Part shown: piece by piece, positions 1 through 64,000 of the stretch | Numbering within the stretch: the stretch's first letter is position 1 | How the letters are laid out: each line of letters opens with the position of its first letter | Source: Coptis chinensis | Taxonomy: Eukaryota > Streptophyta > Magnoliopsida > Ranunculales > Ranunculaceae | Direction: 5' to 3' | NCBI GenBank assembly: GCA_015680905.1 | Contig: CM027377.1 | Coordinates: forward strand, 34,248,501 to 34,312,500 | DNA length: 64,000 nucleotides | Program-made: the position numbers and the translations under genes | The notes under the pieces: model-generated | Told to the model about the DNA's origin: nothing | The model's database searches: none | What the model saw: only the letters and a program-made list of their open reading frames with translations

Positions 1-41
<41 letters not shown>
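1..41. repeat. (AT)n microsatellite
   Basis: Uninterrupted AT dinucleotide run at the window edge. It adjoins the 3' part of the hAT transposase remnant, so the far terminal repeat of that element lies outside the window. Confidence 0.95.
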
Positions 42-42
<1 letters not shown>

Positions 43-2061
43 TTAAATAAAGTTCAAGAGAAAGAAGTTACCATTAAGTTTAGGCAACCAATCCTTCAAA
101 CATACTAACGCCTCTACAGAATCAACACCCAATGATGAACGAGAGTCAGTAATTATTCTACCACCGAAACTAAATGCAGATTCTGAAGCAACACTCGACA
201 CAGGAACTGTTAGAATGTCACGTGCCATCCTTGCTAATATAGGAAACTTCGGACCATTGTTTTTCCACCAAACCAATATGTCACAACCTTTCCCATTAGC
301 ATCAAATGGGAATAAATCTTCTTCTAGATACTTCTCCAACTCTGTTTTCGGAACTTTTGAACTTTCCGAACGTTGTTTCGCGGAAATTTTGGAAACCTTC
401 ATCCATCTTAGAACTCCCTTTGGTCACCTAAAATGAATTCAACAGACTAGAAGATGATCCGACATCAACCATAGAAGAATCGGACATTGCATACATGGTG
501 TACAACTCATTCAAAGAATTTTTCACATTTTCTTCTTGTTCAGACTCCTTACCATAAATCATAGTAAAAGCATACTCAATAAACTCCATCTTATAGCAAG
601 GATCAAGTATGACACAAAAACTCATCAATAAATTACATTCGCTCCAATATTTATCAAAATTTTCTTTCATAGCCTTTGCCATATCACGGATCTAATAAAA
701 ATCAGAGTCTAACCACTCAAGAATATCATGATGAATATCACAAACATATTTAAAATGCAAATTTGCAGTTGGGTATTGGATGCCAGAGAAATGAAGTGTA
801 GCATCATTGAAAACTTTCAAACACTCACAAATTTTAGTTCCCATTTCCCACTCTTTCGGAAGCTAACTTTCGCTCGCTCAAAAGGCTCTACGACTTCGGA
901 TAGCACTTCTAGAGCATGTCATAAGTAGAGTTCCATCTTGTAGGAACATCAATAGAAACCCTTTCCCAGTTAACCTTGTCTGAGCTAATGCATTCAAAAA
1001 CTTTTCATGCCTACTCTGAGAATTCTTGTCATACCTAGCACTCTCTCGAATCTTAACAATAAAAGGAGCAATCACATTCAATCCATCTTGCACAATAAGA
1101 TTTAAAATATGGGCACTACATCTTATATGAAACAAACTACCATCAAGACATAAAACCCCTTTCCTCTTAAGCCAATCCTTGAGCTCCACTACCATAGTAT
1201 TATTGTTAGAAGCATTATCAACGGTTATGGTAAATAACTTTCTATCAACATTCCATGCCAACGCTTGAGTCTTGATAACCTCACTAAGAACAACAACACC
1301 ACTATGTGGCGTTAGGGACAATAAGATAAGCAATGATTTTTTTTCAAGAACACCCACTCATCATCAATATAATGACAAGTAACACAACAATAACCAATAT
1401 TTTGATAGTCGAGGGGTCCACATATCGGTTGTAAAACTAACTTTTGATGGCAACTTATCAAAAAATCTTGTAACTTCGAGTTCTTGACTCATTGTAAAGT
1501 TGCATGACATCCTCTCGAACAGTGGTTCTTGAGACCCATTTGAACATAGGACAAATACCATTTATGAAAATTCTAAAGTATTCATGCTCATCCATAAGAA
1601 AAGGGTAATCATGCTTAGCAACCATGCGTGCAAAGTCAAGTCTACTTGTATGTGGGTCATATTTCCAACTTGCTAATTTTGGAGCTTCATTTTAAGCTAA
1701 ATGAATTACACAAAAGCTTTTGACCCGAAGTAGAACGTTTCTTTATCTTGCAAGCTTTCAAATGATTTCTCAAATGCGTAGTACCCAACTTACTACTAGG
1801 ATCAAAACTCTTTTTGCAATGTTTACAATAAGCTTTAGAGGTTCCATCTCCTAATTTTTTAATTTCAAACTCTAGCCACACTTTTGAACGTTTACCTTTC
1901 AATGGATCAGCACTTTCAGTAGGAGTTGTTTCTTCATCCGACGATATTCTAGCAGCAGCAGTATCGGCATCAATAGGTGTAGGCTCGTTGATAGGCGTAT
2001 GGCTCACACTACCACTAGGTGAAGGAGCTGATGCAGCACTGCTTGGGGTTGGGGTAGCCAT
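43..2061 (-). pseudogene. hAT transposase (BED finger, RICESLEEPER-like), broken
   Basis: Pieces in shifting frames follow the order of a plant hAT transposase. The N-terminus (ATG at 2061) is Ser/Pro/Thr-rich. A BED zinc finger follows at about residues 60-110 (VWLEFEI, CKHCKKSF, THLRNHLKAC). The middle holds the segments FTTDMWTPRLSKYWLLLCYL and ITVDNASNNNTMVVELKDWL. The C-terminus is the dimerisation domain (LEKYLEEDLFPF, ILARMARDILTVPVSSVASE, SAFSFGGRIITDSRSS). Frame breaks lie near 405-430, 680-880, 1360 and 1560-1690, and several stops fall inside the conserved core, so no active enzyme is expected. Stand-alone domesticated hAT genes such as RICESLEEPER are the alternative; the terminal repeat and decay favour a dead transposon. 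Confidence 0.85.
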
Positions 2062-2067
2062 TTCCAC

Positions 2068-3035
2068 CTACATAATACAATAAATAGAAACATTATTATT
2101 GTAGGGAAACTAGATATGCAAAGCACCACAAACATATTTAGAACTGGAATTCAGTTATACTACTTGTCTCCATTCAGTTTGTTCATGTCTCAATAAAGGA
2201 ACTTGCTCCTCCTACTCTAAAACCATAACCATTCCCCATATCATTCCAAACACCTACAAGTTCAGCCACCAACCCTTACCTCTAGCCCTCTAGAATCCTC
2301 AAATACTACTTATGAAGTGTATAGCCACTCCATATGAAAAATATAAGATTCACGGGTAAGGAGAAACTAAAAATAAAAATAAAAAAGAAATGTTTGTAAA
2401 GTCATGATTAAAATAGTTTGTCTCTACAATCTTTGAACTTTTCACATTGCTAATGACAATTATGTTACCCATTTATCACTAAAATTAATCTTCCTCCCCA
2501 TATTTTTTGTCTCTTTTATATGCTCTTTTTGGTCTTAAGTGCTAAAGGCAAAGGGTCTTTTTGCAATCAAGTCGAGTCACCTTTCCTTGGTTAAAGGTGG
2601 TCTTCTTGGTTAATTAATCTTATCAAACTCAAGGTTGAAAAAGGGAACCTTGTCATCATTGACAAATGAAAACATTTGAAAGTTCGTTCTTAATCATCAA
2701 GCTAAGTAAAACAGAACATTGAGATGAGTAGACACTAGACAACAATTTAACACTAGTGTAGACACTAGATGACACTAATCTTCTTCTAAATCATATGAAA
2801 TAGTGCAAGGATGTACTTAATGGTGTTTTGGTGAAAATCGATATTAAGTTTTTGAAAAAAAAAAAAAAAAAAAAAAGTTATCGTTTTAAAATTTAAACAA
2901 TACAAACAAACAAGCAAGAGCTTAGTCGGAGGTCGATGGGTTAATATATGCACCACTTTGAAAAAAATCCCAAAAATACAGATGAAATTGGGTTTAGACT
3001 TTGAACCGCATACAAATGTTGAGAATTTGACATAC
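2068..3035 (-). other. Probable 5'UTR intron of the hAT gene
   Basis: On the - strand, AAAG|GTATGTC (donor at 3035) and ATTATGTAG|GTGGAA (acceptor at 2068) bracket this stretch, and the transposase ATG lies 6 bases past the acceptor. The interval has no coding signal. It contains an A-run (about 2856-2877). Splice assignment is by consensus only. Confidence 0.45.
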
Positions 3036-3619
3036 CTTTGCGTGGTGGTGGTGCTTTGAGGAAGAAGAAGAGGAGGTGGTGCACGGTGGTGCGTTGAGAA
3101 TTTGAGATTTGAGAAGAGGAGTGGTGGTTGTGGGTTGCGGCTTGAGATTAGGTTTGTGTATTTGAGATTTTGAGAAAGAAAAAAAACCCTAATTTGTATT
3201 TATATTTTATAATTTTAATATAATAATATATTTATATTAATTAAATCGGATTCGGATATTATCCGACGGATAGTACCAGCATCCATATCCGTATCCGAAA
3301 TCTGTTCGGATGTGAAAATTTATCCGAATCCGAATCCGATATCCGAAAATTTCGGATAATATCCTATTTTTCGAATACGAATACGAATCGGATTCGGATA
3401 TTCGGCTATCCATCTGCACCCCTATGTGAGTATATGAGTATGGTAAGTTCCGTTTATTTAGCTGGCCGGTTAATTATATGTATGCTAGGAGTTTGAACAC
3501 CTTCGTATCTATTAGTGTTGTATGTTGTCTAATGTAATGAAGCTTTAATTATTTAACAAGAAATTGGGCCTAACACCCAATTTTGGAGAAAATGAAGTCT
3601 AGATGACACAGTTTTTGGT

Positions 3620-4726
3620 GAGTAACTCACAAGGACAAATTCTAGCAATTAGTAACTCACAGACCCACGATTTTAAATTTAGTAACCCTCAAGGACAAAA
3701 TAAGTTGGCCCGACCATTTTATTTTTTTAAAAGGTCAGTTATACCCTTTCATGAAAATAACCCTCAAGGACAAATGGCCCGGATTTAAAATAAATATTTT
3801 CCAATTTTACCCTTTCTGTCATTTTACTATGAACAATGAGTGTTCATACCTTCTGCTGGTGTATGAACAATGATTGTTCATATCCAAATAGGTGAATGTA
3901 CCTTATACAATATATTGATGTATGAACATTAAATGTTCATACCAAAAAGACTATAAACATTCAATGTTCATACCCAATCAATGTTCATACCCAAAGACTA
4001 TGAACATTGAATATTTATACCAAAGGACCAAGGACTATGAACATCGAATGTTCATACCCAAAGGACTATGAACATTGAATGTTCATACTCAATCAATGTT
4101 CATACCCAAGGACTATGAATATTGAATGTTTACTATGAACATTGAATGTTCATATCCAAGGACTATGAACATCAAATGTTCATACCTAAAAGACTATGAA
4201 CATTGAATGTTCATGCTCACTCAATATTCATACCCAAGGACTGTGAACATTGAATGTTCATACCCAAAGGACTATGAACATTGAATGTTCACTATGAACA
4301 TTGAATGTTCATATCCAAGGACTATGAACATCGAATGTTCATACCCAAAAGACTATGAACATTGAATATTCATACCCAATCAATATTCATACCCAAAGGA
4401 CTATGAACATTGAATGTTCACTATGAACATCGAATGTTCATACCCAAAAGACTATGAACATTGAATGTTCATACCCAATCAATATTCATACCCAATGACT
4501 GTGACCATTCAATGTTCATACTAAATACACCAGGTCGTTTTGTCTCGTCGGGCCATTAATTATTTCGCGTTAGGGGTATACTTGACATTTCATCTACCCG
4601 ATCCGTTTTTTATTTCACGTCAAGGGTATACTTGACCTTTCATCTACCCGGTCCTTGAGAGTTACAAAAATAAAAAGGTGTCCTCGAGAGTTACTTTGTT
4701 GCCATTTTTGTCCTTGAGAGTTACTC
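3620..4726. mobile_element. Inverted-repeat (MITE-like) element with internal satellite
   Basis: The left end has AGTAACTCACAAGGACAAAT at 3621, with further copies of a GTAAC-CTCAAGGACAAA unit at about 3650-3700 and 3760-3780. The right end (about 4640-4726) holds the reverse complement, TTGTCCTTGAGAGTTACTCC, again in several copies. The ends are therefore arrays of inverted subterminal units. Inner paired motifs (GGGTATACTTGACATTTCATC and its repeat at about 4575-4650) lie beside the right arm. No clear target duplication was found, so the superfamily is open and the ends are good to about 10 bp. No coding capacity. Confidence 0.6.
3835..4530. repeat. Palindromic minisatellite (about 28-30 bp unit)
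   Basis: About twenty diverged copies of a unit built on GAACATTGAATGTTC followed by ATACCCAAAGGACTAT. Each core is a 7-bp inverted repeat around one central base (GAACATT-G-AATGTTC), so the array could fold into serial small hairpins. Some units lack the linker and put cores back to back (for example about 4130-4150 and 4280-4310). It lies inside the inverted-repeat element and probably expanded there. Confidence 0.85.
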
Positions 4727-5116
4727 CCTGATTATTTAATTACCGCATGACGTGTCAGATACTGCTAAGTGCTAATAATGCTTTCTCTCTCTCTTCCAAC
4801 TATTTTGGTATTTTGGCTCTGTATGCATTTTCTTGTATTCTTTTAGGGAATTAATTGTGCCACAAATCTTACTGTGTGGTTTCTGGAAATGAGTTATATG
4901 ATTTGGTGTTTGGCTATTGTAAGTTTGATTCTCAAGTTCTTTCTTAGAATTCTCACTGTGGCTCTTTCCTTATCTCACTTCCTACTATGAATTTTCGTTT
5001 GTGAAAAGAATCGCCTAGGGACTGTTTTCCTTTTTTTTTGCAAAGTGAAAAAGACTACGTCCTCATACTTTGCCTTATGTTATATTAGACTTTTCCTTTA
5101 AAAAATTAAAGGCCAT
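4727..5116. other. Intergenic, no gene seen
   Basis: AT-rich sequence between two transposable elements, with a CT-rich patch near 4782-4795. No ORF of note and no recognisable RNA gene. Confidence 0.6.
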
Positions 5117-5288
5117 TTAGAGCATCTTTAGCAGTGATATCAACCTAGCATCAAACACCAAGAACAAGAATTTGGTGTTTTTTCAACTTCAGGAGTACTA
5201 CATGTTGATGAAAACACCAAAAAAACACCAAACCAAACACCAAATCGACCAATATTTGGTTCTAGGTTTGGTGCTGTATCAAATCACT

Positions 5289-5420
5289 CACGCGGTTTTG
5301 GCAAAACCGCGCGGTTTTGGCAACACCGCGTGGGCTTGGGCTTCTATGGCGCGGTTTTAGCAAAACCGTGTGGGCTTGGGCTTCAATGGGCGTGGTTTTG
5401 CCAAAACCGCGTGCGTTTTT
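5289..5420. repeat. Left subterminal GC palindromes
   Basis: Four to five copies of a near-palindrome GCGGTTTTGGCAAAACCGC (arms GCGGTTTT/AAAACCGC) separated by a TGGGCTTGGGCTTC spacer. This is strongly GC-rich against AT-rich surroundings. The matching copies at the other end of the same element suggest a transposase-binding or structural role. Confidence 0.8.
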
Positions 5421-6399
5421 TCTGAAAATTAGAACTGTGGTGCATAGAACTTGAAAAATTATGAGTTGTGCATAAAAGTTAAGAAATTAACATTTGTGCA
5501 ATTGAAGAAATTAAAAATTGTAATTCAAAATCGAAAAAATTAAAGAAATTAAAAACCTATGATTATGATTATGCAGTCCAAAATCTATGATTATGATATA
5601 ATCATATAATATCCAAAATAATCCAAAACCTATCATATTACATCAAATTTATTTAGCTCTCTTCTTATGCCCCTTACCACTCGATCCATCTCCTCTCTAT
5701 TTGGGCGTTCAAGCCGCCTTAAGTTCCCTAATCGAGGCCCGATGATCTTCTGCGCCGCGGAGGTTAACTACTTGACTAAAAGTTCATCATATCCCCTCGA
5801 TGTTCTTGCGTGTACACTTGCTGCATATCCTCATACGCTTTCGAAGTCTCGTCATCATTTAGATTGCTTTTATGTCTGAGAATATGCCTCCTCTCTTTCT
5901 TGGCTATAATGATACAAGGCAGTCCTCATCCCAACAAACATAAGAACCTGGTTCTCATATCATTCTCGAACCTTAGCCTAAAAATCCAAGAAAATACAGT
6001 GTGAGTACATATTATATATATAATGAAGAAGATAAATAAAACAATTAAACTCACCATGGTATACTAATCAATATGCGGCTCTAACTTCGAAACGAGCATG
6101 AGGCACCTCGGGAATGGAAATATAAGTAGGCTCCCCATCAGTCCACACACGGCAAACATCCGAGGATTACTTGGCGGATTACGAGCCGGGCCGATATGCA
6201 TTCGGAGGTTGTGGGTTGTAAACAGTCGGCGGATGAGGAATCGTGAGCTCACGTCTAATCCTTTCCAGGCCCACAAACTTCGAAGTTGCTAACCCGACCA
6301 ACGGGAGGCAACAACGGACCCATGGAGACCACGGTTCCACCATCTATAATAATGATCGCCATCGCTTTCAACAACAAAAGAAGTCACATCGGCCAAGGA

Positions 6400-7832
6400 C
6401 CACCACCGGCATGAACTTCATGAACTTGAATTCTACCCCACGACTTTGCATCACTAACATCCGCATGGGAGCACATGAAACTCCATAACGTCCGGTCATC
6501 ATCGCCTCCAACATCTCCACAAAGATTACCAAACCTGATAGTCACGCGTGCGGCAAAACAACTCACCGGCGTGACAACACACAAGCATGTTTATGCAATT
6601 TGGATCGTCAAAGGCGAGACAAAACGCCAAGGTCTCCACTCGATAGATGACAATGATCTAATATCAATCGAAAGCACAAGCCATACATACAGATATTATT
6701 CCTAATCTGCCCTCATTCACGAGTCAAGTGAGGCCCCGACCAACTAGCAAATCTAGGGCGATCATCAAGAATCATGTCTATGTTAGGACAAAGACATCGA
6801 AAGTACTCATAAAACCAAATCTCTAAAAGTCCCGTGAATCCTTCACTTCTACTTTCGAATGTCTTTGAAGCTTTATTTAAATATCAATGTGGCATATCTT
6901 GAGCTACCCAGTCATAATCTCTCATAGTATGCAAATCAGATATATAAGCATAATATCCCAAATGCCGAGTAGAATGACCATTGGGAAACAAAACATGCCC
7001 AATAAAAACATCAAAAAGCCCAAACATACCGACGGCACCCTCACTACCCTAGAAACGGTCAAAGCTAACTCCGGCTCGTGTATCGGGGATGCAAGAGGGG
7101 TCCATATATGCAATCTTAATATGAGATAGCTTAATCCCAGAAAAATCATAAGCATCCGCACCCAAACGAGGAAAACTCACAAGCATACTATCTATATTCT
7201 CATAATTTGTATGAAAATGTATCGGTTGGCCTATACCGATACTCAACCCAGAAATCATAGTGAAGTCTAGTGGTGTGAACCCTAACTCCACACAAGGAAA
7301 ATGAAATGTATGAGTTCTACTCCACCATCTTTCTACTAACGCTATGACCACTGCCCAATCAGCCTTCTCATAATCCGTATCAAACAAAATACCCAAAGGT
7401 GTATATAAAATACTATCTCTAATATGTACAAACTCATCCAAACTCCTAATAACCTTCCACCACTCTCTAACACCAAGTAAAGCCGATCTAACTCGGTAGT
7501 CAACAACATGTTGATATTATAAAAAAAAAATGTGTATAAGATAAATAATTAATTGGTCCAACTAAACTAATTAATATTCAAAATATTTAATCAAAACTAA
7601 TTAATTACCTAAGTATTAGCCACTGCACTCGACACGTGTTTTGTATCACGTGTAGAAGACACAACTTCCATATCAAGTGCTTCTCCAGGTGCAAATTGCC
7701 AATCAAAGTCGTTCATCTGATACTCCAGTACATAGGGATGTCTATCAGCCAGCGCGATATCCTCGGGTTCTTCTTTCCTACTGTCTTCTCCCCCACCGTA
7801 TTCTACTTCCTCATCGCCAATGTCGCCCATTA
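6400..7832 (-). pseudogene. Plant mobile domain (PMD / MAIN-like) gene, broken
   Basis: Read on the - strand. It begins with an acidic N-terminal piece (MGDIGDEEVEYGGGEDSR, from about 7830) that may be a separate exon. The PMD body follows: SALLGVREWWKVIRSLDEF, FPCVELGFTPLDFTMISGLS, then in another frame VLFPNGHSTRHLGYYAYISD, LHTMRDYDWVAQDMPH, and farther on EIWFYEYFRCLCPNID. Frame shifts near 7050-7100 and stops after DMPH (near 6880) and at about 6710-6720 show it is dead. PMD proteins (MAIN, MAIL1, 'phosphatase 7 long form' homologues) act in plant nuclei and have spread through transposons. Whether the gene drove this element or was captured by it cannot be decided here. Confidence 0.75.
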
Positions 7833-8007
7833 ATCGCCAATCATCACCGTCGAAAAGGTTCAAAAGGATCCATATCAAATTTTAAAAAGTTTAGGTAGGT
7901 TTTGTTTTTTTTTAACTAAAGAGAGGATTTTATAATTGTGAGAAGAGGTAAAAGTGACCTAACCGCGGGGCTTTGGAGTCATATATATAGAAGCAGCACG
8001 CTTTGAG

Positions 8008-8070
8008 AACACCGCGGTTTTGCAAAACCGCGTGGGCTATATGGGTTTTTTTTAGTGGCGCGGTTTTGGC
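8008..8070. repeat. Right subterminal GC palindrome
   Basis: A perfect 20-bp palindrome CGCGGTTTTGCAAAACCGCG at 8013-8032, followed by a second partial copy (GGCGCGGTTTTGGC, about 8056-8069). It mirrors the left cluster of this transposon. Confidence 0.8.
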
Positions 8071-8185
8071 TTTGGTGTTTTTTTTGGTGTTGCTCCTAAA
8101 GTTACTTGGTGTTTTTTTGGGTTTGGTGTTTGGTTTGGTTCAAAATTTTGGTGTTTTTTTGGTTGCTATGCTAAAGATGCTCTTA

Positions 8186-9481
8186 AAGAATGATCAAAAA
8201 CAAAACTACCGCTAATCATGTCTATATAACAGAGGATCCCTAAACTAGCTCACTTTCCTCAGCTGTTTTGGCTCTGAACCTCCGACTGCAGCAGCTATTA
8301 GGCCTCCCCGTCCTTCCATGCCAAATGTTGCTTCTGCTTCTGCTTCCCATCCTTTGACTATCAGCCCACCGCCATGCCAAAGTTTATAAGAAAATATCAG
8401 CTTTTAAACTTTCCACATTTACCAATTTTTGCATCTTGTCTCTACTCTCTGGCTTGCACCAATTCTTTCTATGTTCTAAGAACAGCCTTACTTGCAAGCA
8501 TAGCATAGATGCTGCGAAAAGCGATTCGGAGTGTTGGTGGTGTAGTTTGTGTGCCGTATCTTTGCCTTTTTTATTTTTATTATTATTAGCATACCAGTGT
8601 ATGCGTAGAATTCAGGGGTAAGCATTTACGTTGCCACCATACTTTGATACGGGGACTTGCAAGAGCCTCTTTACGATCAGGAAGTCACTCCAACGGAATG
8701 CAATGTAATTTGACAGATTGGTGTGGTGGCCTCCACAGTACTGGAAATAGCAGAATTAAGATCCCAATTGTCCAATCAGTCTTGTGTATTATCAATTTTA
8801 TCATCTTATTCATCTACTTTAATGAAAACCAACACCATCACCAACACCAACACCACCACCACCACCACCACCAAGGCACCAACTCTCTCAAAAGTGTACG
8901 TATCGATATGCTACCACCATTTCAAGTAAAATCTTTTATGGGACGTTTTTTTTTCTAAAGATAATCATCCTGGCCTGTCATTACTTGAAATCATAAAGTT
9001 TACAATTAGGAGTAAAAAATCCAACTAGGAGCAGTACCCATGGCATGGTGTTTGAATCCAACCAAACTTGGTATAAATGCAACAATATAACAGGAGTACT
9101 CAATTAACAGACTAAAAGAAGCAGCAACTACACTATTCATCCTCCAGTTGCACCTTTAGAGTTCATTCAACTGGTAGACAAATGAAAAATGCAGTTAGAG
9201 AACATGATCGTCTATAAGTTGAAGTTAAACATTAGAACTAGTCCAGCTAGAGAATTAGGAGCTTCTGTTTGTGAGTCACCAGTCACTGATCATAAAACAA
9301 AACATGCACGACAATAGGTGCTAGAAGCATCATGGAGTTTCTCGCGCTAGAATCATCTGTTTGTGTTTTATCATTTGAAAAGACTTGTCAATATGTACAT
9401 TGAGTGCCCTTTTGTATTTCGTGTAACGCAGGCAACAGAGTTTGCCTCAGAACAGGGCTCAATAACTCGGATTATTAAATG
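8186..9481. other. Intergenic; short ACC microsatellite
   Basis: No convincing gene. An (ACC/CAC)n tract lies at about 8826-8878 and produces His/Thr-rich ORFs that are repeat artefacts. The rest is ordinary AT-rich sequence up to the gypsy LTR. Confidence 0.6.
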
Positions 9482-11776
9482 TTGGCATTAGATGGTCAGT
9501 GGTTACATGATGGCATTAGATGGTCAGTGGTTATTATACTTTCGATATATTCTTACTATTGTGGAAATATTAGTGTGGAATGAAAAGATATCTATTTCTT
9601 TTATCGTGATTATTAAAATATTTGGAGAATTGGTTAAGAACTACGAATGCTTGATTCCAATCCTGAAAGATTTGGATACGTAGACAGCTTTGAACAAAAG
9701 TGCAGCCACTATATCTATAATATATATATATATATATATATTAGTTTGTGTGATAACTATGTGATTGTGTTAGAAATTATTGTTGTTTTGAGACTACATA
9801 AATATATGTGTGTGAGATAGAAGTTGTATATGAATATAGACTTTAGTATATGTGGATATGTTTTGGACATTAGTGTATGTGGACTTGAATTTGGGCTAAT
9901 GAACTATTTGTTTACGATATTGTGTATATGAGTGTAGTTATGTAAATTGTATTTGTTTGATTATAAGTCTGTTTACATTCAATGATATTTAAGTGCTTGA
10001 TTTGCCTTGGACGCTTGTGAGATAGAAGTTGAAAATGACTCTCTGCATGTGTGGTCTGTTTTGACATGAGTAATGTTAGTATAATTATAAGTGATAATAA
10101 TGTTTTAATGTGTCACCCACATCTTTAGAACTCTCCACGCCTCAGGATTTGGTAATGAGATATTATGACTTGTGATGTCATGTGATAGATGGGTATTCAT
10201 TGAATGTGTCATGAATGACCCGAGTAGTCATTGAATGTGCCATGAATGACCCAATAGTTTGGACTGCCCTAGAGAGGAACTAAGGTATACGCCTTGTAGG
10301 TTGGTCATATTCCTTGAATGTACAGGAATGTAGGTTTGGGTATTCCTTAAATGTGGAGGGAATGACCTAAGGTATTCATTGAATGTGCCATGAATGACCT
10401 GTTAGTATTATGATGGGTATTTCTTGAATGTGGCGGAATGATCCAAAGTATTCATTGAATGTGCCACGAATGACATGATATTTTGTTATGCCCAAATGAG
10501 GCTTTGTGATTATGTGTATGGAAAGCCCAGAGATGGCTGTGACTCACAAGTTACGAGTTTACAAGATGAAAGTATGTTTCCTGGAGGCGATATCCCGCTT
10601 GGGACATATGTCTTGTAGTGATACTCGGTGTGAGTGAGGCACACGGATATGTGTGATTTGGCAAATGTGTGTAGTGCAAATTGTGGAGTAGGAACTAAAA
10701 GTTGGGCTGTGTCTTTTAATAAAGGAGTTAACGAGATAATTAATAAGCAAAGTAAAATATTGATTTTACGTATGATGGAGTTATTGCATATGAATATTTA
10801 TATATTATGATGTATATGATTTCTTATGAGAAATGTTTATGTAGTTTGTGTGAGTTAATACTCACGAGGGATGAATGTACTCCATGGTTGTAATCTTCTC
10901 GTTCTCATAAATAGACGAGTGGTTTTAAAGAAAAATATTGACTTTATGTATGAGCGAGTTATTGGATATGATTGGTTGTGTATTATGATATGATACATAT
11001 GATTTCTTACGAAGAAATGTAAATATTGTTACTGTGATATAATTGATACGGTGGGGTGATATATTATGTCAGATTGTATATTCTCATGGTTATGGTGAGA
11101 GAAGTAGATGTACAAATTAAATGTTTAGGTTTGGGAAACCTAACTTTGTTTTGCAAAAGGTAGGACTTAATAATATTTTGTGTAGGGACGATGTCCTACC
11201 CTTTTACAGTAGTGGATATCGGTAAGATTTAATTCAATTACTAAGTTATTATAATGAGTTAATATAATGGATGACTTGCTTGGGAAGAAACTATGTCGGT
11301 TGAAATGACGAAACTACCTGTCTTCCAAGCTGAGAATGGTTAAGTTATGGGTACATATAAAGTGTTGTTTGAATAATTAAAGTATGAAACTATTTTATAT
11401 TTTTAGTCTTACTCATACCAACAAATTCGATTTGCTGACCCATGTTTGCTTTGTTTTGCAACGTGGGTGTGTTCTTGGGAACATAGATGGTGGAGTGTAG
11501 TGGATAAGGACATGTGATTTGGAGTTGCTCTTGGAGTCTTCTGGTTTAAGATTTTCTGAAGGGTACGGTTTTGTTTTAAGACAGATGTAGTAGAGTTGGT
11601 TAGTTTCTTTGTAGTTTAATAATATGGTTTAAGGATTGTTCATTTTAGTCATCTTTTGATTTCTATTTTATATATATCGTATTTGATAACAGGGTTATGG
11701 GTTTTGTTTCACCCCGGGTTTCCAGATAATTGAATATAATTGTCTTAAATATTGTCTGGAAATTTGGGGTGTGATA
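9482..11776 (+). repeat. Left LTR copy of the gypsy element
   Basis: Matches 13410-15654 nearly base for base, including the spaced ATTCATTGAATGTGCCATGA units. Homology with the right copy begins at about 9498, so the outer limit is approximate. No coding sequence. Confidence 0.8.
10180..10480 (+). repeat. LTR-internal minisatellite
   Basis: Alternating units of the type TATTCATTGAATGTGCCATG and TATTCCTTGAATGTG-GGAATG, each about 30-60 bp. The same block recurs in the other LTR at about 14095-14365. The small ORF in this zone is repeat-derived. Confidence 0.8.
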
Positions 11777-12270
11777 ATTTGGTATTAGAGCTTAGGTTAG
11801 CTTAGAATGAGAAAGTCTAGGTGATCCTCGGATTGTGGTAATGGGTAGTATGAGTGTTTTTGTGGTGTTAAGTTTTCTTGTTGTTTTCAAGTTTGTTTGT
11901 TCCCATTTTAGATTTTTGGTCTTCCGCATTTTCGTATAAAGTGGTGTTTCTCATGACGTGGTTTTAATTTACGTATGTCCACATGTAAGGTTATACATTA
12001 TTGTATATGTGTATTCCTTTTAAAGTGTGTATACTTGGATATACACTTATATCTCATTTCTGATATTTGTTTATTATATGACCTTTGGGTGCAAGCTATA
12101 AATAACGTGTTTAATTAATCTTACTGGCCTGTTTTAGATTATCATATAAATTTTAGTCGCTGAGATATGATCAGTTAACTTAGAAGAATTATTGTTTGGC
12201 ATATGTTTGTTTGGTTAATCTACTCTCTTTCCTAAAATCTCAGGACGAGATTCCTTTAAGGTGTGTATAT

Positions 12271-15200
12271 TATAACACCTCGTATTTTTATTTAATATTT
12301 TCCTAGTACAATAAATAATAATAATAAAAAAAAAATAAGATATAAGATTAAAAAAAATGATAAATATTAGAAAGAGATAGGGTAAATAGGATAAATCCCA
12401 TTCCCTATTTTTAAGGGGCTTTTGAAAAAAAAAAAGCTTACACAGGAGTTTACACGGAGAGTTTTAAAACAATGGAGAGAGAGAGAGAGTTTTACTCAAA
12501 GAAGAAAATAAAGGTTTCTTGTTGGGGATTTGCTGGCAACAGGAGCGTATCACGAGTGAGTAGATTTTTCTTTTTACTTCTCTTTGATATATATTGGCTT
12601 CTAAAATCAATTATCGTAATTATTAATGTTTTGTGGTTTGACAAAAGATCGGTTAGAATGGATGATGCAAGTGTTGTTTGATATGGTGTCAATGTTAACA
12701 ATTAAAATATAATGGGTAATTTCCACGTTGGTTTTCTGTTGGATAATTTCGTATGTATTAATACACTTATCTTGTGCATGCTGGATTTCTCCTCTTAAAT
12801 TTTGTTAAGGTTTGGTTACTTATATTAACTAGGAATATTTGAGAAGAAGATGAACTGAAAAAGGGTGACCTGAAAAACTACACTGCACAGTCAGAAGTTT
12901 CTTACTAGATGGAGGTCAAATTATTAAGACATTTTAGTCTGACATATTAAAACTTTAGACAGATCCAACGGTTGGATTTCTGTCGAGGTGCGCATAAACG
13001 TGACAGGCTATAGTGTTTCTACACCAGAAAAACTGCAGTGCGCAGTCTTTTGTTTCTACTTAGATGGTGACCTTTCCGTACTCGGATTTGTATGAAATTA
13101 AATCCATAGTTTCCTGACACATTGTAGTCTTCCATATTAGATTTTTAGATTTATCCAATGGCTTGATATTTGTCGAGACTTCCATTAGTGGGACTGGTCG
13201 TAGTAGAAACTACACCAAAAAATTGATGGGCGCAGTCCTTTGTTTCTGCTTAGATGGAGGTCAACCTATTATCAGATTGACCTCAAATTTAAATCCGTAG
13301 ATTCTTGATCTCCAGTTAAATGACATATACAAATTTTAGGCAGATCCAATGGTAGGTTGTCTGTCAAGGCACGGATTAACAAGATTGTTAGAATTAGCTA
13401 AAGTTTAAAATGGATATAGTTGGGTGGTTACATGATGGCATTAGATGGTCAGTGGTTATTATACTTTCGATATATTATTACTATTATGGAAATATTGGTG
13501 TGGAATGAAAAGATATCTATATGTTTTCTTTTATCGTGATTATTAAAATATTTGGAGAATTGGTTAAGAACTATGAAGGCTTGATTCCAATCCTGAAAGA
13601 TTTGGATATGTATGCAGCTTTAAACAAAAGTGCAGTCACTATATCTATAATATATGTATTAGTTTGTGTGATAACTATGTGATTGTGTTAGAAATTATTA
13701 TTGTTTTGAGACTACATAAATATATGTGTGTGAGATAGAAGTTGTATATGAATATAGACTTTAGTATATGTGGATCTATTTTGGACATTAGTGTGTGTGG
13801 ACTTGAATTTGGGCTAATGAACTATTTGTTTACGATATTGTGTATATGAGTGTGGTTATGTAAATTGTATTTGCTTGATTATAAGTCTGTTTACATTCAA
13901 TGATATTTAAGTGCTTGATTTGCCTTTACGCGCGAAAATGACTTTCTGCATGTGTGGTCTGTTTTGACATGAGTAATGCTAGTATAATTAGAAGTGATAA
14001 TAATGTTTTAATGTGTCGCCCACATCTTTAGAATTCTCCACGCCTCAGGATTTGGTAATGAGATATTATGACTTGTGATGTCATGTGATAGATGAATATG
14101 GGTATTCATTGAATGTGCCATGAATGACTCAATAGTTTGGACTGCTCTAGAGAGGAACTAAGGTATTCACCTTGCGGGTTGGTCCTATTCCTTGAATGTA
14201 TGGGAATGTAGGTTTAGGTATTCCTTGAATGTGGCGGGAATGACCTAAGGTATTCATTGAATGTGCCATGAATGACCTGTTAGTATTATGATGGGTATCC
14301 CTTGAATGTGATGGGAATGACCCAAGGTATTCATTGAATGTGTCATGAATGACCTGATATTTTGTTATGCCCAAATGAGGCTTTGTGATTATGTGTATGG
14401 AAAGCCCAGAGATGGTTGTGACTCACAAGTTACGAGTTTACAAGATGAAAGTATGTTTCCTAGAGGCGATATCCCGCTTGGGACATATGTCTTGTAGTGA
14501 TACTCGGTGTGAGTGAGGCACACGGATATGTGTGATTTAGCAAATGTGTGTAGTGCAAATTGTGGAGTAGGAACTAAAAGTTGGGCTGTGTCTTTTAATA
14601 AAGGAGTCAACGAGATAATTAATAAGCAAATTAAAATATTGATTTTACGTGTGATGGAGTTATTGCATATGAATATTTATATATTATGATGTATATGATT
14701 TCTTATGAGAAATGTTTATGTGGTTTGTGTGAGTTGATACTCACGAGGGATGAATGTACTCCATGGTTGTAATCTTCTCGTTCTCATAAATAGACGAGTG
14801 GTTTTAAAGAAAAATATTGACTTTATGTATGAGCGAGTTATTGGATATGATTGGTTGTGTATTATGATATGATACATATGATTTCTTACGAAGAAATGTA
14901 AATATTGTTAACGTGATATAATTGATACGGTGGGGTGATATATTATGTCAGATTATACATTCTCATGATTATGGTGAGAGAAGTAGATATACGAATTAAA
15001 TGTTTAGGTTTGGGAAATCTACTTTGTTTTGCAGAAGGATAGGACTTAATGATATTTTGTGTAGGGACGATGTCCTACCCTTATACAGCAGTGGAAATCG
15101 GTAAGATTTAATTCAATTACTAAGTTATTATAATGAGTTAATATAATGGATGACTTGCTTGGGAAGAAACTATGCGGTTGAAATGATGGAACTACCTGTC

Positions 15201-15654
15201 TTCCAAGCTGAGAATGGTTAAGTTATTGGTACATATAAAGTGTTGTTTGAATAATTAAAGTATGAAACTATTTTATATTTTTAGTCTTACTCATACCAGC
15301 AAATTCGATTTGCTGACCCATGTTTGTTTTGTTTTGCAACGTGGGTGTGTTCTTGGGAACATAGATGGTGGAGTGCAGTGGATAAGGACACCTGATTTGG
15401 AGTTGCTCTTGGAGTCTTCTGGTTTAAGATTTTCTGAAGGGTACGGTTTTGTTTTGAGACAAATGTAATAGAGTTGGTTAGTTTCTTTGTAGTTTAATAA
15501 TATGATTTATGGATTGTTCATTTTAGTCATCTTTTGATTTTTGTTTTGTATATATCGTGTTTGATAACAGGGTTATGGGTTTTGTTTCACCCCGGGTTTC
15601 CAGATAATTGAATATAATTGTCTTAAATATTGTCTGGAAATTTGGGGTGTGACA
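12271..15654 (+). repeat. Right LTR of the gypsy element
   Basis: Starts just after a polypurine-like stretch with the family-typical TAACACCTCG and ends GTGTGACA. Its first 1.1 kb has no partner in the left copy and carries a degenerate tandem repeat. It abuts the PPR remnant directly. Confidence 0.75.
12850..13390 (+). repeat. Three degenerate tandem units (150-185 bp) in the right LTR
   Basis: Three diverged copies share the order: ACTGCxCxGTC, TTTCTxCTTAGATGGAGGTC, a poorly conserved stretch, AGATCCAACGGTTGGATTTC, TGTCGAGG, and a CTACACC end. They start at about 12856, 13022 and 13203. Non-coding. Confidence 0.7.
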
Positions 15655-16299
15655 GCCTTCCCCCCTTCCATGCTAGATTGGACTACACAATATGCACGCA
15701 AGGGATTCATACCCGATATTATTTTTTGTTTTATTGGCAAGCCTGTTTTAAATGAGATCAGTAACTCTTCGGTGCTGGCAGGTTCACCCAAAGATTTTAC
15801 TAATTTTGCTAGTTGGCACCTGCATTCACACCCGACATCACCACGTACACCACCCTTTTCCGCCAGTTCTCCAAGGTCGGGAATGTCTTGGGTGCACAAG
15901 AGGTTTCCAAAGATTATTTCCAAGGATTTCAATACAACTGTTTTACACTTTTACTCTATGCGAAAGAATGTGATCGAGGCTGATAGCGATGTTCGCGGTG
16001 TCCTTAGTTCTTACTGGGGCCATGTGTAAAACTGGAAAGCTAATTGAGGGAAGGAAACTTTTTGACTCTCTATCTGCATTTGAATTAGAATGCAATGGCA
16101 ATGGCTGGATGTTTACCTCAATGCTGCTAGGTGCCCTCTATAAAGTGGGGATGTTTAGTGAATCTCAAAATATGTTCGATCAGTGAGATGAAAAAGAAAT
16201 AACTTTATGTTATTGACAACGCCGGATTCAATATCAGGGTCAGAGCATGTGCAGATTATCACTCCTAGGTCAGGGAGGTTTTTCAGCAGATGCAGAAAC

Positions 16300-17086
16300 T
16301 GTTGTAAGCAGATAAAAGAAAACAATAGAAGACAAGGACAGAATAACAGGTAATAACCAAGGCGCGGATTAGGCTGTCCTTAAGGAAAGATTTAAGCCCC
16401 TTCCAATGGTGCGAGAAATGCAACGATGGCGTCTTCCTCACGGGATTCAATGGTTAACAAAGAGACTGACTTTGCACTAGAAACGGACTACCCTCTAGAA
16501 CGAAATATAACTCTCTCGGCGGCACCGGACGGGGAAGAAGAGAAGAAGAATAAAGCAATTAATGGTTTCTGTTTCTCTGATTCGTGTGGGGTGGGATGAA
16601 GGGTTGTGTATCCACGAAGTTACGTTTACGTTTTATTTGGTATACACGAGTTCTCTCTCTGCCTATCTCTCTGTTCTGTGTTGATCTTTCTCTATGAACA
16701 CAGCAGTGTTTTATATAGAGGTATGATCGGTTACCAGATGGGAGAAGGACACCTCTCAAAGTCGGTTTCACAAAACCAAGTCGAAGTAGAACTCTAGCCA
16801 CCCTAGCCGAAACTTGCAGCAAAGTTTAGGCAATTGGTAAGCCACTACCCACTAGACAATAATCCCAAGCCCGAACCCGACACGATGCAACGCGGTGCGG
16901 GGCGGGCAGGCGCGCGCACGTGTGGCTTTGGGTAAGTCCTCCCTCCTAACATAAAAGCCTTTGTACCCTAAGGGCACGCCCTTATGATGGAGGAATTTCT
17001 CATATACCTCACTTGCTAGTGGTGGTTCACCAATGTAGGACTAAACAACACACAAGTATTTTGAAATACTCTTGGAGATTCCAACA
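16300..17086 (-). repeat. Copia 3' LTR (element on - strand)
   Basis: On the - strand it begins TGTTGGAATCTCCAAGAGTA and matches the copy at 19035-19797. It includes the conserved pair AAGGGCGTGCCCTTAGGGTA and GGCTTTTATGTTAGGAGGGA. Confidence 0.9.
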
Positions 17087-17726
17087 ATCCCCCACTATTT
17101 CAAAATACTAATAGTCCCCCACTATTTTGGAATAGGATATTACAAAAGAAATGGGTTAACGAAATGCCAGAGAGAATCGAAAAAACAATGCATAAGATAC
17201 TGGTGCTTTTCGGGCTTGAACCAGTCATAAGGTAACATGTTTTATAATACGTGAAAGTGGTGGATTAAAAAATCTTTGAACCAACATTCCCTTGTAGTAA
17301 AATAGAGCACATGCACCCACATTGTTCTTTCATTATATGCCCGTTACAAGCGGTGTTTGCTTTTTTGGCCCTTCTTGTTTGTGTTCCATGAATGCTCTAG
17401 AGTACTTGCTTGAATACTCATAAGAACCGACCTAGTTCTACATTCATGTAGGTGGATATCCATCAAGTGTACAGAGCAGTTAGAATACACTATCTCATAA
17501 CAAAATAATGGACTATGGATTCCATTAAGAGTAAGATAACTCATCCTTTCTCATTGCAATTCAAGTTATACAAAGTATACAATAATGCTATCTAGTCATA
17601 GGGTGGGACATCTCAAAGAAAGATAATAGCATACCAGAGCGACGAGGTGACTTGTTTTTCCCTTTGAACCTACTTCATGGGATCTCCAATCACATAGGTG
17701 GGGTTGCCGTCAGTGTCGCCCTCTAT

Positions 17727-19030
17727 CTAAGGCAAAAGTCCCATCCCCCTCGACGTTTCAACCACTTGTCTCCTGTTAAGCGGTTTTGTCAAAGGATCGG
17801 CCAAATTTAACTCTGACCTTACATAATCAATAGCCACAACTCCAGATTCCAGCAGCTGCTTTATAGACTGTAGTCTCAGACGAATATGCCTGCTTTTCCC
17901 ATTATACAATTTGCTCTTTGCCTTTGCTATCGCGGCCTGACAGTCACAATGCATAGGTACAGCTGGAGGCGGTTTTGTACCAATAGAAAGATCTTCCAAG
18001 AGGTTTCTAAGCCACTCAGCCTCAGCACTTGCTTTATCCAAAGCAATAAGCTCGGACTCCATGGTTGAACGAGCTATCAAGGTCTGCTTAGAAGATTTCC
18101 AAGCGACTGCACCTCCACCTAGGGTGAAAATATAACCACTAGTGGACTTGATATCATGAGAATCAGATATCCAGTTTGCATCACAATAACCCTCTATCAC
18201 AGGTGGAGTTTATCTAAACCGTATGCCGTAATTCATTGTTCCTCTCAAATACTTGGCTAGTCTCTCTAACGCACTCCAATGTTCCTGGCTAGGACAATGA
18301 TCAGATCCGCTTAACACCGCTAACTGCATAAGCAATGTCGGTCTAGTGCAATTCATCAAGTACATGAGACTACTAATAATTTGGGCATATCTAGACTGAA
18401 GGACACCATGTTGAGCATTTTTCTGAAGTTCACTATTTGCCTCATAAGGTGTTGACACAGGCTTACTATCATAAAAGTTAAACTTCTTCAAAAACTTCTC
18501 AACATAATGCTCTTGTGAAAGCGTATAGCCATCACTGTTTCTGATGATTTTGATTTCAAGAATCACATCAGCTTCTCCCAAATCCTTCATTTCAAATTGG
18601 GAGGATAAAAACATCTTGGTGTTTCTCACAACATCAAGGTTAGGACTCATGATTAATATGTCATCCACATATAGACAGATAATCACATATGTATTCACAT
18701 CAAAAGATTTAAAGTAAATACATTTATCAGGATAATTTATGTGATATCCATTAGACATCATGACACTGTCAAACTTTTCATGCCATTGTTTTGGCGCTTG
18801 TTTCAACCCATATAAAGACTTAACTAACTTGCATACCTTATGCTCATTTCCTGGTACTATCGTACCCTCAGGCTGCATCATATATATTTCTTCATCAAGA
18901 TCACCATTCAAAAATGCAGTTTTTACATCCATTTGATGAATAAATAAATTATGAATAGCAGCTATAGCCATTAGAACTCTTATAGAAGAAATCCTAGTTA
19001 CAGGAGCATAAGTATCAAAATAGTCAACCT
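17727..19030 (-). pseudogene. Copia pol remnant: reverse transcriptase and RNase H
   Basis: The reverse transcriptase part shows QMDVKTAFLNGDLDEEIYM, SLYGLKQAPKQWHEKF and CLYVDDILIMSPNL (the YVDD catalytic box). The RNase H part shows [20 protein letters not shown] and [20 protein letters not shown]. The motifs place it in Ty1/copia. Fossil copy, not a host gene. Confidence 0.92.
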
Positions 19031-19034
19031 CTCA

Positions 19035-19797
19035 GGATAAAAGAAAACAATAGAAGACAAGGACAGAATAACAGTTATAACCAAGGCGCGGATTAGGCTG
19101 TCCTTAAGGAAAGATTTCGCCCCTTCCAATGGTGCAGAAAGGCAACAGTGACGTCTTCCTCACAGGATTCAATGGTTAACAGCAGCCTGACTTTGCACTA
19201 GAATAGACTACCCTCTAGAACAACAATATAACTCTCTCTGGCGGCTGACAGGAAGAAGAGAAGAAGAATAAAGCAATTAATGGTTTCTGTTTCTTTGATT
19301 CGTGTGGGGTGGGATGAAGGGCTGTGTATCCACGAGTTCTGTTTCTGTTTCGCTGGTATACACGAGTTCTCTCTCTGCCTATCTCTTTGTTCTATGTTGA
19401 TCTTTCTCTATGAACACAGCAGTGTTTATATAGAGGTATCGGTTACCAGATGGGAAAAGGACACCTCTCAAAGTCGGTTTCACAAAACCAAGTCGAAGTA
19501 GAACTCTAGCCACCCTAGCCGAAACTTGTAGCAAAGTTTAGGCAATTGGTAAGCCACTACCCACTAGACAATAAGCCCAAGCCCAAGCCCAAACCCGACA
19601 CGACGTGACGCGGGGCGGGCGGGCGCACACGCGTAGCTTTGGGTGAGTCCTCCCTCCTAACATAAAAGCCTTTGTACCCTAAGGGCACGCCCTTATGATG
19701 GAGGAATTTCTCATATACCTCACTTGCTAGTGGTGGTTCACCAATGTGGGACTAAACAACACACAAGTATTTTGAAATACTCTTGGAGATTCCAACA
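19035..19797 (-). repeat. Copia 5' LTR (element on - strand)
   Basis: Second LTR copy, same start (TGTTGGAATCTCC on the - strand at 19797), about 760 bp. Small ORFs in both LTRs are not genes. Confidence 0.9.
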
Positions 19798-19903
19798 GAA
19801 ACTACGTCATTGATAGGTGATTTGCTCGATCAAAATGATGAGTTTATGGTATATCTTGATGATATCTACGACTTTGATGTGGTTCTTTCGTCCATGCAAC
19901 GTT

Positions 19904-20049
19904 AGGAAATCATTGGTGGCGCCAATTCATTGGTGTCTAGGTTGGCTTTAGGTGTGACTGTCAATCTTTTATTGTTCTTGGAGCTCCTTGATCTTGATTG
20001 TGACTAGAGTGCGGTAAATGCTTGTACTCTCATCGGTTTCCAAGTTCCG
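19904..20049. other. Short intergenic stretch
   Basis: Sequence between the PPR stop and the LINE-like element; nothing recognisable. It joins seamlessly to 29919 once the LINE-like element is taken out. Confidence 0.5.
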
Positions 20050-20280
20050 TTTTGCTAACACTTTTTTTTTTTTTTTGAAAAAAAGTAAGCTGGGGTTAAG
20101 GTATACCCCCACCTGATATTATTGCAAAAGGTTAAACCTTACAAGCTAAGCCTCCCTAAGAGTTAGATCATTGAAAGGAGGAGCACAAAGACACTATATC
20201 AACAGGCTTCAAACCTAACATACATAAGATAACATATTAGTCATCCTACAATCGAACTTAAGAAAGTAGAGATGATAATC

Positions 20281-21583
20281 CTACTTTCTAGTCATGATTT
20301 CTTTAACAATCTTAGAATGATCCTTTCTAAGATGAGTCTGTGCTTTCTCATAGTTGCAAAAGAAACCTTCGCAAGCACAACACACATAAGTAAGTCCCAA
20401 AATATCATCCCAAAACTCTTTGGTGTAGTCTTCAAGATTTCTCATCTTCTTGTTTTTCATTAGCGACTTTACCTTCTTCATCATAGCAAGCGTAGGCTCT
20501 ATTTCTCCTGAAGAACGCTCTTGGATCCTTTTGCTTCTTTTTGGCTTCACAGTAGTCCATTGATTTTGATCCTTAGAAGGCGCTGAGCTCTTATGCAAGC
20601 CAATTGTTGGGGCTACTGTAGCAGCATCCGTAAAAAATTCGGTCTCATTCTCTGAGAGATCATCATCTTCATCCTCATATCCAGCAATTAGCCCTTCATA
20701 CATGTTTCGTTCTCTACTACTTGGCAGTTGGTTAATCGGAATAACTCTAGGCTGATGACTTTATGTTGGTGTAACCGTATTACTCTTATCTCTCTGGTTA
20801 TTTGAAGCTCCTCTTTGCGATTGAGGAGTATCCATAGTTTCACCAATCCTATTTACTATAGGAGTTGTTATCTCAGCAGGCACATAAAGTGCTAATTGAA
20901 GTCCAATGGAAGGATCAGCTCCAGTATCATGTCCACTAATATTGAGCTCTTCAACCACTTGTTCCATTCCCCGAGCACCACTACTACGGCCAGATTCTTC
21001 GTTCTAACGAAGGGGAAGGACCCACACAAACTATTGGTAATCGACTCTGCAAGAGGAGAGTTCGGCACCACAGTAACATTCTCTATAATGGTCTGGACCA
21101 CCACTTGAGTAGGAAGCTGATCAATCCTTGTTGTTGTTTGCTGAGCACCAGCATTACTGCTCTACCATTTACATTTCTTCTCGGAATCCAAGTATTAACT
21201 ACTGATTTTATTGCATTTGTTTGTCTTGTGTCCAAACTTCATACAGGTGGAGCAGGAGGAAGGTTTCCATGGATACTCGACACCAATGCTCATTTCCCTC
21301 TCACCAACTTCAATACTAACAGATTTTGGGTAGTGAAAGAGTAATGGAATCTCAACACATACCCTCGAAAATGATAGTCTCTACTTTTTAGCAGTGGCTT
21401 CATCCATACACATGGGTTTCGCTACCAAACTTGCAAGAAAAGACAGTCCATTTTTCGTCCACAACTCTTTCGGAACATTTGACATCTTAATCCATACTGG
21501 AACAGATTTTGTTTCTCATCCTTTCAGCCTCAACATTCCAAGGTCTGATAATGAAAATTCTCCCAGCAATAAAGATTGGCCCC
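20281..21583 (-). pseudogene. DUF4283 protein, C-terminal part with CCHC knuckle
   Basis: Starts directly with PIFIAGRIFIIRPWNVEAER, the second half of DUF4283, then VWIKMSNVPKELWTKNGLSF and VCVEIPLLFHYPKSVSIEVG. A zinc knuckle CSTCMKFGHKTNKC (C-x2-C-x4-H-x4-C) lies at about 21210-21252. After a low-complexity middle the last ORF (20703-20281) is acidic then basic and ends with YVCCACEGFFCNYEKAQTHL RKDH, a C2H2-like pair of cysteines and histidines. In-frame stops between about 21350 and 21500 and near 20760 break it. Confidence 0.8.
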
Positions 21584-21899
21584 CACTACACCAGAATTTA
21601 AGAATTAGGACACACTCTTGGGACTATATACCCCGTCTCTAATTAGGAACAATAATTACCGTCTTAAATTGTTTTAACCCCATCATACTGCTTTTTTAGG
21701 TTGACTTAGGATTACTTTGGTTGACTGAACGACATTAGTTTTCGTCCCAAATCAGAGACTAGACATTGCGTGCTTTTCCAGTTCGGTGACCGTCGTAGAT
21801 GATTTTCAGAGAGAAAGTGATTCACTTGTCTTTTTTGCGCTCAACATTTCGTGACTATTTGACTACCCCGCCCATTATTTCTTTCTTTCACTAACCCTA

Positions 21900-22226
21900 G
21901 TATAAGAAGAAAGTGAGGATTTGGTGGGAGGGCTCTGACAGTAAATCTTTGGTGGTAGTGGTTTGAGTGTTTGATAGTAAGAGCTTCAAATCTCTCTCAA
22001 AATCGACAAGAGCTTCATCTCTCTCTCTCAAGTTTTGGAAACCCACACACACTCTCTCTCGTCAATTTTCGTTTTTGTTAGAACCCCAATTTCTAGTCAA
22101 GGGTTGTGCAAATTTCTTAAATTTTTAGGTTTCATATTTTCGCTTCAAATTTTGCTGTAGATCAGAGAAATTTCGGAGAAGAAGATGGACAACAAAAATG
22201 TAATCGTCTGCGACAATGGCACCGGG
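21900..22226 (+). pseudogene. ARP2: ARP2 leader and first coding exon (captured fragment)
   Basis: ATG at 22185 opens MDNKNVIVCDNGTG, the start of actin-related protein 2, a subunit of the ARP2/3 actin-nucleating complex. The exon ends at 22226 with GGCACCGGG|GTAGTAA, a plausible donor. Upstream are CT-rich leader sequences (about 22010-22070) like a native 5'UTR, so a promoter region may have been carried along. The next ARP2 segment (YVKCGFAG) was not found downstream. Fragment captured by the CACTA element. Confidence 0.8.
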
Positions 22227-22814
22227 GTAGTAATAATTATTTTTTTGATATGGTTAGTGTTTATTCCTTTGATGAATTAGATAGTTTCATTTTTGTAAGG
22301 GCAGTTTGATCAAAATGTTTGCTTTTGGTTTTGATTAGTGGTGAAATTGCTTGTTTTGGAGGTTTTATGTGTTTGATTGGTCAAGTTTTAGGTGAAAATG
22401 TGTTTTTTTATGTATTTTTTGGGATGTCCCTTGTGATGGTGTTTCTGGTTAGATATTGATATTCTGTTAGCATGTTAAAACATGAAACCTATTTGCAGTT
22501 CAATAGTTTTTGTTCTTCTGGAGTTATTCAGTAAATGTATTTGGTTATTTGAATGCTAGTTTAATCAAAATGTGATGAAGTGACCATGGACTGTGAAGTT
22601 GTTGAATTTAGGATACATAAATAAATGAATTTATTCCAAAATTAACATAATGTCATTTGGTAGTACTACTAAATTAACATGATCTTTTTAATATTGGGAT
22701 TGTTCAGAATTGGGATGATATGGGCCATGTTTGGGATCATGCATGTTTCAATGACCTAAAAGTAAATCTTTTCATTGGCCCTGACACTCATTTATTGTGA
22801 AATATTATAGGATT

Positions 22815-22818
22815 GGCT

Positions 22819-22880
<62 letters not shown>
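22815..22880. repeat. (TA)n(CA)n microsatellite
   Basis: A long TA dinucleotide run passing into CACACA. It lies in the CACTA element downstream of the ARP2 exon. Confidence 0.95.
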
Positions 22881-23239
22881 AAAATAGATCCAACAGAATG
22901 TAAGATTTTACTAACTAACCCACCTCTTAATCCTTCAAAGAATCGTGAAAAAATGGTTTAACGGTTTATCTTTAGACCAAACATCTCAGATTAGTGCAGT
23001 AGCTTGCCCAGAGTCAAGATACCTGCCCTGTTGTGGTTTTATATTTGTCAATCTTGTTCTGTTGGGTGTGTGTGGTGTGTGTGTGTTTTTATTTTCAATA
23101 TGCAAACTTAAGGTAATGTAATTGTGTGAGCAGTGATTAGCTACTAATGCATGTCTAGCATATTGCGTACGAATAAGTTTCATCTAGTGGTGTCTTGACT
23201 GCTGCAGCTAATAACTTGTTGCATATTACATGTTTAGCG

Positions 23240-23530
23240 TATTCCTAACTGATGCAGCTAATAACTTGTTGCGCCTCAAGCTAGCCAAGGAACTTGGGGT
23301 CAAAATTGGAAGTCCATGGGTTACTTTGTTCAAGGCTGAAAGCTTACCGGCATTTGTTTCTCTGTTTCTCTTTTAGCTAATCCATATATCCTATATAAGA
23401 TTTTTCCACCTGAAACTGAAGAAACTCTAAATGCCCCTGCTGTAGCAACTTTGAAACTAGAGCAGATGGGTCTTGTGACAAAGAATGAATGCGTGATGGT
23501 GGGTACAATGCTTTTTGCAGTTTCATTGTG
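23240..23530 (+). pseudogene. Chloroplast dicarboxylate translocator (DiT) fragment
   Basis: Translates as AANNLLRLKLAKELGVKIGS, PWVTLFKAESLPAFVSLFLF, then in a shifted frame ANPYILYKIFPPETEETLNA and LEQMGLVTKNECVMVGTMLF AVSLWIFG. This order is characteristic of plastid 2-oxoglutarate/malate and glutamate/malate translocators (SLC13-like, DiT1/DiT2). A frameshift near 23370 and lack of the rest of the gene show it is a captured, dead piece. A copy of the GCAGCTAATAACTTGTTGC motif also occurs just upstream (23205-23223). Confidence 0.75.
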
Positions 23531-24170
23531 GATCTTTGGGTGAGTTTTCAGCTCCCTACTTTACGATTCTATTGCTCATCGTGACAACATCTTTATAAAC
23601 ATGCATGGTTGACAATCGGATTAGTGTGTATTTGACTTATTAAGCAATACAAGCGAGAAGAAAAAATAAGGAAGGAAGTGTCAGGCTGCTGACATGTATA
23701 TTTGGACCCTGTTATGTGCATGAACTTAGTGTAGACTCCTAGAAAATCGAGTGTCTTTATTTGTTATTTAATTTTTGTGCTCCTGAAACTTAATGGTAAT
23801 AAGCTTTGGCTTGGAAGTAGCCTGAGTTCGAACACATCATGGTTATTTAAATACCCTTGGAAGCGTTGGCTTGGAATTTAAAAGATGAAGCTGACTTTCG
23901 GTTCACGGAAGGATCTCATTTTTGTATGAACCACAGAACTGGTAGTTATTATTCATGTGACTAAAATGATGATATGATCTTATTCATAGCTTTCTAAAGA
24001 TCCTGCTAATCCCCCCCTTCCGAACTGATATAAGAATAAGCGAGTCAGACACACAACTTTTGAAAAATATTATATTATGAGGTGTTATATCTTTTTTCAC
24101 TTTCGTGTTTTTATTTTCCCTCCCCTACTCAAACTGTGTTGGATTTTTTAATGGGAATCTCTTGTAAACA

Positions 24171-24660
24171 GGACACTAAGTTGCAAAAGCTATCGATGAT
24201 AAATCCAGGAGGAAGATTGTGTTGCCAGAGATGTGGAGGAAGAGTATTAGGAGGCAGCTACCTTGCCTGTTCGGATATTCGCAAAATGTACTGAAGTTGC
24301 TATGTTTGCAACCAATCACATATGGGTAAGTATAAATTTTTATTTATGATTCTAAGCACAAATTCTGGGATTTGTGTCTCACATTATCTCAAATGGACTG
24401 ATCAGTCATGGGATTTGAAACTTTCTATTCGATTAAAAAAACTCTTCAGCCATTAGATATCTATGATTCACTTTCAATGGAGTGATGTTCTATCATTTCT
24501 GTTTGTTGTGGGACGAGATGAGTGTAGACCAGCGGTCAGTTCTTGTTAGAGAAGGTTGAGAGACCAGGAGATGAAGCTAGAAAAACTGCTAAAGAGTATG
24601 GAGTTATTGGAGTCTGGAGATACTATAAGAGACTCTATGAACAGTTAATTGGAGGTATGA
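24171..24660 (+). pseudogene. Two exon-like pieces of an unidentified gene in the CACTA element
   Basis: Exon-like piece A (about 24171-24325) follows an acceptor (TTGTAAACAG) and ends at CATATGG|GTAAGTA. Piece B (24525-24654) follows TGTAG and ends at TTGGAG|GTATGAAG. In a common phase they read EAATLPVRIFAKCTEVAMFA TNHIW and TSGQFLLEKVERPGDEARKT AKEYGVIGVWRYYKRLYEQL IG. Piece A has an in-frame stop in this phase. I do not recognise the family. The basic, aromatic-rich stretch and clean splice sites argue for a real source gene. Confidence 0.5.
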
Positions 24661-25870
24661 AGTTCATTTTTCTTTTTCTTTTTCTTTTTCTCCGTAAGTT
24701 TTTTTTATTTTTTTTTTATACTCTACTATTTTTGCTTCTAAAAGTTAGCTAGTATAGGGAATCAAATCATATTTATTAACATTAATTACAGAAATCGATT
24801 TAATCATCCATTGTATGTTTGTCTGCTATACCTTTGTTTAGTTTAAGTTTTTTAAAATTAATTTTGATTCTTATAATTAGTTTCTGTAGTCAAGCATGTC
24901 AATGTATACAATTGAAGTCGAGGGACAGTATATGGCGTGTCCATGTAACATATGTTACGTTTTGTGTTGTGTAGTTAAGAATTTAGTTTGTAACACACTT
25001 GGGCATTATTTGGATTTCTCAATTGCAGATTTGTATATGTGTTCGACTGTTCGGCAAGAAATAAGAAAATTTATGTTTTCAATGCACAACAAGAATTAAT
25101 ATGCCTATTGTTTGGATGTGGGACTTAAATTTTTGTTTATAAACTTTGTGAAGGAATGAGTATATTTATATTTTAAGAAAAATGAATTGGTAATTGTAGG
25201 CATGGGAGTGTTTATATTTTAGATTATGTAGTTGCTTATAAAATTTGTACCTAAGTTGGGTATTTACTGGGATTAATCTGCGACTAATGTTTATGAAACC
25301 AATGTTTTGTTTCATGTAAAGGCAAAACCATGGAGAACAAAGTATGAGCTACTGTCAGTTATAATCCAAATGTTTTTAGGTTAGTGGTTGTTTTTTAGGT
25401 TAAGTATTTAGGAGTGAAATATAGTCTATTAGAGGAAAATTAGGCAATACTTTGCAACTTCGAAGGGGCAGCTTAGTTTTGATGTTCTTTGCCTTTGTCA
25501 TTGGCTTATTTGAGTGGGCTTTATAGACAGGGCACGAGTAGATCCCTGTTTGAATAGAATAAATAGAAGATTCCAAACATTATATCAAATCATTGCTCTC
25601 TCTGCAAAGTCTTGCATTGTATTAAGCATGCCTAAAATGAAAAGAAAGTTACCCAACCAATTATCTCATAGCAAATGTTGATATAGATTCGAAATTAATT
25701 TGGAACATTCATATAGAATACATAATTGTTTTCGGTGGTTGCTAACTTGTCCGGTTACAAATTTACAATGTTCAAGTGCCTTAATATGCTCATCGTGCTA
25801 CTATTCTGTATTTAAGTGTTGGCTCATTTCATTTTTCTGGAACTTACACCTAGTTAACTTTTTTGCTCAG

Positions 25871-26126
25871 GGTGATGTGGAATCAATTGCTTCCAAGAAC
25901 CCTAAGGAACTTACTGGACTTCTTGAGCGCATCTCTCGGTTCAGATGAACTTAAGAGAGAATATGATGCTCTAGAAGAGCAAAAAGCCAAAGTTTGAAGA
26001 AAAAAGAAGTCAAGAAAAAAAAAAGAATATTGTTTATCGAAGAAGAAAACAATAGTCATGGAGAGGAAGCAGAAAAAGGAGCGAAAAGAAGAGGTGAAAA
26101 GCATCTTAAACTTGCAAGATCAATTG
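25871..26126 (+). pseudogene. SMC1: SMC1 exon fragment 1 (captured)
   Basis: After the acceptor TTTTTTGCTCAG comes GDVESIASKNPKELTGLLER IS, a signature of the N-terminal head to coiled-coil junction of the cohesin subunit SMC1, followed by DELKREYDALEEQKAK and AEKHLKL. A frameshift near 25940 and later changes break it. The exon ends near 26126 at CAATTG|GTATTT. Confidence 0.85.
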
Positions 26127-26720
26127 GTATTTATTCTGACTTTTGCTTTGTAACCTTAGCTTGTTGTCATCCTCTTTTAAATTATTATTTATACAACTAT
26201 ATATAAGCTTATAACTATGCGTGGCTTACACCATTAACTGCATTGGAAACTGGACTCATGTTCTTCGTTGGCAATTTTAACTGTGAGGTAGTGTGCATTA
26301 TTTTTCTCCTTGCTTGCATTGAAGAATTATGTCTCAGCAATCTATCTGCTATGCATTTTATTGTGAAATGGTGTTCTGATGTGGTATGGCATAGTTGCTC
26401 CTTCACCCCTCAATGAAGTTGGACGGCGACTGATACTTAATTGCGTAGTCTACTCCTCATCTTTGATAGTTATCATGTCTTATAGTAAGCCTTTTATGCT
26501 GTCATACACATCTTGCATTGTTCATTTCCTTCCAAGTTTTTTTTCCGTATCTTTCAACTACTAAATGACGCTGTGTTCATAAGCTTTGCTGTTAGGGCAG
26601 TTGCATATGTTTGCTTTATCATAATAAGCTAAAAGTATGTTACTTTCCAAATTTGCTTTGTTGGGCATACTTGGGTTTTCTTTTTTTATTCTTGTGAGCT
26701 GATTGATTTATTTTTTGCAG

Positions 26721-26954
26721 AAATCTTTGAAGAAAGAACATTTCTTATGGCAATTGTTGAACATTGAAAAGGATATGGAGAAGGTGAACGAGGACCTTGA
26801 AGCTGAAACGAGGAGTCGCGAAGATGTTTTGAAGGAGCAAAAAGACTATGAACTTGAAGAAAGTTCTAAAAGAAGGGAACAAGCTGGATACCTAAAAGAG
26901 ATCACGTTGCGCAAAAAGAGAATTGCAAATAAGAAAAGTATAATTGATAAGAAG
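26721..26954 (+). pseudogene. SMC1: SMC1 exon fragment 2 (captured, open)
   Basis: An exon bounded by TTTTTTGCAG|AAATC and GATAAGAAG|GTGAGTC, fully open: KSLKKEHFLWQLLNIEKDME KVNEDLEAETRSREDV... to KRIANKKSIIDKK. This is the first coiled-coil segment of SMC1 and continues directly from fragment 1 in protein order. Good splice sites and an open frame suggest recent capture or little time for decay. Confidence 0.88.
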
Positions 26955-28258
26955 GTGAGTCAACTTCTTATTGTTATGTACTTACTTTTCCATTGATTTC
27001 GAAACTACTTTATATTGTACTTTTTCTTTTCTTTTCTTTTACTAAATTTTGCTAGATGGGGACTAGAATATTGATATTGCCACCTAGATGAACGCTGACA
27101 CAAAAAATCATTGGGATTTTAACAAAGAGGATAACCTATTTTGTTGCATATTGGATTAGTTTGGCATTTTTCTTATGTTGATCCTTGAAAGCAAAATTCC
27201 ATTTGTTATATAAACATAGTAGTACTCTTCCAGGGGTCAATAGGCATCTACAAGAAAACTTAGACATCCCCAACTAGGTTAGCAACCCCTAGCCCACTTA
27301 TGACTTATATATTGGAATCCTATGTCATACTCCCTTACAACCAACTCAAAGTCTTGAAATCAAAAGGTTTTAAATATTGATCCATTATTGGTTTGGGCAT
27401 TTATACGATTTGGTTTACCACTTTTTGCTTTACTTTCAATTGTTGGGTGTTCAATTAAAGGGGTTTATTTATTATACTTCTTCCATATTCTCAAAGTTTG
27501 TTCAATTACCTTCAAGAACTATGTTAAATTATGTCTCTACCCTATAATTATAAAAAAGGAACAGTGAATTTGAATGTCTTAGAGAGCACATCAATTGTAG
27601 CGGCTTAACTTTTGGCTAAGTCTCGCTTATTCGTGTAGTGGCTTATCCCATTTCATCTGCATACCTGCACACCAAAGGACAAACCATGGTGTCTCTAGCA
27701 AGTGCCCATGCGCTTTGTAAGAGTGAACGATGATGATAGCCGAGACAAGTTGTTGCATCTTAATTTGTGTAATTCATAGATACTGTCCCGATGCATGGAT
27801 TAATGCTTCAAAACATAGGAATTGATGGAGTTTCATTAGAACCGAGCGAAAAGAACTTGGCCTAGAGTTCTTGGACCACAGATTGTTGAGACATTTTACA
27901 TGTCGTGGTCTTTTCACTCTTTTTGCAATCGGTGGATTTTTAACGCGTTTTCTTCAGACCCTAAGCTGTCAAACATTTGTTTTCAAAGGTCCTCCGGGCG
28001 CCTAAGGCGCTGATTTGCTTATGAACGTAGTTGTAGACTTGTAGTTTGTCAAAGGCAGCACTTGGGAAGCCTAGCATCTTAACCACCCACGTGTAGCACT
28101 GTTCTTCTTATTGAACATTCATCAATGTTTTCTTTTAAAATTTCTTCATCTCATTTTCAGCAGCAACTGGTTGTTGCAATTGCACCTGCTTTCTTGTTTG
28201 TATTCCTATTATATAAGCTTTTAGTTCTATCCCTCGTGACATCTTCCTTTTCACAAAG

Positions 28259-28410
28259 AACCCGAGCTTTTGAAGTTAAAGGAGGAAGTATCTCCCATCA
28301 ATTCAAAACCAAAAGCAAAAAGAAGGAGCTAGATAGGAAGAGAGAAGAACGAGGGAAGCATGACGAAGAAATTAAAATGCTACTGAGAATGATTGTTGTG
28401 ATGTGACGAA
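28259..28410 (+). pseudogene. SMC1: SMC1 exon fragment 3 (captured)
   Basis: After TTTTCACAAAG the sequence reads NPELLKLKEEVSPINSK and, in another frame, KKKELDRKREERGKHDEEIK M, the next coiled-coil block of SMC1. The frame change shows it is dead. With fragments 1 and 2 it preserves the order of consecutive SMC1 exons over 2.5 kb, so genomic DNA with introns, not cDNA, was captured. Confidence 0.75.
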
Positions 28411-28979
28411 CGATTAAACAATCTAAAAGGCAACGATGGGGCTAGAAAAATTAAACTTCTTCGACAACCAACCGAGGGAATACCACAGGGATGTAAGTGT
28501 CGAGCTAACATAATGGAAACTTGTTGGATACATTTTTCCTTTGCTTTGATTGTTATGCAAGGACTTCAATATCATCTTTTGGTTGTTTCATATTAGGGTA
28601 AATCATTCTGCTATTCATCAAATATACTCTTGATAGTGTCATTTTTAGAACTGATAATTTAGTAATCTTTTGTTTTACTGAAATGTCAAACAAGTGCACA
28701 CTTGTCAATTTGGACGATAGAAAGATTTAAGTGGAAATATTTGTTGCCTTCACCCATTAAGAATGTTTGACTTATGCTATTACATTGTAAATTTTGGAAA
28801 ATACCAATGTATAATATACCAATTTTTGAAATGTGTTCTTTTGGTATGTTGTTTGTGCCTTGTGTAATTGATTTTATGATATGAGAAACCTCAAATTAGG
28901 TAGTATTTAGCAGGGGTGTATGGGGCAAAATAGATTCTACCAAATAATATTTATTATTTAAAAAAAAATTAAACCAATA

Positions 28980-29265
28980 CGACGGCAAATAGTATCATTA
29001 CTTGACTTCCTGAAGCAATATACGACGGGTGGTTATGTTCCACATTTGAAAACTTGCAATTCCATTACAAAGGAAATTTGCGACGGTTCTGAGTGTCCTA
29101 TATTTAACGACGGCTTCTACTGTCGCACGCCCGTCGCATTTCTAATTCAACTTGCCACGTTTTTTTCCGTCGTTAATATTAACGACAGGGCGATTTGCTA
29201 CGAACTCGGGGACACTATTTCCTGTCGTAAATCTCGATTTAGGACGGATTTTACCGTCGTTTTTG
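28980..29265. repeat. CACTA right subterminal repeats
   Basis: A cluster of ACGACGG, GCGACGG, CCGTCGT and CCGTCGC motifs on both strands within 300 bp of the right terminus. Short repeats of this kind are transposase-binding sites in En/Spm-type elements. The cluster is absent from the adjacent LINE-like sequence. Confidence 0.75.
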
Positions 29266-29283
29266 GCCATTTCTGATGTAGTG

Positions 29284-29630
29284 CCCCCTTCTAGAGCCAT
29301 CTTCCTATCCTCATCAACAGTAAAGGTAAAATAAAACAAGTCCCTATCTGTAGTTAGCTCCATCGAACCCTTCAATTTCCAAGCTTTCTCAAGTGAAGCT
29401 TTCACATAAGGAAAAGCTAGTCTTTTTTCTAGAAAATACCCTACCAAGGTATCTTTCCACTCCTCAACACCCTCATCAATGAGGTCTTGAGGTACTACAG
29501 CTACTCCATCGGTAAGTTCAGGTGTATAAATTCTCAAAGGTGTAGTATTTTTAGAAATACAAGAATTACTAAAAAGAGAGCTCCAAGACATAGGTTGTCT
29601 TGAAATCGGTTGAGAGGTAGAATCCCCCAT
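29284..29630 (-). pseudogene. DUF4283 protein, N-terminal part (LINE-type ORF1)
   Basis: Begins at the ATG at 29630 with MGDSTSQPISRQPMSWSSLF, then YTPELTDGVAVVPQDLIDEG, WKDTLVGYFLEKRLAFPYVK, AWKLKGSMELTTDRDLFYFT and FTVDEDRKMALEGG, where the CACTA element cuts it. These are the first strands of DUF4283, the RNA-binding-like domain of plant LINE ORF1 and related zinc-knuckle proteins. This part is open. The continuation lies at 21583 and below. Confidence 0.85.
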
Positions 29631-30769
29631 GATCAAACAGAATATTGGAAGAGAAAATTCGGATCTTCTTCAACCTGCGCGGTCTTGAGAGATACCATAA
29701 AAGGAAAAAAGAAGAGCGAAGAAGAAGATACGAGTTTCTTACCTACTAACTTTTGCTAGAAAAGGAAACTTTTAGGGCACTGGATCACAGATTGCAAGAT
29801 ATCCTATCTAACAGCTAGTCGCCTTAGAATCGCCTCAAAGAGTGACCCCATTTCTATATTCTTAAAATTGGGAATTTTCTTACCCCTAAATTGAAAAACT
29901 ATCATTTTGCTAACACTTAATTAAAAGTAATTAGAGTTACAAAACTTAATTTTTAAAAGTTAGTAGTATAAAAGGGTCGGATTCTAGGGAGATGAAAACT
30001 TCACATACACAAATTCAAATATGCTTGTTGAGAGTTGATGAGACACTTGAACAGCGAGATCGCCACATACCATTCCCCTAAGGTCGCTAACCCCAATGCG
30101 ACAAGCCAATATGATCTCCCAAATTCTTTGTTTCTGCCAAGTAATTCCTCAGTCCTACGTCCTAACCACTTACATGCACAGGATCTCACTAAACTTGTTG
30201 AAGAATGAATGTGGTTTTCATCTAATAGCCAATGTGATCTCACTAAATCAGATAAGAATAAATGGTTTTCATCTAATAGGGTTCAAATTTAAGTTGTGGA
30301 TTTCTTTTTTGTTTTATTATTCATATCTGTGTATTATTACAATTTATAACAAAAACAATATAAAATTAAGGAAAATCAGTATAAATTAATTAAGGAGATT
30401 TTGTTTTTGTTTTCATCAATATAAACTGTCTACTATAAATTCCATTTTTGTTATAAGTGTTGCTTTATCTTTATTTTCTAATGGAGCATTTTGCATTTTT
30501 GATTGAATCCTTAACTTAGAAGTTGGGTAGTATTTGGGAGTTGGTCTGAATAAGATAAATTCAATAGTAAAAGGGAAATTATGGAGAAGATAACTTTGGT
30601 TAAGGAATCTTCTGTTTATATCTGTTAAGGAAAAAGAGAAGGGTACGTAAAATAAAAGGTGATCTAAGTCATATATTATGTTTTTTACCAGGGTACAGGG
30701 GTAGCTCGCTAGCATTTCTCTTTTATCTTAGGTTGTGTTTGGTTCACAACGCAGTATGTCACCCCGCAA

Positions 30770-31230
30770 GACCACTATCCATTTTTGCTGCCTCATTTAT
30801 TTTTTCCAGACGCATTAATTTCTTTGAATAGTGTTTTTCAGTTTAGATGTGTAAAACTTTATTAAAGGCAATAAAGATGAATTTTAGTGGTTTGGTATAA
30901 ACTTGTTGTAAATCTTTTGATTACTACTATTGAAAGGTTTTTTTCTTCTTCTACAAATATCCAAACTCTAATGAAAACCTCTGTTCTATAATATTTTTAT
31001 TCCTTATTTTATCTAATTATTTTTATTCCTTATTTTCAAAACAGTAAGCACAAAATCACTAGAAAATTAGTCTGAATCTCATTATCAACAAGAGCCATTT
31101 TATTTTATTTTTATTTTTATTATTTTTATTTTTCTTTCTTCAGATGAGAAAAAAATAGTAGGAATTGTCAAGAATTTGTTAAGTGTCTCAAAACAAGCTT
31201 TATCTCATATGAAATATCTCAAAGGCGGCC
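30770..31230 (+). repeat. Diverged duplication, copy 1
   Basis: Shares ordered blocks with 32640-33650: TAATTTCTTTGAATA, GTGTTTTTCAGTTTAG-TGTGTAAAA, GAATTTTAGTGGTTTGGTA, ATCCAAACTCTAATGAAAA, CAGTAAGCACAAAATCAC and GGAATTGTCAAGAATTTGT. The copies show clear point and length divergence, so the duplication is old. Function unknown. Confidence 0.75.
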
Positions 31231-31560
31231 TGCATTATTTATGTTTATTTTTATTCTCATATATCTTCAGCTGTGTGCGGTGTGCGGTGTGCCCCCTTAT
31301 TCAACGAGGTATCTCTTTCACCAGTTCCATTTCCTAGAGCAGTTTAGATTGTGTTTTTAGGCACTGACTCTTCCTACTCTTGTTCTAAAAGAGCATATAT
31401 AGTAATTGGTTACTTTTAGTTATTCAACTGTATTAGGCATTGTAGGACAATTGTTTTCTACAATAATTAACATACTAAATTTATTACTTCCTTAATCGTT
31501 TCAGTTCACTAGAGAGACGATAAATATCACTACCGCTTTCACCCTCTGTGATATATGTAC

Positions 31561-31850
31561 GAGAAAGTCAATATTAACAATATCTCCTTCCCGATCAATT
31601 GGGGAGATAAGAAGATTATCAAAAGCATTGCTGACCAAGGGAGTAAATGTGAGTGTGTATCACTTCAAGTTTTGAACTTTCTACCGTGTTAATTAGTATA
31701 TACTTTTTATTTTCTTTCAGCAATTTGCGATGTTCTAACAACTACCAAAGTAGTTGAGGCATTACAGGTGATAAGGGGCATTTATCTTGGAGGGAGCTAG
31801 AGGATCGCATTGGTGATGTGGTAATTGTCTATAGGTGTTTTGAGTATATG
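31561..31850 (+). pseudogene. Exon-like remnant, family unknown
   Basis: Reads YEKVNINNISFPINWGDKKI IKSIADQGSK up to a GTGAGTG donor-like site. After TTTCTTTCAG it continues with ICDVLTTTKVVEALQ and, with one shift, GDKGHLSWRELEDRIGDVVI V. Amino-acid composition and splice-like borders look gene-derived, but I do not recognise the family and the frame is broken. Confidence 0.35.
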
Positions 31851-32639
31851 TGAAAAAATGGACTCAGCTTAGAAAGGGACTATATATCCTAACAATAATG
31901 GTTCAAAGGTATGGTTTCTTTTTATTTTCTTATATTTTAGGAAGGCATGATTCTGTGAGACCTAAATTTTCATGTACGATACACTTGGCAAACAAACATG
32001 GTTGTTAAAAGGTTGATCACAGTAAATATATTTTAGAAGTCTAAGATCAAAATGTTTTGAAAAGCTTTTATAGACTATTGGGAGATGGTGTACGGTGAGC
32101 GAATTACGCAAAAGTTAAGTTGTAGCATATCAACCTATTTCCTTTGCCATCACGAGAACAAAATATTTTTTTGGCATTCGTCAGACGGTGAGTAGTACTA
32201 ATCTAATGTATCTCATTCTTAAATGTGCCCTTATGCTATTAGTGGTCTGGATCTTTTGAATTTCTCTATGAAAAGAATAATATAAAGTTGAGATGACATA
32301 TTTCTTACTAATGAGTTGTTCATTTTCTTTCTTGTCAGAAAGTCTAACACAGATTTTCATTATACATTGTTTCTGTTCACAAAATATGTTTCCAACACAA
32401 TGATGCTAGTAAGCATCTTCCCTTATCAAGAAAACTTTTATCCCGAAAAATTTATGTGTGGAGAAAGTGGGAGGAGGAGGATACGTCCAAGATTCCCCAC
32501 GATTTTAATTTTGCGGTTCCTATTTTCTGCAGACCTTTTCATCAGCTCATATTAATCTATTTTATTACATTTTCACACAAAGAAGACACACCATAGTCAT
32601 TCTCTCTCAAGTTTCTCACCAAACTATGTACCCACGGCA

Positions 32640-33650
32640 AGGGCACTCTCCATTTTCTCTGCTTATTTTTTTTTCAAATGCATAATTTCTTTGAATAATG
32701 TCTTTTCAGTTTAGGTGTGTAAAATTTTGAAGGCAACAAAAAGGAATTTTAGTGGTTTGGTAAAACTTGGAAACCCATAAACTTCTTGCAAATCTTTTGA
32801 TTACTACTATTAAAGTATTTTTTTTTCCTTCTTCTACAAAAATCCAAACTCTAATAAAAATATTTGTTCTACCCACTATTTGTTGGGGGCACTACCAGAA
32901 GCGTTATTAAATTTAGATCTTGAATTTTTGTAAAGAGTATTTGAGAGGGATAGAATTGAAGATGCACACCCATATTGGGTAGTGCATAGCTCCTAATCGA
33001 ATTAGTGAATAAAGTTGAACTATATAGACAAACTCTTTGTATTATGGAGTGAATAAGAGATGATTGTTACATCAAGTAACTCATATGGCTATATTTATAG
33101 TCCATATGGAACATTCTATAATTTAGGAACACATGCACTTTAAGTCCCAGAGACTCCTAAAACTTCTATACTCGTCCAATAATGATCATACATGAAATAA
33201 ACATCTTGAAACACTTTGACTTAGCACATTCTAGGGGTTCTTAAAACCTTGAGCTTTCGAGAATTTAACTGACTAAATTACAAATTACATTTCCAACACT
33301 CTCCCTAATTTGTAATTTCATCATCCCAAAATGAAATTTCAAGATATATCTTCATTACTGTTTTATTTATTTATTTTTCTTCCTTATTTTCAAAACAATA
33401 AGCACAAGGTAACTTAAAAATCGCCAGAAAAAGTAGTGTGAATTCTCAATATCAACAAGAGTCTTGGGGTTCCACACTATTATTTAACCGTGTGTTTTTT
33501 GTTGTTGTCGATGTTTTCTAATATCAGTTAGTTTTTCATGTGTTTTGTTTTTTTTAGATAAGAAAAATGTTAGGGATTGTCAAGAATTTGTGAAGTGTCT
33601 CAAAACAAGTTTTTATCTCATATGAAGTATTCTCAAAGGTAGTCTGACAC
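32640..33650 (+). repeat. Diverged duplication, copy 2 (interrupted by an LTR)
   Basis: Second copy of the block at 30770-31230, longer because a copia LTR remnant lies inside it (32880-33298 plus a little adjacent sequence). The LTR is absent from copy 1, so it arrived after the duplication. Confidence 0.75.
32880..33298 (-). mobile_element. Copia LTR remnant
   Basis: On the - strand it starts TGTTGGAAATGTAATTTG at 33298, preceded by the purine-rich AAATTAGGGAGAG that usually abuts a copia 3' LTR, and ends TGCCCCCAACA at about 32880. Only the LTR and some 55 bp of adjacent sequence remain. Broken, old; no target duplication found. Confidence 0.6.
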
Positions 33651-34714
33651 GAAACAAGAGGTGGTCGGGAAATCCAAGTGGTAACCAGGGTTTATTTATG
33701 TCCAGGCACTATTCTTTAAAGGCATTTTCTTCGCTGCGCCAAAAATCAAATGCACTCAATGTGCACCAATCCACACCCCTCAAGCTAAGGGTTGAGGATG
33801 TATTGCACAGAAGGCAAAATGTTTTGAGTGAAAATTTTCTCAAAAACCTAAATCTCAATGAAAAAGATGTTGGGTTTGAGTATAGAACTCATACTTGGTA
33901 TTTATGGCCCAAACAACTCAAGCTTGGTAATTATAGAGTTCTTTGTAACAAGTTGCTATTACTCATGTGAGACTACAAAAAAAATGTTAATTCTAAGAAT
34001 AAATGTTATTTTTCATCTTTTTCGCAACATCATCATTAACTTAATCAATTTCATCTTTTTTTCTCAATACTTATTATTCCACTTATTATAGATCTACCTA
34101 GTTTACATTATATTATTTTGGTTTGGATCAATTGAACTAATGAAAAATATTAAGTTTTACCTAAATTCATATGGTTTAGATTGGAGTAGTTATGAGATCT
34201 AACTAAGTTAGTGTTCAAATGAGTATGTATAAGATTTAATTGGGTATTTGAATATAAAAAAAGTGTAAACTAGGTGGTTTGATTTGATTCATGGGATCAA
34301 CGTTGGGTAACGGTTGGTTATGTACCACGGACACAATGCACTTTTATTTTTTGGTAACATATAATAATGTACTTGAGCTCGAATAATTTAAGCACGTACA
34401 ACCGTAGAAGTCATATCAATATATCATCACCATTAATTGAAGTATATATATATATCATATCACGAGAGTTCATTTAGATTCTCATCACTTCACTTGTATT
34501 ATCTTACCAACAATTATATATTTCATCATGTCGACAGACCGTGAAGTGGACGCAAGGAAAAAACCAGAAAGTACCAAAAGAGAAACAGAAGCAGGGGCAA
34601 AGTTTCGGTAATTTTCTAGCAATTCGACAATGACACGTTAAAATATCAAAATATTGAACGGTAGCCACGGTTGGGTGTCTGGTGTTACTTATAAATAGTT
34701 AAAATCAGCAAAAT

Positions 34715-34820
34715 CCACGTGACCCCATTACCGAAGTCGACACTTTTTATTAATTAATTAATAATAATAAAAAAAAAAAAAGACCTCCACCCAAAACAAA
34801 TAACATTAAGCCACGTGTCA
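34715..34820 (+). promoter_or_regulatory. G-box pair upstream of GWD1
   Basis: CCACGTGACC at 34715-34724 and CCACGTGTCA at 34811-34820 contain the CACGTG core bound by bZIP, bHLH and PIF factors. A near-match to the evening element, AAAATATCA, lies at about 34641 (one base off AAAATATCT). GWD transcripts are known to cycle daily in Arabidopsis; a link with these sites is inference. Confidence 0.5.
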
Positions 34821-34851
34821 TAGCGCCAAGATCACGTAGTTTGTTTCTTAT

Positions 34852-34976
34852 GTATATATATATATATATTCCCATAACCAGAAAATTTGAGTGACTCATT
34901 TTGTTTTTTTGGAGTGAACTTCCAGCTCCTTCCTCTTTACCTCAGACCCTTTTTTTAAGAAAAGATTGAATTTGAG
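34852..34976 (+). promoter_or_regulatory. GWD1 core promoter and 5'UTR exon
   Basis: A TATATATA run (34852-34870) is followed by a pyrimidine-rich stretch (CTCCTTCCTCTTTACCTCAG) and a donor GAG|GTACTT with exon end at 34976. The matching acceptor TTTGAACAG at 35141 lies 15 bases before the start codon. This implies a non-coding first exon and a 165-bp leader intron. The transcription start is not fixed by sequence. Confidence 0.55.
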
Positions 34977-35156
34977 GTACTTTTTAGTGATTCGTTTCTT
35001 GTGTTAGAAGTAACTTTAAGATGATCAGTTATTTAAAATGATTTGGCAATTTTAGATTTAATTTGATGTCTAATAAATCTTGGATTTTTATTTGATACTT
35101 GAATTTTAGATGATTTTTACTGACACTTGTTATTTGAACAGTTATTGCTAAGGAAC

Positions 35157-38100
35157 ATGAGCAATACCCTAGGACATAGTATACTTACTCACTCTCTTTA
35201 CCGGACGAATGTTGTAGAGAGTCAGGGTAGACTTTCTGGAAACTATCTTTTTCAAGCAGCACTACATTTTAAAAAATCACCAATTCCGACCAAGTTTCGA
35301 TATAATCTCAATGTGAAGAAAGGAAAAGGTTCTAGAGGAGTAAGACATATGGTTTCACTTGTTCCAACTGCTCTACTTACTACAGATCCTGCTCCCGGGG
35401 TAATTGTGAACTCACATTTGAAATTTTATTTTATTCCGCTTTAACTATTTAATAATCTTCTTAGTTATCTCTATTGGCAAGGTTTCAGTTTCCTACACAA
35501 TGTATTCTGTTCTGTATAAAGGACACACCTTGTGAGAAAGTTGTTTGTATCAGGGGAAAAGAAGTAATTAAAGTTCGTCGCCCACGATTTAGGATGTGCA
35601 TAGAAACAATGGGATATATGTCTTTTTAAAAGATACTAGAATCAACCAAGGAGTGAGTTATCTGGTCATAAATATACAATTAAATGATCACAAACTTTGA
35701 ATCATATGAGAAAGGGACGATTAAACAAATTAAATATGATTGACTATTGTTTGCAGCAGATGCCATATGTGTACTGTACTTTCCTATGCTTTGTAAATAT
35801 ACTGTAAGGAGCAATTATTTAAGTTCTAGTTGTTCTCTGTTTCAACAGTTACATTTGGCGTGATCGCTATTGTATTTCCCAATGCATCGATCCAAGCCAA
35901 GAAAACTGCAAATTACTTGATTAAGATGTATAGTAGTACATTGAGACATTCAAATTAAAAGGAAAGGAAGGGTTTTTTTTTTTTTTTTAAGTAGATTAAT
36001 AATGGGCTTTTTGTTGCACTGGACTTGAATGCAGCAGAAGCGTCATCATTGGTGATGTTCGGACAGGTTTAAGTTTGTGTTAGAAGTGGGCATTCTCTAT
36101 TTCAATTTAAATTGCAATGGATGCATCATCTGGGGTGTTAGTTTTGACAGTTTTGTTATGCTTGCTGTGCCCTTTCTAATAAGATTCTGATTGATTTTGA
36201 CCACCCACACACACACACACACACACACCAAAAAGAAAAAAAGGATAGCTCTCTGAATGTGTAATTACAATGAATTTCTTTTTTGTATCAGCTTGCGAGG
36301 AAATTTAATCTTGATGGAAGTTCTGAATTACTGGTATTCACCCCTTATTCCACCTTTTTATCTCACTATAAAGTAACATTGGCAAAGCTTCACACGGAGC
36401 TCTAAACCGAGTTCTACTATCCTTAACAGATAGACATCAGTGCTCCTACTTCGGGGAATCTTTTACATGTCGATTTCCAAATTACAAATAACAGTAATTC
36501 TCTAACGCTTCACTGGGGTGGGCTTCATGATAAACAAAAGTAAGTTATCATCAGTATGTAACATTTTCAGCTGGAACCTGCTATTCCCTGATTTTTTATT
36601 TATTTTTTTACTACTGTTTTCTTTATAATTCCATGGAAATGAAATGAAACAATTTCTGCATTAGTCTGCCCTGGTACTTAATCGTATTTCATTTTTCAGG
36701 AGCTGGATTCTTCCTTCTCGCCAGCCTGATGGAACAAAAGTTTACAAAAAAAGAGCTCTTAGAACTCCTTTTATGAAAGTAAGTTATCTTGTGTTGCAGA
36801 AAATCGTCATTGGAGTATATCCACTTTAGTTGAGTAAGGATACTTTTCATCTTTGAATGTATCGAGTAATCGACTTTATTATGGTTTTCTCATAGTCTGC
36901 TTCAGGATCGTACCTGAAATTAGAGATTGACAGTCATGAAATACAAGCCATAGAGTTTCTTATAGTTGACGAGGCACAGAATAAATGGTTAGTAGTATTT
37001 GTGATTGCTTTCGATTTGGTTATTGTGTATACATTATTGCTATGTGAAAATAGTTTATTCCATCTGCTATGCTGGCAGGTTTAAAAATGATGGAGAGAAC
37101 TTTCATGTCGAACTGTTACCGAAAGACAGATCAAGTTTGAATGTTTCACTTCCCGAGGATCTTGTACAAGTTCAAGCATACATAAGGTGGGAAAGAAAGG
37201 GTAAGCAGATGTATACACCAGAGCAAGAAAAGGCAAGTCGTTTAACTTTTTATACGTAAGTAATAAAATTGTCTGGCCTACATGGCCCATCTTTCTATTA
37301 AATTTACATTTTGAGTTGAAATAGTTTTGTGACACTATAAGGATATATCCCATTTATATTCATGAAATGATAACATGATACATCTTGCTTGCTTCATTTA
37401 CTAGATGATGCAGTGCATAATTAGCTACTGTTAGAGTCTTATCTGTAGTTTTCTATCTGTGCTAGTTTCCAGTATTATAACTCATAGTTGTGAAAGCATT
37501 CCTTGGATAGCCAGTAAATCCCTATATGAGCTAACTAATCTGTAATTTAAGCTTACTTTAAATGTATTAAAAAAAAAAAAAAATCAAAAGAAAAAGAAGA
37601 AGGGAAAACAAACAAAGAGATAATCTGGAGAGAAAATAAAGAGTTGAAGTCGACTAAAGTTGTCAACAGTTTGGTTAAGGAACTTCGTCTAAACGCAAAA
37701 AATTTGAAGTTTTGTTGGTTTCCTTCTTTTTCTTTTCCATTTCCTTTTTTGTTTTTAATCTATTTATTTATTCCTGTCTATGTTTATGTTTTTGCATCTC
37801 TCTCTCTCTGGTTTTGCTTAGTCATTCGTTTTGTTCCTTTCGATAACCATTCTATTGATTACAGTAGAATCTGCTGTTTAGTTAATAGTTAATACCTTCG
37901 ACTTAAGCTACTACAGAAAGAAAGGAATCTGAGTGAAACTCTGTTCAGCTAATGACTATATAGGATATTTTTCTTCCACCTATATTAGTTTGATGACAAA
38001 CTATAAAACTTGTAATAGGTGGAGTATGAAGCAGCTCGAAATGAACTCTTGGATGAAATAGGAAGGGGCCTTTCTATTGAGGAGCTTCGAGTAAAACTTA

Positions 38101-41100
38101 CGAAGAAAAATGGTAAAAGTAAATCACAGGAGGCCAGTGTTCTTGGAAATAAGAGTGACATACCTGATGATTTAGCACAGATACAGGCATATATACGATG
38201 GGAGAAAGCAGGGAAACCCAATTATTCCCCTGATCAACAACTTGTAACTTTCGACGTTATTCTGCTTGACTGATTTCTTCCACATTAAATCTTCAAACTA
38301 TACTTTAAAAAATATGAAGCAGTCTTTAATTCCTTTTAAATCTTTTAAGTTGGCTTTTAATATTGTATTTGGCATGGATCCTGTTTTAAACAGATTGAAT
38401 TTGAAGAAGCTAGAAAAGAATTGCAAACTATGTTAGAAAAGGGTTCTACTGTTGAAGAGATACGAAAGAAAATTACAAAGGGAAAGAATCTAAGTAAGGC
38501 TTCCAATCAGATACCGGACAGAAGATATTCTACTCCTGAAAGGATCAAGCGCAAACAAAGAGATTTCATGAAGCTTCTCAATAAATATGATGCGAAATCT
38601 ATTGAAGAAAAATCTATTGCATCTATAGATCCTGCCACACCAAGAGTTTTATCGCCGATTGAATTGTTTTCGAAGTCTAAGGAAGAGCAAGATAGCGGCT
38701 CCATCATAAATAAAAAAGTCTTTAAGCTTGGGAACAAAGAAGTTCTGGTTAGATTATCACTTGCTTATGATATTTCTTTCAGGATATAATCCATATCAGT
38801 TTATTTTCTAATATTGTGTTTATGTTCACAATTTTAAGGCACTGGTAACCAAGCCACTTGGTAAGATTAAAGTCCATTTGGCTACAGACCTTGATGGACC
38901 ACTGACCCTTCACTGGGCTCTATCCAAAAAAGGTGGAGAGTGGGAGGTAACAGCATTTTGTTATTCACTAGACTAACATCAATTAACTGTATTTCAAATA
39001 TTTAAGTAAGCCTTTGTTCTTTTCCTTATATCACTTGCATTTCATTTTTTCTTCCTAATTATTATGTCTTGTGGACATATTTCAGGCACCACCTCCAAGT
39101 ATAGTGCCCCAAGGTTCAGTTATGTTAGAAAGAGCTAGTGAGACACAATTCGGAGAGAGCTCTTCCACTAACCCTCCTTACCAGGTTTGGAAAAGTTTGA
39201 CTTGTTTCCAAGGGCCTAAATTGCTAAGTTACATTGACATGGATACGTGTGTCCGTATCCGACACAAATATGAAGTGTCTGACACAGCAAAATGTCAAAA
39301 GTTGAGGTATATCACATACAATATGTGTCTGTGTCGGGTGCAACATGGACACGGTGTACGTATCCGACTGTTGATGCATATTATTTTTAAAATATGGCAA
39401 GCCCATATAACATAGCTAAATAGACAATTAAACATTGTTTTGCACTTTGATTTACTAATAACTTATGGATTTTGACTGCCATTGTTGTATAAGACATCTT
39501 TGCATCCTAATAATTTTATCAGGTGCAATCCCTTGAAATTGTGATTGGAGAAGAAAATTTTGTAGGGATGCCATTTGTCCTTCGATCTGGTCAAAACTGG
39601 ATGAAGAATGATGGCTCTGACTTTTACATTGAATTTAGCAGTGGAGCTAAGAAGGTTAAAAAGGTTACTATATCTCTAACTTGAAAGATAGGATTTATTA
39701 AGAACTGTGTGTAGATCAATTCTGTTTATATTAATTTATTCACTACGGAGTACAGTACTTTTCAATTTTCACTGACTAAACCTCCTCTCATGGAAGGATG
39801 CGGGTGATGGAAAAGGTACTGCAAAGGCTTTGTTGGAGAAAATAGCACAGATGGAACGTGAAGCTCAGAAGTCCTTTATGCATAGGTTAGTGATTTTTAA
39901 GGCACTTCTTTGTGGTTGCACAAGTTACATTTTTCCTTGTTAGAGTTTGTTCACGTATGCAGATGTCTAAAATGACTCCAGAAGAAGAAAGAAAAATCAA
40001 AATAAATTACAGAATAGTATTTTCTTCAACCCCTGTTGTCCTTAAAAAAAAGCAACCTATACAAATTTGACACTTACCATTTGCTACACATCCTTGGTCC
40101 GAACCAAGTTAGCAGAATTTTCGATGAGCCGAAACTTACCCACGAAAGAATCCTCTTACAAGCTGATTCCAAGAAACATGAAGCTTATCCCATCTTAATT
40201 CATTCCCGAATACATTTTCATTTTTCGGATTTAGTTTCAGCTACATGCATAATATCTTCCATGCCACCATATTTCTGATTATGGTCGATCACTATCAAAC
40301 TTTGTTTCCACATTCAGCATTTTGGCAATGGGTCGGTGGAGACCCTTAACTATAGCATTTCTACCAAGGAAGTGGAATCTTCGAATTATACAGCTCAAGA
40401 TACTCAGAGAACCATCTGACTTTAAAGCATTCATACACGTGGGTTGGCTCTTATAAAATATGGGTTGGCCCTTCGTTTTTTCAAACTTGTGCTGGTATTG
40501 AAAGTAGGATCCTATAACCTATTTCCCAACAAATCCACGGTTCTGTTCTTCCATTAATTTGTTACCTCACATCGTCCTAATGGAGATTTAATTTAGTGTA
40601 TTATTTTCTCTGTCACAGATTTAACATCGCCGCAGATCTAATGAAGTGGGCCAGTGATTCTGGAGAATTGGGTCTAGCCGGGATTGTTGTTTGGATGAGG
40701 TTTATGGCGACAAGACAACTCATATGGAATAAGAACTACAACGTGAAGCCACGGTAAATGTCTTACTAGACAAGTTGATCCGTGCCACTGAGATTAAACT
40801 CACACCAAGAGGTTAATACCGGTGACCTGCTCATGGGTTCTAATGGTGTACATCTGGGGTTTTTGTGTCCCTCCAGTTCCCAAATGTTATACAAGATCCT
40901 TCAAAGCTCTGTGCTATTGCTACTTCGGTTCTGAAAATTCCCTCTCCTGTAATTGCAGTGAAATCAGTAAAGCTCAGGATAGGCTCACTGACTTGCTTCA
41001 AGATATATACAAAAGTCATCCTCAGCAGCGAGAACTTTTACGAATGATCATGTCAACTGTCGGTCGTGGTGGTGAAGGTGATGTGGGGCAGCGTATTAGG

Positions 41101-44100
41101 GATGAAATTCTGGTTATCCAGGTACATGTTGGGTTTATGCTTAAGAATATAGTTTTCCTTGATCTCTGTGAAGTTACAATGATTGTTTTTTTGTAGAGAA
41201 ACAATGAATGCAAAGGAGGAATGATGGAGGAATGGCATCAGAAGTTGCACAACAACACTAGTCCCGATGATGTTGTTATCTGTCAGGTATTTAGTTAGCA
41301 ACGTAAGGTGAACATCTTCATCAGTTTCAATATTAAACTTCATTTGGTTTTGGTTCTTCTTTCAGGCACTTATTGATCATATTAAAAGTGACTTTGACAT
41401 GAGTGTTTATTGGAAAACTCTGAATTCAAATGGCATAACAAAAGAACGCCTTTTAAGTTATGATCGTGGTATCCATTCTGAACCAAATTTGAGGAGGGAT
41501 CAGAAGGAGGGGCTTCTGAGGGATCTTGGAAATTACATGAGAACTTTAAAGGTTGGTTTGAGAATCCTTTTTCAGAGTTTAGTCAAATATTCATATCATC
41601 CAATTACATAATTTCTTTGAATATCTGTTTTATATGTTTAGAGATACACAAGATATTCAATATATCAAGCAAACTATCAACTGCAAGATATAATGCAAAG
41701 CTGATAGTTTTCACTGTGTGAAAACTCCCCAAATGATAATTGTGTCGTAATCTTCAATTTACCATTTTGCACTTCTTTGGTTCTTCTAACTTGACTGTAT
41801 CTTGAGAAAATTCAACGAAATTACGTTCTAGATTTTCTTACAAATCCCTTGTTAAAGATTGAAGATAAATAGCAGAAACCAACATTGTAGATTGATTGAA
41901 GCAAGGGCCAAAAATGTCCCGATTTATTGGTAAATGTCGGCTATTTTTGGGAAGCTGAGAACTATATCAACAGAGATTCAACTGATTGTGTAAGTTTGAC
42001 ATGTTATATATTTCCTGCAATTCTTGGAAGAGGTTAAAATCTAATACCTTGAGTGTTTGATCTGATTGTTCAAAATACTAGGTAATAGAGTTAATTTGAT
42101 AGAAAATCAGAAATGCAAAAACAGAAGGAAAAAGTATAAGAAAGAAGATGTCTGAACTCTGAAGTACTCTAAATATGTGGCAGCAAACTATTTTGCAGAT
42201 ATCATGCAAAATAGAATTGTTGTAGGTTGTCTTTCATTTGTTTCCAGTTTTTTCGTGGCCCCCCAGATTATTATCTGATATCCTAGTGTTACCCAATATA
42301 TATATATATATATATATATTCTTTTTCTATGTTAATTTTCTTATGGACCCATAAAAGTTTTCCAGTAGAGTATCCCACATTATTCTAATAATAGGATTTT
42401 GGAGAGTGACGATGCAGGCTGTACATTCAGGTGCAGATCTTGAGTCTGCTGTGGCAAATTGCATGGGGTATAAGGCTGAGGTAAAGTCAATTTCAAATCA
42501 GGCCATCTGGAAGAAAAATGTAACTTTACTATTTATTTAGATTTTTATATTCCTTCAGGGGAAGGGCTTCATGGTTGGGGTGAGCATAAATCCTATATCT
42601 GGCTTGCCTGATGGATTTCCGGTAATATTCTCTGCTTTAGAAGTTCAAAATTTTCACCAGTGTTGGGCCAACAGGAAAGAAGTTTCATGCTTGTGCTTGA
42701 TAACCTTGTGAACAGGAACTGCTGCGATTTGTTTTAGATCATGTTGAAGATAAGAAAGTAGAACCTCTACTTGAGGTGCGTGAAACAGTGATACATGCAT
42801 CACGGTGTTTCTTCTCTTTCTTGCAGTCTTATACTTATTTGAGTCTTCAATGTAGGGTTTGTTAGAAGCTCGTGAGGAGCTCCGACCATTACTTCTTAAA
42901 CCTCATGATCGACTTAGAGATCTTTTGTTCCTGGACATTGCTCTTGACTCAACAGTTAGAACAGCCATTGAAAGGGGATATGAAGAGCTGAATGATACTG
43001 GACCAGAGGTATATCATTTTGCATGGATGTTTTCATTATCCTTTTCAATTAAATACACTTTATTTTTTCTTCCCTTTATGTTGATCATTTTTTTTTCTGT
43101 TTCTTTAGATTTTTATTTACACTGTGGTCTATAAATCAAGCAATTGGTTTTGACTTTACACTAAAACGTTAACCTAATCTGTTTAATTCTCTTGCAGAAA
43201 ATTATGTATTTTATCACTCTAGTTCTTGAAAATCTTGCACTTTCGTCTGACAATAATGAGGATCTACTCTACTGCTTAAAGGTATCTCTTGGTGAATCTA
43301 TTAGTTTCTTGTTTACTCTTCAGAAATTTTTTGTGTTATGTTGAAGGCATAATTTATGTAGCTTAAACGACAAATGCCTCCAGTGTTTTCTAAAGCTGCA
43401 GGAGATTCAGAGCTATGAATTTATTATAAGTTCTGGTAAATAGAGTGGTAAAATTAACTAATAACAACCAGATGTTGTATAATTTGCAACAGAAGCAGTT
43501 GCTTTCTGGTGAGATTAAGTGACACTCGGTTTATAATTTTTTCTAAAGACCTCTGTATAACACCTTATTTATTTATTTTTTGATTGGCAAGCCTGTTTTA
43601 GATGAGATCAGTAACTCTGTATAACACCATACAAATGCGTCAAGATTAAGTGAAAACCATGCCAACAATCAGACACTTAACACTTAAATTTAGATTTGAA
43701 ACAGTCACCATTTGGAAAGAGTTCCAATCATAATTAAAAGGAAAATACCTTCCTTACTCGGGCACTGCACTCTCTTATCTTTATTCTGCATCAGGAGGTA
43801 ACTCTTCAAGCCTGGACTTAAGGGATGCTAACACATTGCTCTACCAATCACTTAGACTTTTGTGCAATTCCTGGTTGAATGTTATGAACCCATTAAATCT
43901 AAGCATAAATTAGGAGATGGGCTGTTCCTAAAAGTCGGATAAGTTAAAGAAACAAAGGAAACAGTAGGAAGGGGCCTATAGTTGTAATGAACTTGGATCC
44001 ACTTCTGAAGAATCTGGTCCTGCCTTGGAATAGACTGTACACCTCTCACTTTTCCTTTTTTGAGTTATTTACCTTACAAGTCTCTTATTTCTGTTTAAGT

Positions 44101-47100
44101 TTTATGAGGAACTTCTGAATCTTTGAGCGTACAGTTGCTCTTACATGATGTATTCGTGGTGATTTGCAAAATTATTCTTTTCATCTTTGTTTTCTTTTTA
44201 AGATTTTGACTATTTTGACTTGTTTTTGGTACTCCTTTTATTTTTGAAGGGATGGAATCATGCCCTTAGCATGTCTAAGAGTAGAGATGATCACTGGGCA
44301 CTATATGCGAAATCAGTCCTTGACAGGACACGACTTGCTCTTGCAAGCAAGGCTGAGCACTATGATCAAGTTCTCCAACGCTCTGCTGAGTATCTTGGAT
44401 CATTGCTTGGTGTTGATCAATCAGCTGTAAGTTTTATTTATATTCAGGTCTTGTATGTTCTCCTTTGTAGCTGGCTTGAATTCCTTAACTCAAAAGCACT
44501 TCGTGCAGGTAAATATTTTCACTGAAGAAATTATTCGTGCTGGATCAGTGGCATCCCTGTCGTCACTTGTTAATCGGCTTGACCCTGTACTGAGGAAGAC
44601 AGCTAATCTCGGAAGGTACTTTATATACTTATTCTCTACCTGATCTGTCACTGATAAATTGAGAACTGGTTTAGTATGCAGTCTCATGAAAGGTCTACGG
44701 CTGTATTTGGTTTAGTGAACTAAGATTTCTGGTAAATGAGAGACAACAAGAGAAGAGGGAAGAAGTGACAGTTACCCACCTTCTCCAATCAATTTAAGGA
44801 AAATGAATATCCTTCTTAAAAACAGTGTTGCTTTCCTTGTGTTTAGAATGTGACTATTCGTTTGGTCTCTTTCTCTTTAATTCCATCCATGATATTGTTA
44901 CCTATCTTTACAAAATTACCCTTCAGTTTCTAGTAATTTTTATTCTTTGAATCAAACACAGCCATATCTCAGAGATTTAAATTTAATTTTCTGAAAGAAA
45001 TGAAAATTACTTTCTAATGCAACCTTAGCTGGACTTAAACAGTTGGCAGGTCATCAGCCCAGTTGAAGCAGTTGGATATGTTGTAGTTGTTGATGAACTG
45101 CTCGCTGTTCAGAATAAGTCTTATGAAAAACCAACTGTTTTAGTGGCAAGAAGTGTTAGGGGAGAGGAAGAAATTCCAGATGGTGCAGTTGCAGTGCTGA
45201 CGCCTGACATGCCAGATGTTTTATCACATGTTTCTGTGAGGGCAAGAAATAGCAAGGTAACTTTTTACGCTAATAATCATGTGGTACCTCTGCTTCTGGC
45301 TTTTAGTGGACAATTCATTTTTTAGTAACTTCAGTTCTAATATTTCAGTTTCGTTTATTCCCTTGGCAGGTCTGTTTTGCTACATGCTTTGACCCCAACA
45401 TTCTAAATGACCTTATGGGGAAAGAAGGGAAACTGTTACAGCTGAAACCTACTTCTGCAGATATTGTATACAGGTAATCTCATTATTCAAATCTACGAGC
45501 TCTAATATATTTACTCATATTGTGTGATTTCACAACTTTTGCGTACTTACTTTTTATTTTGTCGGTTCCTATTAATTAATTTATGAGAGATTTTTTTCTT
45601 CAGTTAACGAGAGATTTTTCTTCATCTAAACTATGAGAATTTAATTCATGTTCTTTATCTCAGCGAGGTCAAGGACAGTGAACTTCAAGGTGCAGGTTCA
45701 ACAAATTTTAAAGATGATGATTCCCCATCTCTTACATTGGTCAAGAAGAAATTTTGTGGTAGATATGCTGTATCATCTGATGAGTTCACCAGTGAAATGG
45801 TTAGGCATGCCAAATTTGTTTATTTGAGTTATATTTGTGATTTCAACCTCCTAACAACTTCAGAAGGCTACTTAAAGCTTCTCTTACCTACACTCTATAT
45901 TGAGTGCATTTATCAAGTTAGTCTATCTTGTTATTTGAGGGTGTGACTTCATTTAACTATTCTAGGTTGGAGCCAAATCACGCAATATTGCATACCTAAA
46001 AGGAAAAGTACCACCCTCGGTAGGAATTCCAACGTCGGTTGCCCTTCCATTTGGTGTTTTTGAGAAGGTTCTTTCGGATGCTTCTAACAAGGTTCGTCTC
46101 ATCTCTTGCAATTTGTATGTGCATCCATTGTTTCTTTTAAATATGTAAACTAACTTCATATTTTAATTTGTTCATACGACTTTATCTAAAGATATATCTT
46201 CTACAAATGAACCTAAGAAAAGAAAAATAGAAAAATAAAATTATCTATGACCACGACACTCTCAAGGTCATTTCATAGTGATGGTCAACTGTGGCATGCA
46301 CCCACGAAGCTGGAAGCTGTTCTCTCTTTCTTAAAAGCTACACATGATTACAGTCGAACTACACTATGCGTCATGTCACTGCTGAGTATATTGGCATGCA
46401 TATTTAAATATGTTCTCCAGCATTCATGACTGTTGAACCGTAAGAGAAAAGTGAATCTAATTATTATTTGATCTGGATAGGTAATTAATATATGTTTAGA
46501 ACTGTGCATGTATTTGTCTCAATTTGCCAACAAACGTTAAAGTTCTCTTTCTCCTAGGTTCAGTCAATCTATCTTTGTTCGTCTGTTGATTTTCTGTTAA
46601 CGGAAGTTTTTTTTTCCCCTTTTCTTTTCATTGATGGTTACTAGATTACAGCGTACCCATTACTGTGGACTTTGAATGGGGACAGGTCACTACTAAGAAA
46701 GAAGTTGTGTGATACACTTTTAATATGTCCATCGTTATCTTGTCCTCACAATTTGGTTAATCCCTGTTTGGGTCATTTCATTCAGTCAGCCCTTTTTCAC
46801 ATCTGTATATACACTTTTAGTTCGATGTTATGATGTTTTGTTTGCTATAATGATTAAAGTAGTTAGTTTACAATAAAATCTTAATTTTATTTGTTTCTTA
46901 TTGCAGGCAGTGGCAACCACATTACAGTCCTTAAAGGAAAGGTTACGAGAAGGAGACTCCAATGCACTTGGTGAGATCCGCCAGGCGGTTTTACGGCTTG
47001 CAGCGCCTCCTCAATTGGTATAGTAAATGATGCGATTGTATAGCGAATTGATTGAGAATTGGCCCCAAAATTATCCCACCTTAGCCTGACAACAGCTAGT

Positions 47101-49801
47101 TATGGACATTTCCTTCACATGCATTTTTAGATTATTAAGCACTATTACAATTGCTAAAATGTGAGAATTCAGTTGCCATAAGTTCTTCTAAATAGTAAGC
47201 ATGGATGTGCTAATGATACTTGTTGTTGTAGAAGAAGAATAGTTGTAGGTGAATATTCCAAGTTTTTTTTTACCAAAAGATAGGGAAAGTTGGTATTTGG
47301 GTAGTTAGACCACTTTGCGTGTTTCTCAATTGACAAGACATGGATCCCATATTCTATGGTGAGATATATGGATCCATATCAGGCTTTAAAGCCTTGCATT
47401 ATAATATTTAGGGGTACTCCACTCCTTGCCAATTGGCTTTGACTTTTGAGTTGTATGCACCAAATCTAAGATGGTATTAGAGCAGGCTGTTATTGTGTCT
47501 GGTGCAAGATCCCACACTTCATATGTCCCAAAAAAAAATTAATCCGCGTATTTGAGTCTAGTGATGCCGCACATGAGGGTCATGCTTAGATATTTCCATA
47601 TCAAGCATTTAAAGGCTTGCATTATCATATATAAGACCCTGGGGAAGCTCCACTCACAACTAATTGGTTTTGAGCTGGATGTTCCAAATTTTAGACTTTG
47701 CGTAAGGTCTAGGTAACATCTCACATGTAAATGGATGTTAAAGTCCTAGCTTTACTTTTGGTGTGGCATACGTTGTATAGATTAAGCAAACTGAAGGATA
47801 TATACCCTCATCAGAATAATAGTTTCTAATCCTTGAGCTTCAATCTGCGAAGGAATAGTGACAGAATGGTTGAGTTCTGGATAGTCACAACTCACAATGG
47901 CACTTGACGAATAACTATTTTCAGGTGAAAGAGCTGAAGAGCACGATGCAAGGTGCAGGGATGCCTTGGCCTGGTGACGAAGGAGAGAAACGATGGGAGC
48001 AAGCATGGACGGCAATAAAAAAGGTAATCTTATCAGGGAAAACTGGAAAAGACATCAATATCTTGGGTGATTCTCCTGTTATACTTGAATATGACATCTG
48101 AAATAAAGACTACTGGTAATTTTGAAAATAGTTCCCTATCATATTCTGTTGTCTATTTCTACATTCATTACCTACCGAGGTACTTAATTGATTTTACTAT
48201 TCTAGGTCTGGGCGTCGAAGTGGAATGAGAGAGCATACTTCAGCACGCGGAAGGTCAAACTCGATCATGATTATCTGTGCATGGCTGTACTTGTTCAAGA
48301 AATTATAAATGCTGATTATGCATTTGTCATTCACACCACTAACCCATCATCTGGAGACTCATCAGAGATATATGCCGAGGTATTCGAATTCTTTCAATGG
48401 GACGCAAGCTTTATCTCTGTTATGTGTCTTTGGGTACTTATCTCAAAGTCCTTGCCTAGGTCGTGAAAGGACTCGGGGAAACTCTGGTTGGAGCTTATCC
48501 TGGACGCGCCTTAAGCTTTGTCAGTAAGAAGAGTGATCTCGATTCTCCCAAGGTGAATATATAACATAGGGACGGTGTAATCCCTCATACACGAATTAAT
48601 CACTGTATTTTTTCCTTTCTGTTGTATTCACATGTTTATCTATTTTCCAGGTATTAGGTTATCCAAGTAAGTCGATTGGCCTATTTATAAAAAGATCGAT
48701 AATTTTCCGATCCGATTCCAACGGTGAAGATCTCGAAGGTTATGCTGGAGCGGGCCTCTATGATAGGTAAATTCATTTATGTATACCGTAATTGACAGTA
48801 ATTAACATAAAAAACATGCATAGGGAAAGAGGAAGTTACCCTCATTATTGTTTCTTTCCTCATCCTTCTTATGATATTTTTGTTGGTCAAATGACCATTT
48901 CCCAAGAATTCGTAGGATTCAGCTATGCCATGCTGTTCATTTATAGCTGACTTATTAGCATGACTGGGATTAATTAGTTGAACAGAAAAGTGAGTCTTGG
49001 ATTGTTACTTGATTCTGTAATCAAAGCCTCATACTCATTACTCAGTCTATTCATAACCGTGTCTTTGGCTGTGCCTGTTCTTAAGCCTCCTATAGTTTCT
49101 TTCAGTTCAAAAGTAATCGACATTTAAACACTGAGTACGGTATAATTATGTTATTTTTATAGAGTATTAAGACTTGTAATTCATGGTTTGAGGTGCATGT
49201 AACGATGCAATGCATACATCTTCAAGCATGAACATCTATGTTCGTTTTGCCTTTCTTTTCTTCTCCTTTTTATATCAGGAAGTAGTAGCAGACATGTGAT
49301 ACTACCAGCAAAAAAAAAGCAGATATGATACACGCATTCCGTCTTTTCTGGTCCTTGCGTTGGAGTTTTGTTAATGAACGACGAAATTCCGAATGCAAGA
49401 GAACAACATTGATTTTTTTATCACTACCTTTGAGTCTTTTTACACATGACATCTACTGTGCAAATTTGTTACCATTTGGATACGCTCTTGAGGACTATTT
49501 TATTTGTGTGAAATGTATTCAGAAATATGTAGTATCTTAGTTTGTTTTCCAACCTGTTAATGCTAACAGCAACGCATGGTTACGTTGAATTTTCAGTGTC
49601 CCCATGGATGAAGAAGAAAAGGTTGTTGTTGATTACTCAACTGATCCATTGATGACTGATGGTAAATTCCGCCACTCAATCCTCTCAAGCATTGCACATG
49701 CAGGAAAAGCAATTGAGGAACTGTATGGATCTCCTCAAGATATAGAAGGTGTGGTGAGGGATGGAAAAATCTTTGTCGTGCAGACTAGACCCCAGATGTA
49801 G
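35157..49801 (+). CDS. GWD1: Alpha-glucan water dikinase 1, chloroplastic (33 exons)
   Basis: Transfers the beta-phosphate of ATP to C6 of starch glucosyl units in plastids, opening granules to amylolysis. Exons: 35157-35399, 36292-36333, 36430-36539, 36700-36778, 36896-36987, 37079-37232, 38019-38243, 38394-38747, 38839-38946, 39086-39184, 39523-39663, 39797-39885, 40619-40753, 40959-41121, 41197-41286, 41366-41551, 42418-42480, 42559-42621, 42716-42775, 42856-43008, 43198-43281, 44250-44426, 44509-44615, 45043-45256, 45370-45473, 45664-45799, 45966-46091, 46907-47017, 47925-48023, 48206-48379, 48460-48552, 48651-48766, 49597-49801. The sum is 4395 nt, 1464 residues, and every junction keeps frame. 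Start MSNTLGHSILTHSLYR is a plastid transit-type N-terminus. CBM45 starch-binding modules centre on W124 (LHWGG) and W459 (LHWALSKKGGEW). The phosphohistidine is H1068 in TPDMPDVLSHVSVRAR (codon 45227-45229). The C-terminal ATP-grasp part has FRSDSNGEDLEGYAGAGLYD and ends VVQTRPQM. Intron 6 has a GC donor (AAG|GCAAGT). Looks intact. Confidence 0.96.
39230..39400. repeat. Dispersed repeat in GWD1 intron 10
   Basis: Contains GGATACGTGTGTCCGTATCC and a looser inverted copy near the far end (GGACACGGTGTACGTATCC), with GTGTCTGACAC between. Tracts of GACACGTATCC type are common dispersed repeats in plants. No coding meaning; likely a MITE-like insertion. Confidence 0.45.
47365..47715 (+). repeat. 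Diverged direct repeat in GWD1 intron 28
   Basis: Two copies, about 47370-47465 and 47598-47695, share CCATATCA-GC-TTTAAAG-CTTGCATTAT, TCCACTC, CAATTGG/CTAATTGG, TTTTGAG and the CCAAAT end. A GGTATTAGAGCAGGCTGTTA stretch lies between them. This resembles non-coding debris of retroelement or SINE type. Confidence 0.5.
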
Positions 49802-49910
49802 TTTTGATTCCAATGTTGTAGTTCACAAGAATGGGGACTTGTCAAAACAGATGTAATAATGTATAAATCGTATGAAGGAAAGAAAATGGCCTTTTTCAGC
49901 GGAGATGTAG

Positions 49911-49916
49911 AATAAA
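49911..49916 (+). terminator. GWD1 polyadenylation signal
   Basis: AATAAA 110 bases after the stop codon, followed by TG-rich sequence (TGTAGTATGTGGTGTATAAT), as in plant near-upstream elements. Confidence 0.6.
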
Positions 49917-49919
49917 ATG

Positions 49920-51285
49920 TAGTATGTGGTGTATAATTTTGGGAAGCTAAATAACAGAGCTACTATATTAACAGGATTGCAGTTAAAAAAAAGGGTATTT
50001 AGCTTTTGGGCCACATTATAAATGGATAATTTTTGTTCGTTGGACTAATATTGGATCCTTCCATATTTTAGAAATTGACACATTTACCTTTATACGTGTG
50101 CCCAACAATCTTAATGAGTGATGATGTCATATCATCTTCCTCACCTCAGAACATCAGAGTAGGAACGAACAGAAACTTTAATGGGTTTAGGTTCGGTTCT
50201 TCTTAGTTGGGTTGGGCGGGTTCGACCAGAAATGTTATGCTTACGCACAAAAAGAGCAACAAACAGCAGTTGTTTTGTTATCTAAGAAATTGGACAAAAG
50301 CTTCGGCTAGCACAAGCTCCCCTAGTGTGACAGCTACTACAACCGCACCGACCATAGCAGCTATTGTTGCTTAGGGGAAAGGAGATTGGTTCCTCTCCCA
50401 TTTGGACTCATTCAAAATTACGAACGTCTTGGGTTTCCTCGATGAGTATCAAAGAACCCGTTTTCACGATATCCTCGTACAGGCTTGGGGCAAAAGACTG
50501 TTCCCAACGTGATCGTGGAATAAGACCTACCTCATCCTCATATTGGAGCTTGCCCTCTCTTAAAAGTAGGGCCAGCGTATCGGAACATGACAACGGGGGA
50601 AAGAGCAGCTGCATTGGGGAGACTTAAATATACCAAGACATATAGCCAGTCAGCAAAATCTTTTTTTGGCGAGCATGCTTGCTCCAACGGCTTGCTATAC
50701 TGATTGGCTTGAGCACCTTCTTACCCTTTCCCAATGGGTCAAACCCCTTCTTTGACTTTATGATTACTGGAGCCCCTATTTCCCTAAGACCCGCGATTCC
50801 CCTAAGACCTGTGTTTGCGAACGGATGCTCGCTCCAGAGAATTTTATGATTGAAGATAATGGTGGAGGAAAATTTAGCAGTGGAGGAAGTTTTAGTGGTA
50901 GTGGAGGAGGAAAAGTAAGCGTTGGTGGTTTCAGTAATGGTGGAGTCACTGGTGGCACTCAAGGCGGTTCTACCGGTAGTGGTTTTGGTGGTCATGGTGG
51001 TTTTGGTGGTGGTCAAGGTACTGCTGGAGATGGTGCTGTTGGTAGTGCTAATGGTGGAGGGTGTTTTAGTCATTATACAAAATTTGTTTATTTGACCAAT
51101 GGTGAAATCACGGTCAATACAAAGTCAACCGTCAATTTTGGCCCAATTTCTAATAAACGAACAATTGGTGACCAATTACAAATTATTCATTTGGCCCAAA
51201 AGCTAAATACCTCTTTAAAAATAATAATCTCTCTCTCTCTTTTTGCTTTCTGGTTATCAACGCCTCTTCAGAATGTCAGGGGATT
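49920..51285. other. Intergenic; GC-richer segment and glycine-rich ORF
   Basis: Downstream of GWD1. The part 50340-50860 is clearly less AT-rich than its surroundings and has open frames on both strands; it might derive from organellar DNA. It runs into a glycine-rich stretch (feature below). No promoter-like or splice-like structure could be tied to a gene. Confidence 0.45.
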
Positions 51286-51328
51286 GGGGTCGTTTGTTTT
51301 TCTGAATGCTAAATGGCTCATCCTTTGA
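50825..51328 (+). CDS. Glycine-rich ORF, doubtful gene
   Basis: An open frame of 167 codons. Residues about 10-80 are Gly/Ser repeats (SGGSFSGSGGGKVSVGGFSN, GFGGHGGFGGGQGTAGDGAV) like cell-wall glycine-rich proteins. It lacks a signal peptide at this start and its tail runs into the MITE at 51286. The same bases give a Thr-rich frame on the other strand, as expected from GGT repeats. It may be a decayed GRP fragment or simply a GGN-biased repeat. Low confidence. Confidence 0.25.
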   Translation: MLAPENFMIEDNGGGKFSSGGSFSGSGGGKVSVGGFSNGGVTGGTQGGSTGSGFGGHGGFGGGQGTAGDGAVGSANGGGCFSHYTKFVYLTNGEITVNTKSTVNFGPISNKRTIGDQLQIIHLAQKLNTSLKIIISLSLFAFWLSTPLQNVRGLGSFVFLNAKWLIL

Positions 51329-51949
51329 ATGTTGATTATTGAATTCTGAAAAACATGTTTATTTTATGTTAGAATAATCTGACTCTGAAGGCTGAATATA
51401 AATCATTGGGACAATTTTATTCATGCTATCTATTTTAAACACTAACTTAATTTCTTGTAAAACAAAATATATATTATATTTGAAGAGGAGAGATAGATTA
51501 TCAAAAAAAAAAAAAAATGATAAATAAATTTATTTAAAATATGCTTTCCCAAATATATTTTAACGGTTTATTTTTATATTTTGTTTACTTTCAGAAAAAA
51601 TATATATAATTTTATTTTTAACAAAGTGGATATCATTCACCTAAAAAATGAAAAAATCTGTGACTCCAACATCAAATTTTAAAAAATCTATTTTAAAGCC
51701 ATAAAGGTTAAGGTAAGAAAGTAGATGGGTTCTTGAGATTGGATTATTAAGAAAGGGCAAGAAGGAATTTCCTCGTTTCAAATATTAGAATTCAACATTC
51801 AAGAGAAACTTTGGTGCTGAATGCTGAAAGTACCACTGAATGCTTAAACTACTTAAAAGAAAAAACAAATTTTGAACTTCTGAAAACTTAAAATTTAAGT
51901 TTAAGAGGATCTGAATGAATACTGAATTCAAAAAAAAACAAACAACCCC
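51286..51949. mobile_element. Tourist-like MITE, copy 1
   Basis: Terminal repeats GGGGTCGTTTGTTTTTCTGA and, at the other end, the complement GGGGTTGTTTGTTTTTTTTT. The canonical PIF/Harbinger terminus is GGGGxTGTTTG-like. The interior shares CTATCTATTTTAAACACTAA, ACAAAGTGGATATCATTCACC and AGAACTCATCTAC-type blocks with copy 2 at 57830-58462, in the opposite orientation. No TTA duplication is visible at this copy (ATT/TCA), so one flank may have changed. Confidence 0.8.
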
Positions 51950-52734
51950 TCAAAATCCCGGAGTGCCCTCTCATCCCCCACCTTTGAAAGATAGAATGTC
52001 CTCAAGCTAGGTTTGAATTTGGAATGATTATTGTCGGGGTTTTGAGTCTTTATAGGCCTTTTCTTTTCATATTACCCTTTCATATTAGGCCAACTAATCC
52101 CTGTCCACGGGCATGATTTATGCACTTTTGCATTTATGACCAGGTTTGTATAACAGGTGAAAGCGTTAAACACATGGCTTTAATAGCCACAATTCTGAAT
52201 CTGTTGTGGGCCGAGTCTTGATTGCCTCTGTGCCTGTTACAATTCGAAAATGCGAAATAAAGGCCAGTGCCATATTACTAGTTCACTACAAAAGTGGATC
52301 GCCACATTGCATCTAGAGAGAGAGGGAGAGAGAGCTAGCTGCTATGTGGATTAAACTTCGTCTATTTTCACCGAATAGAACACTTGTTTGCCGTCAAATG
52401 GTGTACATCACACAGACCATAGTTCCATCCATTGCATAATAAACGATTAGAAATTTTGTGTCACTATCCCCTTGTCATGATAACCAGTCTCACAATTAAA
52501 GAATAATACATTGCGCTAACTGCTAACACCACCGATGTTTGGTGCCAAATAACATTTGCCCCAAATTAGTGATATTACAGCCAAAAACCTAAAAGTCAAG
52601 TTAGTCTAAGTTTTCTTTTTTGATAAGATTTTGTTTCTCACAATGTTAACATACCAACAACACTTCTCTAAACCTGCATTCAAGTGTCAGCTTCTCTCAA
52701 TAATTACAAATATCACAAGATCTTTGTCAACTGG

Positions 52735-55265
52735 TCAACGAAGCCTACACTTTCCAGTTCCAGCACAGACATCACACTCATCTGCATCACCAGCTACATG
52801 GCTCAAACAGTGCTTTATTCTGTCCTTCACCACATCCTGGAATCCAGAAGTACAATGTTAGGAAACAATGTAAGATTGTGAGTACTATCCAACTTTTAGC
52901 TAATTATGTTCACTGCCATAATGTGAATTGAATCCCACAGATAAAACTCAAATGTCAAAATAAAAAGAAAAAGAGAGAGAAATGCATACCACCAATAGCT
53001 CATGCAAACCAAGAGGGGCAGTTATGATATATGACACACCCGAGTGCTCCTTTGCAGCATCAGCAGTTAATGAAGGGATATCCTAGTAAAATAATACAAG
53101 GTTAACGTAATAAATTTAGATCAAAGAAAAAGCCTAGACTGTATATGCATACATAAATTACAAAGTTTGCTGTTGTGTCAGACCTGGTGCCAATGACGTC
53201 CAGGGGCGAGAAAAAATGGACTAACAATTATACGATTGGCCCCTTGCTGCACACACAAGTTATATGCGACTTTGATTGATGGTTCTGCCAACTCCTGGTA
53301 CAGTTCAAAAAAATTGAACAAATGAGATTTCAATATGTTAAACACAACTCTCGTATTATGAACCATGCTCCTTGCTAAACTTTTTATTTGATCATTAAAT
53401 ACAGTATTTCAGAATCAACGGATGACTACACAACACTATAATAAGTACTAACAACGTCATAAGTTATACTTTATGTTTTTTCTTTTCTTTTCTTTTTTCT
53501 ATGCATATGTAATGGAGGATATCTCATCCTTATGTATCTATCTTTAGTTATATTAATAAAATTATACTTTACCGATAAAAAAAAACGTCAGAAGTGGGAA
53601 TCAGTAGAAATTTGCACAGAGCTAAAAAAATTAAAGATAGGTACGTTTTTGCTTGATCCTTATTAATTGCTCAACTAGTATTTTCTATGTATATATATGA
53701 CTCACACCATCAATTAAGGGCAATTCATTTTTATTTATGAATCACCTTAACTCTAGAAGTAACTTGGTCTACGAAACGAGGAGACGAGCCTTGCTATGGT
53801 GGAATGAAACGGATATCTCCTGTTTTTCTAAAGATTCAGAAGCCAAACAAGACAAAGCACATAGGGAACAAACATTTTAGATAGTAATGTCATGGGCTTA
53901 GTTCAAGAGCTTGTGGAAGGACTTCTGGCAGAATAAGGTTAAAACAGTTTGCTCTCTGCAATACTTAATTTCTGCTGTCCCCACCTTCCAAGCTCAGTTC
54001 ATCGCTTTACACATTGACTTACAGGAGTTGCTCTTACACTAAAATAACAAGCACTTTTATGAACTGTTATAGAAGTCCTCTATACGAAAATTCTGCCTAT
54101 TACTTACGGTTTGAGCTTCTTTGTACAAGAGTCTGACCATCTTATTCTTTGCCCTTCACTGGATAGAAGGATACTGAACTGCTTCAATGTACTTTACGTG
54201 ATGCCCAAGGAACACTCAACAAGGTCATTTAGGATCGAAACAATTAAAAAGGTTTCTCTTTGGAAGTTAACTATAATTGAGCACTGGGACAACCGAGAAA
54301 TCGTGGGAGAATCGAACTAAATTGAAGTTTCAACTAACTACACAATCTTTTGCATTTTTCAGAAAAAACCACATTGAAGCAGCCACTGATCAATAAGTTT
54401 CTCATACAATTCATTATTGCATACCAACTGCAATTTTTTAATAGTAATTATACTAAAATAGAAAAATTAACGTGATCTATAGTACACTACTGAAACATGT
54501 CCAAGAAGACGATAAAGAACTTAAGTTGATATCCATTTTGATCATTTATAAATTACCAATTAAGTAATCTACGATTACACTTGGAATACACATCACAATA
54601 CAACAATTGTTTTGCTAGGTCTAAAACCGACATCTACATAAAAGTGGCAGTCATGAATTATTTCACAGTTTGAGTTTAGTAACATATCATATCATTGTGT
54701 TTGCGCTCTTGATTTTAACCCAATACATATATTGAAAAAAAGAAAAAGAAAAATGCCAAATATATTAATACAAGAAAGGGAGGCAATCTTTACCATGTGA
54801 GCAGGTTCGACAATCGGGTACTTAGTTTTCTCTCTAAACATTGCTACAAACTCATCTGCAAAATATCATCTAACATATTCATAAACACCCTTAAACTGAA
54901 AAACAAAATAAATGTAGTGGAGATAAACTTACTGAGCATAAGATTGGATTCTTTCCGCCTCGACCCATGATCGACAATTATAACACCATCTCTGAATTCT
55001 CCATAACTAGTTGTAGTAAAGCATGAGTTTATGGAAAAGTTTCTTATATTATAGGATGACTTTCTTTGTAATTTAACAAATTTGATGATGCCCCATCTTG
55101 AATTTCTATCATTTGGCCCAACAACTGAAGTTCTAAATTATCAAAAAATAAAAATAGTAAAAGTTTAAAACAAAAGAAAAAAGAATGTAACGTGATAATC
55201 AAGAAATGAGAAATGAGTAAGTACCTGTTAACACTGAGTTGAGAAGAAAGAGATAAGGACTCCAT
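52735..55265 (-). CDS. SIRB: Sirohydrochlorin ferrochelatase, chloroplastic (6 exons)
   Basis: Inserts Fe2+ into sirohydrochlorin, the last step of siroheme synthesis; siroheme serves plastid nitrite and sulfite reductases. Exons on the - strand: 55265-55225, 55132-54933, 54855-54794, 53294-53184, 53082-52990, 52836-52735. They sum to 609 nt (202 residues) with phases agreeing at all junctions. The N-terminus MESLSLSSQLSVNR plus a basic Ser/Asn-rich stretch fits a plastid transit peptide. The CbiX-type core is GVIIVDHGSRRKESNLML, NEFVAMFREKTKYPIVEPAH, MELAEPSIKVAYNLCVQQGA and IIVSPFFLAPGRHWHQDIPS. The C-terminal DECDVCAGTGKC holds the cysteines of the [2Fe-2S] site known for plant SirB. Looks intact. 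Start chosen as the first ATG in frame with this exon. The intron 3 stretch (53295-54793) contains nothing recognisable. Confidence 0.93.
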
Positions 55266-55439
55266 TTGTTGAACAGCAACAGTTTGAAAACTTTCACTAT
55301 TATATATCACAAAATCTCAACACTATTCTCGATATTTCACATCAATGTAGTTTTCGTATATCACGATAGTTTACGGCATTCTATATTGCTATTCGGCTCG
55401 GCTTCAGCTCCAACTTCACTCAGCCACGTTTCATTTTTT

Positions 55440-56445
55440 TCCCAAATAAAGGATAGTTACACTTCTCACAAAATCCTCAAAATCCCCAATTTTACTAGTT
55501 TGTTCCTCATAAGTCATAACTAATAATTAAAAAGGAAAATGAAACAAAACAAAAAATATGCTGGTGAAATCTACCAACTCTATAAAGAGACCACGGTCTA
55601 TTACTACAATGAGTCCGAATTCTTTTTTCATTTTTTATTAGAGAAACTAAATAAAGAATATATCCAGAAAACCAAAAAAAAATAATACTACTCTCTCTCT
55701 CTCCACTTCCGTTCTCTCCCTCCATGTCTTCCCTCCTATTTTATCTTTTTTTTCATATAATTTTCTACTCTTTTATCTTTTTTTTTTCATATAATTTTTT
55801 TTAGTGAATCCTACTTAGATATGGTACTAAAAAAATACTATAACCAAAATTAAATGAGGAACTTCTTCTTGTATTATCAAATTACAGTAGTTATAATTAG
55901 TTTTATTTCCATTTTTTTTTTTTTGGTTTAATTGAACATTTGAATGGTTTGGAAACGAGATACAATAATCATTTATATCTGTGTGGCATGCTGAAAATTT
56001 ATACAATAAGCATTTAAGAAGTAGGGATAGAAAAAGAAGGATAGAATAAGCATTTAAGAATTAGCATGTTTTGGGGAGAAAATCTTGGCATTTTTTTTTT
56101 TTTTGTTTTATAGATATATTCTTTATTTAGTTTCTCTAAAAAAAGAAAAAAAAACATAAGATACACGTGGTCTCTTTATAGCAAATATGCTGGTGAACAA
56201 ATTCGGACTCGAAAAACACTATGGATGCATTAAGAACAAGCTAACATGAAGATGATATTATTATTATTAATAATTTTTTGTAAGAAGAAGATGAAGAAGA
56301 AATACACAAGTTTGTTGGTTTATTCCACTTTATATTTTCTTTATTTTTTATTTTTATTTCCTTTTTTATGAAGGACAAACTAGTAAAATTAGAAATTTTG
56401 AGGATTTTGTGCATATTGTAACCAGAAAATTGGGTATAGGTACAC
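55440..56445. repeat. Foldback inverted repeat upstream of SIRB
   Basis: Left arm about 55440-55670, right arm about 56110-56445. Matching blocks in reverse order: ACAAAATCCTCAAAAT with TTTTACTAGTTTGT, CTATAAAGAGACCACG, and TAGAGAAACTAAATAAAGAA TATATC. A direct copy of AATATGCTGGTGAA sits in both arms. The right arm has an extra stretch (about 56225-56330). The loop is AT-rich with pyrimidine tracts. Probably a foldback/MITE insertion. It starts only some 175 bp upstream of the SIRB start codon. Confidence 0.7.
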
Positions 56446-57526
56446 AGACGCAAATTTCTTATGTTCAGAGGAAATAGCAAACTTTTTTTTTGTTTTTCCT
56501 CCATAAAAACTGAAATTTGACATCTGTCTCAAAATTTGAGGACTTTTTTACAATTTTGACCTCTTTTATTAGTCCTAACTAAAGAAGCCAACTACCAACA
56601 AAAAAAACTACTTAACTAAATCGAGCTACCAAAAGAGTAGTGGGTTAATCAAAATAACTAAAATTGATCCAAAATCTACAAATTTCCAATTAAAAGTGAG
56701 ATGAATTTCTAGAGAGACCAAAATAATGTGGAAAACATCAACTTCAAAAACGGAAAAAATGTATGTTGATTACAACTAATTTCAATATAGCTTTAACAAT
56801 TTAAAATGCATCTCTGATAATTTTGAATATCATGTTTAAGCTTTGTTTGATGTAATTCAAATTGTGAAATTGTGAAAGGACAAATGGGTTTTTTTTTATA
56901 AGACAATTGTATTATTTGATTGCAAAGACATCTTGGAGCAATACACACGCATTTTGCCCTGAGTGGCCCTCGATTGACACACACACCTACAGCTTGCGCA
57001 CATTAGATTTTCGTATTATTTATTTGTGGAAGAAATTAGCAATTACAAATGAAAGGGTAAAAAGGAAAAATAAGAAGTTTTAAAAACAGTTAATACACCC
57101 AAAAAGTGACATGTTGTTAAAATTGGAGTAGAATCAAAAGATAATATTGGTCTTTCTCTAGACAAAAAAGACACTAAAGAAAGTGTCTAGAGCCCAATTT
57201 CTAGATATTGTAACTTCCCTTTTGTGTGGTAAAGACTAAAGATGAGACGTGTAGGACTCAAAATCTCCTTGGAGCCCTTGGAGGAACCAACGCTGGGAGC
57301 AAAAAATCACTCGTAGATTGAAGGAGTTATAACATTTGTTTGTACCCTATTTGTTCTGTTTTTGATTGCTCGTTTTGCATTGGTATGTGTTTTTGATTAA
57401 TTATTTGTTGTCAATTTTGTCACACAATTGCTCTAGTAGTTGTTATTTGCACGCTAGCTTCTGCGTCCGTTTGTGAAGTAATTAGTTTTTTAATTTTTTT
57501 TCTCTCGTAGTAATCTACCTATAGAG
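56446..57526. other. Intergenic, no gene seen
   Basis: AT-rich sequence between the foldback repeat and the SKIP22-like remnant. No ORF or RNA gene that I can support. Around 57240 a short frame MRRVGLKISLEPLEEP is open but soon ends. Confidence 0.5.
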
Positions 57527-58910
57527 ATGAGGAAACGTTTTCTACTAAAGTTGGAGACTGAAACAGCTTGTTTTCTTGAGAAAGTTTATAAAGAAGTCTT
57601 ATGTGAGGTAGGTCATAATAATGTTCTGGGCAACCACAAGCTTTTCATGATTTCCATGCATGCAGTACTTTTAGAGTTCGGGTTTGTTTGTGTTGATCCT
57701 ATAACAAAGAAGAAGATAGACGGATTTCGTCTTCCAGAAGGTTGGACGTCGAGATATGTGCATGTTCAATACACAATAATTCCTGAGCTTATAGGTGTTG
57801 ATGGTGAAGTATTGGAAACAGTTGATTTAGGGGTTGTTTGTTTTTTTTGAATTCAGCATTCAGAGCCTCTTAAACTTAAGTTTTAAGCATTCAAAGGCTC
57901 AAAACTTGTTTGTTTTTTTTAAGTAGTTTAAGCATTCAAGACTTTTAGCATTCAAAGATTCAAAGACCAAAATTTCTTCTCAATCTTTGAATTCTAATAC
58001 TTGAAACAAGAAAGTCCCTTCTTGCCCTTTCTTAAGAACCCAATCTTAAGAACCCATCTCCAGAAGGTTCAAAATAAGTTCTTCAAAATTTGATGTCGGT
58101 GTCACGTTTTTTTCATTTTTTTTGGGTGAATGATATCCACTTTGTTAAAAAATAGAATTACATATATATATATGAAAATAAACAAAATATGAAAATTTAA
58201 AATATATTTGTGAAAACATATTTTAAATAAATTTATTTATCATTTATTTTTTCGATAATCCATCTCTTCTCCTCAAATATATAATATATATTTTGTTTAA
58301 CAAGAAATTTAGTGTTTAAAATAGATAGCATGAGTAAAATTGTCCCATGATTTATATTCAAACCTTTTCTAACAGAAAACAAACATGTTTTTAGAATTCA
58401 AAGAATCAATTCAGAATGAGCCATTCAAAGATTCATAGGATAACGAAAAAAACAACGACCCCTTAGAGTTTCATGCTTTCAGTTGGATTGTGTATGCGTC
58501 TTTAAGCAAGAAACAACATGCATTCACGTTGTGTTTGGATAAATTATGTTTTGCTCGATCATTGTGTTTTCTGTGTAAGTCGTTGAATGGTGAATCTAAA
58601 CCTTTACATGATGATAAACTTTTTAAGTTTTGGAGGATTGTAAAGGATGAAATTGCATTGCCTCTTTTAATAGATCTTTGTGAGAAAACTGGATTGATGC
58701 TTCCGCCGTGTTTCATGCGCCTTCCGGATGATCTCAAACTGAAAATATTAGAGTTACTTCCCAGTACGTACTGATCTTGCCAAGGTTGGTTGTGTTTCTT
58801 CTGAACTGAGGTGTGTGTCATCAAACAATGATCTGTGGAAGCAGAAGTACATACAGAAGTTCTCCGATTCTTGTGGAACACCCGAGAATGATATACTGCC
58901 AAACGGCTAA
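57527..58910 (+). pseudogene. F-box protein SKIP22-like (FBXO7/PI31 type), broken by a MITE
   Basis: The first part (57527-57829) reads CFLEKVYKEVLCEVGHNNVL, HKLFMISMHAVLLEFGFVCV and IDGFRLPEGWTSRYVHVQYT, the FP-like region of SKIP22. After the MITE the frame resumes LEFHAFSWIVYASLSKKQHA, KFWRIVKDEIALPLLIDLCE KTGLMLPPCFMRLPDDLKLK ILELLP, i.e. the F-box start. One further shift near 58768 separates it from DLAKVGCVSSELR, NNDLWKQKYIQKFSDSCG and a stop at 58910. SKIP22 proteins are SCF ubiquitin-ligase adaptors. The ubiquitin-like N-terminus is not found upstream, so the copy is 5'-truncated as well. Confidence 0.82.
57830..58462. mobile_element. Tourist-like MITE, copy 2, TSD TTA
   Basis: A 633-bp element starting GGGGTTGTTTGTTTTTTTTG and ending with the complement of GGGGTCGTTGTTTTTTTCGT. 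Flanking TTA at 57827-57829 and 58463-58465 matches the 3-bp preference of PIF/Harbinger. The interior is colinear in reverse with 51286-51949. Inserted in a leucine codon of the SKIP22-like gene. Confidence 0.88.
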
Positions 58911-59394
58911 TTTAAGAAGGAAAAGAAAGAGAGAGTCTGAGGTTGAAATTGCTCTGGCTGTTTTATTGTACCATTAACTTTTTTAGGCCATGATGAACTT
59001 TTTTTTTCGAATGATTTATGCCACAAATTTTATTGAAAGTTTTACTTTGGGCTACCGTTACTATTTATGCCTATTTGTACAAACGGGTGCCTACTTCATT
59101 AGAAAAAATAAAGTTAATGGCCTAAAGTGATAAAAACGTGAAAGTTATCGAGAACGAAATAGAGTGATTCATTTAAATTTCTATTGGAAGTCTTGTAAGT
59201 AAACAGTTCGCTTGAGTTTTCTCTACCAATATGCACGTCCATATATCTATCATCAGTAACTAAAAGAAATACTTAATTAGTACAGAGGATGGTAGGATAT
59301 ATGTATTTCTTACCCTTCTCTTGATTATATATATACATAATAATATAATGTCCGGTTACTGTGTAAGTCAGCTAAACTTGATTGGTGTAGCAAA
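58911..59394. other. Intergenic, no gene seen
   Basis: AT-rich stretch between the F-box remnant and an RNase H scrap; nothing recognisable. Confidence 0.55.
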
Positions 59395-59710
59395 GACTGC
59401 AAGTGGGAACCTCCAGATTAGGGACTGTAAAGATAAACACTGATGGATCGTCTCAAGGAAATCCAGGATCGGACCAGCAGGGTATGGATCAGTTTACAGA
59501 AATAGTGAATGTGCAGTACTACAAGTTCTTTGCAGAAACATAGGTGTTAATATAATATAATTCAAGTTGTGTAGCAGAAGAAATGGGCATAATAGAGAGT
59601 GTGGAAGTTGCACTCAGTAATGGATGAGATAGAATTTGGGTTGAGTCAGATTCAAGGGCTGCTGTGATTGCCTTTTGTACCTCAGAACTACCTGCATGGG
59701 AAGTGAAGTG
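59395..59710 (+). pseudogene. RNase H-like (RVT_3) fragment of plant LINE type
   Basis: Across broken frames: KWEPPD, GTVKINTDGSSQGNPGS, YGSVYRNSECAVLQVLCRNI and AEEMGIIESVEVALSNG, then IWVESDSRAAVIAFCTSELP AWEV. This is the INTDGS...E...SDS pattern of the RNase H domain found at the C-terminus of many plant LINE pol proteins and as stand-alone copies. At least two stops (after PPD and after ALSNG) plus a frame change break it. The copia LTR starts right after it. Confidence 0.75.
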
Positions 59711-59721
59711 AAGTTAATTTT

Positions 59722-60280
59722 TGTAGAGAAAAAAGAGTTTTTTCTGCTTTTCACGTTCAGAGCTAGGCGCTGCTTAGAGTGGCGCCACCAGCCATCATGG
59801 TCCATGATTTGGCGACCCGCATTCGAAAGCGCCGCCAGCCTCCTTTTTTTGGGCTTCGCAAGAATCGCGATTTTGGTTTTGGTATAAAACAAAAATCAGT
59901 TTTTAAAACCTAACTTTTTCCAAAACCAAGAAAGAGAGATTATAAGAGAGAGAGCAATTCTTTGTGAGTTGAAAGTGTTCATTCTTTGTGAGTGAATTGA
60001 GAGACTTGTAATCTGTTACTCGGGACATCCAAGAAAGCTTGGAACTCAAAGTGTGGAAGTAGGCAAATTCGCGAACCACGATATATCTCGTCCTTGTGGT
60101 TTGTTCTTCCTTTACATTAATTGTTTTACTTTATATGCTTGTTATTTGATATTGAGAAGTGTTGGGATATTGCTTGGAGGGTGTTGAAGTCTTGTCTAGT
60201 GTGAAGGATCAATCTTTGTGTAGGATTGATCCGTTTGTTGTGGGTAACGCGTTGTTTCCGCGACTTATATATTCACAACA
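59722..60280 (+). repeat. Copia 5' LTR
   Basis: Start TGTAGAGAAAAAAG and end CACAACA agree with TG...CA termini. The downstream border is fixed by the primer binding site; the upstream border is inferred from the end of the RNase H scrap and could shift by some bases. Confidence 0.7.
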
Positions 60281-60391
60281 ATTGGTATCGAGGCGTAGGT
60301 ATACGACCTAGGATTTTGAGTTTAGTGCTCAAAATTTGTGTAGACAAGGTGTTCGATTAAATTTCGAGGTGAAACCGCTTTTTGGGTTATT

Positions 60392-61190
60392 GTGTGTAAC
60401 TTGAAAGATGGCTCCCAAGATGTCAAGTTTAATGGGAAGAATAACTTTGGGATTTGGCAAGTCCAAGTAAAGGACATCCTCATCCAACAAGGTTTGCACA
60501 AGGCTTTAAAGGGGATTAAATCTAAGGCGGCGAGTATGAGTAATGATGATTGGGAAGAGTTCGATCTTCAAGCTTGTTCATCAATCCGGTTATGTCTTGC
60601 TAATGAGGTTATGTATAGTGTGATGGGAGAAAATACCGCTGCCGGTATTTGGCTCAAACTAGAGTCTATGTATATGACCAAGAGCATGACGAACAAGATG
60701 TACCTTAAGAAGCGTCTTTATCGGTACATGATGGTCGATGGTTCAACGATGCAAGAGCACGTTAGTGAGTTCCGTCGACGTCTAGCGGATTATTTGAATG
60801 TTGGTATGAAGATGGATGATGAGGATCAAGCGGCATGTTTAATATTCTCCTTGCCAGAAAGCTATAAGCATCTAATAACTACATTCATGAACAGAGAAGT
60901 CGTCGATCTTGACAAAGTTCAAAGTGCACTTCTTTCTTATGAGTTGATGAAGAAGACACGTGTAGAGAATAGCATTGATGCAGGTCAAGGGCTAGTGGCA
61001 AGAGGAAATTCGTATGAAACGTAATTATTCAAGTAATGAGAATTCTAGGTCCAAGTCAAAGAAAAGCCTTTAAAATATGTACTGATTAAAGGCTACAATT
61101 GCAATGAAAAGGGACATTATGCAAGTAATTGTCCTCACCCGAAGAAAGAGAACAAGAGAGATGGTCAGAAGAAAGGTAAGGCAAAAATTG
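60392..61190 (+). pseudogene. Copia gag remnant with zinc knuckle
   Basis: UBN2/gag-type stretch: FNGKNNFGIWQVQVKDILIQ, MTKSMTNKMYLKKRLYRYMM and EHVSEFRRRLADYLNVGMKM, followed by the CCHC knuckle CNEKGHYASNCPHPKK. Nucleocapsid part of the fossil copia element. Confidence 0.9.
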
Positions 61191-62570
61191 AGGCAAATTA
61201 TGCTTCAGGCTCTGAAGAGGATGAGTTCAGTCTCTGTGTGTCCACACAAGACTATATGACCGAAAAGTGGATTCTTGATTCCGGATGTTCCTATCATATG
61301 TGCCCGAATAGAAAGTGGTTTACTTCTTATGAGAGCATTGATGGTGGTTCCGTTTTAATGGGTAATGACGTTGCTTGTAAGACGGTAGGAATTGGAACTA
61401 TACGGGTCAAGATGTATGATGGTGTAGTGAGGACTTTAACCGATGTGAGACATGTTTCTGAGCTAAAGAAAAGTCTTATTTCTCTTGGTACCTTGGATTC
61501 CAAAGGCCACAAGTTTGTGGGCGAAGGTGGAGTCCTAAATATTGTTAATGACTCTTTAGTTGTTATGAAGGGTCAAAAATATGGAACCTTGTATACTCTG
61601 ATAGGTAGTACGGTGATAGGCGATGTAGCAGTAGGTGTATGTAGTAATGATTCTAAGTGCACTAAGATATGGCATATGAGTGAAAAGGGTTTGTCTGAGT
61701 TGTGCAAGCGAGGGTTCTTGAAGAACTTGAAGAAGCCAATTATGGGGTTCTGTGAGCATTGCGTCTATGGGAAGCAAAGGTCTGCGAGAGTCAAGTTCAA
61801 GTCAAGCAAGCACCACGACAAACAGCATCCTTGATTATGTGCATACGGATGTTTAGGGACCCTCCAGGGTGGCTTCCAAGGGAGGTAACCGCTATTATGT
61901 CTCATTCATTGATGGTCATACTCGCTATGTGTGGGTGTATATGATGAAATCGAAAGATGAAGTGTTTGAGACATTTAAGAAGTGGAAGGCAAGGGTTGAG
62001 AATCGCATTTATAGGAAGGTAAAGACATTACGGTCCGACAATGGTAATCGAAAGTATACCTATGGACCTTTCCAAGAGTTGTCTTGCAAATGAGGAATTG
62101 CCGGATTAATCGGATAAGGGGCACGCCACAACGAGAATAGAATGGCAGAGGATGAATAGAACTTTGCTTGAAAGAGCAAGATGTTTATTGTCTAATGCCG
62201 TCCCCAGGCAAAGAGTATTAGGCGGAATCAAATGTCCATGACGTGTTACCTATACAATAGGTCACCAAGCATTCAGCCTATAGATTGCGGGACACCTTAT
62301 GAGGTGTGGTTTAGGTAACCCAAATGATTATAGTATTTTTTATGAAAGTGTTTGGATCGACAAACTTACTACCATGTGAGGGACGCAAGCTAGATCCTAG
62401 AGCTAAGAAGGACATATTCTTAGGCTTATGAAAATGGGGTAAAGGGATATAGATTGTGGTGTCTAGAAGACCACAAGTTCCCCGGTCGGCCAGAGATGTT
62501 ACTTTTGATGAGACTTCCGTGTTATCTTTGAGTTTGAAGTTCCGGCGAAGGGGCGAAATGGGTGAGTCTA
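61191..62570 (+). pseudogene. Copia protease and integrase remnant
   Basis: The protease region shows WILDSGCSYHMCPNRKWF (DSG active-site motif). GAG-pre-integrase shows KIWHMSEKGLSELCKRGFL and CEHCVYGKQRSARVKF (the zinc-binding H...C pattern). The integrase core begins around RYYVSFIDGHTRYVWVYMMK. Fossil copy. Confidence 0.85.
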
Positions 62571-62779
62571 TAGGTTCAAGCTAATGAGCTTGAGTTGTTT
62601 GATGCAGCAGATGACTGGTTAGATCATGATGAGGTACCAAATCATGAAACCACACAACAACAGGAAGAAGAGCAAGAGCATCCGCGAACTTGTAGTGGTG
62701 ACCACAGGCCACGAGACAAGTTAAAGAAGTGCACAAGTATGGGCAACGGTAGCCGTGAAACACTATGGTCGTGGATTTA

Positions 62780-64000
62780 GTGGCATATGCAATCGAATAT
62801 CGAAGATGATGAGCCAGATAGCTTCAAGGAAGCTGTTAGAGATGCTTATTACAGAGATTAGTTGGTAGCTATGCAAGCAGAGATGGAATCTCTTGATAAA
62901 AATCACACATGGGACCTAGTTTTATTGCCAAAGGGCAAAAGGACTATCAGCAGTAAATGGGTGTTCGTGAAGAAAGAGGTCCTTCCCGAGTCCGAAATGA
63001 AGATCGCGGTACAAGGCAAGAGTGGTAGCAAAGGGTTTTTCACAGAAGGAAGGAGTTAACTACAATGAGGTATTTTCCCCGGTGGTCAAACATACGTCTA
63101 TTCGTGTGCTATTAAGTTTAGTTGCTCACTTCAACTTGGAGTTAGAGCAACTTGATGTGAAAACTGCTTTCTTGCATAGGGACTTGGAAGAAGAGATCTA
63201 TATGAGACAACCTGAAGGGTTTGTCGTTGCTGAGAAAGAAGATTATGTATGCAAATTGAATCGGTCACTGTACGGGTTTAAGCAATCGCCTAGGCAATGG
63301 TACAAGCGCTTTGACATATTCATGATGCAACATGAGTACACCCGAAGTAAGTATGACTGCTGTGTCTACTTTAGAAGGCTTCGTGGTAATGACTTCATCT
63401 ATCTCCTGCTTTATGTGGATGACATGCTTATTGCTTTCAAAATCATGAATCTCAACTTAGCTCTGAGTTTGAGAGGAAAGACTTAGGTGGAGCCAAGAAG
63501 ATACTGGGCATGGAGATTGACAGAGATAGGAAGAAGCGACGGATAGTTGTATCTCAGAAGAAATACATTCAGAAAGTAATTTCTCGATTTGGTATGGAGA
63601 ATGCAAAGTCGGTTTCTACACCTTTAGCTGGGCCATTTTAGGCTTTCACTAAGTTCTCTCCTAGTTCGGTGGAGGAACAAAAGCATATGGCAAATGCTCC
63701 TTATGCAAGTGCCGTGGGCAGTTTGATGTATGCTATGGTGTTGCACGCCCGGACATTTCCGCAGCGCTTAGTGTTGTCGGCGGTATATGGCAAATCCGGA
63801 AGCAAAGATTGGGAGGCGATGAAATGGGTACTAAGGTACTTGAAGGGTACCTTGGATGTGGGATTAGCTTATGGTGGAGGCACTTGTTATGTCGTGGATT
63901 TGTGGATTCCGATTATGCGGTGATCTAGATAGACGACGATCGACTCATCGGTTATGTGTTTATGATGCATGGTGCACCGGTTAGTTGGAGGTCTATGGTA
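62780..64000 (+). pseudogene. Copia reverse transcriptase and RNase H remnant
   Basis: Shows MESLDKNHTWDLVLLPKGKR, QLDVKTAFLHRDLEEEIYMR, SLYGFKQSPRQWYKRFD and the YVDD box (LLLYVDDMLIAF), then the connection region AVGSLMYAMV and KWVLRYLKGTLDVGL up to the window edge. Fossil copy. Confidence 0.9.

Follow-up and report, generated by a model that had tools for sequence, protein, structure and literature searches.

The question raised by this locus is whether the 7.7-kb stretch at 21584-29283 is a single transposon and, if so, what its interior is made of. All coordinates are positions in the window, the 64-kb stretch of DNA that was analyzed. Gene capture is a well-documented habit of CACTA transposons, and this stretch is very probably a non-autonomous CACTA element (En/Spm superfamily) of the Pack-CACTA type, in which genomic fragments from three or more unrelated host genes have taken the place of the interior and which has moved as a unit. 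A sequence-only reading had proposed gene-fragment capture by a CACTA element. This proposal is supported by directly observed features: the terminal inverted repeats (TIRs) that mark its ends, a target-site duplication (TSD), subterminal repeats, a target site whose reading frame is restored on reconstruction, and pieces, with intron signals, of genes that are unrelated to one another; no transposase was detected in the element. The features are listed in Table 1.

Table 1. Features of the element and its target site (window coordinates)
Feature	Position	Strand	Basis or remark
Left CCC target-site duplication	21581..21583	.	pair enumeration and sequence
Left 13-bp terminal inverted repeat CACTACACCAGAA	21584..21596	+	begins CACTA
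Left subterminal repeats, three CCGTC motifs (21633, 21659, 21790)	21633..21794	.	motif count
Probable ARP2 5' leader	21900..22184	+	position only
ARP2 exon 1 (MDNKNVIVCDNGTG), then GT	22185..22226	+	8.6-bit segment, weak but collinear with the strong match
Second ARP2 coding block (GIVQNWDDMGHVWDHACFNDLKVN)	22696..22767	+	search match; Actin E 0.056 at the same place
Third ARP2 coding block (IDPTECKILLTNPPLNPSKNREKMV)	22884..22958	+	search match
30-bp direct repeat (90%), copies 23193-23222 and 23243-23272, left edge of DiT piece	23193..23272	+	
DiT2-type chloroplast dicarboxylate transporter exon piece, one frame change, then GT	23239..23539	+	
Probable exon A of fourth gene, one frame change, one stop, then GT	24172..24325	+	
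Probable exon B of fourth gene, then GT	24528..24654	+	
SMC1 exon 1 of 3, AG before, GT after, frame changes	25871..26126	+	
SMC1 exon 2 of 3, single open frame	26721..26954	+	
Probable SMC1 exon 3 of 3, several frame changes, then GTAAGT	28259..28492	+	no added score alone
Right subterminal repeats, eight CCGTC motifs, both orientations	28977..29258	.	motif count
Right terminal inverted repeat TTCTGATGTAGTG	29271..29283	+	12/13 pairs with left TIR
Right CCC target-site duplication	29284..29286	.	pair enumeration and sequence
Upstream half of interrupted DUF4283-like reading frame; continues at 21488-21583 once the element is removed	29287..29669	-	

Element ends and target site

According to the available part of the source, CACTA (En/Spm) elements carry TIRs of 10-28 bp with CACTA/TAGTG ends (PMC7139988). 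Pairs of CACTA...TAGTG lying 0.5-20 kb apart were enumerated across the whole window and filtered for a shared flanking 3-mer and a TIR identity of at least 11/13. Among 1554 such pairs, 27 have a common flanking 3-mer, and a single one of these 27 reaches the identity threshold. This pair is 21584-29283, with 13-bp TIRs identical at 12 of 13 positions and CCC on both outer sides, in line with the 3-bp TSD of CACTA elements; the boundaries and CCC duplications as first read are exact. Owing to a C run, the two flanks agree over up to 4 bp. The runner-up pair, 17093-29283, has a TIR identity of only 10/13. Dinucleotide shuffling, repeated 200 times, gave 0.115 qualifying pairs on average and a pair of 12/13 or better in 4 of the shuffles, so the case for an element rests on the combination of marks. 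An exact search of IMG/VR with the left-end 28-mer returned 0 matches, as expected for plant DNA, and the 13-mer terminus was not found in a literature search.

When the element is removed, the joined flanks match DUF4283 with an E-value of 2.8e-6 (27.5 bits, barely above the cut-off of 27.2), and the match spans the insertion site; a shorter joined peptide reaches only E 0.066, and the right-flank ORF by itself gave no match. Excision with 3 bp removed keeps a 159-residue open frame, although removal of 0 or 6 bp would also keep the frame. Since joining the flanks restores a DUF4283-like frame, 21584-29283 is an insertion with mapped ends.

CACTA elements are expected to have direct and inverted subterminal repeats of about 10-20 bp. 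Repeats that share a short CCGTC core are present at both ends here, and on the right they occur in both orientations. The outer 300 and 350 bp hold 11 CCGTC motifs on either strand, against a mean of 0.23 and a maximum of 3 in 500 shuffles. Only 12 such motifs occur in the entire element, which leaves 11 concentrated at its two ends, asymmetrically (3 left, 8 right).

Captured gene fragments

Exons were spotted with plant ARP2 and SMC1 sequences as a guide, and the assignments rest on sequence searches. Splice boundaries were placed by eye, following the reading frames, before being listed; the rate of GT and AG at these boundaries is accordingly not an independent statistic.

The ARP2 fragment was identified by a sequence search against the PDB (E 1e-17). 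An ARP2 leader and exon 1 had been read here; exon 1 stands, the leader is probable from its position, and the proposed extent was too short, as the blocks at 22696-22767 and 22884-22958 are also ARP2. The by-eye sites between these two blocks keep the frame only with a 1-bp change. A TA/CA microsatellite lies between them. The piece of a DiT translocator is confirmed by the same type of search, with a match to DiT2.1 (E 6e-31).

For SMC1, a fragment whose query letters were checked against the DNA matches the PDB at E 1e-6, and exons 1 and 2 together at E 5.7e-7 with a query that departs from the DNA in the middle of exon 1. The first 45 letters of the SMC1 query still match SMC1, the best chain named SMC1A scoring E 0.0001, and the reversed query, used as a control, gave no SMC match. 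With their GT and AG sites, exons 1 and 2 can be joined in frame, and the alignment has no gap at this junction; at the second junction, the by-eye sites keep the frame only with a 1-bp change. Of the three consecutive SMC1 exons with introns that had been described, the first two are borne out by the PDB search, and the third, which contributes no score by itself, is probable.

A fourth host gene is probably among the captured fragments. The two exons previously assigned to a further gene are retained as probable, each being followed by GT; searches of PDB and Pfam gave no match for them (E 2.7 at best in PDB and E 0.23 in Pfam, both taken to be at chance level).

The intron signals in SMC1 suggest that genomic DNA was captured, and the frameshifts and stops in the captured exons suggest decay. 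In a search for complete donor genes beside the element (11700-21583 and 29284-39000; + strand, three stop-masked frames), no actin, transporter or SMC family was found at E up to 0.1 by a type of scan that also failed to pick up DiT and SMC1 within the element.

Class of the element and alternative origins

No transposase family was found at E up to 1 in a Pfam scan of six stop-masked frames of the element. Stop-masked HMM scans picked up DiT only after its pieces had been joined, and SMC1 at no stage received a Pfam score; a small remnant of a transposase, or a piece of a gene on the minus strand, could likewise have gone undetected. TNPD/TNP2 and TNPA, which are carried by autonomous CACTA members only, did not appear in the Pfam scan, as expected for a non-autonomous member, and host coding DNA from ARP2, DiT2 and SMC1, recognized by homology to PDB and Pfam entries, lies between CACTA ends, as in Pack-CACTA elements. 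Within the 64-kb window, blastn finds only the element itself, and scanning for Rfam families and tRNAs returned nothing. The element very probably jumped as one unit into a DUF4283-like ORF within repeat DNA, presumably mobilized by TNPD/TNPA-like proteins supplied in trans. Its fragments could have been gathered when neighboring insertions fused or through faulty gap repair, and the captured exons have been decaying.

The identified fragments (ARP2, DiT and SMC1) all read on the + strand, which had been taken as a sign of selection or of a shared capture mechanism. By chance alone, three fragments would all point the same way in 1/4 of cases and four in 1/8, so the shared orientation supports neither inference and is no sign of selection. 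The same consideration weakens the idea that a Helitron gathered the fragments and later came to lie inside a CACTA element, either enclosed by it or nested in it. Helitrons, which have a TC 5' end and insert between A and T, commonly line up gene pieces that all read the same way, as seen here, but the hairpin with CTRR and T that forms their 3' end was not found on either strand of the element with a strict pattern; this pattern also found none in 50 shuffles and is therefore insensitive, and it may overlook ends that are older or atypical. We regard a Helitron origin as very improbable.

It is somewhat less improbable, but still very unlikely, that the element is a functional chimeric gene, in which a captured ARP2 promoter and leader near the 5' terminus drive a sense, spliced chimeric transcript over all captured exons and selection lies behind their orientation. 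A start codon and probable leader near the 5' end and sense exons adjoining GT and AG sites are consistent with such a gene, as are the exons of Tgm-Express1, which the available part of its report describes as spliced into chimeric transcripts (PMC1947982). Against it stand the frame changes and stops in the DiT, fourth-gene and SMC1 exons and the insignificance of the shared orientation. Were it true, the element would be a mobile, self-promoted exon assembly, and the orientation a trace of selection for transcription. Least probable is that the CACTA-like ends are fortuitous and that the stretch is a collection of unconnected pseudogene insertions. Shuffled sequence did yield a 12/13 TIR with a TSD on those 4 occasions, but it would have to coincide with 11 of 12 CCGTC motifs at the two ends and with restoration of the target ORF there. 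The enumeration of pairs, the density of subterminal motifs and the restored target site together led to the rejection of chance ends.

Comparison with known CACTA elements

The preferred reading, a Pack-CACTA element, places this locus in a known group; that such capture is "known in a few plants" understates a literature covering at least soybean, morning glory, Arabidopsis, maize and Chenopodium. The combination of a CACTA element with SMC1 and ARP2 was not found in a literature search. As a single copy without donors, the element adds an instance and not a principle. It is a clear-cut case of a CACTA transposon that shuffles parts of essential genes unrelated to one another, introns included, and its ends are exact and its target site can be reconstructed. 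Gene-capturing CACTA elements are sources of chimeric transcripts and false gene models.

In its termini, the element resembles Tgmt*, a putative autonomous CACTA element of soybean with imperfect 13-bp TIRs and a 3-bp TSD (PMC2613891). Both have asymmetric subterminal repeats, 4 left and 24 right in Tgmt* (PMC2613891) and 3 and 8 here, whereas Tgmt* is 20.5 kb long and encodes a transposase (PMC2613891), of which none was found in 21584-29283. The Tpn1 family of Ipomoea nil is similarly composed mostly of non-autonomous CACTA elements with a captured host interior, 3-bp TSDs and subterminal repeats, and averages 7,081 bp in length, but it is defined by 28-bp TIRs, compared with 13 bp here (PMC5105172).

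The available part of the report on Tgm-Express1, a 5.7-kb CACTA element of Glycine max, describes five gene fragments including introns (PMC1947982), so 21584-29283 belongs to a known kind. As far as that part extends, both carry exon and intron sequence from a number of unrelated genes, three or four within 7.7 kb in the present case, and the genes captured by Tgm-Express1 are different ones (PMC1947982). There, Tgm-Express1 lies in intron 2 of a functional F3H gene and appears in chimeric transcripts (PMC1947982), whereas the element described here breaks a DUF4283-like ORF and is known from DNA alone. In overall design, the element also parallels the Pack-CACTA and Pack-TYPE elements of maize and Arabidopsis, which are likewise non-autonomous, have CACTA TIRs and carry coding DNA from several loci (PMC8903248).

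Element ends and insertion site

The element is very probably a non-autonomous, Pack-CACTA-type transposon that carries genomic fragments of ARP2, a DiT2-type transporter, SMC1, and probably a fourth gene, inserted in a DUF4283-like open reading frame. It spans 7700 bp. Its left end, CACTACACCAGAA, and right end, TTCTGATGTAGTG, form terminal inverted repeats (TIRs) matching at 12/13 positions, and CCC adjoins it on either outer side, bearing out the CACTA ends with CCC duplications proposed in the sequence-only reading. The TIR 13-mer alone, allowing up to three mismatches, occurs 24 times in the window (17.8 expected) and so is not rare; the whole end architecture was therefore tested. A flanking trinucleotide is common to both ends in 27 of the 1554 CACTA...TAGTG pairs spaced 0.5–20 kb across the whole window; of these 27, only the pair bounding the element has a TIR match of at least 11/13. 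Dinucleotide shuffles yield a mean of 0.115 pairs with a shared trinucleotide and a TIR match of at least 11/13; a pair at 12/13 or better is present in 4 of 200. The outer 300 + 350 bp also contain 11 CCGTC motifs, counting both orientations (3 on the left and 8 on the right), against an expectation of 0.23 for the element ends and a maximum of 3 in 500 shuffles; the interior holds one further motif in total.

Once the element and one CCC are deleted, the right flank (...VDEDRKMALEGG), read on the minus strand, runs into the left flank (PIFIAGRIFIIRPWN...) in a frame open over 159 residues. Residues 89–147 of the joined peptide match Pfam DUF4283 (E 2.8e-6; 27.5 bits, cut-off 27.2), spanning the insertion point near residue 129; a shorter joined peptide reaches only E 0.066, and the right-flank ORF by itself has no match. 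Deletion of 0 or 6 bp also keeps the frame, so the frame alone cannot set the duplication length. DUF4283 is frequent in plant retroelement-type ORFs, and the element is therefore probably located in repeat DNA. The sole host gene found in the scanned stretches beside it (+ strand, 11700-21583 and 29284-39000) is of GWD1 type, with matches to PF23166 (E 8.6e-13 and 8.8e-10) and PF23229 (E 9.7e-42, four stretches).

Features of the element and its surroundings (window positions)
Feature	Position	Strand	Remark
Plant mobile domain PF10536	7049-7516	-	E 6.9e-9; ORF 155 residues
Copia-type piece, RVT_2	18210-19031	-	E 1.3e-59
CACTA element	21584-29283
ARP2 first block	22185-22226	+	MDNKNVIVCDNGTG, then GT
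ARP2 second block	22696-22767	+
TA/CA microsatellite	22821-22880		about 60 bp
ARP2 third block	22884-22958	+
30-bp direct repeat	23193-23272		90%; spacing 50 bp
DiT fragment	23239-23539	+	GT directly after
Probable exon	24172-24325	+	GT after
Probable exon	24528-24654	+	GT after
SMC1 exon 1	25871-26126	+
SMC1 exon 2	26721-26954	+
Probable SMC1 exon 3	28259-28492	+
GWD1-type alpha-glucan water dikinase gene, N-terminal exons	about 36698-38952	+
Copia-type piece, Retrotran_gag_2	60344-61024	+	E 4.6e-31

Captured gene fragments

Joined, the three ARP2 blocks have actin-related protein 2 as best match in the PDB search (E 1e-17); among the best 60 of 142 matches, the first five are ARP2 and the following ones actins. 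They also match Pfam Actin (7.5e-11). The sequence-only reading thus had the gene right, but its leader and exon 1 omit the second and third blocks. Between the first two blocks, about 50 residues of ARP2 are missing. A microsatellite stretch, a possible intron, separates the second and third blocks; the obvious GT and AG around it break the frame.

The claimed DiT piece is confirmed by the chloroplast dicarboxylate transporter 2.1 structure (E 6e-31) and Pfam Na_sulph_symp (9.4e-13). With DiT1 reaching only 8e-12, sequence similarity assigns it to the DiT2 type. A direct repeat lies at its left edge, and at this capture border part of the transporter exon's start seems to be duplicated. Searches of Pfam and PDB yielded nothing for the two probable exons that follow.

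The SMC1 query, with letters confirmed against the DNA and X placed at frame changes, aligned to human SMC1A residues 138-377 (E 1e-6). SMC proteins make up 9 of the 10 sequences listed, and the first 45 letters suffice to retrieve SMC1; a control query, the reverse of a slightly different version, gave no SMC match in the PDB search, and the pieces did not score against Pfam SMC_N. Of the three consecutive exons claimed, the first two stand. Without the third they reach 5.7e-7, so exon 3 contributes no score and is probable by collinearity.

The inter-exon stretches of 594 and 1304 bp both open with GT and close with AG. The junction of exons 1 and 2 preserves the reading frame, with a gap-free alignment over it; at the second junction, the chosen splice sites are one base off frame. 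The intron signals and the in-frame first junction point to genomic DNA, not reverse-transcribed mRNA, as the captured source. DiT (one frame change), SMC1, and the exons lacking a database match are decaying pieces, since reading frames change inside exons and stops occur. No transposase family was found by Pfam in six frames of the element, and movement would therefore require proteins in trans.

Every fragment detected reads on the plus strand, which had been taken as a sign of selection or a shared capture mechanism. A single shared orientation has a chance of 1/4 for three independent fragments and 1/8 for four, so selection need not be invoked. The minus strand was covered by a Pfam scan of stop-masked frames, and because this type of scan missed the plus-strand DiT fragment, a minus-strand gene piece may lie inside the element. 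In Tgm-Express1, all five fragments are described as spliceable into transcripts of one gene (PMC1947982), which by our own reasoning implies one shared sense orientation there too.

Relation to known CACTA elements

No published report of the ARP2, DiT, and SMC1 combination came out of a literature search for CACTA with SMC1 and ARP2 (0 papers), but CACTA elements carrying gene fragments are a well-known kind. The 339 Tpn1 elements of morning glory average 7,081 bp, have 3-bp duplications with a single 5-bp exception, and hold captured host sequence in place of their interior; some are transcribed (PMC5105172). The lettuce study, with 1,714 candidate CACTA elements, states that non-autonomous middles typically hold host gene fragments (PMC8195511), and Chenopodium elements likewise contain them (PMC8978399). 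Maize Pack-CACTAs have the most distinct captured loci among Pack-TYPEs, and in the model for their capture neighbouring insertions fuse (PMC8903248; review PMC13317346); we would infer the capture mechanism here from such literature. Subterminal repeat asymmetry has also been described, for example in soybean Tgmt*, an element with imperfect 13-bp TIRs, a duplication of 3 bp, and 4 versus 24 subterminal repeats (PMC2613891).
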